The notes beneath the pieces are model-generated. The model saw only the letters and a program-made list of their open reading frames with translations. It was not told where the DNA came from and did not search any database. Positions 1 to 64,000 of a stretch of 64,000 nucleotides of DNA are shown here, piece by piece. Position 1 is the first letter of the stretch. Every line of letters begins with the position of its first letter. A program made the translations under genes and the position numbers. The DNA is from Taeniopygia guttata (Eukaryota; Chordata; Aves; Passeriformes; Estrildidae), in NCBI RefSeq assembly GCF_048771995.1, contig NC_133059.1, forward strand, positions 3,089,001 through 3,153,000, given 5' to 3'.

Positions 1-850
1 TCACAATCCCCATTCCCCTCACAATTTCCCCTCACAATCCCCATTCTCCCTCACAATTCCCATTCCCCTCACAATTCCCCTCACAATTCCCCTTCACAAT
101 CCCCATTCTCCCTCACAATCCCCATTCCCCTCACAATCCCCATTCTCCCTCACAATCCCCATTCCCCTCACAATCCCCATTCCCCTCACAATCCCCATTC
201 CCCTCACAATTCCCCTCACAATTCCCCTCACAATCTCCATTCCCCTCACGATTCCCCTCACCATTTCCCCTCACAATCCCCATTCCCCTCCCAATCGACA
301 TTCCCCTCACAATCCCCCTCACGATTTCCCCTCACAATCCCCATTCCCCTCACAATTCCCCTCACAATCCCCATTCCCCTGACAATTCCCCTCACAATCC
401 CCATTCCCCTCACAATCCCCATTCCCCTCACAATCCCCATTCCCCTCACAATCCCCATTCCCCTCACAATTCCCCTCACAATCCCCATTCCCCTCACAAT
501 TCCCCTCACAATCCCCATTCCCCCTCACAATTCCCCTCACAATCCCCATTCCCCTCACAATCCCCATTTCCCCTCACAATTCCCCGTCACCATTTCCCCT
601 CACAATTCCCCTCACAATTCCCCATCACAATCCCCATTCCCCTCACAATTCCCCTCACAATCCCCATTCCCCTCACAATTTCCCCTCACAATCCCCATTC
701 CCCTCACAATCCCCATTCCCCCTCACAATTCCCCCTCACAATTTCCTCTCACAATCCCCATTTCCCTCACAATCCCCATTCCTCTCACAATCCCCATTCC
801 CCTCACAATTCCCCTCACAATTCCCAATTCCCCTCGCCATCCCCATTCCC
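1..850. repeat. CLASRP intron minisatellite
   Basis: Tandem copies of cccctcacaatccccatt (18 bp) mixed with a shorter cccctcacaattcc form. This is the right part of an intron whose donor lies outside the window. Apparent MGIVRG and EGNGDC proteins are translations of the repeat. Confidence 0.9.
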
Positions 851-917
851 CCGGGATCCATCCCTCTCCGGGGCTGTGTCCCCGGGCTGGAGGGCTCTGT
901 TTGCCGGCTCCCGGCAG

Positions 918-1066
918 GCTGGCGGAGAAGAAGGCGTCCATCGGCTACACCTACGAGGACAGCACGGTGGAGGAGCTGGAGAACGCCCTGGAGAAGCGGC
1001 CGGGCGACGACGACGACTCCGAGGACGACTCCAACACGGACGAGGACGAAGTGATCCCGGACATCG
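918..1066 (+). CDS. CLASRP: CLASRP exon (first in window)
   Basis: Acceptor CCGGCAG, donor CG|GTAACG. It encodes [19 protein letters not shown] followed by an acidic stretch ending EDEVIPDI. It begins with the last base of a codon, so coding sequence continues leftward beyond the window. Confidence 0.93.
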
Positions 1067-4000
1067 GTAACGCTCCCGCGGGTCGCGCGCGGGGTCCCGC
1101 CGGCACTCCGGGGCGCAATTCCAAGATTTTCCATCCGTTTTTCCAGACGTGGAGGTGGACGTGGATGAGCTGAACCAGGAGCAAGTGGCCGACCTGAACA
1201 AGCAGGCTACCACCTACGGCATGGCCGAGGGCGATTTCGTCAGGTACGGCCCGGGAAAACCTCGGGAAAAGCTGGGATCTGACCTCGGGGAGGGCTCCTG
1301 CTTTTCCTTGGGATTTCGGCTCGGGAATCCCGTTTTTCCTTGGGATTCTCTCCTGGAAACCTCCTTAGAATTTTGGCTCGGGAATCCCATTTTTCCTTGG
1401 GATTCTCTCCTGGAAATCCCCTTAGAATTTTGGCTCGGGAATCCCATTTTTCCTTGGGATTCTCTCCGAGAAATCACACTTTTCCTTGGGATTTCGGCTC
1501 GGGAATCCCGTTTTTCCTTGGGATTCTCTTCGGGAAATCCCACTTTTCCTTGGGATTCTCTCCTGGAAATCCCCTTAGAATTTTGGCTCGGGAATCCCAT
1601 TTTTCCTTGGGATTCTCTCCGAGAAATCTCACTTTTCCTTGGGATTTTGGCTTGGGAATCTCTTTTTTCCTTCCGATTCTCTCCTCGAAATCCCACTTTT
1701 CCTTGGGATTCTCTCCTGGAAATCCCCTTACAATTTTGGCTCAGGAATCCTGTTTTTCCTTGGGATTTTGGCTCAGGAATCCCGTTTTTCCTTGGGATTC
1801 TCTCCTGGAAATCCCACTTTTCCTTGGGATTCTCTCCTGGAAATCCCCTTAGAATTTTGGCTCGGGAATCCCATTTTCCTTGGGATTCTCTCCTGGAAAT
1901 CCCCTTAGAATTTTGGCTCAGGAATCCCATTTTTCCTTGGGATTCTCTCCTGGAAATCCCCTTAGAATTTTGGCTCAGGAATCCCATTTTTCCTTGGGAT
2001 TCTCTCCTGGAAATCCCCTTAGAATTTTGGCTCCAGAATCCCATTTTTCCTTGGGATTCTCTCCTGGAAATCCCCTTAGAATTTTGGCTCGGGAATCCCA
2101 TTTTTCCTTGGGATTCTCTCCAAGAAATCACACTTTTCCTTGGGATTTTGGCTTAGGAATCTCTTTTTACCTTGGGATTCTCTCCTCGAAATCCCACTTT
2201 TCTTTCAGATACTCTCCTGGCAATCCCCTTACAATTTTGGCTCAGGAATCCTGTTTTTCCTTGGGATTCTCTCCTAGAAATTCAGTATTTCCTTGGGATT
2301 TTGGCTCGGGAATCCCGTTTTTCCTTGGGACTCTCTGTTAAAAATCCCATTTTTCCTTGGGACTCTCTCCTGGAAATCACACTTTTCTTTCGGATTCTCT
2401 TCTGGAAATCCCATTTTTCCTTGAGATTTTGGCTTGGGAATCCATTTTCCCTTGGGATTCTCTCCTGGAAATCACACTTTTCTTTCAGATTCTCTCCTGA
2501 AAATCCCATTTTTCCTTGAGATTTTGGCTTGGGAATCCCATTTTCCCTTGGGATTCTCTCCTGCAAATTCCATTTTTCCTTGGGATTCTCTCCTGGAAAT
2601 CACACTTTCCCTTGGGATTCTGCCTCAGATCTCCCTGGTTTTCCTGTGGTTTCCCCCCCTTTTTTCCAGACTTTCCCTTTTTCCCTGAGATTCTGCCTTG
2701 AAAATCCCATTTTTCCCTGAAATTCCAGCTCAGGGCTCCCCCTTTTCCTCAGAATTCGGGATCTCCCCAAACCCCCGCCCTGATCCCGCTTTTTTTTCCC
2801 CTGGAAAAAGGATGCTGAGGAAGGACAAGGAAGAGGCTGAAGCCATCAAAAACGCCAAGGCCCTGGAGGAGGAGAAGGCCATGTACTCGGTGAGGGAAAA
2901 ACCTGGAAAAAACACAGAAAAAACGGGAATTTTCCCTCGGGAAATCCCCAAAAATCCCTTCCCTTCCCCAGGGCCGCCGCTCCCGCCGGCAGCGCCGGGA
3001 ATTCCGGGAGAAGCGGCTGAAAGGCCGGAAAATCAGCCCCCCCAGGTGAGATTCCCAACCTTTTCACCCCCAATTCCAACGTTTTTCCCCAACATTTTCC
3101 CTCAAATCCCAACATTTTCATCCCAAATCCCAACGTTCCCCCCCCCCCCAAGTCAATGGTTTTATTCTGAATTCCATTTTCCTCCAAAATCTCACCGTTC
3201 TCCCCCCAAATCCCAACTTCCCATTCCCAAATCCCAGTTTTTCATTCCCAAATCCTGGTTTTACTCTCAATCCCACCAATTTTCCCCTGAATCCCAAATT
3301 CTCATTCCCAAATCCCCCCAATTCCCAATTTTCCATTCCCAAAACCCTCAAATAGCCCCAGGTTTCCCCAAATCCCCCCAAACCCCACCTTTTCACCCCC
3401 GAAGTCCCATTTTTCCCCTGAAATCCCCCCAATTCTTCCCCCAAACGCTCCCAAATCTCCCCATTTTCCCCCAAAATCCCCCCAACCCCACATTTCCCCT
3501 CCGATTCCACCCAAATCCCCCCATTTCTCCCCAAATCCCCCCCAATTCTGCCCAAATCCCCCCAATTTCCCCCCTAATCCCTCAATTTCCCCCCAAATCC
3601 CCCCTAATTCCCCCAAATTCCCCCAAATCCCCCCAATTTCCCCCCTAATCCCCCCATTTCCCCCCCAATTCCGCCCAAATCCCCCCCGTTCTCCCCAAAT
3701 CCCCCCCAATTCTGCCCAAATCTCCCCAATTCCCACCCAAATCCCCCCTAATTCCCCCCAATTCCCCCCAATCCTCCCCAAATCTCCCCAATTCCCCCCA
3801 AATCGCCCCAATTCACCCCAGTTCCCCCCCGGTTCCCCCCCAAATTCCTCAAATCCCTCCCAAATCGCCCCTTTCTCACCCCAAACCCCCATTTCTGTCT
3901 CCCCACAGCTACGCCCGCCGGGACAGCCCCACCTACGACCCCTACAAACGGTAACGGCCCCGGTATCGGTACCGACCCGGTACCATCCCAGTATCGGTAC

Positions 4001-7000
4001 CACTCCGGTATCGGTACCACCACTGGTACCACCCTCAGTACCGGTACCACCCTGGTACCACCCCGGTACCAACCCCAGTATCGTTACCCCTACGGTACCA
4101 CCCCTGGTATTGGTACCACCCCGGTACCACCCCCAGCACCACTGCAGTACCGGTACCAGTACCTCTCGGTGTTGGTACCACCCCTGGTACCACCCCAGTA
4201 CCACTCCCGGTGTCGGTACCACCCCGGTGCCACCCCCAATACCCCCCCAGCAGCACCACGGTGCCGGTACCGGTACCGGTACCACTCCCGGTGTCGGTAC
4301 CACCCCCAGTACCGGTACCGGTACCACCCCTGGTATCGCTACCACCCCAATACTCCCCCAATACCCCCCCCAGTACCACCCCCAGCACCACCCCAGTACC
4401 GGTGCCGGTACCGGTACCACTCCCAGTGTCGGTACCACCCCCAGTACCACCCCCAGTACCACCCCCAGCACCACCCCAGTACCAGTACCGGTACCAGTAC
4501 CACCCCGGTACCTCCCCCAATACCCCCCCATCACCACCCTGGTACCACCCCCGGTACCGGTACCGGTACCACTCCCGGTGTCGGTACCACCCCCGGTACC
4601 GGTACCGGTACCACCCCGGTGTCGCTGCAGGTCTCCGTCGGAGTCGAGCTCGGAGTCGCGGTCCCGTTCCTCGCGCACGCCGTCGCCGGGCCGTGAGGAG
4701 AAGATCACCTTCATCACCAGCTTCGGCGGCAGCGACGAGGAGCAGCGCCCCGGGCCCCGCGAGCGCCCACGCCCCGCCGGTACCGGTACTGGTACTGGTA
4801 CTGGTACCGGCACACCGGCACACCGCGACGGCTCACGGTCAGTGCCGGGCCCGGCCGGGCTCATCCGGCCCGTTCCGTGTGTTGGAACCCGATTTTTTCC
4901 TTTTTCTCTCATTTTTTTATTCCCCTTTTTTCCCTTTTTCTCGCTTTTTTATTCTGCTTTTTCCCTTTTTCGCGCTTTTTTATTCTGCTTTTTCTCCTTT
5001 TTTCTCGGTTTTGTATTCTGCTTTTTTCCCTTTTTCTCGCTTTTTTATCCCGCTTTTTTCCCTTTTTCTCGCTTTTTTATTCTGCTTTTTCTCCTTTTTT
5101 CCCTCTTTTGTGTTCTGCCTTTTTCCCTTTTTCTCTTTTTCTCTTTTGTGCCCCGCTTTTTTCCTTTTTCTCACTTTTTTATTCTGCTTTTTCTCCTTTT
5201 TTCTCTCTTTTGTGTCCCGCTTTTTTCCTTTTTCTCTCTTTTTTATTCTGCTTTTTCTCCTTTTTTCTCTCTTTTTTATTCCGCTTTTTTCCCTTTTTCT
5301 CGCTTTTTTATTCCACTTTTTCTCCTTTTTTCTCTTTTTTGTGTCTCGCTTTTTTCCTTTTTCTCTCTTTTGTATTCTGCTTTTTTCCCTTTTTCTCTCT
5401 TTTGTATTCCACTTTTTCTTCTTTTTTCACTCTTATATTCTGCTTTTTTCCTTTTTCTCTTTTGTATTCCACTTTTTTCCTTTTTTCTCTCTTTTGTATT
5501 CTGCTTTTTTCCTTTTTCTCTCTTTTATGCCCTGCTTTTTTCCCTTTTCTCTTTTGTATTCCGCTTTTTTCCCTTTTTCTCTTTTGTATTCCGCTTTTTT
5601 TCCTTTTCTCTCGGTTTTTTATACCGCTTTTTTCCTTTTTCTCGGTTTTTTATCCTGCTTTTTCCTTTTTCCTCGCTTTTTTATCCCGCTTTTTTCTCTT
5701 TTTCTCGCTTCTTTATTCTGCTTTTTTCCCTTTTTTCTCTGCTTTGTATTCTGCTTTTTCTCCTTTTTTCACTCTTTTGTATTCTGCTTTTTCTCCTTTT
5801 TTCTCTCTTTTTTATTCCGCTTTTTTCCCTTTTTTCCCTGTTTTGTATTCCACTTTTTCTCCTTTTTTCTCTCTTTTGTGTCCTGCTTTTTTCCTTTTTC
5901 TCTTTTTTATTCCACTTTTTCTCCTTTTCTCTGTTTTTTCCCTCTTTTGTGTTCCGCTTTTTCTCCTTTTTTCTCTCTTTTGTGCCCCGCTTTTTTCCTT
6001 TTTTCCCTCTTCTGTGTTCTGCTTTTTTCCTTTTCCCTCCTTTTCGTATTCTGCTTTTTCTCCTTTTCTCTCTTGTATTTCGCTTTTTTCCTTTTTCCTC
6101 CCTTTTGTATTATGCCTTTTTCCTCTTTTCTTGCCTTTGTATCCTGCTTTTTTTTTTTTCTCTCTTTTCTATTTTTATCCTTCTTTCTCTTCCCCTTTTT
6201 CCTTTTTGTCCCCTTTTTCCCCCTCTTTTACTCATTTTTTTCCTCTTATTTTCCCTTTTCCCCCACTTTTTCCTCCTTTTTTCTCTCTTTTTCCCCTTCC
6301 CCCCATTTCTCACCCGTTCTCCCTTTTCCAGGCGCCGCTCTTCCTCCTCCTCCTCCTCCTCGTCCTCCTCGCGCTCCTCCTCCTCCTCGTGGTGCAGCTC
6401 GGGCGGCTCCCGCGGCTCCCGGGGCTCCCGGGCGCCGTTCCGCCGCTGCCGGGGCGCGTTCCGGGGCCGCCGCCGCTCCCGCAGCCGCAGCCGCTCCCGG
6501 AGCCGCTCCCGGAGCCGCTCCCGTTCCCGCCGCTACTCCCGGGGCGAGTCCCGGGACAGCCGCCGCCGCTCCCGCTCCGCCGAGCGCGGCCGCCGCCGCC
6601 GCCACCGCCGCTCCAGGTCAGCCCGGGACCGGTTCCGGTCACTTTGGGTCCGGTTCGGGTCACTGTGGGCCTGGTTCGGGTCAGTTTGGGTCAGTTTGGG
6701 TCAGTCTGGGACCAGTTTGGGACAGTCCAGGACCGGTTAGGGACTGGTTCGGGTCAGTTTGGGTCAGTTTGGGACCGGTTCGGGTCACTTTGGGACAGTC
6801 TGGGACCAGTTCGGGTCACTTTGGGTCAGTCTGGAACCGGTTTGGGTCAGTTTGGGTCAGGTTCGGGTCAGTTTGGGACCGGTTCGGGTCAGTTTGGGAC
6901 AGGTTTGGGTCAGTTCGGGACAGTCCGGGACTGGTTCGGGTCACTGTGGGTCACTTTGGGTCACTTTGGGTCCGGTTCGGGTCACTGTGGGCCTGGTTCG

Positions 7001-10000
7001 GGTCAGTTTGGGTCAGTTTGGGTCAGTCTGGGACCAGTTTGGGACAGTCCAGGACCGGTTAGGGACTGGTTCGGGTCAGTTTGGGTCAGTTTGGGACCGG
7101 TTCGGGTCACTTTGGGACAGTCTGGGACCAGTTCGGGTCACTTTGGGTCAGTCTGGAACCGGTTTGGGTCAGTTTGGGTCAGGTTCGGGTCAGTTTGGGA
7201 CCGGTTCGGGTCAGTTTGGGACAGGTTTGGGTCAGTTTGGGACCTGTTTGGGTCAGTCTGGGACCGGTTCAGGTCAGTTTGGGACAGTTTGGCACCAGTT
7301 TGGGTCAGTTTGGGTCAGTTTGGGACAGTTTGGGACCAGTTCGGGTCAGTTCGGGTCAGTTTGGGACAGTCTGGGACAGTCCGGGACTGGTTCAGGTCAC
7401 TTTGGGTCAGTTCGGGTCAGTTTGGGACCAGTTCGGGTCACTTTGGGACTGGTTCAGGTCACTTTGGGACCGGTTCGGGTCAGTTTGGGACAGTTTGGGA
7501 CCAGTTCGGTCAGTTTGGGACCGGTTCGGGTCACTGTGAGTCCGGTTCGGGTCAGTTTGGGACCGGTTCGGGTCAGTCTGGGACCGGTTTGGCACCGGTT
7601 CGGGTCACTTTGGGTCCGGTTCGGGTCAGTTCGGGTCAGTTTAGGTCAGTTTGGGACAGTCCAGGACTGGTTCACACCAGTTCGGGTCAGTCTGGGACCA
7701 GTTTGGGTCAGGTTCAGGTCACTTTGGTTCAGTCTGGGACTGGTTTGGGTCAGTTTGGGACCGGTTCGAGTCAGTTTGGGTCAGATTCGGGTCAGTTTGG
7801 GTAAGTCTGGGACCGGTTCGGGTCAGTTTGGGTCAGGTTCGGGTCAGATTCGGGTCAGTTCGGGTCAGTTTGGGACCGGTTCGGGTCAGTTTGGGACTGG
7901 TTTGGGTCAGTTTGGGTCAGTCTGGGACCGGTTCGGGTCACTTTGGGTCAGTCCGGGACCAGTTTGGGACCGGTTCAGGTCACTTTGGGTCAGGTTCGGG
8001 TCAGTTTGGGACAGTATGGGACCGGTTCGGGTCAGTTTGGGTCCGGTTTGGGTCAGTCTGGGACCGGTTCGGGACCGGTTCGGGTCACTGTGGGTCCGGT
8101 TCGGGTCAGTTTGGGTCAGTCTGGGACCGGTTCGGGTCACTTTGGGACCGGTTCGGGTCAGTTTGGGACAGTCTGGGACTGGTTCGGGTCACTTTGGGTC
8201 AGTTTGGGACTGGTTTGGGTCAGTCTGGGTCAGTTTGGGTCACTTTGGGACAGTCTGGGACCAGTTCAGGTCAGTTTGGGACAGGTTCGGGTCACTTTGG
8301 GTCAGTCTGGGACAGTCTGGGACTGGTTCGCGTCAGTTTGGGACAGTTTGGGTCAGTTCATGTCAGTCTGGGACTGATTTGGGTCACTTTGGGACTGGTT
8401 CGGGTCAGTTTGGGTCACTTTGGGTCAGTTTGGGTCAGTCTGGGACCGGTTCGGGTCAGTCTGGATCAGTTCGGGTCAGTTTGGGACAGTCTGGGACCAG
8501 TTATGGTCACTTTGGATCAGTCCGGGACCGGTTCAGGTCAGTTTGGGACCAGTTTGGGTCACTTTGGGTCAGTCTGGTTCCGGTTCGGGTCAGTTCGGGT
8601 CAGTTTGGGTTTTCCTGTTCCCTGTTTTCCTGCCATTCCCTCCCGTTTCCTGCAGGATTTTCCTGTTTCCTGCGGACTTTTCCCATTTCCCGTGGGATTT
8701 TCCCAATTCCCTTGGGATTTTCCCGTGGGATTTTCCCTTTTCCCGTGGGATTTCCCCGTGGGATTTTCCCGTTCCCGGTGGGATTTTCCTGTTCCCCGCG
8801 GGCTTTTCCCGTTCCCCACGGGATTTTCCCGTTCCCCGCGGGCTTTTCCCATTTCCCGTGGCATTTTCCCGCAGGATTTCCCATTTCCCCTGGGATTTTC
8901 CCATGGGACTTTCCTGTGGGATTTCCCATTTCCCGCGGGCTTTTCCCATTTCCCGTGGGATTTTCCCATGGGATTTTCCCTTTTCCCGTGAGATTTTCCC
9001 GCAGGGTTTTCCCGTATTCCTGCCGTTCCCACCCATTTCCTGCAGGATTTTCCTGTTTCCTCTGGGATTTTCCCGTTCCCCGCGGGCTTTTCCCATTTCC
9101 CGTGGGATTTTCCCGTGGGATTTTCCCATTTCCCCTGGGATTTTCCCCTGAGGTTTTCCCGTTCCCCGCAGGCTTTTCCCATTTCCCGTGGGATTCTCCC
9201 GTGGGATTTTCCCATTTCCTGTGGGATTTTCCCGTTCCCTGTGGGCTTTTCCCATTTCCCATGGCATTTTCCCATTTCCCATGGGATTTTCCCGTGGGAT
9301 TTTCCCATTTCCCCTGGGCTTTTCCCATGGGATTTTCCCTTTTCCCGCGGGCTTTTCCCATTTTAACGCCGTTCCCGCGCAGGAGCCGGTCGCGGCGCTC
9401 GGCGCGCTCGTGGCGCCGCTGGAGCAGTCAGAGCCGCAGCAGCCGCAGCGACTCCCGGAGCCCCTCCCGGTCCCGGTCCCGGTCCCGATCCCGATCCCGA
9501 TCCCGGTCCCGATCCCGGTCCCAGTCCCGCTCCCCCAGCCCCGCCGCGCCCCGGGACAAGGCCCCGCCGCGCCCCCCGGCCTCGCCCGCCCTCGGAGAGA
9601 AGCTGAAAAAGTGAGTGCGGAAAAGCAAAAATAACCCCAAAATCCCTCCTGGAACCCACAAAATCCCTCTGGGAGTCCTCAAATCCCATGGAATGTCCCC
9701 AAAATCCCTCTGGGAGCCCCCAAAATCACTCTGAGATTCCTCAAAATCCCCCAGAATGACCCCAAAACCCCTCTGGGAGCCCCCAAAATCCCTCCAGGAG
9801 TCCTCAAATCCCACGGAATGTCCCCAAAATCCCTCTGACATTCCCCAAAATCCTTCTGGGAGCCCTCAGATCCCACGGAATGTCCCCAAAATCCCTATGA
9901 GAGTCCCCAAAATCCAGCTGAGATTCCCCAAAATCCCTCCGGAAACCCCAAAATCCTTCTGGGAGTCCTCAAATCCCACGGAATGTCCCCAAAATCCATC

Positions 10001-13000
10001 CGAGATTCCCCAAAATCCCTCTGAGATTCCCCAAAATCCATCCGAGATTCCCCAAAATCCTTCTGGGAGTCCTCAAATCCCGTGGAATGTCCCCAAAATC
10101 CATCTGAGATTCCCCAAAATCCCTCTGGGAGACCCCAAAATCCCTCCGGGAGATCTCAAAATCCTCAGAACGTCCCTAAAATCCCTCTGAGATTCCCCAA
10201 AATCACTCTGGGAGCCTCCAAAATCCCTCTGAGATTCCTCAAAATCCCCAGAATGTCCCCAAAATCCCTCTGAGATTCCCCAATGTCCCTCTGAGATTCC
10301 TCAAAATCCCCAGAATGTCCCCAAAATCACTCTGGGAGCCCCCAAAATCTCTCCGGGAGATCTCAAAATCCCCAGAACGTCCCTAAAATCCATCCGAGAT
10401 TCCCCAAAATCCCCAGAATGTCCCCAAAATCCCCCTGAGATTCCCCAAAATCCCTCTGGGAGCCCTCAAATCCCGTGGAATGTCCCCAAAATCCATCTGA
10501 GATTCCCCCAAATCACTCAGAATCTTCCCCAAAATTCCTCTGGGAGCCCTCTGATCCGACAGAATGTCCCCAAAATCCCTCTGAGATTCCTCAAAATCCA
10601 TCTGAGATTCCTCAAAATCCCCAGAATGTCCCCAAAATCACTCTGGGAGCCCCCAAAATCTCTCCGGGAGATCTCAAAATCCCCAGAACATCCCTAAAAT
10701 CCCTCTGAGTTTCCCCAAAATCCCTCTGGGAGCCCTCAAATCCCGGGGAATGTTCCCAAAATCCCTCCGAGATTCCCCAAAATCCCTCTGAGATTCCTCA
10801 AAATCCCCAGAACGTCCCTAAAATCCATCTAAGATTCCTCAAAATCACCCTGAATCTCCTCAAAATCACCCAGAATCTCTCCAAAATCCCTGTGAGATTC
10901 CTCAAAATCCCCAGAATGTCCCCAAAATCCCTCTGGGAGCCCTCAAATCCCGCGGAATGTCCCCAAAATCCATCTGAGATTCCCCAAAATCCCTCTGGGA
11001 GCCCTCAAAATCCCCAGAATGTCCCCAAAATCCATCTGAGATTCTTCAAAATCCCTCTGAGGTCCCTAAATCCCCCAGAATCTCCCCAAAACCCCTCTGG
11101 GAGCCCCCAAAATCCATCCGAGGTCTCCAAATTCCCCAAAATCTCCCAGAATCCCCCCAAAATCTGCCCCGGATCTCCCCAAAATCTGCCCCAGATCCCC
11201 CCCAAATCCCTAAAATTTCCCCCCAAATCCCTCTGGGATCCCATTTTCCCCCTAATTCACTGTAATTTTTCTCCCAATTTCCCCCCCAAATTTCCCAATT
11301 TCCCGCAATTTCCCCCCAATTTCCCCCCCAAATTTCCCAATTTTCCCCCAATTTCCCTCCAAAATTTCCCAATTTCCTGCAATTTCCCTCCTAAATTTCC
11401 CAATTTCCCGCAATTTCCCCCCAATTTCCCTCCCAAATTTCCCAATTTTCCCCCAAATTCCCTCCCAAATTTCCCAATTTCCTGCAATTTCCCCCCAATT
11501 TCCCTCCCAAATTTCCCAATTTTCCCCCAAATTCCCTCCCAAATTTCCCAATTTTCCCCCAAATTCCCTCCCAAATTTCCCAATTTTCCCCCCAATTTCC
11601 CAATTCCTCCCCAATTTTCCCCCAAATCTGCCAATTTCTCCCCATTTCCCTTCCAAATTTCCCCACTTCACCCCCAAATTTCCCAATTTTCCCCCCAATT
11701 TCCCAATTCCTCCCCAATTTTTCCCCCAAATCTGCCAATTTCTCCCCAATTTCCCCCATTTTCCCCAATTTTCCCCCCAAATTTCCCGATTTTCCCCCCA
11801 AATTCCCCGATTTTCCCGATTTTCCCCCCAAATTTCCCGATTTTCCCGATTTTCCCCCCAAATTCCCGAATTTCTGTCCCGCAGGGCGGACGCTGCGGCG
11901 GGTAAAGATTCCGGAGCTGCCAAAGTCAGTAAGAATTGGAACTTCCCCTTGTGTTTAACGGAATTCCCGGATGGCCTCGGGATCACGGATCCGGGGACCC
12001 CGCCGGGACCGGGAATTTCGGGAGCGGGAGGGAGGGAGGGAGGGGGAATTTCCTGGGATTTGGGGGGAATCAGCTCGGGGGGGCCCTTTCCCCACATTTT
12101 CCTGGAATTTTCCCCGTATTTTCATGGATTTTCCCCATATATTCCGGTTTTCCCCCCATATTTTCCTGGATTTTCCTGGTTTTTCCACACATTTTCCTAG
12201 ATTTTCTCCCATTTTCATGGATTTTCCCCATATATTCCATTTTTTCCCCAGATTTTCCTGTTTTTTCCCACATTTTCCCACGTTTTCCCAGACTTTTCTG
12301 GATTTTCCTGGATTTTCCCACATTATCCTTGATTTTCCCCATATTTTCCTGGATTTTCCTGTTTTTCCACACATTTTCCTGGATTTTCTCAGTTTTTCCT
12401 AGATTTTCCCCATATTTTCATGGATTTTCCCCATATATTCCATTTTTTCCCCAGATTTTCCTGGATTTTCCTGTTTTTTCCTACATTTTCCCAGGTTTTC
12501 CCAGATTTTCCTGGATTTTCCCAGATTTTCCTTGATTTTCCCCATATTTTCCATTTTTTTCCCATATTTTCCTCAATTTTCCCCATATTTTCCTTGATTT
12601 TTTTTCCCCTGGTTTTTCCCATATATTCCATTTTTTTCTCCGTATTTTCCTGGATTTTCCTGTTTTTTCCCCCACATTTTCCTATATTTTCCAAGGTTTT
12701 CCTGGATTTTCCTAGATTTTCCCTGTTTTTCCCCACATTTTCCTGGTTTTTCCAAGATTTTCCTGATTTTTCCCAGATTTTCCTGGATTTTCTTGGTTTT
12801 TTCCCATATTTTCCTTAATTTCCCCAGATTTTATTGTATTTTCCTGTTTTTATTCCATATTATTCTGGATTTTCCAAGGTTTTCTTAATTTTTTTTAGAT
12901 TTTTTCCCCAAATTTTCCAATATTTTCCCAAATTTTCCCGGTCTTTCCTCACATTTTCCTGGACTTCCCATATTTTCTTGGATTTTCCCAGATTTCCCAC

Positions 13001-16000
13001 AGATTTTCCCCATATTATCCAGGATTCTCCTGTTTTTTCCCAGATTTCCCCCATATTTTCTCGGATTTTCCTAGATTTTATTAATTTTTCTTAGATTTCC
13101 CCAGATTTTTCTGGTTTTTCCCCAGATTTTTCTGGGTTTTTTCCCACTTTTTTCCCATTTTTCCTCATTTTTTCCCCAATTTTCCTCATTTTTTCCCATT
13201 TTTCCCAGCTTCCCCTCCCCCACTCCCTTCCCAAATTCCCCCAAATTCCCCCAAATTCCCCCAAATTCCGGGGCTGGGGTCGGGATTTTGGGAAAAGGCT
13301 CCGGGGGGGTTTTGGGGGGTCCCGAACCCGATCCCGGCCCCTTTTCCTGACAAAAATTCCCAAATTTTTGCAGCCCAAACTGACCCCGCAGGAGAAGCTC
13401 CGGCTCAGGATGCAGAAGGCGCTCAACAGGCAGTGTGAGCATTCCCAAAATTCCCAAAATCCCCAAAAATCCCACCCAGATTCCTCTGAATCCGCCCCAA
13501 ATTCCAGCTGGGATCGCCCGAATCTCCCAAAATTCCCCCAAAATCTGCCCGGGATCCCCAAAATCCCACCCAAAATCCCTCCAAAGCCACCCAAAGTTCC
13601 TCTGGGATTTGTCAAATCCATAAAAATTCCCCCAAAATCCAGCTCAGATCCAAAAAATTCCCCCAAAATCCCACCCAAATCTACCCAGAATTCCTCTGGG
13701 ATTTCCCAAATCCCCCAAAATCCCCTGGAATTCCCCAAAATCCCCTGGAATTCCCCCCAGAATCCCCCGGAATCCCCCAAAGTCCCTCAGAATGCCCCAA
13801 AATCCCCCAGAATTCCCCCAAATCCCTAAAAATTCCCCCCAAAATCCCCCGGAATTCCCCCAAATCCCTAAAAATTCCCCCCAAAATCCCCTGGAATTCC
13901 CCCCAAATTCCCCCCAAATACCCTGGAATTCCTCAAAAATCCTCTGGAATTCCCCAAAGTCCCCCGGAATTCCCCCAAATCCCTAAAAATTCCCCCCAAA
14001 ATCCCCCAGAATTCCTCCAAATCCTTAAAAATTCTCCCCAAAATCCCCTGGAATTCCCCAAAAATCCCCTGGAATTCCCCCAAAATCCCCTGGAATTCCC
14101 CCAAATCCCTAAAAATTCCCCCCAAAATCCACTGGAATTCCCCCAAAATCCCAAAAAATTCCCCCCAAATCCCCTGGAATTCCCCAAAATCCCCTGGAAT
14201 TCCCCCAAAATCCCCTGGAATTCCCCCAAATCCCTAAAAATTCCCCCCAAAATACCCCGGAATTCCCCCAAAATTCCCCCCAAATACCCTGGAATTCCCA
14301 AAAAATCCTCTGGAATTGCCGAAAATCTCCCGGAATTTCCCCAAAATGGGAATTCCGTTCCCAGTCAAGGCCGACAAGAAGGCGGCGCAGGAGAAGATGC
14401 TGCAGCAGGAGCATGAGAGACAGGTGGGGCGGGAAAAACGGGATGAAAATTGGGGAAAAATTGGGGAAAAAAGGGAAAAATGGGGGAAAAAATGGGGAAA
14501 AATGGGGGAAAATCGGATAAAAATTGGGGGGAAAATGGGAAAAAAAAGGGGGGGAAATGGGGTAAAAATGGGAGGAAAATGGGGAAAGAAGGGATTAAAA
14601 TGGGGGAAAAAGAGGGGGAAAAAAGGGATTAAAATGGGAAAAAATTGGATAAAAATTGGGAGGAAAATTGGAAAAAAAAGGAGGGGAAATAGGGTAAAAA
14701 TGGGAGGAAAATGGGGAAAAAAGGGGGGAAAAATGGGGGAAAAAGAGGGAAAAAGAGGGGGGAAAATGGGTTAAAATGGGGGAAAATTGGATAAAAATTG
14801 GGGGGGAAATGGGATAAAAATTTGGGGGAAAATGGGAAAAAAAGGGGGGGAAATGGGAGGAAAATGGGGAAAAGATGGGGGAAAAAGAGGGGGAAAAAAG
14901 GGATAAAAATTTGGGGGAAAATGGGAAAAAAAAGGGGGGGGAATAGGGTAAAAATGGGAGGAAAATGGGGAAAAAGGGATTAAAATGGGGGGAAATGGGG
15001 GAAAAGGGGAAAAATGGGAGGAAAAATGGGGAAAATGATATTAAAATGGGGGGAAATGGGATTTAATTGGGAAAAAAATGGGGGAAAAACAGGAGAAAAA
15101 TGGGATGGAATTGGGACAAAACCAGGATTAAAACTGGGATAAAACCAGGAGGGAATTGGGATAGAAATGGATAAAACTGGGCTGGAACTGGGATAAAACC
15201 GGGACTAAACTGGGATAAAACCAGGACTAAACTGGGATAAAACCAGGATGGAACTGGGATAAAACCAGGACTAAACTGGGATAAAACTGGGCTGGAACTG
15301 GGATAAAACCAGGACTAAACTGGGATAAAACCAGGACTAAACTGGGATAAAACCAGGACTAAACTGGGATAAAACCAGGGTGGAACTGGGATAAAACCGG
15401 GATGGAACTGGGATAAAACCAGGATGGAACTGGGATAAAACCGGGCTGGAACTGGGATAAAACCAGGATGGAACTGGGATAAAACCAGGATGGAACTGGG
15501 ATAAAACCGGGCTGGAACTGGGATAAAACCAGGATGGAACTGGGATAAAGCCAGGATGGAACTGGGATAAAACCGGGATGGAACTGGGATAAAGCCAGGA
15601 TGGAACTGGGATAAAACCAGGACTAAACTGGGATAAAACCAGGATGGAACTGGGATAAAACCAGGACTAAACTGGGATAAAACTGGGCTGGAACTGGGAT
15701 AAAACCAGGACTAAACTGGGATAAAACCAGGACTAAACTGGGATAAAACCAGGATGGAACTGGGATAAAACCAGGACTAAACTGGGATAAAACTGGGCTG
15801 GAACTGGGATAAAACCAGGACTAAACTGGGATAAAACCAGGACTAAACTGGGATAAAACCAGGACTAAACTGGGATAAAACCAGGGTGGAACTGGGATAA
15901 AACCGGGATGGAACTGGGATAAAACCAGGACTAAACTGGGATAAAACCAGGATGGAACTGGGATAAAACCAGGATGGAACTGGGATAAAACCAGGATGGA

Positions 16001-19000
16001 ACTGGGATAAAGCCAGGATGGAACTGGGATAAAACCAGGCTGGAACTGGGATAAAACCAGGATGGAACTGGGATAAAGCCAGGATGGAACTGGGATAAAA
16101 CCAGGATGGAACTGGGATAAAACCAGGATGGAACTGGGATAAAACCAGGACTGAACTGGGATAAAACCAGGACTGAACTGGGATAAAACCAGGATGGAAC
16201 TGGGATAAAACCAGGACTGAACTGGGATAAAACCAGGATGGAACTGGGATAAAACCAGGATGGAACTGGGATAAAACCAGGCTGGAACTGGGATAAAACC
16301 AGGATGGAACTGGGATAAAGCCAGGATGGAACTGGGATAAAACCAGGATGGAACTGGGATAAAACCAGGATGGAACTGGGATAAAACCAGGACTGAACTG
16401 GGATAAAACCAGGACTGAACTGGGATAAAACCAGGATGGAACTGGGATAAAACCAGGATGGAACTGGGATAAAACCGGGCTGGAACTGGGATAAAACCAG
16501 GATGGAACTGGGATAAAGCCAGGATGGAACTGGGATAAAACCAGGATGGAACTGGGATAAAACCAGGATGGAACTGGGATAAAACCAGGACTGAACTGGG
16601 ATAAAACCAGGACTGAACTGGGATAAAACCAGGACTAAACTGGAATAAAACTGGGATGGAACTGGGATAAAACCAGGACTAAACTGGGATAAAACCAGGA
16701 CTAAACTGGAATAAAACTGGGATGGAACTGGGAAGTGGGAAGTGGGAACTGGGAATTGGGAACTGGGAACTGGGAACTGGGAACTGGGAATTGGGAATTG
16801 GGAACTGGGAATTGGGAACTGGGAATTGGGAATTGGGAACTGGGAATTGGGAACTGGGAATTGGGAACTGGGAACTGGGAATTGGGAACTGGGAATTGGG
16901 AATTGGGAACTGGGAATTGGGAATTGGGAACTGGGAATTGGGAACTGGGAATTGGGAACTGGGAACTGGGAATTGGGAATTGGGAACTGGGAATTGGGAA
17001 CTGGGAATTGGGAATTGGGAACTGGGAATTGGGAACTGGGAACTGGGAACTGGGAATTAATTGGGAACTGGGAATTGGGAATTGGAAACTGGGAACTGGG
17101 AATTGGGAACTGGGAATTGGGAACTGGGAATTGGGAATTGGGAACTGGGAACTGGGAATTGGGAATTGGGAACTGGGAACTGGGAATTGGGAACTGGGAA
17201 TTGGGAATTGGGAACTGGGAACTGGGAATTGGGAATTGGGAATTGGGAACTGGGAATTGGGAATTGGGAACTGGGAACTGGGAATTGGGAATTGGGAACT
17301 GGGAATTGGGAACTGGGAACTGGGAATTGGGAACTGGGAATTAACTGGGAATTGGGAACTGGGAACTGGGAATTAATTGGGAACTGGGAATTAATTGGGA
17401 ACTGGGAACTGGGAATTGGGAATTGGGAATTGGGAATTGGGAATTGGGAACTGGGAATTAATTGGGAACTGGGAACTGGGAACTGGGAACTGGGAACTGG
17501 GAATTAACTGGGAATTGGGAACTGGGAACTGGGAATTAATTGGGAACTGGGAATTAATTGGGAACTGGGAATTGGGAACTGGGAACTGGGAATTAACTGG
17601 GAACTGGGAATTGGGATTTTCCGCAGGAGCGCGAGGACGAGCTGCGCGCCATGGCCCGCAAGATCCGCATGAAGTAATTCCTGATTTTCCTTCCTGATCC
17701 CCATTTTCCCCATTTCCCAATCCCTGATCCCGATTTCCCAACCCCTAATCCCGATTTCCCAACCCCTGATCCCGATTTCCCAATCTCTGATCCCGATTTC
17801 CCCGCTCTGATCCCGATTTTCCCAATTTCCCAATCCCTGATCCCGATTTTCCCCATTTCCCAACCCCTGATCCCGATTTCCCAATCCCTGATCCCAAATT
17901 CCCAATCCCTGATCCCAATTTCCCAATCCCTGATCCCATTTTTCTGCTGTTTTCCCGTTTTTCTGCTCTTTTTCCCTGGTCCCTGATCCCATTTTTCCAC
18001 TGTTTTGCCATTTTTCCCAGTTCCTGATCCCATTTTTCTGCTCCTTTCCCGTTTTTCCTGGTCCCTGATCCCATTTTTCTGCTCTTTTCCCATTTTTCCC
18101 GTCCCTGATCCCATTTTTCTGCTCTTTTCCCTTTTTTCTGTGTCCCTGATCCCATTTTTCCGCTGTTTTCCCATTTTTCCGTGTCCCTCATCCCATTTTT
18201 CTGCTCTTTTCCCATTTTCCCCGTCCCCGATCCCATTTTTCTGCTCTTTTCCCGTTTTTCCCAGTCCCTGATCCCATTTTTCCCATTTTTCCCGGCCCCT
18301 GATCCCATTTTTCTGCTCTTTTCCCATTTTTCCTGGTCCCTGATCCCATTTTTCTGCTCTTTTCCCATTTTTCCCAGTCTCTGATCCCATTTTTCTGCTC
18401 TTTTCCCGTTTTTCCCAGTCCCTGATCCCATTTTTCTGCTCTTTTCCCATTTTTCCCAGTCCCTGATCCCATTTTTCCCATTTTTCTGTGTCCCTGATCC
18501 CATTTTTCCATCTGTTTTCCCATTTTTCCCGGTCCCTGATCCCATTTTTCTGCTCTTTTCCCGTTTTTCCGTGTCCCTGATCCCATTTTTCTGCTCTTTT
18601 CCCACTTTTCCAGGTCCCTGATCCCATTTTTCTGCTCTTTTCCCATTTTTCCCAGTCCCCGATCCCATTTTTCCCGTTTTCTGTGTCCCTGATCCCATTT
18701 TTCTGCTCTTTTCCCATTTTTCCCAGTCCCTGATCCCATTTTTCCCGTTTTCCGTGTCCCTGATCCCATTTTTCAGCTCTTTTCCCATTTTTCCCCATCC
18801 CCGATCCCATTTTCCCTTTTTTCCGTGTCCCTGATCCCATTTTTCTGCTCTTTTCCCATTTTTCCCCAGTCCCTGATCCCATTTTCCCTTTTTTCCGTGT
18901 CCCTGATCCCATTTTTCTGCTCTTTTCCCATTTTTCCCCATCCCCGATCCCATTTTTCCCGTTTTCTGTGTCCCTGATCCCATTTTTCTGCTCCTTTCCC

Positions 19001-21566
19001 ATTTTTCCCCATCCCCGATCCCATTTTTCCCGTTTTCTGTGTGGCTGATCCCATTTTTCCGCTCTTTTCCCATTTTTCCCCAGTCCCCGATCCCATTTTT
19101 CCCGTTTTTCCGTGTCCCTGATCCCATTTTTCCGCTCTTTTCCCACTTTTCCAGGTCCCTGATCCCATTTTCCCTTTTTTCCGTGTCCCTGATCCCATTT
19201 TTCTGCTCTTTTCCCATTTTTCCCCATCCCCGATCCCATTTTTCCCGTTTTCTGTGTCCCTGATCCCATTTTTCTGCTCTTTTCCCATTTTTCCCCATCC
19301 CCGATCCCATTTTTCCCGTTTTCTGTGTGGCTGATCCCATTTTTCCGCTCTTTTCCCGCTTTTCCAGGGAGCGGGAGCGTCGGGAGAAGGAGCGGGAGGA
19401 GTGGGAGCGGCAGTACAGCCGCCAGAGCCGCAGCCCCTCCCCGCGCCACGGTCCGGAATTCCCAAAATTCCCAAAATTCCCAAAATTCCCAACAATTCCC
19501 GACCTTCCCGGGGCTCTGCAGGGCGTCCCTTCCCAAAATTCCCAGAAAATTCCCGGAAAATTCCCAGAAAATTCCGGGAGCTGCTCCCACTTTTCCAGGG
19601 GTCTGAGGGTCCCATTCCCAAAATTCCCAGAGAATTCCCAAAAATCCGGGAGCCATTCCCGTTTTTCCCGGGGTCTGTGGGCGTCCCTTCCCAAAATTCC
19701 CAGCAATTCCCGGGAAATTCCCAAAAATCTGGGAGCCGTTCCCATTTTTCCAGGGGTCTGAGGGTTCCATTCCCAAAATTCCCAGAAAATTCCCAAAAAT
19801 CTGGGAGCTGCTCCCGCTTTTCCAGGGCTCTGAGGGTTCCATTCCCAAAATTCCCAGAAAATTCCCAAAAATCCGGGAGCCCTTCCCGTTTTTCCAGGGC
19901 TCTGTGGGGCGTCCCTTCCCAAAATTCCCAGAAAATTCCCAAAAATCCGGGAGCTGTTCCCGCTTTTCCAGGGCTCTGTGGGGTCCCTTCCCAAAATTCC
20001 CAGAGAATTCCCAAAAATCCGGGAGCTGTTCCCATTTTTCCAGGGGTCTGAGGGGGTCCCTTCCCAAAATTCCCAGAGAATTCCCAAAAATCCGGGAGCC
20101 ATTCCCGTTTTTCCAGGGGTCTGTGGGGGTCCCTTCCCAAAATTCCCAGAAAATTCCTGGAAATTCCCAAAATTCCGGGAGCTGCTCCTGCTTTTCCAAG
20201 GGTCTGAGGGTTCCATTCCCAAAATTCCCAGAAAATTCCAAAAAATCCGGGAGCCATTCCCATTTTTCTAGTGGTCTGAGGGGGTCCCTTCCCAAAATTC
20301 CCGGAAAATTCCCAGAAAATTCCCAAAATTCCGGAAGCTGTTCCCGTTTTTCCAGGGCTCTGAGGGTTCCATTCCCAAAATACCCAGAAAATTCCCAAAA
20401 TTCTGGGAGCCGTTCCCATTTTTCCAGGGGATGGGAGAGGCAGAGGGGGAGGGATTTGGGGCTGGAAAAAATGGGGAAAAAATGGGATTTGGGGTTGGAA
20501 AAATGGGGAAAAAATGGGATTTTGGGTGGGAAAATGGAGAAAAAAATGGGAAAAAAGTGGGATTTGGGGCTGGAAAAATGCTGGGAAAATGGGGGAAAAA
20601 AGGATTTGGGGCTGGAAAAATGGGGGGAAAAGTGGGAAAACAAAGGGAAAAGTGGGAAAGGGTGGGAAATCTGGGATTTGGGGATTTTTTGGGATTTGGG
20701 AATTTGGGGATTTTGGATTTGGGGATTTTGGAATTTTTTGGGATTTGGGGATTTTGAATTTGGGGATTTGGGGATTTTGGAATTTTGGTATTTGGGAATT
20801 TGGAGATTTTGGGATTTGGGGATATCGGATTTGGGGATTTGGGAATTTTGGATTTGGAGATTTTGGAATTTGGGAATTTGGGGATTTTGGGATTTGGGGA
20901 TTTGGGATTTGGGGATTTGGGATTTGGGATTTTTTGGGGATTTGGGGATTTTTTGGGATTTGGGATTTGGGGATTTGGGATTTGGGATTTTTTGGGATTT
21001 GACCTTGTCTGTTTCCCGCAGGTCGGGAGTACAGCTCCTCACGGAGGTACGGCCGCTGTTCCCGGAATTCCCAAAATTCCCGAAATTCCCGGAGATCCGC
21101 GGGGTCCCGGCCTTGATCCGGCCCCGTTCCCTCATCCCGGAATCCCAAATTTCCTCCAATCCCAGATCCCGGGAATCCCAAATTTCCCATTTCCCCTGAT
21201 CCCAATTTCCCCATTCCAGTTTTCCCAGGGATCCCAAATTTCCCATTTTCCCAGAAATCCCAAATTCCACATTCCCCATTTTTCCAGAAATCCCAAATTT
21301 CACATTTTCCCAGGGATCCCAAATTTCCCGATTTCCCAGAGGTCCCAAATTCCCCATTTTCCCTGATCCCAAATTCCACATTCCCATTTTCCCAGGAATC
21401 CAAATTTTCCTGTTTTCCCAGAAATTCCAAATTTCTCATTTTCCTTGATCCCAAATTCCACATTCCCTTTTTCCCAGGAATCCCATTTTTCCCGTTTTTC
21501 CCGTTTTTCCGTTTTTTCCGCAGGCACTCCCGGTCCCACTCGCGGAGCCCCCACTACCGGCACTGA
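918..21566 (+). CDS. CLASRP: CLASRP, CLK4-associating serine/arginine-rich protein (3' part, 15 coding exons)
   Basis: Exons: 918-1066, 1147-1243, 2811-2889, 2972-3045, 3909-3950, 4631-4837, 6332-6616, 9383-9610, 11885-11924, 13374-13434, 14365-14423, 17627-17673, 19368-19450, 21022-21046, 21524-21566. Every junction is GT..AG and every phase matches; the visible protein is 505 residues. Seen: [85 protein letters not shown], two Arg/Ser domains, [31 protein letters not shown] and the C-terminus SRSPHYRH, all as I recall from human CLASRP (674 residues). Known for the family: a nuclear SR-like protein that binds the kinase CLK4 and affects alternative splicing. The N-terminal domain and start codon lie left of the window. 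Odd: a Gly-Thr dipeptide run in the sixth exon, and introns made almost wholly of tandem repeats. Confidence 0.95.
1147..1243 (+). CDS. CLASRP: CLASRP exon
   Basis: Acceptor TTCCAG, donor TCAG|GTACGG. It encodes the highly conserved [20 protein letters not shown] block and GDFVR. It starts and ends inside codons that fit the neighbouring exons. Confidence 0.94.
1305..2700. repeat. CLASRP intron minisatellite, about 57 bp unit
   Basis: Regular tandem unit of about 57 bp with cores ttgggattctctcctgg and ttttggctcgggaatccc, roughly 20 or more copies with shorter variants towards the right end. It fills the intron 1244-2810 almost completely. Confidence 0.9.
2811..2889 (+). CDS. CLASRP: CLASRP exon
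   Basis: Acceptor GGAAAAAG, donor TCG|GTGAGG. It encodes [20 protein letters not shown] and then EKAMYS, a charged helical stretch nearly identical to human. Confidence 0.94.
2972..3045 (+). CDS. CLASRP: CLASRP exon
   Basis: Acceptor TTCCCCAG, donor CCAG|GTGAGA. It encodes [16 protein letters not shown] and then KISPP, a basic segment typical of a nuclear localisation region. Confidence 0.93.
3050..3900. repeat. CLASRP intron C-rich array
   Basis: Loose repeat of ccccaaatcccc/ccccaattcc type, strongly pyrimidine-rich on the sense strand, with no stable long unit. It fills intron 3046-3908. Confidence 0.8.
3909..3950 (+). CDS. CLASRP: CLASRP exon
   Basis: Acceptor CCCCACAG, donor AACG|GTAACG. 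A 42-base exon encoding [20 protein letters not shown]-type array starts directly at its donor. Confidence 0.93.
3951..4625. repeat. GGTACC-type array filling a CLASRP intron
   Basis: Copies of ggtatcggtaccacc and ggtaccggtacc begin directly at the donor (gtaacggccccggtatcgg) and run to about 5 bases before the acceptor. GGTACC is self-complementary, so single strands could fold. The same hexamer reappears inside the next exon. Confidence 0.9.
4631..4837 (+). CDS. CLASRP: CLASRP exon with a Gly-Thr repeat
   Basis: Acceptor GCTGCAG, donor CACG|GTCAGT. It encodes [20 protein letters not shown], then [16 protein letters not shown], then a bird-specific tail with six Gly-Thr dipeptides made by GGTACC/GGTACT repeats at about 4780-4815. 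The tail sits where human has an alanine run, so this position tolerates length change. Confidence 0.9.
4880..6325. repeat. Homopyrimidine array in CLASRP intron
   Basis: About 1.4 kb of nearly pure T/C on the sense strand, with irregular units such as ttttgtattctgc followed by ttttttcc. A homopurine-homopyrimidine tract of this length could form triplex DNA. It fills intron 4838-6331. Confidence 0.9.
6332..6616 (+). CDS. CLASRP: CLASRP exon, first Arg/Ser domain
   Basis: Acceptor TTTTCCAG, donor CCAG|GTCAGC. It encodes [15 protein letters not shown] and then a long Arg/Ser and Gly/Arg stretch. This aligns with the human [12 protein letters not shown] region and is rich in CGC/TCC codons. 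Confidence 0.9.
6617..8612. repeat. G-rich 10-11 bp minisatellite at CLASRP donor
   Basis: Copies of gtttgggtca, gttcgggtca, gtttgggacc and similar start at the donor of the first Arg/Ser exon. The donor-proximal bases (GTCAGCCCGGGACCGG) resemble the unit, and several units recreate CAG|GTCAGT. A segment from about 6639 is repeated from about 6961 (offset 322). Confidence 0.9.
8613..9370. repeat. Acceptor-side minisatellite in CLASRP intron
   Basis: Copies of ttcccgtgggattttccc, with tttcccgcgggctt variants, occupy the acceptor-proximal part of the same intron. This is a different unit from the G-rich donor-side array, with a sharp switch near 8613. Confidence 0.9.
9383..9610 (+). CDS. CLASRP: CLASRP exon, second Arg/Ser domain
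   Basis: Acceptor CCGCGCAG, donor AAAA|GTGAGT. It encodes an Arg/Ser run made by CCCGGTCCCGAT-type repeats, then [20 protein letters not shown] and LGEKLKK, matching human SPAVGEKLKK. Confidence 0.92.
9625..11245. repeat. CLASRP intron minisatellite, about 20 bp unit
   Basis: Tandem copies of ccaaaatccctctgagattc and a ccctctgggagccctcaaat variant. Units alternate in loose higher-order blocks. Confidence 0.88.
11250..11880. repeat. CLASRP intron C/T/A-rich array
   Basis: Copies of tttcccaatttcccccaa and tttcccgcaatttcccccc forms, running up to the acceptor of the 40-base exon. Confidence 0.85.
11885..11924 (+). CDS. CLASRP: CLASRP exon (40 bases)
   Basis: Acceptor GTCCCGCAG, donor CAAA|GTCAGT. 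It encodes [13 protein letters not shown], equivalent to human TEPAAGKETGAAK. Confidence 0.88.
11925..12079. other. Short non-repetitive intron start
   Basis: About 155 bases after the donor with mixed GC-rich sequence and a gggagggaggg run. I see no gene or regulatory element in it. Confidence 0.4.
12080..13220. repeat. CLASRP intron pyrimidine-rich array
   Basis: Copies of attttcctggattttcc and ccccatattttcc, T-rich on the sense strand. The remaining about 150 bases to the acceptor are more mixed. Confidence 0.88.
13374..13434 (+). CDS. CLASRP: CLASRP exon
   Basis: Acceptor TTTTTGCAG, donor CAGT|GTGAGC. It encodes [20 protein letters not shown], a strongly conserved block. Confidence 0.95.
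13436..14345. repeat. CLASRP intron minisatellite
   Basis: Copies built from ccctggaattcccccaaa and tccctaaaaattcccccc, ending about 20 bases before the acceptor. Confidence 0.88.
14365..14423 (+). CDS. CLASRP: CLASRP exon
   Basis: Acceptor TTCCCAG, donor ACAG|GTGGGG. It encodes [19 protein letters not shown], nearly identical to human. Confidence 0.95.
14424..15065. repeat. Homopurine GGGGAAAA array
   Basis: Starts at the donor gtggggcgggaaaaacggg and continues as nearly pure G/A on the sense strand (gggggaaaatgggg type). It is the first of three arrays in a 3.2 kb intron. Confidence 0.88.
15066..16733. repeat. 22-bp minisatellite with higher-order structure
   Basis: About 70 or more copies of a 22-bp unit with core actgggataaaaccagga and a variable last part (atgga, ctaa, ctga). 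Blocks of 9-11 units recur, for example the ctgga-to-aaagcc pattern near 16037, 16279 and 16477. Confidence 0.93.
16734..17617. repeat. 7-bp GGGAACT/GGGAATT array
   Basis: About 120 copies of a heptamer in two versions. It begins where the 22-bp array ends, sharing aactggga with it. GGG runs every 7 bases with 4-base loops are predicted to form G-quadruplexes on the coding strand. Confidence 0.93.
17627..17673 (+). CDS. CLASRP: CLASRP exon (47 bases)
   Basis: Acceptor TTTTCCGCAG with a very short pyrimidine tract next to a G-rich array; donor TGAA|GTAATT is also weak. It encodes [15 protein letters not shown]. Confidence 0.94.
17690..19360. repeat. CLASRP intron minisatellite, about 45-50 bp unit
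   Basis: Tandem copies of ccctgatcccatttttctgc followed by tcttttcccatttttcc. The first bases after the donor (cctgattttccttcctgatcc) already resemble the unit. Large open frames on the minus strand are repeat translations. Confidence 0.92.
19368..19450 (+). CDS. CLASRP: CLASRP exon
   Basis: Acceptor GCTTTTCCAG, donor CACG|GTCCGG. It encodes [20 protein letters not shown] and then RSPSPRH. Confidence 0.93.
19455..20430. repeat. CLASRP intron minisatellite with acceptor-like motif
   Basis: About a dozen units of roughly 75-80 bp, each with cccgtttttccagggg, tctgaggg and aaaattcccagaaaattcc. The cttttccag|gg motif resembles the acceptor of the exon just upstream (gcttttccag|gg). Confidence 0.88.
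20431..21005. repeat. G-rich arrays before CLASRP micro-exon
   Basis: First a ggggaaaaaatgggattt purine part to about 20665, then ggggatttgggattttgg repeats to about 21000. The pyrimidine tract before the micro-exon acceptor is short. Confidence 0.85.
21022..21046 (+). CDS. CLASRP: CLASRP micro-exon (25 bases)
   Basis: Acceptor TTTCCCGCAG, donor GGAG|GTACGG. With the neighbouring exons it encodes GREYSSSRR, matching human SREYSSSRR. Confidence 0.88.
21110..21515. repeat. Array in last CLASRP intron
   Basis: Copies of atcccaaatttcccattttcccagga. The first 60 bases of the intron are more mixed, with cccggaattcccaaa. Confidence 0.8.
21524..21566 (+). CDS. CLASRP: CLASRP last coding exon
   Basis: Acceptor TTTTCCGCAG. 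It encodes [13 protein letters not shown] then TGA at 21564-21566, the same C-terminus as human (SPHYRH). Confidence 0.94.
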
Positions 21567-21578
21567 CGGCCGAGCCCC

Positions 21579-21584
21579 AATAAA
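21579..21584 (+). promoter_or_regulatory. CLASRP: CLASRP poly(A) signal
   Basis: An AATAAA hexamer starts 13 bases after the stop codon, so the 3'UTR would be only about 30-40 bases. A homopurine array follows at once. Confidence 0.8.
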
Positions 21585-21599
21585 TCCATGGAAAAATCC

Positions 21600-23190
21600 C
21601 GGAATTGTCCCGTGCCGCTGGGAAAATCGGGAAAAAACGGTGGGAAAAGGGAAAAAGCTGGAAAAAAGGGGGAAAAACCGGAAAAATTGGGGAAAAAGCT
21701 GGAAAAAGGGGGAAAAATTGGAAAATTTGGGAAAAAAGCTGGAAAAAAGGGGGAAAAATTATGGAAAAAATGGGGGGAAATGGGGGAATAGTTGGGGAAA
21801 ATGGGAAAAAAATGATGGAAAAAAGATGGAATAAAGGGGGGGAAGCAGGAAAAAATATGGGGGAAATGGAAAAGCAGGAAAAATGGGGAAAAAGCTGGAA
21901 AAAAGGGAGGAAATGGGGAAAAAGCAGGAAAATTTGGGGGGAAATTATGGAAAAATGGGGAAAAGGTGGAATAAAGGGGGGAAACGGGGGAAAATCAGGA
22001 AGAATTGGGAAAAAATGATGGGAAATGGGGGGAAACTGGAAAAAAAAGATGGAAAATGGGAAAAAAGATGGAATAAAGGGGGGGAAATGGGGGAAAAGCT
22101 GGAAAATTTGGGAAAAATTCTGGAAAAAGGGAAAAAAGATGGAGTAAAGGGGGGAATGGGGGAAAAAGCAGGAAAATTTGGGAAAAAAGCAGGAAAAATT
22201 CGGGGAAAAGTGGGGGAAATGGGGAAAAAGCAGGAAAATTTGGGGTAAAGCTGGAAAAATGGGAAAAAAATGATGGGAAAAGGGGGAAAGGGTGGAAAAA
22301 AGGGAGGGAATGGGGGAAAACAGGAAAAATTGGGAAAAATCTGGGAAAATGGGGGAAAAAGCAGGAAAAAATTGGGGAAAATCTGGGAAAATGGGGGAAA
22401 AAGCAGGAAAAATTGGGAAAAACCTGGGAAAATGGGGGAAAAGCAGGAAATATTGGGAAAAATCTGGAAAAATGGGGGGAAAGCAGGAAAAATTGGGAAA
22501 AATCTGGGAAAATGGGGGGAAAGCAGGAAAAATTGGGAAAAATCAGGAAAAATGGGGGGGAAAGCTGGAAAAATTGGGGAAAAAATCTGGAAAAATTGGG
22601 GAAAATCTGGAAAAAATGGGGGGAAATATGGAAAAATTGGGAAAAATCTGGAAAATGGGGGAAATGGGGGGAAAGTTGGGAAAAATTGGAAAAAACAACG
22701 GAAAAAAGATGGAAAAAAGCAAAAAAAAATGGGAGGAGAGTCCAAAAAGGGGGAAAATGTCTCAAAAAAGAGATGGAAAGGTGGGAAATGGAGGAAAAGT
22801 TTGGGAAATAAGGAGGGAACCAGGAAAATGGGGGAAAGGCAGAAAAAGGGAAAAAAGGAGGGAAAAGTCAGGAAAACTGGGAGAAAATTTGGGAAAAAAT
22901 CAGGAAAAAAAAGTGGGAAAAAAGGTTGGAAAAGGGGAAAAAAAACGAGAAAATTAAAGGGGGGGGAAATGAGGAAAAAATATGGAAAAAGTGCGGGAAA
23001 AGCCAGGAAAAGGGGAGAAAAATGGGATAAAAACTGGAAAAAAGGCAGAAAAATGGGAAAGGCGGGAAAAGGGGGAAGGAAAAGGGGGAAAAAGTGGGAA
23101 AAAGGCAGAAAAATGGGAAAAGGTCTGGAAAAAGGGGGAAAATTCCAGGAAAGACCCAAAAAAAGGCAGAAAAAATCGTGGAAAAGCAGA
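21600..23190. repeat. Intergenic homopurine array between convergent genes
   Basis: About 1.6 kb of almost pure A/G on + (ggaaaaattgggaaaaatctgg and ggggaaaaagcagg forms). It fills the whole gap between the CLASRP and GEMIN7 poly(A) signals. I see no gene in it, and no zinc-finger frame that would be ZNF296. Confidence 0.9.
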
Positions 23191-23200
23191 AAAAAATCGA

Positions 23201-23206
23201 TTTATT
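23201..23206 (-). promoter_or_regulatory. GEMIN7: GEMIN7 poly(A) signal
   Basis: TTTATT on +, AATAAA on -, about 60 bases after the GEMIN7 stop codon. The homopurine array begins immediately beyond. Confidence 0.8.
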
Positions 23207-23264
23207 CCCACGGGGGCTGAATCCCGGAATTCCAGAGGGGAGGAGAATTCGGGAATTTCAGGGC

Positions 23265-23390
23265 TCATTCCAGAGGGGAGGAGAATTCCGGGAATTCCGG
23301 GAATTCCAGCGGGAAGGAGAATTCCAGGACGTCCCCAGAGCGCAGCAGCGCCGCGCGCTGAACTCCCAACGGCGTCTGCAGAGAATCCAC
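23265..23390 (-). CDS. GEMIN7: GEMIN7 last coding exon
   Basis: Encodes VDSLQTPLGVQRAALLRSGD, then VLEFSFPLE and a short PEF repeat before TGA. It matches human SQLQTPIGVQAEALLRCSDI. The acceptor AG is the reverse complement of 23391-23392. Confidence 0.92.
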   Translation of the reverse strand: MDSLQTPLGVQRAALLRSGDVLEFSFPLEFPEFPEFSSPLE

Positions 23391-25684
23391 CTGGAAAATA
23401 GGGAAAAATCAGGGAAAAAGGGGAAAATTCCAATGGAAAAGGGGGGAAATTCCAATGGAAAAGGGGGAAAAGGGGGAAAATCCAAAGAAAAAGGGGGAAA
23501 ATTGCAAAGAAAAAGGGGGAAAAGTGGGAAAAATCCAAAGAAAAAGGGGAAAATTCCAATGGAAAAGGGGGAAAAGTGGGAAAAATGCAAAGGAAAAGGG
23601 GGGAAATTCCAAAGAAAAAGGGGGAAAAGTGGGGAAAATCCAAAGAAAAATGGGGAAAATTGCAAAGAAAAAGGAGGAAAAGTCGGGGAAAAGTGGGGGG
23701 AAAATCAAAGAAAAAGGGGGAAAATCCAAAGAAAAACTAGGAAAAGTCAGGGAAAAGTGGGGGAAAATCCAGGCAAAAGTGGGGACAGTCAGGGAAAAGT
23801 GGGGAAAAAATCAAAAAGGGAGAAAATCCAAAGAAAAAGGGGGAAAATTCCAAAGAAAAACTGGGAAAATCCAGGCAAAAGTGGGGAAAGTCGGGGAAAA
23901 GTGGGAAAAAAATCAAATAAACGGGAATAAAGGCAGGAAAAGGGAAGAAAACCAGGGATAAAGCCAGGGAAAAGGAGGAAAATCGGGAATAAAGGCAGAA
24001 AAAAAATGGGAAAACTGGGAATAAAGCTGGAGAAAAGGAGGAAAACTGGGGATAAAGCCTGGAAAAAAGGGGGGAAATCGGGAATAAAGGCAGAAAATAA
24101 AGGGGGGAAAACCAGGAATAAAGCCATGAAAACTGGGAATAAAGGCGGGAAAAAACGGGGGAAATGGGGAATAAAGGCAGAAAAAAGGAGGAAAAAACAG
24201 GAATAAAGCCGGGAAAATTGGGAATAAAGCCGGAAAAAAAGGGGAAACCCGGAAATAAAGGCAGAAAAAGGGATAAAACCGGGGATAAAGCCGGGAAAAA
24301 CGGGCATAAAGCCAGGATAAAGGAGGAAAATCGGGAATAAAGCGGGGAAAACCGGGAATAAAGGCGGGAAAACAATGGATAATTCGGGAATAAAGCCGGG
24401 AAAACCGGGAATAAAATCGGAAAAAAGGAGGAAAACTGGGAATAAGGCCGGGAAAATAATGGGAAATTCGGGACTAAAGCCGGGAAAACCGGGAATAAAG
24501 CCGGGAAAAGAAGGGGAAAACCGGAAATAAAGGCAGAAAAAGGGAAGAAAATCGGGGATAAAGGCGGGGAAACTGGGACTAAAGTCGGGAAAACTGGGAA
24601 TAAAGCCGGGAAAACCGGGAATAAAGGCGGGAAAAGAAGGGGAAAACCGGGAAAAAGTCGGGAAAAGCGGGAATAAAACCGGGACCCGGGGCCTGACCTG
24701 GAAATGGCCGCTGTGCACGTCGGCGGCCCCGAAGGTGGCGCGGAGGCCGAGCCCGTTCCAGAGGCGGAACCGGCCCCGCCGGCCCCGGGCCCGGCCCAGC
24801 AGCCGCAGGAACCGCACACGGAGCGCCGCCCGCGCCCGCTGGAGCTCCGCCGCCACCGGGGCACCGACACCGGAACCGGGATCGGCACGGGAAACGGCAC
24901 GGGAATCGTCCCGGTCACGGGAATTGTCACGGGAATCCTCCCGGTCATGGGAATCGTTCCGGTCCCGGGAACCGGCCCCGGAATTCTCCTGGTCCCGGGA
25001 ATCGTCCCGGTCCTGGGAATCGTCACGGGAATCCTCCCGGTCCCGGGAATTGTTCCGGTCCCGGGAATTGTCATGGGAATTCTCCCGGTCCCGGGAACCG
25101 GCCCCAGAATTCTCCCGGTCCCGAGAATTGTCACGGGAATCGTTCCGGTCACGGGAATCGGCCCGGGAATTCTCCGAGTCCCGGGAATCGTCACGGGAAT
25201 CGTCCCGGTCCCAGGAATGGTCCCGGTCCTGGGAATCGGCCCCGGAATTCTCCCGGTCCTGGGAACCGGCCCCGGGATCCTCCCGGGAACCGGCCCCGGA
25301 ATTCTCCCGGTCCTGGGAATTTTCACGGGAATTCTCCCGGTCACGGGAACCGGCCCAGTCTCGGGAATTGTCCCGGTCACGGGAATCATCACGGGAACCG
25401 GCCCGATCCCGGGAATCGACCCAGGAATCGTCCCGGTCCCGGGAATCATCACGGGAATTCTCCCGGTCCCGGGAATTGTCCCGGTGCCAGGAATCATCAC
25501 GGGAATTGTCCCGGTCCCGGGAATCGTCCCGGGAATGGTCCCGGTCCCGGGAACCGTCCCGGTCCCAGAGATTCTCGGCATCCCGGGCACCGGCCCCGCT
25601 CCGGGAGAAGCCGCGGCCGCCGGAGCCGTCGGGGCCCCGCGGGAGGCGCAGGACGGGCACCGGAACCGGGATGGGATCGGCCAT
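23265..25684 (-). CDS. GEMIN7: GEMIN7, SMN-complex subunit, with an expanded internal repeat
   Basis: Two coding exons: 25684-24698 and 23390-23265 (stop TGA). Donor CAG|GTCAGG and acceptor TTTTCCAG fit in phase 0. The predicted protein is 370 residues against 131 in human. Seen: N-terminus MADPIPVPVPVLRLPRGPDG (human MQTPVNIPVPVLRLPRGPDG), then at about residues 41-265 an Arg/Asp/Ser/Asn repeat, then QRARAALRVRFLRLLG, LRATFGAADV and LQTPLGVQRAALLRSGDVLE, matching the human Sm-like fold. Known: Gemin7 pairs with Gemin6 through Sm-like folds inside the SMN complex that assembles Sm rings on snRNAs. The repeat stays in frame across the exon. Either it is translated or it contains unrecognised splice sites; I favour translation. 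The C-terminus also carries short EFP repeats. Confidence 0.9.
23395..23925. repeat. GEMIN7 intron array, part 1
   Basis: Copies of ggggaaaagtgggaaaa and tccaaagaaaaaggggg: purine on +, so pyrimidine-rich on the GEMIN7 sense strand, next to its acceptor. Confidence 0.88.
23926..24690. repeat. GEMIN7 intron array, part 2
   Basis: Copies of gggaataaaggcgggaaaa and ccgggaataaagccggg, donor-proximal in GEMIN7. The + strand carries many AATAAA hexamers, antisense to GEMIN7. Confidence 0.88.
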
Positions 25685-25691
25685 GGAGCGG
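24698..25691 (-). CDS. GEMIN7: GEMIN7 first coding exon (ATG at 25684)
   Basis: A strong minus-strand acceptor (polypyrimidine then GGTTTCCAG) ends at 25692, leaving 7 bases of 5'UTR before the ATG at 25684, so a non-coding exon must lie further upstream. The exon holds the N-terminus, the Arg/Asp/Ser array and the first half of the Sm-like fold. Confidence 0.88.
24880..25560 (-). repeat. GEMIN7: Coding minisatellite in GEMIN7 (Arg/Asp/Ser-rich)
   Basis: Repeats of gggaatcgtcccggtccc with cgtcacggg and ttctcccggtcc variants, read on - as SRDRDNSRDDSRDREN-like peptides with no stop over about 225 residues. The opposite strand reads as Ser/Arg/Glu-rich, because the unit is partly self-complementary (ccggg, gaattc). 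Confidence 0.85.
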
Positions 25692-26300
25692 CTGGAAACC
25701 GGGAAAAGGGGAAGGGGAAAACGGGAAAAGGGAAAGGGGAAAATCGGGAAAAGGGGAAAATCGGGAAAAGGGGAGGAAAAAAGGGAGAAAAATGAGGGAA
25801 AATACGGTCAGCGATCCAACGGGGTCCCGGTCCCGGTCCCGGTCCCGGTCCCGATCCCAGTCCCGGGTGGGATTTCCAGTCCCGGTCCCGATCCCAGTCC
25901 CGATCCAGATCCCCGGTGGGATTCCCAGTCCCGTTCCCATTCCCGGTCCCGATCCCATTCCCAGGTGGGATTCCCGGTCCCGTTCCCATTCCCATTCCCG
26001 ATCCCATTCCCGGGTGGGATTCCCGGTCCCGTTCCCATTCCCGTTCCCATTCCCGGTCCCATTCCTGGTCCTGTTCCCATTCCCGGTCCCGGCCCCGTTC
26101 CGGTGTGGAATTCCCGTTCCCATTCCCAGGTGGAATTCCCGGTCCCGGGTGGGATTCCCGGTCCCGTTCCCATTCCCGGTCCCGGGTGGGATTCCCGGTC
26201 CCGGTCCCTTCCCCAGTCCCGAGCGGGGTTCCCGCTCCCGATCCCGGTCCCGGTGCCTCACACATCTCCCGCTCCCGTACCCGAGTGGGGCTCCCGGTCC
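25692..26300. repeat. Array in GEMIN7 5' region, part 1
   Basis: After a purine-rich stretch (cgggaaaaggggaaaatc) to about 25800 come copies of cccggtgggattcccggtc and cccgttcccattcccg. Probably the intron between the GEMIN7 non-coding and coding exons. Confidence 0.82.
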
Positions 26301-26745
26301 CGGCTCCGGTCCCGTTCTCAGTCCCGAGTGGGTTTCTCTGTCTCGATCCGGATCCCGGTTCCGGTTCCCGTTCTCAGTCCCGGTCCGGTCCTAACCCCGG
26401 TCCCGAGTGGGTTTCTCTGTCCCGTTCCCGTTCCCGGTGCCGGTCCTAATCCCGGTCCCGAGAGGGTTTCTCTGTCCCGGTCCCGTTCCCGTTCCCGGTG
26501 CCGGTTCGGTCCTAATCCCGGTCCCGAGTGGGTTTCTCTGTCCCGGTCCCGTTCCCGTTCCCGGTCCGATCCTAATCCCGGTCCCGAGTGGGTTTCTCTG
26601 TCCCGGTCCCGTTCCCGTTCCCGTTCCCGGTCCCGGTCCCGGTCCAATCCTAACCCCGGTCCCGAGAGGGTTTCTCTGTCCCGTTCCCGTTCCCGGTGCC
26701 GGTCCGGTCCCCACGCGGGTCCCCGGCCCAGCGCTCGCCGCCGTT
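26301..26745. repeat. Array in GEMIN7 5' region, part 2, about 58 bp unit
   Basis: Regular units with cccgagtgggtttctctgtc, cccgttcccgttcccgg and tcctaatcccggt, about seven copies. Confidence 0.86.
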
Positions 26746-28862
26746 CCGCAGATTCGCCGCCGCACCCCGAGACCTCCCGAGCCCCGCCGCTACCGGAGCC
26801 CCGTCCCCGTTATCCCCCCGCTCCTTTCCCCCTCAATTTTCCCAAAAACCCCCAAAATCCCCCAAAATCCCCCAAAATTCCCCAAAATTCCCGGTACCGA
26901 ATCTGCCGCTCCTCCCCGGTACCGATTCGCCGCCGCAGATTCGCCGCCATCCCCCGAGACCCCCCGAGCCCCGCCGCTACCGGAGCCCCGTCCCCGTTAT
27001 CCCCCCGCTCCTTTTCCCCTCAATTTTCCCAAAATCCCCCAAAATTGCCCCAAAATTTCCCCAAAATTTCCGGTACCGAATCTGCCGCTCCTCCCCGGTG
27101 CCGATTCGCCGCCGCAGATTCGCCACGACCGCCGAGACCTTCCGATCCCCGCCGCTACCGGAACCCCCTCCCCGTTATCCCCCCGTTATCCCCCCGCTCC
27201 TTTCCCCCTCAATTTTCCCAAAATCCCCCAAAATTGCCCCAAAATTCCCGGTACCGAATCTGCCGCTCCTCCCCGGTGCCGATTCGCCGCCGCAGATTCG
27301 CCACGACCGCCGAGACCTTCCGATCCCCGCCGCTACCGGAACCCCCTCCCCGTTATCCCCCCGTTATCCCCCGCTCCTTTCCCCCTCAATTTTCCCAAAA
27401 TCCCCCAAAATTTCCCCAAAATTCCCGGTACCGAATCTGCCGCTCCTCCCCGGTACCGATTCGCCGCCGCAGATTCGCCGCCACCGCCGCACCTCCCGAG
27501 CCCCGCCGGGACCGGAGCCCCGTCCCCGTTATCCCCCCGCTCCTTTTCCCTCTCTCTTTTCCCAAAGACCCCCAAAATCCCCCAAAAAAACCCCAAAACC
27601 CCCAAAATCCCCCAAAATTCCCGGTACCGAATCTGCCGTTCCTCCCCCGCCGCAGATTCGCCGCCGCACCCCGAGACCTCCCGAGCCCCGCCGGGACCGG
27701 AGCCCCGTCCCCGTTATCCCCCCGCTCCTTTCTCCCCTCAATTTTCCCAAAATCCCCCAAAATTCCCCCAAAATTTCCCCAAAATTCCCGGTACCGAATC
27801 TGCCGTTCCTCCCCCGGTGCCGATTCGCCGCCGCACCCCGAGACCTCCCGAGCCCCGCCGCCACCGGAGCCCCGTTCCCGTTATCCCCCCGTTATCCCCC
27901 CGCTCCTTTCCCCCTCAATTTTCCCAAAAAAACCCAAAATTGCCCCAAAATTTCCCCAAAATTTCCGGTACCGAATCTGCCGCTCCTCCCCGGTACCGAT
28001 TCGCCGCCGCAGATTCGCCGCCACCGCCGCACCTCCCGATCCCCGCCGCTACCGGAGCCCCCTCCCCGTTATCCCCCGCTCCTTTTCCCCTCAATTTTCC
28101 CAAAATCCCCCAAAATCCCCCAAAATTCCCCCAAAATTCCGGTACCGAATCTGCCGCTCCTCCCCCGCCGCAGATTCGCCACCACCGCCGAGACCTCCCG
28201 AGCCCCGCCGGTACCGGAGCCCCGTCCCCGTTATCCCCCCGTTATCCCCCCACTCCTTTCCCCCTCAATTTTCCCAAAATCCCCCAAAATTTCCCCAAAA
28301 TTCCCGGTACCGAATCTGCCGCTCCTCCCCGGTACCGATTCGCCGCCGCAGATTCGCCACGACCGCCGAGACCTCCCGAGCCCCGCCGGCACCGGAACCC
28401 CCTCCCCGTTATCCCCCCACTCCCCGTTATCCCCCTCAATTTTTCCCAAAAAACCCCAAAATTTCCCCAAAATTTCCCCAAAATTTCCGGTACCGAATCT
28501 GCCGTTCCTCCCCGGTGCCGATTCGCCGCCGCAGATTCGCCACGACCGCCGAGACCTCCCGAGCCCCGCCGGGACCGGAGCCCCGTCCCCGTTATCCCCC
28601 CGCTCCTTTCCCCCTCAATTTTCCCAAAATCCCCCAAAATTTCCCCAAAATTCCCGGTACCGAATCTGCCGCTCGTCCCCGGTACCGATTCGCCGCCGCA
28701 GATTCGCCGCCGCCGCCGAGACCTCCCGAGCCCCGCCGGGACCGGAGCCCCGTCCCCGTTATCCCCCCGTTATCCCCGCGCTCCTTTCCCCCTCAATTTT
28801 CCCAAAATCCCCCAAAATTTCCCCAAAATTCCCGGTACCGAATCTGCCGTTCCTCCCCCGTT
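26746..28862. repeat. CpG-rich minisatellite, about 180 bp unit, 12 copies
   Basis: Units recur at gttatcccccc near 26812, 26995, 27172, 27352, 27528, 27713, 27880, 28068, 28230, 28408, 28588 and 28759. Each contains cggtaccgattcgccgcc, gagacctcccgagccccg and an AT-richer tail (cccaaaatcccccaaaa). The part gccgcacctcccg is also found once outside the array at 28884-28896, where it may be the GEMIN7 exon 1 donor on -. Confidence 0.9.
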
Positions 28863-29200
28863 CCGCAGATTCGCCGCCACCGCCGCACCTCCCGCGCCGC
28901 CTCTCCGGTTCCGCCGCTCCGTTCCTTTCCCCGCCGCCGTTTCCCGGTTCCCGTTCCCGGTCCCGCCGCTCCCTCCGGTATTTTTCCGGTGTCCGGGATG
29001 GCGGCGGGACCGCCCCGCGCGGCGGTGGCGAATCTGCGGCCGTTGCGGCGGAGCGCTCGGGGCCGTTGCGGCGGCGGCGGCGGCTCCGCTCGGTGCCGGT
29101 ACCGCTGCCGGTGCCGCTGCCGGTACCGCTGCCGGTGCCGCTGCCGGTGCCGCTGCCGCTCCCGGGAGATGCGGCGGCGCTGAAGCACCGGAGCTCCGCC
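28863..29200. promoter_or_regulatory. CpG island, probable divergent GEMIN7/PPP1R37 promoter
   Basis: GC- and CpG-dense, non-array sequence between the - strand GEMIN7 and the + strand PPP1R37 start. A possible GEMIN7 non-coding exon ends at 28889 with GGGAG|GTGCGG on -. Position and base composition support a shared promoter; no TATA box or defined start site is visible. Confidence 0.5.
28998..29183 (+). other. Possible upstream ORF in PPP1R37 leader
   Basis: ATG at 28998 opens a 61-codon frame that stops at 29181-29183, 17 bases before the PPP1R37 ATG and in another frame. Its second half is a Cys/Arg run made by a 12-bp ggtgccgctgcc repeat (29091-29160). It matters only if transcription starts upstream of it. 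Confidence 0.35.
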
Positions 29201-29360
29201 ATGGACGGGGCCGAGCCCGCGGCGGCGGACGCGGTACCGGCGGCCGCCGAGGCCTCACCGGGGGACGGGCGCGGGAGAACCGGCGGCAAACGGGTCACGT
29301 TCCCCTCGGACGAGGAGATCGTGTCCGGGGCCGTGGAGCCCAAAGACCCCTGGAGACACG
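29201..29360 (+). CDS. PPP1R37: PPP1R37 exon 1
   Basis: Starts with ATG at 29201 (context GCCATGG) and ends CACG|GTGAGC. It encodes the Ala-rich N-terminus and the RVTF docking motif (residues 31-34), ending in VEPKDPWRH. Confidence 0.93.
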
Positions 29361-32300
29361 GTGAGCGGCGGGGGAACCGGGAACCGGGACACCGGGAGGG
29401 GGAACCGGGACACCGGGAGAGAACCAGGAGGGGACACCGGGACACCGGGACACCGGGAGGGAACAGGGAGAGAACCGGGAGGGACCGGGAGGGGGAACCG
29501 GGAGGGACCGGGAGAGAACCGGGAGGGGGCACCGGGACACCGGGACACCGGGAGGGGGAATGGGGAGAGAATTGGGAGGGAAACGGGAGGGGAAACCGGG
29601 AGGGAAACGGGAGAGAACCAGGAGAGAACCGGGAGGGAAACGGGAGAGAAACGGGAGGGAACCGGGAGGGAAACAGGAGTGACCAGGAGGGAAACGGGAG
29701 GGCACCGGGAGGGAGAACCGGGAGAGGACACCGGGACACCGGGAGGGACCGGGGGGAACCGGGGAACGGGGGGAACGGGAGGGGACACCGGGACACCGGG
29801 AGGGGGAAACGGGAGGGAGAACTGGGAGAGAACCGGGAGAGAAACGGGAGGGGACACCGGGAGATAACCGGGAGAGAACTGGGAAGGACCGGGAGGGAAA
29901 CGGGAGAGAACCGGGAGAGAACCGGGAGGGAAACGGGAGAGAACCGGGAGGGACCGGGAGGGAACCGGGACGGGGAACGGGGAGAGAACCGGGAGGGACC
30001 GGGAGAGAACCGGGAGGGGGAACGGGGAGAGAACCGGGAGAGAACTGGGAGGGAAACGGGAGAGAACCGGGAGGGAAACGGGGAGAGAACCGGGAGGGGG
30101 AACGAAGAGAGAACCGGGAGGGAAACGGGACACCGGGAGGGGACACCGGGAGGGGGAATGGGGAGGGGGAATGGGGAGAGAATTGGGAGGGAAACGGGAG
30201 GGAGAACCGGGAGGGAAACGGGAGGGGGAACTGGGAGAGAACCGGGAGGGGACACCGGGAGAGAACCGGGAGGGAAACGGGAGAGAACCGGGAGGGGGAA
30301 CGAAGAGAGAACCGGGAGGGAAACGGGAGGGGACACCGGGACACCGGGAGGGGGAACGAAGAGAGAACCGGGAGGAAGCGGGAGGGAGCCGGGAGAGAAC
30401 CAGGAGAGAACCGGGAGGGAATCGGGAGGGGAAATCGGGAGAGAACCGGGAGGGGACCGGGAGAGAACCGGGAGGGGACACCGGGACACCGGGAGGGGGA
30501 ACCGGGACACCGGGAGGGGACACCGGGAGGGGGAATGGGGAGAGAACCGGGAGGGAACCGGGATGGGGAACCGGGAGAGAACCAGGAGAGAACCGGGAGG
30601 GAAACGGGAGGGGGAACCGGGAGGGGACACCGGGAGGGAACACCGGGAGGGAACCGGGAGGGAACACCGGGAGGGAACCCAAAAATGGCCTGAAAATAGT
30701 TCTAATAATACCCAAAACCCACCCCAATAACAGCCTGAAACGAGCCCAAATAATACCCAAAAAATGGCCTGAAACCAGCCCAAATAACACCCAGAACCAG
30801 CCCAAAATAACCCAAATAATACCCAAAAAATGCCCTGAAACCAGCCCAAAAATAGCCTCAAATAATGCCCCAAACCTGTCCCAAAACCTGCCCTGAAAAC
30901 AGCCCCAAAATGCCCCTAAATCACCCCAAAACCAGCCCCAAAATCACCCCAAAAACCAGCCCCAAAATGCCACAAATCACCCCAAAACCAGCCCCAAAAT
31001 CCCCCCAAATCCCCCAAAAACCAACCCCAAAATCACCCCAAAAACCAACCCCAAACCAACCCCAAATCACCCCAAAACTGCCCTGAAAACAGCCCCAAAA
31101 TGCCCCTAAATCACCCCAAAAACCAACCCCAAAATCACCCCAAAACCTCCCCAAATCACCCCAAAATCACCCCCAAAACCAGCCCCAAAATGCCACAAAT
31201 CACCCAAAAACCAGCCCCAAAATCCCCCAAAATCAGCCCCAAAACCCCCCCAAATCACCCCAAAAACCAACTCCAAAACCTCCCCAAATCACCCCAAAAA
31301 CTGCCCTGGAAACAACCCCAAAATTCCCCCCAAATCACCCCAAAATCTGCCCTGAAACTGCCCCAAAATTCCACAAATCACCCCAAAAACAGCCCCAAAA
31401 TGCCCACAAATCACCCCAAAACCCTCCCTGAAAACAGCCCCAAAATGCCCAAAATATGCCCCAAAAATGCTCCAAAAATGCCCTAAAAATACCCCAAAAA
31501 ATGCCCTAAAAATACCCCAAACCCCCCCTGAAAATGCCCCCAAATTATCATAAATTTGGCCTAGAAATGACCCAATACCAGCCCAAAACAGGAACTTTTG
31601 GGATCCAAATGGGAATTTTTGGGATCCTGACTGGATTTTTTGGGATTCTGACTGGATTTTTGGGATCCTAGCAGGAATTTTTAGGATCTAATCAGGAATT
31701 TTAGGATCCTGACTGGATTTTTTGGGATCCCAAATGGATTTTTTGGGGATCCAAACAGGAATTTTTGGGATCCAAACAGGAATTTCTGGGATCCTGACTG
31801 GAATTTTGGGATCCCAGCCGGATTTTTAGGATACTGACTGGATTTTTTGGGATCCTGACTGGATTTTTGGGATCCAAACAGGAATTTTTGGGATCCTGAC
31901 TGGATTTTTTGGGGATCCAAACAGGAATTTTTGGGATCCTGACTGGATTTTTTGGGATCCTGACTGGATTTTTGGGATCCCAGCAGGAATTTTTAGGATC
32001 TAATCAGAAATTTAGGATCCCAAATGGATTTTTTGGGATCCCAAATGGATTTTTTGGGGATCCAAACAGGAATTTTTGGGATCCCAGCAGGAATTTTTGG
32101 GATCCTGACTGGATTTTTGGGATTCCAGCAGGAATTTTTGGGATCCCAGCAGGATTTTTAGGATCCTGACTGGATTTTTTAGGATCCAAACAGAATTTTT
32201 GGGATTCCAGCAGGAATTTTTGGGATCCAAACATGAATTTTTGGGATCCTGACTGGATTTTTGGGATCCCATCAGGAATTTTTGGGATCCCGGCAGGAAT

Positions 32301-35300
32301 TTTGGGAATTTTCCCCCTTTTCCTCCCCCCGCAGCCCCGGCTCAGCTTTCGCCCCGCGGATCCCCGGGAACTTCATTAATTATTCATTAATAATTAATTA
32401 TTCATCACTAATTATCCCTGAGTTCCGTCCTTGGGATCCATTTCAGGATCCAATTCCGACCTTTTCCCAAAAAACTCCGGATTTTTGGGTGGGAACCCAA
32501 AATCCCAACTCGGGGGGGGGGTGGGGGATAAATCCTGGGAAAGGGAAAAAAATAAAAATCTTCATTTCTTCCTCCCAAAAACCCCCAAAATTCCCTTTTT
32601 TTTTTCCCTTTTTCCACCTCTTTTCCCCTCAATTTTCCCATCTTTTTTCCCCTTTCCCATTTTTTGTCCTTTTTTCCCCCTTTTCCCACCTTGTCCCCCC
32701 TTTTCCCATATTTTCCCCCATTTTTCTCATTTTTCCCCATTTTTTTCCTATTTTTTCCCCAATTTTTTCCCATTTTTTCTATTTTTTCCTATTTTTTCCA
32801 TTTTTTCCCCAATTTTCTTCCATTTTCTTCCCATATTTTCCCCCTTTTTTTCAAAATTTTTTCCCATTTTTCCCATTTTCCCCCCTTTTCCCCCCCTTTT
32901 TCCCCCCTTTTTCCCATCGTTTTCCTCATTTTTTCCCATTTTTTCCCGTATTTTCCCCCTTTTCACCTCAATTTCCCCATCTTTTTTCCCCTTTTTCCAT
33001 TTTTTGTCCTTTTTCCACCCTTTTCTTCCCCTTTTTCCTTTTTCCCCCCTTTTTTCCCCTTTTCCCATATTTTCCCCCATTTTTTGCCATTTTTCCCATT
33101 TTCCCCCATTTTTCACTATTTTTCCCTATTTTTCCCCCATTTTTTTCCTATTTTTTCCCATTTTCCCCCCTTTTTGTCCCCTTTTTTCCAATTTTTTCCC
33201 ATTTTTCCCCATTTCCCCCCCCTCTTTCCCCCCCTTTCCCATATTTTTTCCCAATTTTTTCCCAATTTTTTCCTGTTTTTCCCCATCTTTTCCCCCTTTT
33301 TCCCATTTTCCCCTGTTTTTCCCATTTTTTCCCATTTTCCCCCAATTTTTTCCCATTTTCCCAATTTTCCCCCATTTTCTTCCCATATTGTCCCCCTTTT
33401 TTTCCAATTTTTTCCCCTTTTTTTCCATTTTTCCCCCATTTTTCCCCCCTTCCCCCCCTTTCCAATATTTTTCCCAATTTTTTCCCTATTTTTCCCTATT
33501 TTTTCCCATTTTTTCCCCAATTTTTCCCTTTTTTTCCTGTTTTCTTCCCATATTTCCCCCCTTTTTTCCCAATTTTTTCCCATTTTTCCCATTTTTTCCC
33601 ATTTTCCCCCAATTTTTTCCCTTTTTTTCCCCGTTTTCTTCCCCTATTTCCCCTTTTTTTTTCCAATTTTTTCCCATTTTCCCCCCATTTCCCCCCCTTT
33701 TCCCATATTTTTTCCCATATTTTTTTCCCATATTTTTCCCCTATTTTTTCCCCAATTTTTTCCCATTTTTCCCGTGTTTTTCCCGATTTCCAGCGCGGAA
33801 CGTGACCCTGGAGGAGACTCTGGCGGCGTACCGGCAGGCGTGCCTCAAGCTGCAGTGCCGCCAGAGCCCCAAGCTCATCAAGCAGCTACAGGTAAGCACC
33901 AAAAACTCCCCCAAAAATAACCCAAATTACCCAGAAAAATCCCAAAATTCCCCCCAAAAAATACCAAAATACCAAAACATCCCAAAAATACCCAAATTCC
34001 CCAAAAAATCCCAAAATTCCCCCAAAAAAAACCAAAATACCAAAAGAAATTCCCCAAATTCCCAAAAAAATTACCGACTTCAAAAATAAATTCCCCAAAT
34101 TACCAAAAAGTTACCAAATTAAAAAAAAAAATCCCAAAATACCAAATCTCAAAAAAATTCCCCCAAATTCCCAAAAAATTACCAAATTCAAAAAAAAACC
34201 CCAAATTAAAAAAAAAATCCCAAAATACCAAATCTCAAAAAAATACCCCAAATTCCCCCAAAAAAATCCCAAAATACCAAATCCCCCAACAATACCCCCA
34301 AATTCCCAAAAAATTACCAAATTAAAAAAAAAAAATCCCAAAATACCAAATCTCAAAAAAATTCCCCCAAATTCCCAAAAAATTACCAAATTAAAAAAAA
34401 AAATCCCAAAATACCAAATCTCAAAAAAATTCCCCAATTCCCAAAAAAAATACCAAATTCAAAAAGAAATATCCCAAATTAAAAAAAAAATCCCAAAACA
34501 CCAAATCCCCCAAAAATCCACCAAATTCAAAAAACAATTCCCCAAATTCAAAAAAAATTCCCAAATCCCAAATTCCCCAATTCCCAAAAATTCCCAAAAT
34601 CCCAAATTCCCCAATTCCCCAATTCCCAAAAATTCCCAAAATACCAAATTCCCCAAATCCCAGATTTCCAAAATCTCAAATTCCAAAAAAATTCCCAAAA
34701 TCCCCAAATCCCAAAATCCCCAAATCCCCCAAATTCCCCAAATCCCAAATTTCCAAAATCTCAAATTCCCAAAAAATTCCCAAATCCCAATTCCCCAAAA
34801 GAAAAAAATCCCAAAAATTCCCAAAACTTCACTGTTTCTTCCTGTCCTCAAAAAAATCCTGTTTTTTCTGCATTTTCCCAAAAAAAATCCCTTTTTTTTC
34901 TGTGTTTCCAGCCCAAAAAATCCCATTTTTTCTGCGTTTTCCCCCAGAAAATCGGGAATTTTTGTGTTTTCCAGGAACTGAAGGATTTGGCTCCCCGGAT
35001 CGAGTGTCTGGATCTCAAGGGTGAGTCCCAATTCCGCCTTTTTTTATCCCGTTTTCCGGCCCTTTTCCAGCTTTTTGTTTCTTTTTCCTCAGGAATTTCT
35101 CGGGATTTTCTGGGGAATTTTTTGGGAATTTCTCAGGAATTTCCCAGGAATTTCTCAGGAATTTCCCAGGAATTTCTCAGGAATTTCTGGGGATTTTCCA
35201 GGAATTTTTGGGGATTTTCTCAGGAATTTCTTGGGATTTTCTTGGGAATTTCCCAGGAATATCCCAGGAATTTCTGGGGATTTTCTCAGGAATTTCTCAG

Positions 35301-38300
35301 GAATTTCCCGGGAATATCTCTGGAATTTTCTGGGAATATCTCAGGAACATCCCAAAAATTTCTCAGGAATTTCCCGGGAATTTTTCAGGAATTTCTGGGG
35401 ATTTTCTCAGGAATTTCTCAGGAATTTCTGGGGATTTTCTCAGTAATTTCTTGGGATTTTCTCAGGAATTTCTCAGGAGTTCCTCAGGAACATCTCAGGA
35501 ATTTCTCAGATTTTCTCAGTAATTTCCTGGGAATTTCTCAGGACTTTTTTGGAATTTTAGAGGGAATTTCTCAGAACTTTCTCAGGAATTTCTGGGGAAT
35601 TTCTCAGAACTTTCTCAGGAATTTCCTGGGAATATCTCAGGAATTTCTGGGAATTTTCTCAGGAATTTCTCAGGAATTTCTGGGGACTTCCTCAGAACTT
35701 TTTCGGTAATTTCTCCGGAATTTCTCAGGAATTTCTTGTGACTTTCCCAGGACTTTCTGGGGACTTTCTCAGGAATTTCTCAGGAATTTCTGGGGATTTT
35801 CTCAGGAATTTCTGGGGATTTTCTCAGAACTTTTTCGGGAATTTCTCCAGAATTTCCTGGGAATTTTCCCAGGAATATCTCAGGAACATCCCAGAAATTT
35901 CTCAGGAATTTCTGGGAACTTCCTCAGAAGTTTTTCAGGAATTTCTCCAGAATTTCCTGGGAATTTCCTGGGAATTTCCTGGGAATTTCTCAAGACTTTC
36001 TGGGGATTTTCTCAGGAATTTCTCGGGAATTTCTCAGGAATTTCTGGGGATTTTCTCAGGATTTTCTCAGGACTTTCTGGGGACTTCCTCAGAACTTTTC
36101 CAGGAATTTCTTCAGAATTTCCTGGGAATATCTCAGGAATTTCTCAGGAATTTCTGGGGATTTTCTTAGAACTTTTTCAGGAATTTCTCTGGAATTTCCT
36201 GGGAATATCTCAGGAATTTTTGGGAACTTCCTCAGAAGTTTTTCAGGAATTTCTCCAGAATTTCCTGGGAATTTCCTGGGAATTTCTCAAGACTTTCTGG
36301 GGATTTTCTCAGGAATTTCTCGGGAATTTCTGGGAACTTTCTCAGAACTTTTTCAGGATTTTCTCCGGAATTTCCTGGGAATATCTCAGGATTTTCTGGG
36401 GATTTTCTCAGGATTTTCTCAGGAGTTCCTCAGGAACATCTCAGGAATTTCTCAGATTTTCTCAGCAATTTCCTGGGAATTTCTCAGGACTTTTCGGGAA
36501 TTTTAGTGGGAATTTCTCAGAACTTTCTCAGGAATTTCCTGGGAATATCTCAGGAATTTCTGGGAACTTCCTCAGAACTTTTTCAGGAATTTCTCTGGAA
36601 TTTCTGGGGATTTTCTCAGGAATTTCTCAGGAGTTCCTGGGAACTTTCTCAGATCTTTTTCAGGAATTTCTCAGGAGTTTCTCAAGACTTTCTGGGGATT
36701 TTCTCAGGAATTTCTCAGGAGTTCCTGGGAACTTCCTCAGAACTTTTTCAGGAATTTCTCCAGAATTTCCTGGGAATTTCTGGGAATTTTTCAAGACTTT
36801 CTGGGGATTTTCTCAGGAATTTTTAGGAACTTTCTCAGAACTTTTTCAGGATTTTCTCCGGAATTTCCTGGGAATATCTCAGGAATTTTTGGGAACTTTC
36901 TCAGAACTTTTTCAGGAATTTCTCTGGAATTTCCTGGGAATTTCTCAGGAATTTCTCATGACTTTCTCAGGAATTTCTGGGGACTTCCTCAGAACTTTTT
37001 CAGGAATTTCTCCGGAAATTCCTGGGAATTTCCTGGGAATTCCTCAGGAATTTCTCAGGAATTTCTCAGGACTTTCTCAGGAGTTTCTCAGGAATTTCTC
37101 GTGACTTTCTCAGAACTTTTTCAGGATTTTCTCAGGAATTTCCTGGGAATTTCTCAGGATTTTCTCAGGATTTTCCCAGGAATTTTTGGGAACTTCCTCA
37201 GAACTTTTCCGGGAATTTCTCCGTAATTTCCTGGGAATTCCTGGCACTTCCCGGCATTCCCGTTTTTCCAGGGGAGAAGTTGGATTACCGCGCCTGCGAG
37301 GCCATGGAGGAGATCTTCAAACGCCTCCAGTTCAAACTGCTCGACCTGGAGCACACCAGCCTGGACGAGGACGTGAGCCCCAATTCTCGGGAATTTTCGG
37401 GAATTTTCGGGAATTTTCGGGAATTTTTAGGAATTTTTGGGAATTTTTTAGGAATTTTCAGGAATTCCGGCTCGGCCCCAGCGCAGATTTTTGATTTTTT
37501 GGGGGGATTTTCCCACTGTTTGTTTTTTTTTCCTGTGTCTTTTCATTTGGCCACTCCCTGCAACGCTTCGGATTTTTCCGGGGGTTTTCCAGGGGTTTTC
37601 CGGGATTTTTCCAGGGTTTTTCTGGGAGTTTTCCAGGGTTTTTCTGGGATTTTTTACAGGGTTTTTCTGGGATTTTCCCAGGGTTTTTCCATGATTGTTC
37701 TGGGGTTTATCTATAAAATTATTCCATAATTTTCCCATTATTTCCCTGTGATTTCCCTGTGATTTCCCAATGATTTTTCCACTATTTCTCCATTATTCTC
37801 CCACAATTTCCCGGTGATTTTCCCGGTGTTTTTCCATTATTTCCCCACTGTTTTCCCACAATTTTCCTGGTGATTTTTCTGGTATTTTTCCATTATTTCC
37901 CCACGATTTTCCCGGTGATTTCCCCATGATTTTTCCGTTATTTTTCCACTATTTTCCTGTGATTTCCCAATGATTTCCCCATGATTTCCCTACGATTTCC
38001 CCACAATTTCCCCATGATTTCCCAGCGATTTTCCCGCCATTTTCCCGTCATTTTCCCCATGATTTCCCCATGATTTCCCCACGATTTCCCAGCGATTTTC
38101 CCGATGTTTTCCCGTTGTTTTTCCACTATTTCCCCATGATTTTCCCAATGATTTTTCCATAATTTTCCCATGATTTTCCCCGTGATTTCCCAATGATTTT
38201 TCCACTATTTCTCCATTATTCTCCCACGATTTCCCAGTGATTTTCCCCGTGTTTTTCCATGATTTTTCCACGATTTTCCTGGTGTTTTCCCATTATTTCC

Positions 38301-41300
38301 CCACTGTTTTCCCACAATTGTCCTGATGATTTTCCCAGTATTTTTCCATCATTTCCCCACAATTTCCCCACGATTTCCCCATGATTTTCCCAGTGATTTC
38401 TCCATGATTTTTCCATGATTTTTGCACGATTTTCCCCATGATTTCCCCATGATTTTTGCACAATTTTTCCCACGATTTCCCCACAATTTCCCGGCGATTT
38501 TCCCGCCGTTTTCCCGATGTTTTCCCGTTGTTTTCCCACAATTTCCCGGCGATTTTCCTGCTGTTTTACCCATGATTTCCCCACGATTTCCCTGTGATTT
38601 CCTGGTGATTTTCCCACTGTTTTCCTGTTGTTTTCCCGTTGTTTCCCCATGATTTCCCCACGATTTCCCGGTGATTTTCTTGATGTTTTCCCGCTGTTTT
38701 CCCACGATTTTCCCCACAATTTCCCTGCAATTTTCCCGCTATTTTCCCCATGATTTCCCCACAATTTCCCCGTGATTTCCTGGCGATTTTCCCGACGTTT
38801 TCCCGCTGTTTCCCCACGATTTCCCCGTGATTTCCCGGCGATTTTCCCGCTATTTTCCCCATGATTTTCCCACAATTTCATGGCGATTTTCCCGACATTC
38901 TCCCCATGATTTCCCCACAATTTCCCATTGATTTTCCCGCCGTTTTCCTGCTGTTTTCCCCACGATTTCCCCGTGATTTCCTGGCGATTTTCCCGACATT
39001 TTCCCCATGATTTCCCCATAATTTCCCCACAATTTCCTGGCGATTTTCCCAACGTTTTCCTGCTGTTTTCCCACTGTTTTCCCCGTGATTTCCCGGCGAT
39101 TTTCCCGATGTTTTCCTATTGTTTTCCCCACAATTTCCCTGTGATTTCCCGGCGATTTTCCCGACATTTTCCCCATGATTTCCCCATAATTTCCCCACGA
39201 TTTCCTGGTGATTTTCCCGACATTTTCCAGTTGTTTTCCCTATTATTTCCCCACGATTTCCCCGGGATTTCCCAGCGATTTTCCTGACGTTTTCCCGACG
39301 TCCCGGTGATTTTCCACAATTTCCCCATGATTTCCCCATAATTTCCCCACAATTTCCCGCCGTTTTCCCGCCGTTTTCCCGCCGTTTTCCCGCTGTTTTC
39401 CGACGTTTTCCCGGCTCTTTCCCAGGGGGCCTCGGCGCTGTTCGACATGATCGAGTACTACGAGTCGGCCACGCACCTCAACATCGGCTCCAACAAACAC
39501 CTGGGGGCCCGCGGCTGGCAGGCGGCCGCACACATGATGAGGAAGGTGAGAATTCCCGAAATTCCTGGGAATTCCTCCCCAAAATTCCCAAAACTCCAGA
39601 GTTTTCCTCCCAAATTCCCAAAATTCCTGAGTTTTCCCCAAAATTCCTGGGATTCCCTGAGGGTTTCTGTGCCCTGGGAGGGGCAGGGATGGCTCAGGTG
39701 GGAGCCAGAGGTGATGAGGAAGGTGAGAATTCCCAAAATTCCCCGAATTCCTGGGAATTATTCCCTGAAATTCCCCAAATTCTCCAGTTTTTCACCCAAA
39801 TTCCCAAAATTCCTGAGTTTTCCCCCAAAATTCCTGGGATTCCCTGAGGGATTCTGTTCCCTGGGAGGGGCAGGGACAGCTCAGGGTGGGAGCCAGAGGT
39901 GATGAGGAAGGTGAGAATTCCCAAAATTCCTGAAATTCCTGGGAATTCCTCCCCAAAATTCCCAAAATTCCTGAGTTTTCCCCAAAAATTCCTGAGTTTT
40001 CCCCAAAATTCCTGAGTTTTCCCCCAAAATCCCCGGGGTTCCCGGTGTTCCTGTGCCCTGGGAGGGGCAGGGACGGCTCAGGTGGGAGCAGACGGCAGCA
40101 GAAGTGATTAGGAAGGTGAGAATTCCCAAAATTCCCCAAATTCCTGGGAATTCCTCCCCAAAATTCCTCAAAATTCCTGAGTTTTCCCCCAAAATTCCTG
40201 AGTTTTCCCCCAAAATTCCTGGGATTCCCTGAGGGTTTCTGTTCCCTGGGAGGGGCAGGGACGGCTCAGGTGAGAGCCAGAGGTGATGAGGAAGGTGAGA
40301 ATTCCCAAAATTCCCAGAATTCCTGGGAATTATTCCCTGAAATTCCCAAAATTCCCCAGTTTTCCCCCAAAATTCCCGAGTTTTCCCCCAAAATTCCTGG
40401 GATTCCCTGAGGGTTTCTGTTCCCTGGGAGGGGCAGGGACGGCTCAGGTGGGAACCAGAGGTGATGAGAACAGTGAGAATTCCCAAAATTCCCCAAATTC
40501 CTGGGAATTCCTCCCCGAAATTCCCAAAATTCCACAGTTTTTCCCCCAAAATTCCCGAATTCCTGAGTTTTCCCCCAAAATCCCCGGCGTTCCTGAGGGA
40601 TTCTGTGCCCTGGGAGGGGCAGGGACGGCTCAGGTGGGAGCAGGCGGCCGCACACATGATGAGGAAGGTGAGAATTCCCAAAATTCCCACAATTCCTGGG
40701 AATTCCGCCGCGAAATTCCCAAAATTCCACAGTTTTCCCCCCAAATTCCCAAAATTCCCCAGTTTTCCCCCAAAATTCCCGGGTTTCCTAGTGTTCCTAT
40801 GCCCTGGGAGGGGCAGGGACGGCTCAGGTGAGAGCAGACGGCAGCAGAAGTGATTAGGAAGGTGAGAATTCCCAAAATTCCCCCAATTCCTGGGAATTCC
40901 TCCCTGAAATTCCCAAAATTCTTGAGTTTTCCCCCCAAATTCCCAAAATTCCTGAGTTTTCCCCCAAAATTCCCGGGGTTCCGGGCGTTCCTGAGGGATT
41001 CTGTGCCCTGGGAGGGGCAGGGACGGCTCAGGTGGGAGCCAGAGGTGATGAGGAAGGTGAGAATTCCCAAAATTCCCCGAATTCCTGGGAATTCCTCACT
41101 GAAATTCCCAAAATTCCTGAGTTTTCCCCCCAAATTCCTGAGTTTTCCCCAAAAATTCCTGAGTTTTCCCCCAAAATTTCTGGGATTCCCTGAGGGATTC
41201 TGTGGCCTGGGAGGGGCAGGGACGGCTCAGGTGGGAGCCAGAGGTGATGAGGATGGTGAGAATTCCCAAAATTCCCCAAATTCCCGGGAATTCCGCCCCG

Positions 41301-44300
41301 AAATTCCCAAAATTCCCCAGTTTCCCCCCAAATTCCCAAAATTCCTGAGTTTTCCCCCAAAATTCCCGGCGTTCCTGAGGGATTCTGTGGCCTGGGAGGG
41401 GCAGGGACGGCTCAGGTGGGAGCCAGAGGTGATGAGGAAGGTGAGAATTCCCAAAATTCCCCAAATTCCTGGGAATTCCACCCCGAAATTCCCAAAATTA
41501 TTGAGTTTTCCCCCCAAATTCCCAAAATTCCTGAGTTTTCCCCCAAAATTCCACAAATTCCTGAGTTTTCCCCCAAAATTCCTGGGATTCCCTGAGGGTT
41601 TCTGTTTCCTGGGAGGGGCAGGGATTAGGAAGGTGAGAATTCCCAAAATTCCCAGAATTCCTGTGAATTAGTCCCTGAAATTCCCAAAATTCCCGAGTTT
41701 TCCCCCCAAATTCCCAAAATTCCACAGTTTTCCCCCAAAATTCCTGAGATTCCCAATTTTTTCCCCCCAATTCCTGGAATTCCAGGGAATTTCAGCCACT
41801 CCTGAGGGTTTTTGTGCCTGGGAGGGGCCGGGAGGGCTCAGAGTGGCTGAGAATTCCCAAAATTCCCAAAATTCCACGGAATCATTGCCGGGATTCCCTG
41901 AAATTCCCCAAATTCCCAAAAAAAAGGGGTGGAACATCCCTGGGAGAAGCTTTTCCCGGGATAATTATTGCCAACAAAGGGTTAATTATCCCAACAAAGG
42001 ACGGAATATTGTCACCCCAATTATCCCAATTATCCCAATTATCCCAATTATCCCAATTATCCCAACCACGATCCCGATTTTCCGGTTCTTTCCCAACCCC
42101 CTCATTTCCCTTGGGGCGCTCCCGGGAATTCCAGAGGCGTTGGAATTATTGTTTGGGAATTGTTTGGGAATTGTTTGGGACTTCTGCTCCCGGACCCGTC
42201 CCTGAATTCCCAAATTCTCCTCCAGAATTCCCAAATTCTCCCCCAGAATTCCCAAATTCTCCTCTGAAATTCCCAAATTCTCCTCTGAAATTCCCAAATT
42301 TTCCTCTGAAATTCCCAAATTCTCTCCCAGAATTCCCAGATTTTCTTCTGGAATTTTAAAATTCTCCGGAATTCTCAAATTCTCTCCCAGAATTCCCAAA
42401 TTCTCTCCCAGAATTCCCAAATTCTCTCCCAAAATTCCCAAATTCTCCTCTGAAATTCCCAAATTCTCTCCCAAAATGCCCGAATTTTCTTCTGGAATTT
42501 TAAAATTCACTGGAATTTCCAAATTCTCTCCCAGAATTCCCAAATTCTCTCCAGAATTCCCAAATTCTCCTCTGAAATTCCCAAATTCTCTCCCAGAATT
42601 CCCGAATTTTCTTCTGGAATTTTAAAATTCTCCGGAATTCTCAAATTCTCCTCCTGAATTCCCAAATTCTCCTCCTGAATTCCCAAATTCTCTCCCAGAA
42701 TTCCCAAATTCTCCCCCAGAATTCCCAGATTTTCTTCTGGAATTTTAAAATTCTCCAGAATTCTCAAGTTCTCTCCCAAAATTCTCAAATTCTCCTCCTG
42801 AATTCCCAAATTCTCTCCCAGAATTCCCAGATTTTTGTCCCAGACTTTTCCTGGCTCGGATTCCAGCTCCGGGATTGGATCCGTGGGAATTTTTGGGGAT
42901 TCCCTGGGCTTGGGAAATCTGGGATTTTCGGGAAATCTGGGAATTCTGGGATGTTTTCCCAAATTTCCTGGCTCAGGTTTCCCCAGGGCAGTCAGGATCC
43001 CGCCAGAGGTGTGTCCCGATCCCAAATTCCAACCCCAGATCCCAAATTCCAACCCCAAATCCCAAATCCTGACCCCAAATCCCTAATTTCTTTTCCTGCA
43101 GTTCCTGGGGGGGTCAGAACCCATCCCAAATCCCAAATCCCAAATCCCGACCCCAAATCCCAAATCCCGACCCCAAATTCCCATTTTTCCCCCCAGACCA
43201 GCTGCCTGCAGTTCCTGGGGGGGGTCCCAATCCCAAATCCTGACCCCAAATCCCAAATTTCTTTTCCTGCAGCTCCTGGGATGGGACAGAACCCATCCCA
43301 AATCCCAAATCCTGACCCCAAATCCCAAATCCTGACCCCAAATCCCGAATTTCTTTTCCTGCAGTTCCTGGGGGGGTCAGAACCCGCCCCAAATCCCAAA
43401 TCCTGACCCCAAATCCCCATCCCAAATCCCAAATTCCCGTTTTCCCCCCAGACCAGCTGCCTGCAGTTCCTGGGATGGGTCAGAACCCATCCCAAATCCC
43501 AAATCCTGACCCCAAATTCCCGAATTTCCCCCAGACCAGCTGCCTGCAGTTCCTGGGCGGGTCCCAATCCCAAATCCTGACCCCAAATCCCAAATCCTGA
43601 CCCCAAATCCCGAATTTCTTTTCCTGCAGTTCCTGGGGGGGTCAGAACCCATCCCAAATCCCCATCCCAAACCCCAAATCCCAAATCCTGACCCCAAATC
43701 CCAAATCCTGACCCCAAATTCCCGATTTCCCCCCAGACCAGCTGCCTGCAGTTCCTGGGATGGGTCAGAACCCATCCCAAATCCCAAATCCTGACCCCAA
43801 ATCCCAAATCCTGACCCCAAATCCCAAATCCTGACCCCAAACCCCAAATCCTGACCCCAAATCCCCAATCCCGACCCCAAATTCCCATTTTTCCCCCAGA
43901 CCAGCTGCCTGCAGTTCCTGGGATGGTCAGAACCCATCCCAAATCCCAAATCCCGACCCCAAATTCCCATTTTTCCCCAGACCAGCTGCCTGCAGTTCCT
44001 GGGGGGGTCCCAATCCCAAATCCCGACCCCAAATTCCCATTTTTCCCCCCAGACCAGCTGCCTGCAGTTCCTGGGGGGGTCAGAACCCATCCCAAATCCC
44101 AAATGCTGACCCCAAATCCCTAATCCCGACCCCAAATCCCAAATCCTGATCCCAAATTCCCGTTTTTCCCCCAGACCAGCTGCCTGCAGTTCCTGGGGGG
44201 GGGGGTCCCAATCCCAAATCCCGACCCCAAATCCCAAATCCCAACCCCAAATCCCAAATCCCGACCCCAAATTCCCGTTTTTTCCCCCCAGACCAGCTGC

Positions 44301-47300
44301 CTGCAGTTCCTGGGATGGGTCCCAAATCCCAAATCCTGACCCCAAATCCCAATCCCAAATCCCAAAATCCCATTTTTTCCCCAGACCAGCTGCCTGCAGT
44401 TCCTGGGGGGGTCCCAATCCCAAATCCTGACCCCAAATCCCAAATCCCGACCCCAAATTCCCGTTTTTTCCCCCAGACCAGCTGCCTGCAGCTCCTGGGG
44501 GGGTCCCAAATCCCAAATCCTGACCCCAAATCCTGACCCCAAATCCCAAATACTGACCCCAAATCCCGTTTTTCCCCCAGACCAGCTGCCTGCAGTTCCT
44601 GGATGGGTCAGAACCCATCCCAAATCCCAAATCCTGACCCCAAATCCCAAATCCCGACCCCAAATCCCAAATCCTGACCCCAAATCCCAAATCCCGACCC
44701 CAAATTCCCGTTTTTTCCCCCCAGACCAGCTGCCTGCAGTTCCTTGGTGGGGTCCCAATCCCAAATCCTGACCCCAAATCCCAAATCCCGACCCCAAATC
44801 CCAAATTTCTTTCCCTGCAGCTCCTGGGATTGGTCAGAACCCATCCCAAATCCCAAATCCCGACCCCAAATTCCCGTTTTTTCCCCCAGACCAGCTGCCT
44901 GCAGTTCCTGGGGGGATCCCAAACCCCAAATCCCAAATCCTGACCCCAAATCCCCATCCCAAATCCCAAAATCCCGAATTTTCCCCCCAGACCAGCTGCC
45001 TGCAGTTCCTGGGGAGGTCCCAAATCCCAAATCCTGACCCCAAATCCCAAATCCTAACCCCAAATCCCGAATTTCTTTTCCTGCAGTTCCTGGGATGGGT
45101 CAGAACCCATCCCAAATCCCCATCCCAAATCCCAAATTCCCGTTTTTTCCCCCAGACCAGCTGCCTGCAGTTCCTGGGATGGGTCCCAATCCCAAATCCT
45201 GACCCCAAATCCTAAATCCCGACCCCAAATTCCCGTTTTTCCCCCAGACCAGCTGCCTGCAGTTCCTGGGGGGGTCAGAACCCATCCCAAACCCCAAATC
45301 CTGACCCCAAATCCCAAATCCCAAACCCCAAATCCCAAATCCCGACCCCAAATCCCAAATCCCGACCCCAAATTCCCGTTTTTCCCCCCAGACCAGCTGC
45401 CTGCAGTTCCTGGGGGGGTCCCAACTCCAAATCCCAAATCCCGACCCCAAATTCCCATTTTCCCCCAGACCAGCTGCCTGCAGTTCCTGGATGGGTCAGA
45501 ACCCACCCCAAATCCCAAATCCCAAACCCCAAACCCCAAATCCAAAATCCCAAATCCCAAATCCCGACCCCAAATCCCAATCCCAAACCCCAAACCCCAA
45601 ATCCTGACCCCAAATCCCAAATCCTGACCCCAAATCCCAAATCCTGACCCCAAATTCCCGTTTTTCCCCAGACCAGCTGCCTGCAGTTCCTGGGGGGGTC
45701 CCAAACCCCAAATCCCGACCCCAAATTCCCGTTTTTCCCCCAGACCAGCTGCCTGCAGTTCCTGGACGCGCGGAACACGCCGCTGCTGGAGCCGTCTGCG
45801 CCGCTGGTTGCGCGGGCGCTGCGCATCAGCAGCAGCCTGACCGTGCTGCACCTGGAGAACACCGCGCTGTCCGGGAGGCCCCTCATGCTGCTCGGTCAGA
45901 TTCCCAAAATTCCCCAATTCCCGAATTCCCGGGAGCTCCCGGCACGGCAGGGAGGTGGGGAGGAAGGGGTTAAAGGGGTTTGGGGTGGGGGAGCGGGGAG
46001 GGGCTGTTGGGAATATTCGCTGTTTTTCCATCCATTTTCCGTCAATTTTCCCTATTTTTCCCCTTTTTCCATCCATTTTCCCCATTATTCCATCATTTTT
46101 CCATCCATTTCCCCATTTTCCATCCATTTTCCCCATTTCCCATCAATTTTTTCCCATTTTTCCATCCATTTTCCAACCCATTTTCCATCCATTTTTCCAT
46201 CCATTTTTTCCCCATTTTTCCATCAGTTTTCCCCATTATTCCATCCATTTTCCCCATTTTCCGTCAATTTTCCCCATTTTTCCCCTTTTTCCATCCATTT
46301 TCCATCAATTTCCCCCATTTTTCCCATTTTCCCGACCATTTTCCCCATTTTTCTGTCAATTTTCCCCATTTTCCCATTTTTCCATCCATTTTCCCTCAAT
46401 TTTCCCCATTTTTCCCCGTTTTCCATCCATTTTCCCCATTTTCCGTCAATTTCCCCCATTTTTCCCATTTTCCCATCCATTTTTCCTCTTTTTCCATCCA
46501 TTTTTTCCCATTTTTCCATCCATTTTTCCCATTTTTCCATCAGTTTTCCCCATTATTCCATCATTTTTCCATCCATTTTCCCCTCTCTTTTTTCATACAT
46601 TTTCCCATCAATTTTCCCAGTTTTCCATCCACTTTTCTATCAATTTTCCCCATTTTCCACCCACTTTCCCCATTTTTCATCCATTTTCCCCATTTTTCCA
46701 TCCGTTTTTCCACCCATTTTTCCATCCATTTTTCCACCCATTTCTCCACCCATTTTTTCCCATTTTTCCACCCATTTTTCCCGTTTCCCCGCCCATTTTC
46801 CTGCCGTTGCTGGTGACAATCCCGGCCCCATTCCCGGTTATTTCCCATTCCCATTTCCCGGTTATTTCCCGGTTATTTCCCATTCCCGTTATTCCCGGTT
46901 ATTTCCCGGTTATTTCCCGGTTATTTCCCGGTTATTCCCGGTTATTTCCCGGTTATTCCCGGTGCTGATTCCCGGTTTTCCGGCAGCCACGGCGCTGAGG
47001 ATGAACGTGGCGCTGCGGGAGCTGTACCTGGCGGACAATGGCCTGGGCTCCCGTTATTCCCGTTATTCCCGTTATTTCCTGGTTATTTCCCGGTTATTCC
47101 CGGTTATTTCCCGGTTATTCCCGGTTATTCCCGGTGCTGATTCCCGGTTTTCCGGCAGCCACGGCGCTGAGGATGAACGTGGCGCTGCGGGAGCTGTACC
47201 TGGCGGACAATAAGCTGAACGGGCTGCAGGACTCGGCGCAGATCGGGAACCTGCTCAAGTTCAACGGCTGCATCCAGATCCTGGACCTGCGCAACAACCA

Positions 47301-50300
47301 CCTCGCCGACTCCGGTGGGAATTACGGAATTCCGGATGGGAATTCCAGATGGGAATAACAATGGGAATTCCGGATGGGAATGATGGGAGTAATGGGAATT
47401 GTGGGGTTTGGGAATTGTGGGGTTTGGGAATGTGGGAACGGGCTGGAGCTGCGCAACAACCACCTCGCCGACTCCGGTGGGAATTACGGAATTCCCGACA
47501 GGAATTCCAGATGGGAATAATTGTGGGAATTCTGGACAGGAATAACAATGGGAATTGTGGGAATAATGGGAATTCCAGATGGGAATTGTGGGGTTTGGGA
47601 ATGTGGGAACGGGCTGGAGCTGCGCAACAAACACCTCACCGACTCCGGTGGGAATTCCGGAATTCCCAACAGGAATTCCAGATGGGAATAACAATGGGAA
47701 TCGTGGGAATGACAGGAATTCCGGATGGGAATAACAACGGGAGTAATGGGAGTAACGGGAATTGTGGGGTTTGGGAACGTGGGAATGGGGCTGGGGCTGT
47801 TCAACAACCACCTCACCGACTCTGGTGGGAATAACGGAATTCCGGATGGGAATAACAGTGGGAATCGCGGGAATTCCAGCTGGAAAAAATGGGAATTCCA
47901 AGCGGGAGTAATGGGAGTCAGGGGAATTGTGGGGTTTGGGAATTGTGGGGTTTGGGAATGTGGGAATGGGCTGGAGCTGCGCAACAACCACCTCACCGAC
48001 TCCGGTGGGAATTCGGGAATAACGGGAATTCCAGATGGGAATCACAGCGGGAATTGTGGGAATGACAGGAATTCCAGATGGGAATAACAACGGGAATCGT
48101 GGGAATATTGGGAATTCCAGATGGGAATAACAATGGGAATTGTGGGAATAATGGGAATTCCAGATGGGAATAGCAGCGGGAATCGTGGGAATGACAGGAA
48201 TTCCGGATGGGAATAACAATGGGAATTGTGGGAATTCCAGATGGGAATAACAATGGGAATAACGGGAATGACGGGAATTCCAGATGGGAATAACAACGGG
48301 AACAATGGGAGTCACGGGAATTGTGGGGTTTGGGAACATGGGAATGGGCTGGAGCTGCACAACAACCGCCTCACCGACTCCAGTGGGAATTCCGGGAATT
48401 CCTGATGGGAATCACAGTGGGAATCACGGGAATAATGGGAATTCTGGATGGGAATAACAACGGGAGTAACGGGAATTCCAACTGGGAGTAACGGGAATAA
48501 TGGGAATAATGGGAATTCCCACCGGGAATGGCAGGAATTTCGGGGTTTGGGAATGTGGGAATGGGGTTTGGAATGGGAGTTGGGAATGGGGTTGGGAATG
48601 TGGGAATGGGGTTGGGAATGTGGGAATGGGGTTTGGAATGGGATTTGGAATGGGAGTTGGGAATGGGGTTTGGAATGGGAGTTGGGAATGGGGTTTGGAA
48701 TGGGTTTGGGAATCCCTGATCCCTGTTTTTCCATGCCTGGCCTGACGCCGTTTTTCCCGGGAATTCCGGGCCATTCCCGCTTTCCCCTGACGCCGTTTTT
48801 CCCGGGATTTCCGGGCCATTCCCGCTTTTCCCTGACGCCGTTTTTCCCGGGATTTCCGGGCCATTCCCTGACGCCGTTTTCCCAGGATTTCCGGGCCATT
48901 CCTGCTTTTCCCTGACGCCGTTTTCCCGGGATTTCCGGGCCATTCCCGCTTTTCCCTGACGCCGTTTTCCCAGGATTTCCGGGCCATTCCCGCTTTTCCC
49001 TGACGCCGTTTTTCCCGGGATTTCCGGGCCATTCCCGCTTTTCCCTGACGCCGTTTTCCCGGAATTCCGGGCCGTTCCCGCTTTTCCCTGGCACCGTTTT
49101 TCCCGGGAATTCCGGGCCATTCCCTGACGCCGTTTTCCCAGGATTTCCGGGCCATTCCCACTATTCCCTGACGCTGTTTTCCCAGGATTTCCGGGACATT
49201 CCCACTTTTCCCTGATGCCCGTTTTCCCGGGATTTCTGGGCCATTCCCGCTTTCCCCTGACGCCGTTTTTCCCGGGAATTCCGGGCTATTCCCGCTTTTC
49301 CCTGACGCTGTTTTTCCCGGGATTTCGGGGCCATTCCCGCTTTTCCCTGACGACGTTTTTCCCGGGATTTCCGGGCCATTCCCACTATTCCCTGACGCCG
49401 TTTTTCCCGGGAATTCCGGGCTATTCCCGCTATTCCCTGACGCCGTTTTTCCCGGAATTTCCGGGCTTTTCCTGCTTTTCCCTGATGCCGTTTTTCCCGC
49501 GATTTCCGGGCCATTCCCGCTTTTCCCTGACGCCGTTTTTCCCGGTATTTCCGGACCATTCCCACTTTTCCCTGATGCCCGTTTTCCCGGGATTTCCGGG
49601 CCATTCCCTGACGCCGTTTTCCCAGGATTTCCGGGCTATTCCCACTTTTCCCTGATGCCCATTTTCCCGGGATTTCCGGGCCGTTCCCGCTTTTCCCTGA
49701 CGCCGTTTTTCCCGGGATTTCCGGGCTATTCCCGCTTTCCCCTGACGCCGTTTTTCCCAGGATTTCCGGGCTATTCCCTGATTCCCATTTTCCCGGGATT
49801 TCCGGGCTATTCCCACTATTCCCTGATGCCCAATTTCCCAGGATTTCCGGGCCATTCCCGCTTTTCCGTGATGCCCAATTTCCCGGGATTTCCTGGCTAT
49901 TCCCTGACGTCGTTTTTCCCGGGATTTCCGGGCCATTCCCGCTTTTCCTTGATGCCCGTTTTCCCGGGATTTCTGGGCCATTCCCGCTTTTCCCTGACGC
50001 CGTTTTTCCCGGGATTTCCGGGCCATTCCCACTTTTCCCTGACGCCGTTTTCCCGGGAATTCCGGGCCATTCCCGCTTTTCCAGGCCTGGCGTACATCTG
50101 CGAGGGGCTGCGGGAGCAGCGCCGGGGGTTGGTGACGTTGGTGCTGTGGAACAACCAGCTCAGCCACGCCGGAATGGCCTATCTGGGAATGACCCTGGTG
50201 AGAATTCCCGGCGGAAACGCCGGAATCCTCGGCTTCCGGGCCGTTCAGTGGTGGATTTCCGGGATTTTCTGATGGGTTTCCAGGGATTTTCTTTGATTTC

Positions 50301-53300
50301 TGTTGGTTTTCCTTGGGTTTCCATGGATTTTCCTTGGTTTTCCGTGGGTTTTCTGTGGGTTTTCCTTAGTTTTCTGTCGGTTTCCATGGGTTTTCCTTGG
50401 TTTTCTGCCGATTTCCATGGATTTTCCTTGGTTTCTGTTGGTTTTCCTTGGGTTTCCATGGATTTTCCATGGGTTTTCTGTGGGTTTTCCTTGGTTTTCT
50501 GTCGATTTCCGTGGGTTTCTCTTGGTTTCTGTTGGTTTTCCATGGATTTTCTTTGGTTTTCCAGGGATTTTCTTTGGTTTCTGTTGGTTTTCCTTGGGTT
50601 TTCCATGGATTTTCCTTGGTTTTCTGTCGATTTCCATGGGTTTTCCGTGGGTTTCTGTTGGTTTTCCATGGATTTTCTGTGGGTTTTCCTTGGATTTCTC
50701 TTGGTTTCTGTTGGTTTTCCGGGGATTTTCTTTGGTTTCTGTTGCTTTTCCTTGGGTTTTCCATGGATTTTCCGTGGGTTTTCCTTGGTTTTTTGTCATT
50801 TTCCGTGGGTTTCTGTTGGTTTCTGTTGGTTTTCCATGGATTTCCTGTGGGTTTTCCTTGGGTTTCTCTTGGTTTCCATTCATTTTCCATAGGTTTTCTT
50901 TGGTTTCCATTGGTTTTCCATGGGTTTTCCATGGGTTTCCATGGATTTTCCATGGGTTTTCTGTGGGTTTTCCTTGGTTTTCTGTCGATTTCCGTGGGTT
51001 TCTATTGGTTTCTGTTGGTTTTCCATGGATTTTCCCCTGGATTTCCCTGGATCCCAACAGATTTTCCCCCATTTTTTCCCTGGATTTTCCTTGGATCCCC
51101 ACGGATTTTCCCCCTGATTTCCCCCTGTTTTTTCCCCTGGATTTCCCCTGTTTTTCCCCCCCTATTTTTTCCCCTGCATTTTCCTGTTTTTTCCCCTGGA
51201 TCCCCACAGATTTATCCCCTGATTTCCCCCTGGATTTTTCCTGTATTTTCCCTGTTTTTCCCCCACATCCCCACTAATTTTTTCCTTTATTTCCCCTGTT
51301 TTTCCCCCACATCCCCACGAATTTTTCCCTGTATTTCCCATTTTTCCCCTGCATCCCCACAAATTTTTCCCTGATTTCCCCTGTTTTTTCCCCGCACCCC
51401 CACGAATTTTTTCCTGTATTTCCCCTATTTTTCCCTCGCATCCCCACGGATTTTCCCTGTTTTTTCCCCCGCATCCCCACGGATTTTTTTCCTTTATTTC
51501 CCCTATTTTTCCCCCGCATCCCCACGTATTTTCCCTGTTTTTTCCCCCGGATCCCCACGGATTTTCCCTGTTTTTTCCCCCGCATCCCCACAAATTTTTT
51601 CCCGTATTTTCCCTGTTTTTTCCCCCGCACCCCCACAAATTTTCCCTGTTTTTTTCCCCGGATCCCCACGTATTTTCCCTGTTTTTTCCCGGATTTTGGG
51701 GCTCCCGCAGCCGCACACGCAGAGCCTGGAGACGCTGAACTTGGGCCACAACGCGCTGGGGAACGAGGGCGTGCGCAACCTGAAGAGCGGCTTGATCGGG
51801 AACCGCTCCGTGCTGCGCCTGGGGCTGGCCTGCACCCGCCTCACCTGCGAAGGTGCGCATTCCCGGGATTTTCTGTCCCATTCCCAGATTTTCCCCCTCC
51901 ATTCCCAGGATTTTTCCTCCCATTCCCAAATTTCCCCCTCAATTCCCGGATTTTCCCCCTTCATTCCTGGGATTTTCCCTCTCATTCAGGGATTTTCCCT
52001 CTCATTCGGGGATTTTCCCGCCCATTTGGGATTTTCCCTCCTATTCCCGGATTTTTCCCCCTCCATTCCCCAGATTTCCCCCTCAATTCCTGGGATTTTC
52101 CCTCCCATTCCCCGGATTTTCCCCTCAATTCCCAGTATTTTCCCTCACATTCCCAGATTTTCCCTCTCCATTCCCGGGATTTTCTCTCCCGTTCCCGGGA
52201 TTTCCCCTCCTATTCCAGGGTTTTTCCACCTCCATTCCCGGATTTTCCCCTCCATTCACGGGGTTTTCCCTCCATTCCCGGGATTTTCCCTCTCATTCGG
52301 GGATTTTCCCTCCTGTTACCGGGGTTTTCCCTCCCATTCCCGGATTTTCCCCCTCCATTCCCGGGATTTTCCCTCCCATTCCCGGCAATTCCCGGGAAAG
52401 TTGGGATGGGCTTGGAGAAGTCGGGGTCGGTTTGGGGAATTCACGTTGGGTTTGGGAAAGTTGGGATGGACCTGGAAAAGTTAGGATGGGTTTGGGAAAG
52501 TCGGGATGGGCTTGGAGGAGTTGGGATGGACCTGGAAAAGTCGGGATGGGTTTAGGAAAGTCGGGATGGATTTGGGAAAGTCGGGATGGGTTTGGAAAAT
52601 TCAGGTTGGGTTTGGGAAAGTTGGGATGGACCTGGAAAAGTTGGGATGTGCTTGGGAAAGTCGGGATGGGCTTGGAGAAGTTGGGATGGACCTGGAAAAG
52701 TTGGGATGGTCTTGGAAAAGTTGGGATGGGCTTGGAAAAGTTAGGATGGACCTAGAAAAGTTGGGATGGGTTTGGGAAAGTTGGGATGGGTTTGGGAAAG
52801 TTAGGATGGACCTGGAAAAGTTGGGATGGATTTTGGAAAGTTGTGATGGGTTTGGGGAATTTGGGATGGGTTTAGGAAAGTTGGGATGGACCTGGAGAAG
52901 TTGGGATGGGCTTGGAAAAGTCAGGATGGACTTGGGAAAGTCGGGAGGGACCTGGAAAATTTGGGATGGGTTTGGAGAAGTTGGGATGGATTTGGGAAAG
53001 TCGGGATGGACTTGGAGGAGTTGGGATGGGCTTCCAATTCCCACAATTTCCTCCAGATTTCCCAGAATTTCCCCCCCAAATCCCCAGGATTTTTCCCCCA
53101 ATCCCCCGGATTCCCCCCAAATTCCCGGATTTCCCCCCCAAATTCCCGTTTTCCCCCCCAAATTCCCGTTTTTCCGTCAGGGGCGGTGGCGGTGGCGGAG
53201 TTCGTGGCCGAGAGCCCGCGGCTGCTGCGCCTGGACCTGCGCGAGAACGACATCAAGACCGGGGGGCTGATGGCGCTGAGCCTGGCGCTGCGCGTCAACC

Positions 53301-56300
53301 ACTCCCTGCTGCGCCTCGACCTCGACCGCGAGCCCAAGAAGGAGCCGGTGCGTCCCGGAATTCCCAAAAAATCCCCCGCAATTCCCAAAAAAACCCAAAA
53401 TTCCCCCCGGTTCCGTGGGGGCGTTCCCGGCACCGGAGGTTTTGGGGGTCGGTTTGAGGATGAGCTCGAGGAGGAGGTGCTGTGTCCCAGAATTGCCAAA
53501 TATTCCTAAAAAAATTCCTAAAAAATTCCTGGAATTCCTCAAAAAAAAATATTCCTGGAATTCTCAAGGAAAATCGTGGAGTTCCCAAAAATCCCCGCGG
53601 TTCTGGGGTGTTCCCAGGGCGGGAAAGCGGCACCGGAGGTTTTGGGGGTTGGTTTGAGGATGAGCTCGAGGAGGAGGTGGTGTGTCCCAGAATTCCCAAA
53701 AAACTCATGGAATTTCAAAGATTTCTGGGAATTTCCAAAAAATCCCCGGAATTCCCAAAAAAATTCTAGGAATTCCCAAAATTCCCGCATTTCTGGGGCA
53801 TTCCTGCGGCGGGCAGCAGCACCGGAGGCGGTGGGGGTCGGTTTGAGGATGAGCTCGAGGAGGAGGTGCTGTGTCCCAAAATTCCCCCAAAAAAATCCTG
53901 GAATTCCTGAAAAAATTCCCGGAATTCCCCAAAAAATTGCTGGAATTCCCAAAAAAATTGCTGGAATTCCCAAGGAAATCTGGGAATTCCCAAAAATCCC
54001 CGCGGTTCTGGAGCGTTCCCGGGGTGGGAAGCGGCGCCGGAGGTGTCGGGGATTGGGAATTCAAGTACGAGCCTAAGAATTCCCAGAATTCCCAAAAAAT
54101 TCATGGAATTTTAAAAAAATCCTGCAATCCCCCTAGAAATTCCTGAAATTCCCAAAAAAATTCCTGAAATTCCCCCAAAAATTCCGATATTTTGGGGCAT
54201 TCCCGGAGCGGGAAGCGGCGCCGGAGGCATTGGGCGTTTGGGATTCAAGCATCAGCCTAAGAACTGCCGGAATTCCCAAAGAAGTCATGGAATTCCTAAC
54301 GAATTCCCCAAAAATTCATGGAATTCCAACAAAATTCCCGAAATTCCCCAAGAAATTCCCCTGAAATTCCAAGATTTTGGGGCATTCCCGGAGTGGGAAG
54401 TGGCGCCTCAGGTGTCGGGGATTGGGGATTCAAGTATGAGCCTAAGAATTCCCAGAATTCCCAAAAAATTCATGGAATTAAAAAAAATTCCTGCAATCCC
54501 CCTAGTAATTCCTGAAATTCCCCCCAAAATTCCTGAAATTCCCCCAAAAATTCCGATATTTTGGGGCGTTCCCGGAGCAGGAAGCGGCGCTGGAAGCGTT
54601 GGGGGTTTGGGGTTGGTTCCTGATGGTTTTTCCAGGTTTTTCCAGGATTTTCCTTGGATTTGCCAAGTTTTCCCAGGAATTAAGCCCCGGGGGTTTTGGG
54701 GATAAGGGATCATTCCCAGCTCCAGGAATTTTGGGAATCTCCAGCATCCAATATTTTGCATTCCCACATTTTTTGGGTGTCTTTTCCCTGTGGGAAAACC
54801 CTTTTTTTTTAATCCGGATCCCGCGGATTTCCCCATTTCCCAGCGGGAATTTTGGGAATTCCGGGAATCTCCATCCTCCGACCCCCTCAGGAATCCCAAA
54901 TCCTGATCCAGAACCCCCCAAAAATTGGGGAAAAGCCCCAAAATTCCGCATTTCCCTCTCTTAAAGGGCCAGCGCCACAAAAGCGCAGCGCGGCGTGGAA
55001 GCGCCGTCATTCCTGGGATTTTCCCGGGATTTTTTCCGGGATTTTTTCCGGGATTTTCCCGACATTCCCGGATTTTTCCCGGCAGGTGAAGAGCTTCCTG
55101 GAGACGCAGAAGGCGCTGCTGGCCGAGATCCAGAACGGCTGCAAGCGGAATTTCATCCTGGCCAAGGAGAAGGAGGAGCAGGAGCAGCTCCGGCACTCGG
55201 CCTCCATGGCCGAGATCTCCGATCCCGGAATTCCCGAGGATCCCGGAATTCCCGAGGATCCCGGGATTCCCGAGGATCCCGGAATTCCCGCCGGCGCCGC
55301 CTCGACCGCCCCGGAGGAGAACGGGAACGCGGCTCCGGCCGGAGATTCCAGCTCGGACACCGAGGAGGAGGAGGAGGATGGGGAGAAAGGCTCCAGGGAG
55401 GTTGTGGAATCTGGGAATTCCGGGAATTCCGGGAATTCCGGGAATGCCGAGCGCAGGATTTCCGTCTCCAGCCCCGGCAGGGGCCGCAAGATCTTTGTGG
55501 TGACGCGGGTGGAGAACGTTCCAGAGGGATCCGGGGTCATTCCCAAGGAATCCAGGGTCATTCCTGAGGAATCCGGGGTCATTCCCAAGGAATCCGGGGT
55601 CATTCCCAAGGAATCCGGGGTCGTTCCCAAGGAATCCGGGGTTGTTCCAAAGGAATCCAGGGTCATTCCCAAGGAAACTGGGGTCGTTCCCGAGGAATCC
55701 GGGGTCATTCCCGAGGAATCTGGGGTCGTTCCCAAGGAATCTGGGGTCGTTCCCGAGGAATCTGGGACTGTTCCTGGTGGATCTGGCGCCGTTCCCGAAG
55801 GATCTGGGACAATTTCTGATGGATCCAGAGCCGTTCCCGATGGATCCGGGGTCGTTTCCATCGGATCCACCTCTGTTCCTGATGGATCCAGAGCCGTACC
55901 CGAAGGATCTGGGACAATTCCTGATGGATCCGGGGTCGTTCCCGATGGATCCGGGGTCGTTTCCATCGGATCCACCTCCGTTCCCGATGGATCCAGAGCC
56001 GTTCCTGAAGGATCTGGGACAATTCCTGTTGGATCCGGCACCGTTCCCGATGGATCCAGGGTTGTTCCCGATGGATTTGGAGCCGTTCCCAAAGGATCCG
56101 GGGCCGTTCCCGATGGATCTGGGGTTGTTCCCAATGGATCCAGCTCCATTCCCGTTGGATCTGGCGCTGTTCCCGATGGATCCGGCCCCATTCCCGTTGG
56201 ATCTGGGATTGTTCCCGTTGGATCCGGCGCCGATCCCATCGCACCCGGTGCCGTTCCCGATGGATCCGGGGCCCTTCCTGTTGGATCTGGGATTGTTCCT

Positions 56301-58475
56301 GTTGGATCTGGGATTGTTCCCGTTGGATCTGGGATTGTTCCTGTTGGATCTGGGATTGTTCCTGATGGATCTGGGATTGTTCCTGTTGGATCTGGGATTG
56401 TTCCCGATGGATTTGACGCCGTTCCCGGTGGATCTGGCACTGTTCCCGATGGATCCGGGATTGTTCCTGTGGGATCCAGGCCCGTTCCTGTCGGATCCGG
56501 GGCCATTCCCGATGGATCCGGGATTGTTCCTGTTGGATCCGGGGCTGTTTCCGTTGGATCCGGGGCCATTCCCGATGGATCCGGAGCCGTTCCCATCGAA
56601 TCCGGACCCATTCCCGATGGATCTGGGATTGTTCCTGTTGGATCTGGGATTGTTCCTGGTGGATCTGGGATTGTTCCTGATGGACTTGGAGCCGTTCCCG
56701 ATGGATCCAAGATTGTTCCCGTCGGATCCGTGGCCGTTCCCATCGAATCCGGACCCATTCCCGATAGATCCGGGGCCGTTCCCGATGGATCTGGGATTGT
56801 TCCCGATGAACTTGCAGCTGTTCCCGTCGGATCCGGGGCCGTTCCCGGTGGATCTGGGATTGTTCCCATCGGATCCGATCTCGTTCCCGACCTGCGGCCG
56901 CGCCGGGCCGGCGCCTCCGAGGGAATTCCGTGCGGGAGCCCCTCCCGGGATTCGCCGCTTCCCAACGGGCTGAAGGCGGATTTCGCCCGGGCGCTGCCAG
57001 AGCCGGGCCTGGAGAGCGACGGAAAACCGGGAACGGGAACGGCCGAGCGCGGTGAGAGCCCGGAATTCCGACCCCGCCCGCTCCGGAGCGCAGAAAAGTG
57101 GGAATGGGGCGGGAAAGTGGGAAAAGAGCCGGAAAAACTGGGAAAGCAGTGGGAAAATTCCAAATCTCTGGGTCAAAAATGGGAAAAAATGGGAAAGCAG
57201 CTGGAAAATCCCAAATCTCTGGGTTGGGAATGGGAAAATCTGGGAATGCAGCTGGAATTGGGGTGGAAAAGTGGGAAAAGAGCGGGGAAAAATGGGAAAA
57301 GAACTGGAAAAACTGGGAAAGGAGTGGGAAAATTCCAAATCTCTGGGTTGGGAACGGGAAAATCTGGGAATGCAGCTGGGATTGGGGTGGAAAAGTGGGA
57401 AAAGCAGCGGGAAAATCCCAAATCCTTGGGTTGGGAACAGGAAAATCTGGGAATGCAGCTGGAATTGGGGTGAAAAAGTGGGAAAAGAGCCAGAAAAACT
57501 GGGAAAGGATCTGGAAAAACTGGGAAAGGAGTGGGAAAATCCCAAATCCTTGGGTTGGGAACAGGAAAATTTGGGAATGCAGCTGGAATTGGGGTGAAAA
57601 ACTGGGAAAAGAACTGGAAAATCTGGGAAAGCAGTGGGAAAATTCCAAATCTCTGGGTCAGAAATGGGAAAAAATGGGAATGCAGCTGGGATTGGGGTGA
57701 AAAATGGGAAAAGCAGCGGGAAAATCCCAAATCCTTGGGTTGGGAACAGGAAAATTTGGGAATGCAGCTGGGATTGGGATGGGAAAGTGGGAAAACTGCT
57801 GGAATTGGGGAGGAACATTGGGAATGTGGCTGGGATTGGGGTGAAAATTGGAAAAGAAGCTGGAACTGGGGTGAAAAACTGGGAAAAGCAGCGGGAAAAT
57901 CCCAAATCTCTGGGTTGGGAATGGGAAAATCTGGGAATGCAGCTGGAATTGGGGAGAAAAACTGGGAAAAGAGCCAGAAAAACTAGGAAAGCAGTGGGAA
58001 AATTCCAAATCTCTGGGTCAGAAATGGGAAAAAATGGGAAAGAAGCAGGAAAATCCCAAATCTCTGGGCTGGGAACAGGAAAATCTGGGAATGCAGCTGG
58101 AATTGGGGTGAAAACTGGGAATGGGGTTGGGATAGGGGTTAAAAACTGGGAAAGGAGTGGGAAAATCCCAAATCTCTGGGTTGGGAACAGGAAAATCTGG
58201 GAATGCAGCTGGAATTGGGGTAAATAAACAGGGAAGAAACAGGAATTGGGGTGAAAAACTGGGAAAAGAACTGGAAAATCGGGGAAAGGAGTGGGGGAAT
58301 CCCAGATTCCTGGGCTGGGATTTCCGGGAATGGTTCCGGAAGGTTCCATGTCCCCCCCCCCGCAGAGCTGCAGGAGCTGCAGGAATTGCAGGAATTGCAG
58401 GAATTGCAGGAATTGCAGGAATTGCGGGAGCTGCTCCGCGAGGCCGCCCAGGACACGGCGCCGGAGCCGCTGTGA
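29201..58475 (+). CDS. PPP1R37: PPP1R37, LRR-containing protein phosphatase 1 regulatory subunit 37 (complete)
   Basis: Exons: 29201-29360, 33794-33891, 34975-35020, 37272-37372, 39426-39545, 45744-45894, 47159-47314, 50085-50197, 51711-51852, 53181-53347, 55086-57051, 58366-58475. All are GT..AG with consistent phases, giving 1,109 residues against about 690 in human. Seen: KRVTFPSDEEIVSGAVEPKD at about residue 30, containing the RVxF PP1-docking motif; the LRR domain at about residues 90-415 (for example YYESATHLNI, ELYLADNKLNGLQDSAQIGN, LRLDLRENDIKTGGLMALSL); ETQKALLAEIQNGCKRNF; an acidic tail; a heptapeptide array at about residues 563-1022; PLPNGLKADFARALPEPG; and a final Leu/Gln/Glu helix. 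Known: it binds PP1 through RVxF and inhibits it. The ATG aligns with human; the extra length is almost all the array. Confidence 0.95.
29361..30675. repeat. G-rich array at PPP1R37 exon 1 donor
   Basis: Copies of gggagagaaccgggaggg and ggacaccgggacaccggg begin a few bases after the donor. GGG every few bases makes the sense strand strongly G-quadruplex-prone and the nascent RNA G-rich. Confidence 0.9.
30676..31555. repeat. PPP1R37 intron 1 CA-rich array
   Basis: Copies of ccccaaaaccagccccaaaa and atcaccccaaa, no G-runs. The left edge has tgaaaccagcccaaataata forms. Confidence 0.88.
31575..32310. repeat. PPP1R37 intron 1 GGATCC-rich array
   Basis: Copies of ttttgggatcctgactggat and gggatccaaacaggaattt, about 27-32 bp each, with many GGATCC sites. 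Confidence 0.88.
32311..32580. other. Non-repetitive, partly AT-rich island in PPP1R37 intron 1
   Basis: A stretch that does not belong to either flanking array. It has a pyrimidine tract and CCCCGCAG at 32334, then cattaattattcattaat (about 32374-32408) with several TAAT cores, and later a run of nine G. It could hold a regulatory element or unused exon; no coding potential seen. Confidence 0.4.
32581..33788. repeat. Homopyrimidine array before PPP1R37 exon 2
   Basis: About 1.2 kb of almost pure T/C (ttttttcccatttttcccc), acceptor-proximal. Several blocks of about 300-400 bp recur, for example ccccttttttcc plus catattttcccc. Confidence 0.9.
33794..33891 (+). CDS. PPP1R37: PPP1R37 exon 2
   Basis: Acceptor GATTTCCAG, donor ACAG|GTAAGC. 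It encodes RNVTLEETLAAYRQACLKLQ and then CRQSPKLIKQLQ, aligned to human GAYKQACQKLNCRQIPKLLR. Confidence 0.94.
33892..34965. repeat. A-rich minisatellite in PPP1R37 intron 2
   Basis: Units with aaaattaccaaattaaaaaa and tcccaaaataccaaatctc, roughly 60-65 bp, then simpler ccccaaatcccaaattccc. It is the most AT-rich array of the window. Confidence 0.88.
34975..35020 (+). CDS. PPP1R37: PPP1R37 exon 3 (46 bases)
   Basis: Acceptor GTTTTCCAG, donor AAGG|GTGAGT. It encodes ELKDLAPRIECLDLK, the entry to the LRR domain. Confidence 0.93.
35060..37255. repeat. PPP1R37 intron 3 array
   Basis: Copies of caggaatttctggggatttt and tcaggaatttctcaggaatt, with cttcctcagaactttttc variants. It fills the intron. 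Confidence 0.9.
37272..37372 (+). CDS. PPP1R37: PPP1R37 exon 4
   Basis: Acceptor TTTTTCCAG, donor GGAC|GTGAGC. It encodes GEKLDYRACEAMEEIFKRLQ and then FKLLDLEHTSLDED. Confidence 0.94.
37380..39420. repeat. PPP1R37 intron 4 arrays
   Basis: Gggaattttcggg forms and a ttttccagggtttttctggg part to about 37,700, then copies of gatttccccacgatttccc and ggcgattttcccg to the acceptor, with recurring blocks of about 200 bp. Confidence 0.9.
39426..39545 (+). CDS. PPP1R37: PPP1R37 exon 5
   Basis: Acceptor CTTTCCCAG, donor GAAG|GTGAGA. It encodes GASALFDMIEYYESATHLNI and then RGWQAAAHMMRK. Its last bases and donor are the seed of the array that follows. Confidence 0.95.
39546..41640. repeat. Donor-containing minisatellite after PPP1R37 exon 5
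   Basis: About 11 units of 175-200 bp. Each holds ggctcaggtgggagccag, gatgaggaag|gtgag (the exon 5 end and donor; some units read gattaggaag), aaaattcctgagttttccc and ccctgggaggggcaggg. The unit near 40645-40675 even keeps gcaggcggccgcacacatga from the exon. Confidence 0.93.
41641..42185. other. Mixed, partly unique part of PPP1R37 intron 5
   Basis: Degenerate copies of the previous array, then a more unique AT-richer part at about 41,940-42,065 with ggataattattgcc and seven ccaattat copies. No gene seen. Confidence 0.4.
42186..42840. repeat. PPP1R37 intron 5 AATTC array
   Basis: Copies of cccaaattctctcccagaat and tcttctggaattttaaaatt, about 20 bp base unit in blocks of about 120 bp. Confidence 0.87.
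42990..45743. repeat. Acceptor-containing minisatellite before PPP1R37 exon 6
   Basis: Twenty intact copies of the exon 6 acceptor plus exon start (cccccag|accagctgcctgcag) precede the real one at 45744. The intervals are 75-255 bp, filled with atcccaaatcctgacccca. Six more partial copies keep only ttttcctgcagttcctgg. Confidence 0.95.
45744..45894 (+). CDS. PPP1R37: PPP1R37 exon 6
   Basis: Acceptor TTTTTCCCCCAG, donor CTCG|GTCAGA. It encodes TSCLQFLDARNTPLLEPSAP and then VLHLENTALSGRPLMLL. The last of 21 acceptor-plus-exon-start copies is the only one that continues into LRR code. Confidence 0.94.
46020..46800. repeat. PPP1R37 intron 6 array
   Basis: Copies of ttttccatccattttcccc, acceptor side of intron 6, followed by cccggttatttcccggtta copies to about 46,960. 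Confidence 0.9.
46869..47212. repeat. PPP1R37: 172-bp tandem duplication including the start of PPP1R37 exon 7
   Basis: Two head-to-tail copies offset by 172 bp. The first has acceptor TTTTCCGGCAG and 54 exon bases (46987-47040, through the code for LYLADN) before it falls back into gttattcccg repeats; the second is the real exon 7. Confidence 0.93.
47159..47314 (+). CDS. PPP1R37: PPP1R37 exon 7
   Basis: Acceptor TTTTCCGGCAG, donor TCCG|GTGGGA (weak). It encodes ATALRMNVALRELYLADNKL and then ILDLRNNHLADS. A truncated copy of its start lies 172 bases upstream. Confidence 0.92.
47315..48720. repeat. Array carrying copies of the PPP1R37 exon 7 end and donor
   Basis: Five copies of ctgcgcaacaaccacctc plus gactccg|gtggg near 47450, 47620, 47795, 47975 and 48350, separated by gggaataacaatgggaattg repeats. 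The last copy has lost the GT. The right part (48,545-48,720) is gggaatggggtttggaat. Confidence 0.93.
48725..50084. repeat. Array of the PPP1R37 exon 8 acceptor tract, about 46 bp unit
   Basis: About 28 copies of gggccattcccgcttttccc and tgacgccgtttttcccggg. The final copy at 50064-50084 is the real acceptor gggccattcccgcttttccag. Array copies have ccctgacg where the real site has ccaggcctg. Confidence 0.92.
50085..50197 (+). CDS. PPP1R37: PPP1R37 exon 8
   Basis: Acceptor CGCTTTTCCAG, donor CCTG|GTGAGA. It encodes LAYICEGLREQRRGLVTLVL and then WNNQLSHAGMAYLGMTL. Confidence 0.95.
50270..51700. repeat. PPP1R37 intron 8 arrays
   Basis: To about 51,050 copies of ttttccatggattttccttg and tctgttggttttcc; then, to the acceptor, ccccacggattttccctg with ttttttcccccgcatc. 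Confidence 0.9.
51711..51852 (+). CDS. PPP1R37: PPP1R37 exon 9
   Basis: Acceptor GGCTCCCGCAG, donor GAAG|GTGCGC. It encodes PHTQSLETLNLGHNALGNEG and then SVLRLGLACTRLTCE. Confidence 0.95.
51855..53175. repeat. PPP1R37 intron 9 arrays
   Basis: Three blocks: cattcccgggattttccctc to about 52,390; ttgggatggacctggaaaag (20 bp) to about 53,030; then ccccaaattcccgg to the acceptor. Here a purine-rich block lies between two pyrimidine-rich ones. Confidence 0.9.
53181..53347 (+). CDS. PPP1R37: PPP1R37 exon 10
   Basis: Acceptor TTTTTCCGTCAG, donor GCCG|GTGCGT. It encodes GAVAVAEFVAESPRLLRLDL and then VNHSLLRLDLDREPKKEP, closing the LRR domain. Confidence 0.95.
53400..54600. repeat. PPP1R37 intron 10 minisatellite, about 190-210 bp unit
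   Basis: About six or seven units, each with ggcaccggaggttttggggg, gaggatgagctcgaggagg (clear in the first three) and cccagaattcccaaaaaa. The gaggaggtgctgtgtcccag part resembles the exon 10 donor region ggagccg|gtgcgtcccgg, so it may be another donor-seeded array, though more diverged. Confidence 0.85.
54601..55085. other. Non-repetitive end of PPP1R37 intron 10
   Basis: About 480 bases of mostly single-copy sequence up to the exon 11 acceptor, with the last 80 bases carrying cgggattttttccgggatt repeats. No gene or clear element seen. Confidence 0.4.
55086..57051 (+). CDS. PPP1R37: PPP1R37 exon 11 (1,966 bases, contains heptapeptide array)
   Basis: Acceptor TTCCCGGCAG, donor GCGCG|GTGAGA. 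It opens with VKSFLETQKALLAEIQNGCK, then DPGIPE repeats, an acidic run, GNS repeats, the heptad array, and closes with SPLPNGLKADFARALPEPG, the human SGPPLPNGLKPEFALALPPE equivalent. Open throughout in the frame set by exon 10. Confidence 0.92.
55518..56898 (+). repeat. PPP1R37: 21-bp coding minisatellite, about 65 heptapeptides
   Basis: Tandem 21-bp units such as ggatctgggattgttcccgt, read as GSGIVPV, GSGAVPD or, at the left end, ESGVIPK. About 65 uninterrupted in-frame copies. Left units use Glu/Lys (IPKES, IPEES), right units use Asp/Gly/Ser, so the array has two subfamilies. Confidence 0.93.
57090..58340. repeat. PPP1R37 intron 11 minisatellite
   Basis: Units of about 80-130 bp with aaatctctgggttgggaa, tctgggaatgcagctgg and gaaaaactgggaaaag, nine copies of the aatgcagctgg core. 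Confidence 0.9.
58366..58475 (+). CDS. PPP1R37: PPP1R37 exon 12, C-terminus
   Basis: Acceptor CCCCCCCGCAG. A caggaattg 9-mer repeated five or six times encodes ELQELQELQEL, then RELLREAAQDTAPEPL and TGA at 58473-58475. Human ends ELEELLLEASQESGQETL. The Leu spacing suggests a short helix. Confidence 0.9.
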
Positions 58476-58489
58476 GCGCAGGTGAGCCG

Positions 58490-59110
58490 GGAAAAACCGG
58501 AATTTCTGGGAATTTTGGGGAATTTCTGGGAGTTTTGGGGAATTTTGGGGAATTTTTTGGAATTTACAGGAATTTCCGGGAATTTCTGGGAATTCCAGCC
58601 TGGATTTCCTGCTCTGCCCAGGCCTGGGAGTTCCGGGGATTTCTGGGAATTTTTGGGAATTTCTGGGTATTTCCAGGAATTTGTGGGAATTCCAGCTCGG
58701 AATTCCCGCTCTGCCCAGGCCTGGGAGTTCCGGGAATTTCCAGGAATTTTGGGGAATTTTGGGGATTTTTTTGGGATTTTATGGGAATTTTGGGGAATTT
58801 CTGGGAATTTTGTGGATTTTCTGGGAATTTACAGGAATTTCTGGGAATTTTGGGGATTCTCTGGGAATTTATGGGAACTTCTGGGAATTTTATGGATTTT
58901 CTGGGAATTTTGGGGAATTTCCGTGAATTTCTGCGAATTTCTGCGAATTTCTGGGAATTTCTGGGAATTTCTGGGAATTTCTGGGAATTTCCGGGAATTT
59001 TGGGGTTTTTTTTGGAATTTATGGGAATTTCTGGGATTTTTTTGGATTTTCTTGGAATTTCTGGGAATTTTTGGAATTTTCCGTGAGTTTCCGGGAATTT
59101 CCGGGAATTC
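58490..59110. repeat. Array in the probable 3'UTR intron of PPP1R37
   Basis: Copies of aatttctgggaattttgggg. An early 100-bp unit containing ctgctctgcccaggcctggg occurs twice (near 58607 and 58710). Confidence 0.87.
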
Positions 59111-59137
59111 CAGCCCTGCCTTCCTCTCTCCCCACAG

Positions 59138-59850
59138 GTCCTGGAGGGGGAGGCTCCGGCGCTTTCCCCTCCCCCACTCCGCACAAGATTCCAACCAAAC
59201 CTCGGGAATTTCGGGACTTTCCGTGGGAGAGAGAAAGAAAAACAAAGACAAAAAACCCACAAAAAACGGATTTTTCCCGAGTTTTTTTCCCGATTTTTCC
59301 CGACTTTTCCCTCCTGCGAGGGGCAGGGAAGGAGCCGGGGCTGCGCCTTCCCGATTTCCCGGGAATTCCCGGCGGGATCCGCGACACTACAGGGACCGGG
59401 AGCGGCCGGAATTTGGGAATTCCGTCCCTCAGAAATCCCGGGATCGGCTGCTCCCACAGCCCCCACGCTTTATTTATTTTTAATTTCCCTTCTTTTCCGG
59501 TGGTTTTGCTTTCTTTGGGAATTTTTTCCCGTTTTTCCCCATTTAATCCCCCTTTTTTTCCTGTTTTTTTTTCCCGTTTTTCCCATTTTTTTCCCGTTTT
59601 TTCCCGTTTTTTTCCCATTTTTCCCCCGTCTCTATTTATCACCAGCCGCAGAATTCCCGGGAAAACGGGGAAGGCGGAAAAGGGGAGAGGGAGGGGCTGG
59701 AATTCCTCGTTCATCCCAAATTTCCGGAGTCGGAGTCGTGGAAATCGGGGATCTCCCAGCCCGGAATTCCCAAAATTCCCGGGGAATTCCCAAAATTCCC
59801 GGGGAATTCCCGGGGGTCGCTTTTCTTTCTTAAGTGCAATAAAATCTTTC
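59138..59850 (+). other. PPP1R37: Probable spliced 3'UTR exon of PPP1R37
   Basis: A good donor, GCGCAG|GTGAGC, lies 6 bases after the stop (exon end 58481), and a strong acceptor, CTCTCCCCACAG, ends at 59137, just before GTCCTGGAGGG. The following sequence is less repetitive than the introns and runs to AATAAA at 59838. The 3'UTR intron is inferred from splice signals only. Confidence 0.5.
59838..59843 (+). promoter_or_regulatory. PPP1R37: PPP1R37 poly(A) signal
   Basis: AATAAA in the context aagtgcaataaaatctttc. A variant ATTAAA at 60267-60272 (ctaattaaaggaattc) is an alternative more distal signal. Confidence 0.65.
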
Positions 59851-59924
59851 AGGGAGCTGAGGGGGCGGGGTTGGAATTCCGGGGGGATATTCCCGATATT
59901 CCGGACGGGAATTTTCGCTGGTGT

Positions 59925-60215
59925 TTCCGGGATTTGGTTTTGGGGGTTTTGGGGGTTTTTTTTCCGTTTTTTCCCAGTTTTTGGGTGGATTTTTTTCCAT
60001 CTTTTCCCGGTTTTTGGGTGGTTTTTTTTCCCGTCTTATCCCGGTTTTTGGGTGGTTTTTTTCCGTCTTTTCCCGGTTTTGGGTGGTTTTTTTTCCATTT
60101 TTTTCCATCTTTTCCCGGTTTTTGGGTGGGTTTTTTTTCTCCATCTTTTCCCGTTTTTTGGGTGGGTTTTTTTTCCGTCTTTTCCCGGTTTTTGGGTGTT
60201 TTGTTTGGTTTTTTT
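59925..60215. repeat. T/G-rich array downstream of PPP1R37
   Basis: About nine copies of cccggtttttgggtggtttt plus tttccgtctttt, lying between the two candidate poly(A) signals. Confidence 0.85.
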
Positions 60216-60447
60216 TCTTCCCTTTGTTTTCCCCGTGGTGGAATTTTTGTTAACGGCTGTTTTCTAATTAAAGGAATTCTGCATTCGTCACCCGCCCTCT
60301 TTTTGGGGGCTCATCCCGGAATTCCAGGATTTTGGGAATTTGTGGATTTGGGGAGAGGGGTGGGGGGTGAAATCCCAAAAAAAAAAACCCGGAACAGGCG
60401 GGAAATCCCAAAAAATCCCAAAATACAGAACCAGGGGTGGAACTTGG

Positions 60448-60453
60448 TTTATT
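60448..60453 (-). promoter_or_regulatory. Possible poly(A) signal of the minus-strand gene
   Basis: TTTATT on +, AATAAA on -. It would suit the NKPD1-like gene if its 3' end reaches this far; no other support. Confidence 0.3.
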
Positions 60454-60639
60454 GGGGATGATCCTGGGGGGTTTTCCTGGGAATTCTGGGTGGGAATGGC
60501 CCGAATTTGGGGATTTTTTGGGGGATTTTCCTGATTTTCCTTCCCAAAAGGGCACAGATTTTGGGAAGAGATCCCAAAAATGTCTCAGGGTCGGGGATTT
60601 GTGGGAGGGATCGAAATTCCCTCGGATTCTGGGAGCTTT

Positions 60640-61420
60640 GGGATCATCCCGGTCCCCTCCGAGCATCTCCCAGTGACAAAAAAATGGGAATAAAAGCCCG
60701 GAATTCCCTCTGGATCATCCCAGTCCCCTCCAGCACCTCCAAAATCCGGGATCAAAACCCCGGAATTCCCAATCCCCGTCTTTCCCGGCATCTCCCAGGG
60801 ACAAAAACCGGGAATAAAACCAAAGAATTCCCTCTGGATCTTCCCAAACCTCTCCAACATCTCCAAAAATCAGGAATAAAATCTGGGAATTCCCTCTGGA
60901 TCTTCCCAAACCCTTCCAACATCTCCAAAAATCAGGAATAAAACCCCGGAATTCCCTCTGGATCATCCCAAACCCCTCCAACATCTCCAAAAATCAGGAA
61001 TAAAACCTGGGAATTCCCTCTGGATCATCCCAAACCCCTCCAGCGTCTCCCAGGGACAAAAATTGGGAATAAAACCTGGGAATTCCCTTTGGATCATCCC
61101 AAACCCCTCCAGCGTCTCCCAGGGAAAAAAACTGGGAATAAAACCTGGGAATTCCCTCTGGATCATCCCAAACCCCTCCAACATTTCCAAAATTCAGGAA
61201 TAAAACCTGGGAATTCCCTCTGGATCTTCCCAAACCCTTCCAACATCTCCAAAAATCAGGAATAAAACCCCGGAATTCCCTCTGGATCATCCCAAACCCC
61301 TCCAGCGTCTCCCAGGGAAAAAAACTGGGAATAAAATCTGGGAATTCCCTCTGGATCATCCCAATCCGCTCCTGCGTCTCCAGGATCGCAGTTCTGGGAT
61401 AAAACCCCAGAATTCCCAAT
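60640..61420. repeat. Minisatellite with repeated AATAAA hexamers, about 63-68 bp unit
   Basis: About 11 units with aattccctctggatcatccc, aaacccctccagcatctcc and caggaataaaacc. About ten carry AATAAA on +. Confidence 0.9.
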
Positions 61421-61479
61421 CCCTGTTCCCCTAAAAGGATCCCCAAATCCTCCAGGAGCTCTCCCTGCCCTTGGGGGGG

Positions 61480-62110
61480 GTCTGGATCCCATTCCCGATC
61501 CCAAATCCCGATCCCAAATCCTGGTCTAATTACTGATCCCAAAATTCCCAATCCCAAAACCTGGTGCATTTCCTGATCCCAAATCCCGATCCCAAATCCT
61601 GGTGCAATTCCTGATCCCAAATCCTGGTGCAATTCCTGATCCCAAATCCCCATCCCAAACCCTGGTGCAATTCCCGATCCCAAATCCTGGTGCCATTCCT
61701 GATCCCAAATCCCGATCCCAAATCCCAAATCCTGATGCCAATCCTGATCTCAAATCCCGGATCCCAAATCCCAAATCCCAAATCCCGGTGCAATTCCTGA
61801 TCCCAAATCCCGATCCCAAATCCCGGTGCCATTCCTGATTCCAAATCCTGGTGCAATTCCTGATCCCTGTCCCGAATCCCAAATCTCAAACCCAAATCTC
61901 AAACCCCAAATCCCGATGCCATTCCCGATCCCAGTCCCAAATCCCAAATCTCCAATCCTGATCCCAAATCCCAACCCCAAATCCCTATCCCATATCTCAA
62001 CCCCAAATCCCCATCGCAACCCCAAATCCCAAATCCCAACCCCAATCCCAACCTCAAATTCCAAATCCCAACTCCAAATCCTCATCCCAAATCCCAACCT
62101 GAAATCCCAT
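61480..62110. repeat. GATCCCAAATCC array
   Basis: Copies of tgatcccaaatcctggtgca and atcccgatcccaaatcccg; the left part of the repeat field between PPP1R37 and the NKPD1-like exon. Confidence 0.88.
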
Positions 62111-62111
62111 C

Positions 62112-63728
62112 CCCGCCGGGGTCACCGCGCGCAGGGTGTGCACTGCACTGTGCGGTTCACCGGCGCCGCCCAACCCAAATCCCAACCCCAACCCCAATCC
62201 CAACCCCAAATCCCAAATCCCCATCCTAACCCCAATCCCAACCCCAAATCCCACCCCAACCTCAAATACTCATCCCAACCCCAAATACTCATCCCAACCA
62301 CAAATATTCATCCCAACCTCAAATACTCATCCCAAATCCCAATTCCAATCCCAACCCCAATCCCAACCCCAACCCCAAATACTCATCCCAACCCCAAATC
62401 CCAACTCCCAACCTCAAATCCCAACCCCAACCCCAAATACTCATCCCAAATCCCAATTCCAACCCCAAATCCCAATCCCAATCCCGCCCCGTCGGGGTCA
62501 CCGCGCGCAGGGCGTGCACTGCACCGTGCGAGACATGGGCACAGCCCAATCCGAACCCCAAATCTCAACCCCAACCCCAAATACTCATCCAAACCCCAAA
62601 TACTCATCCCAAATCCCAATCCCAACCCCAAATCCCAATCCCAACCCCAAATCCCCATCCCAAACCCCAACCCCAACCCCAAATCCCATCCTTGCGTCGT
62701 CACCGCGCGCAGGGCGTGCACTGCACTGCACGGGACATGGGCACAGTCCAATCCCAACCTCAAATACTCATCCCAAACCCCAATCCCAACCCCAAATACT
62801 CATCCAAAATCCCAACCACAACCCCAATCCTGTCCCGTCGGGGTCACTGTGCGCAGGGCGGGCACTGCACCGTGCGGGACATGGGCACAGCCCAATCCGA
62901 ACCCCAAATCTCAACCCCAACCCCAACCCCAAATACTCATCCAAACCCCAAATACCCATCCCAAACCCCAAATCCCAATCCCAAACCCAAATACTCATCC
63001 CAACCCCAACTCCCAACCCCAAATCTCGCCCAGTCGGGGTCACCATGTGCAGGGTGGGCACTGCACCACGTGGGACACGGGCGTGTCCCAACTCCAAATC
63101 CCAACCCCAACCCCAAATACTCATCCCAAACCCCAAACCCCAATCCCAAATACTCATCCCAACCACAAATACTCATCCCAAATTCCAAATCCCAACCCCA
63201 AACCCGCCGCGTCGGGGTCACCGCGCGCAGGGCGTGCACTGCACCGCGCGGGTCACCGGCACAGCCCAACCCCAAATACTCATCCCAACCCCAAATACTC
63301 ATCCCAAATCTCAACCCCAACCCCAAATACTCATCCCAAATCCCAATCCCAACCCCAAATCCCCATCCCAACCCCAAATACTCATCCCAACCCCAAATCC
63401 CAACTTCCAAATCCCAAACCCCAATCCCAACCCCCAATCCCAACCCCAATCCCATCCTTATGGCGTCACCGCGTGCAGGGCGGGCACTGCACCCCGCGGG
63501 TCACCGGTGCCGCCTGTCCCCAAATCCCAACTCCCAAATCCCCATCCCCAACCCAATCCCTACCCCAAATCCCAACCCCAAATACTTATCCCAAACCCAA
63601 AATCCCAACCCCAACCTCAAATACTCATCCCAAATCCCAATCCCAACCCCAAATACTCATCCCAAACCCCAAATCCCGCCCCACCGGGGTCACCGGGCGC
63701 AGGGCGTGCACTGCACCCCGCGGTTCAC
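62112..63728. repeat. Higher-order array carrying copies of the NKPD1-like exon end
   Basis: Seven copies of ggggtcaccgcgcgcagggc plus gtgcactgcaccgcgcgg and tcaccggcgccgcc, near 62117, 62490, 62697, 62840, 63036, 63210 and 63465, separated by ccccaaatactcatccc repeats. An eighth, at 63685-63740, is continuous with the coding exon. Confidence 0.92.
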
Positions 63729-64000
63729 CGGCGCCGCCCGGCCGAGCCGCGCCAGCGCCCGCAGCAGCCCCATCTGCTGCCGGATGGAGTGGTCCAGGTT
63801 GACGGTGACGCCGAGCAGCCGCCGCGCCTCGCGGGCGCCGAAGGGGAAATCCCGCGCCAGGAAGGCCTGGAAGAGGCCGGGATCGGCGTCCAGGCTCAGC
63901 ACTTTGCCCAGCGGCTGCCGCAGCGCGCTCAGCTCGGCCGCGTGCTCCTCGAAGACGCTCCACAAGGATCTCTCCAACGATGATGATGATGATGATGGTG
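63690..64000 (-). CDS. NKPD1: Coding exon of a minus-strand gene, probably NKPD1 (partial)
   Basis: On - the frame reads a Ser run (TCA/TCG repeats at the window edge), LERSLWSVFEEHAAELSALR, LDADPGLFQAFLARDFPFGA, and RLLGVTVNLDHSIRQQMGLL, then RALARLGRAAPVNRG to a TGA at 63690-63692. High GC3 and an absence of repeats up to about 63,740 mark it as real code. It may be the last exon, ending at that TGA, or may splice at CCG|GTGAAC (exon end 63729). Identity: in human the next gene after PPP1R37 is NKPD1, a KAP-family P-loop NTPase, and the orientation here (opposite to PPP1R37) agrees as I recall it; the residues look compatible with a region after the KAP domain, but I cannot align them by memory. 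The P-loop itself is not in the window. Confidence 0.5.
   Translation of the reverse strand, partial: PSSSSSSLERSLWSVFEEHAAELSALRQPLGKVLSLDADPGLFQAFLARDFPFGAREARRLLGVTVNLDHSIRQQMGLLRALARLGRAAPVNRGVQCTPCAR

What the first reader, a model, noticed from the sequence alone, without database searches (positions are those of the whole stretch)
42990..45743. A splice acceptor and exon start multiplied 20 times inside its own intron
The unit contains the pyrimidine tract, the CAG acceptor and the first 15-20 bases of PPP1R37 exon 6 (TSCLQF), repeated 20 times intact plus six partial times, before the real exon. Every copy is a credible 3' splice site. Units followed by GGGGGG|GTCAGA also supply a donor identical to the true exon 6 donor (GTCAGA), which would define 27-base, phase-0 mini-exons (TSCLQFLGG). 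How the last acceptor is chosen, or whether others are used, is an open question. I know of no described class of minisatellite defined by a host splice boundary.
Basis: partly seen in the sequence, partly recalled or inferred. Interest (0 to 1): 0.86.

Follow-up and report, generated by a model that had tools for sequence, protein, structure and literature searches.

The report
Exon edge copied through bird intron
In a bird gene on a tiny chromosome, the start of one exon with its splice site has been copied about twenty times into the neighbouring intron; this is a clear new example of a recently described avian instability called exon stuttering, and it gives a good place to ask how cells pick the right splice site.

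Summary
Twenty exact copies of CAG|ACCAGCTGCCTGCAG lie at 43197-45672, before the true PPP1R37 exon 6 (45744), with six partial copies; 0 of 200 shuffled introns reached the best match.
It is not alone. The same intron has 11 copies of the exon 5 end with its donor; intron 6 has one exon 7 acceptor copy, intron 7 five exon 7 donor copies. Published screen criteria give 24 proximal, 0 distal hits in the two genes modelled.
The class is described: 'exon stuttering' on chicken dot chromosomes (PMC12954441), 'mirages' in amphioxus (PMC3087553). So 'no described class' is wrong. The frame claim is off: GGGGGG|GTCAGA units make 26-base mini-exons; 2 of 7 full GTCAGA units make 27.
Best explanation: tandem duplication across the exon border, tolerated because the complete exon stays at the array's edge, with decoys mostly ignored by splicing (inferred). 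The last decoy, 72 bases upstream, is open and in frame: test that one.
New member of a known kind, in a passerine-like genome.

The parts
39426..39545 (+). PPP1R37 exon 5 (source of the donor-side copies), donor GTGAGA
   Evidence: gene model; tblastn
39702..41644 (+). Donor-side array: 11 copies of the exon 5 end (28 exon bases intact in the copy whose donor is at 40668, fewer in the others) plus donor GTGAGAATTCCC; donors at 39723, 39911, 40116, 40295, 40473, 40668, 40862, 41057, 41256, 41441, 41633
   Evidence: 11 above the shuffle level; search without requiring GT: the same 11, all with GT; one more 12-mer at 41847 has CT instead of GT and no exon-like side
43080..45743 (+). Acceptor-side array: 20 full and 6 partial copies of the intron 5 end plus the first ~22 bases of exon 6
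45672..45743 (+). Last decoy unit, 72 bases, open and in frame with exon 6 (TSCLQFLGGSQTPNPDPKFPFFPQ); the only one of 20 full decoys that is both in frame and stop-free
45744..45894 (+). PPP1R37 exon 6 (true), 151 bases, donor GTCAGA
   Evidence: LRR alignment across its start
46987..47039 (+). Single partial copy of the exon 7 start (53 bases), with acceptor, before the true exon 7
   Evidence: 26/26; 53 bases, 105 bits
47159..47314 (+). PPP1R37 exon 7 (true), source of copies on both sides
47443..48392 (+). Donor-side array in intron 7: 5 copies of the exon 7 end plus donor GTGGGAAT; donors at 47477, 47648, 47825, 48005, 48383
   Evidence: 3 of 5 pass the published bit score, the other two reach 34.2
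53662..53687 (+). Possible diverged copy of the exon 10 end plus donor (20/26 matches)
   Evidence: no hit of 20 bases

Best explanation
This is exon stuttering: on a repeat-rich avian dot-type microchromosome, short segments spanning an exon-intron border were tandemly duplicated and the copies spread through the adjacent intron by slippage or unequal exchange. Such duplications are tolerated because the copy that stays joined to the rest of the exon is the outermost one, so the reading frame is untouched. The decoys are probably mostly ignored through exon definition: the true acceptor pairs with a donor 151 bases away, whereas full decoys have either no such donor or one that would make an exon of 22-30 bases. 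Shown: copies, their position and orientation, their restriction to the intron side, intact exons, the local repeat setting. Inferred: duplication mechanism, tolerance by selection, low use of decoys.
For: 4 of 44 modelled splice borders have copies at 26/26 matches (exon 5 donor, exon 6 acceptor, exon 7 acceptor, exon 7 donor), and 6 of 44 exceed the 99% shuffle level. Published screen criteria: 24 proximal and 0 distal hits at 42.1 bits or more; 23 of 24 touch the exon border. In 264 kb of the same contig a separate scan found 15 of 288 candidate sites with 3 or more copies on the intron side and 0 of 288 on the wrong side; with 1 or more copies the numbers are 34 and 10. Some of the 15 are duplicates or repeat-like, see report. 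Tandem repeats cover 88% of those 264 kb and 0.6% of 20 kb of contig C1. Source is the exon: LRRC34 alignment across the junction. Same description in PMC12954441.
Against: No reads, RNA or second individual could be examined, so length variation (a hallmark) and splice choice are untested. The copy at 40668 matches exon 5 exactly over 28 bases while two other long-form copies carry the same five differences, which suggests later exchange with the true exon, a step that simple slippage does not explain. The exon part of the full acceptor copies is nearly identical (2 substitutions in 440 sites), so loss of splice sites was hardly expected and their retention says nothing about use. The wrong-side control is not empty at the 1-copy level (10 of 288). 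Dot-chromosome identity was not tested by homology.
Confidence: 0.88

Rival explanations
1. The decoy acceptors are used: the array acts as a length-variable splicing element, yielding some exon 6 extension (24 residues from the last decoy), mini-exons or exon 6 skipping.
For: The 20 full decoys look as good as the true site by pyrimidine tract and absence of upstream AG; the last is in frame and open. ABCA7: an intronic VNTR whose unit starts with a donor; retention of one unit is among the isoforms (2 +/- 1%, as I read the passage) and VNTR length raises exon 19 skipping (PMC5954066, passages). IFI6 uses repeat units as donors (PMC4526556, passage).
Against: Amphioxus mirages were reported not to interfere with regular splicing (PMC3087553, passages). 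19 of 20 decoys are out of frame or meet stops, or both, before exon 6. In ABCA7 the unit-retention isoform did not change with VNTR size. No RNA here.
Confidence: 0.2
2. The exon captured the repeat: a pre-existing intronic minisatellite supplied the acceptor and the first bases of exon 6.
For: The whole window is minisatellite-rich (85% by TRF), so a repeat at the border is not surprising. Ribonuclease inhibitor chains align over the same stretch only with a one-residue gap inside TSC-LQ.
Against: Exon 6 codons 1-7 encode part of a leucine-rich repeat aligned without a gap to LRRC34 across the junction; exon 5 and exon 7 edges behave alike, and no distal hit reaches the published score (0 at 42.1 bits; 6 of 40 hits are distal, at most 32.2 bits).
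Confidence: 0.03
3. Assembly artefact: the array is collapsed or inflated by assembly of a difficult GC-rich region.
For: Dot chromosome introns are hard to sequence (PMC12954441); the copy number here may be inexact.
Against: Units differ in spacing (61-203), tails and tracts; several unrelated borders show the same pattern; PHF8 arrays of this type were verified in raw nanopore reads in chicken (PMC12954441).
Confidence: 0.04

Closest known systems
Exon stuttering on chicken dot chromosomes (Hron et al. 2026, PMC12954441; sections 7, 9 and 16 and part 1 of section 8 read, the rest as abstract or passages)
   Same: Exon edge with its donor or acceptor copied as imperfect tandems through the adjacent intron; source at the exon border in more than 90% of cases; 1-44 copies; exons intact; dot chromosomes.
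   Different: PPP1R37 is not named in the main text; the gene list in Fig. S5 was not readable. Here one intron has both ends multiplied; whether the paper's set holds such cases is not known to me.
Mirages of amphioxus Adh3 and globin genes (PMC3087553, abstract and passages; the original Adh3 papers not seen)
   Same: Minisatellite-like tandem duplications of exon-intron borders, both 5' and 3', many keeping AG/GT, with length instability.
   Different: Amphioxus; 6 and 3 units in two haplotypes of one globin gene; reported regular splicing and, at Adh3, somatic instability, neither testable here. PMC12954441 holds no 'mirage', so the two literatures seem unlinked.
IFI6 (6-16) minisatellite (Turri et al. 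1995; seen only as a reference title and one citing passage)
   Same: A minisatellite whose units supply splice sites.
   Different: Donors, and used in human transcripts; that it spans the exon border is recalled, not seen.
ABCA7 intron 18 VNTR (PMC5954066, abstract and passages)
   Same: Tandem units carrying a splice donor next to an exon; length affects splicing.
   Different: Human, donor rather than acceptor, 25-base units, measured effect on exon 19 skipping.

Membership tests
[quoted passage not shown]
   exon 6 x20, exon 5 x11, exon 7 x1 and x5
Exon stuttering (PMC12954441) | BLASTn-short hit of 20 bases or more at 42.1 bits or more, proximal intron | tested here: met
   of 40 hits of 20 bases or more (24 exons, 22 introns, plus strand only), 24 reach 42.1 bits, all proximal; five shuffles reached at most 32.2 bits
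Exon stuttering (PMC12954441) | Copied source lies at the exon border | tested here: met
   23 of 24 hits touch the border; the exception is C7 57-105 in C6_C7 (exactly 42.1 bits, SR-coding stretch)
Exon stuttering (PMC12954441) | Exon itself intact, repeats do not cross exons | tested here: met
   open frame P1-P11; wrong-side scan 0 of 288 sites with 3 or more copies, but 10 of 288 with 1 or more. P11 has its own in-frame coding repeat
Exon stuttering (PMC12954441) | Location on a dot chromosome | tested here: inconclusive
   contig C36 is 4.45 Mb and 88% tandem repeat over 264 kb; homology to a named dot chromosome not tested
Exon stuttering (PMC12954441) | Intron length varies between individuals | not testable with these tools
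   one assembly only
Amphioxus mirage (PMC3087553) | Minisatellite-like duplication spanning an exon-intron border, with AG/GT in many units | tested here: met
   CAG kept in 20 of 20 full acceptor copies, GT in 11 of 11 exon 5 copies
Amphioxus mirage (PMC3087553) | Regular splicing undisturbed; length instability | not testable with these tools
   no RNA or population data

The most novel reading that the evidence does not exclude
A two-ended decoy intron: 12 donors (true + 11) face 21 full acceptors (true + 20) in one intron, and the array length, which would differ between birds, sets how often PPP1R37 uses the last decoy (24 residues added inside a leucine-rich repeat) or skips exon 6. Stuttering would then be a hypervariable splicing dial and not only tolerated noise.
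Probability: 0.15. Interest if true: 0.65.

Novelty: new member of a known kind. Interest (0 to 1): 0.42.

Why it matters
It extends a phenomenon described in chicken to what looks like a passerine, and shows it at both ends of one intron. Twenty near-identical acceptors in series make a natural test of exon definition: simple sequence features around the site do not tell them apart, so an accurate choice would have to come from exon length, the downstream donor or the order of transcription. It also suggests that amphioxus mirages and avian exon stuttering are one process described twice, a link that I did not find in the paper on stuttering ('mirage' 0 times, 'amphioxus' once, in its reference list).

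Tried and rejected
Exon captured from a repeat: rejected mainly on the LRRC34 alignment; ribonuclease inhibitor chains need a one-residue gap in TSC-LQ, so the support is good but not perfect. True acceptor chosen by a stronger branch point or tract: not supported, it lies inside the decoy range; no trained splice-site score was available. Selection keeping the exon part of the copies: the first comparison (2 substitutions in 440 exon sites against 129 in 680 intron letters) is not fair, because the intron columns are misaligned at T and C runs; after collapsing runs the exon part is the same in 20 of 21 and the intron side varies, by eye mostly at CpG-type positions, so I make no selection claim. 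Origin of the GTCAGA tail from the true exon 6 donor: a match of 7-8 bases, not tested against chance, left open. Partial copies: 6 of 6 carry the CAGA-type tail (5 TCAGA, 1 ACAGA) against 7 of 20 full copies (Fisher p 0.015), so they look like a propagated sub-type. Close paralogue of PPP1R37 as a contrast: none found. A macrochromosome gene control was not made; the only non-C36 stretch examined for repeats was 20 kb of C1, not chosen for genes. PPP1R37 with chicken in the literature: 4 papers listed, one opened for a passage, a gene-expression table entry in penguins, 3 not opened. A search for zebra finch, dot chromosomes and telomere-to-telomere listed 5 papers; besides PMC12954441 only PMC13192246 was looked into, by terms: no PPP1R37, CLASRP or intron in it. 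The list of 115 chicken genes is in a supplement that could not be read.

Rows dropped: one internal CLASRP exon and any PPP1R37 exon after P11 were not found, and earlier CLASRP exons lie before the window, so 'C4-C6' may hold an unmodelled exon and the border counts are for the 22 introns modelled. C6's end was changed between to fit the frame.
Full report
WHAT IS THERE. The window is contig C36:3089001-3153000 of a 1.14 Gb genome in 41 contigs. Lengths of 22 of the 41 contigs were seen: 115.9, 72.1, 152.5, 115.6, 73.8, 19.5 and 65.0 Mb for C1-C7, and 82.2 and 33.8 Mb for C40 and C41. I read this as the passerine order 1, 1A, 2, 3, 4, 4A, 5 ... Z, W; that is inference from recalled karyotypes, and it speaks against chicken (chromosome 1 about 196 Mb, recalled). 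C36 is 4.45 Mb.

Two genes were modelled on the + strand: CLASRP (13 exons in the window; at least one internal exon not found) and PPP1R37 (P1-P11). PPP1R37 reads open from P1 to P11 in one frame, Pfam finds leucine-rich repeats, and tblastn with the P4-P10 part places 7 pieces at the modelled sites, with two weak matches elsewhere at 28% and 33% identity.

THE ACCEPTOR ARRAY. Twenty exact copies of CAG|ACCAGCTGCCTGCAG precede the true exon 6 at 45744; six partial copies are interspersed. With the 26-base probe, 20 copies exceed the 99% shuffle level of 18 matches, the best reaches 26, and 0 of 200 shuffles reach it. All 20 have a pyrimidine tract of 8-12 and no further AG in the 45 bases upstream; 16 of 20 have a CYGAY word there, in 15 of them nearest at -25 to -28; the true site has a tract of 10 and the word at -26. 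So the true site is not marked by a stronger local sequence as far as these simple features go.

THE FRAME CLAIM. Of the 20 full decoys, 7 carry GTCAGA downstream: 2 give 27-base in-frame mini-exons (TSCLQFLGW), 5 give 26 bases. Over all 20, the first GT-type site counted gives 22 to 30 bases in 19, and none was found in one (44890). Reading through to exon 6, 1 of 20 decoys is both in frame and free of stops: the last, 72 bases upstream.

THE DONOR ARRAY AND OTHER BORDERS. The same intron holds 11 copies of the exon 5 end with donor GTGAGAATTCCC. A search that did not require GT found the same 11, all with GT; one more copy of the intron 12-mer, at 41847, has CT in place of GT and no exon-like side. 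One copy (donor at 40668) repeats 28 exon bases exactly; two others (40116, 40862) share five differences in the nearest 20 exon bases; the remaining eight differ at 6 to 10 of 20. Intron 6 has one copy of the exon 7 start (26/26), intron 7 five copies of the exon 7 end. In all, 6 of 44 modelled borders exceed the 99% shuffle level, 4 of them with 26/26; the weak two are the C6 donor (17/26) and the P10 donor (20/26); the other 38 of 44 show nothing above it.

PUBLISHED CRITERIA. Applying the settings given in PMC12954441 (blastn-short, dust off, 20 bases or more, 42.1 bits or more; plus strand only in my run) to 24 exons and 22 introns gave 40 hits, of which 24 reach 42.1 bits, all proximal: exon 6 in intron 5 (18), exon 7 in intron 7 (3), exon 5 in intron 5 (1), exon 7 in intron 6 (1), and one internal hit of CLASRP C7 (1). 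The 16 weaker hits include 2 more of exon 6, 2 more of exon 7 and 6 distal ones of at most 32.2 bits. Five shuffles gave 2 hits, at most 32.2 bits. By this measure 3 of 22 introns stutter at a border.

WIDER CONTIG. 100 kb on either side of the window were fetched. A de novo scan for 20-base exon edges recurring within 6 kb tested 288 candidate sites: 34 had 1 or more copies on the intron side against 10 on the wrong side; 15 had 3 or more against 0. Of the 15: 3134749 repeats 3134744; 3134745, 3087683 and 3087666 on the - strand are mirror images of + strand arrays; 3164118, 3065856 and 3022215 look like plain repeats by eye. That leaves eight: 3047983 (11 copies), 3087662 (7), 3134744 (20), 3136315 (5), 3155701 (7), 3170395 (9), 3215967 (5) and, on the other strand, 3031588 (3); the coding nature of 3155701 is the least certain. 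The exon 5 donor array fell below this scan's cut (1 copy). Translations suggest RELB, CLASRP, CLPTM1 and an ankyrin protein among the hosts (names recalled). Tandem repeats cover 88% of these 264 kb, against 0.6% of 20 kb of C1 that was not chosen for genes.

DIRECTION OF COPYING. The first residues of exon 6 (TSCLQFL) continue a leucine-rich repeat, and LRRC34 (8j07 chain w) aligns across the exon 5/6 junction with no gap there; a ribonuclease inhibitor chain (3tsr) aligns with a one-residue gap inside TSC-LQ. No array resembles a distant exon at the published score. The exon is therefore most likely the source.

WHAT IS KNOWN. PMC12954441 (sections 7, 9 and 16 and part 1 of section 8 read; passages) describes exon stuttering in chicken: 115 genes, 236 introns, 190 of them on dot chromosomes, borders copied with their donor or acceptor, 1-44 copies, exon part 20-187 bases, 183 of 192 such introns length-variable. 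It mentions repeat expansions in other birds and, as data not shown, gerbils. PMC3087553 (abstract and passages) describes mirages in amphioxus genes, both border types, with RT-PCR suggesting regular splicing. PMC5954066 (abstract and passages) and PMC4526556 (passage) give human cases in which repeat units carry donors that are used. The statement that no such class is described is therefore wrong. 'Exon stuttering' occurs in one paper of the library, so a passerine account was not found with that term; other terms, or papers outside the library, may hold one.

MECHANISM. Shown: copies, borders, sidedness, intact exons, repeat-rich setting. Inferred: a tandem duplication that spans a border leaves the complete exon attached to the outermost copy, so selection tolerates it, while a change on the exon side would be removed; this alone predicts the one-sided pattern. 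Expansion then follows by slippage or unequal exchange, of the kind PMC12954441 also discusses without proof. Decoys are probably passed over because the true acceptor defines a 151-base exon while full decoys define ones of 22-30 bases or none. Neither part was tested.

VERDICT. Observation confirmed with small corrections; interpretation partly supported; new member of a known kind. The scientific pull lies in the splice-choice question, which this intron makes easy to test.

Noticed in passing
window 55517-56890, in PPP1R37 exon P11 (55086-57051): A long coding minisatellite: TRF gives period 42 with 32.7 copies (74% matches) over 55517-56890, also read as 21-base units, in an exon open over 1966 bases. 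The repeat instability here also reached a coding exon.
   Followed up: partly
window 15169-17616, CLASRP intron C10-C11: A 22-base array (GGATAAAACCAGGATGGAACTG, 71 copies, 90% matches) passes directly into a 7-base array (GGAACTG, about 131 copies), whose unit is the end of the 22-mer.
   Followed up: no
G000:C5:60158125-60968672: Many kinase-like open frames in tandem, often at about 14.36 kb spacing; other kinase-like frames are scattered over small contigs such as C27-C36 (best candidates only).
   Followed up: no
G000:C36 about 3175000-3182000: Near-identical exon-like pieces recur several kb apart, looking like a small tandem gene duplication and not stuttering.
   Followed up: no
window 40116, 40668, 40862 (donors): Long-form exon 5 copies: one exact over 28 exon bases, two sharing the same five differences, which suggests renewed copying or conversion from the true exon.
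   Followed up: partly
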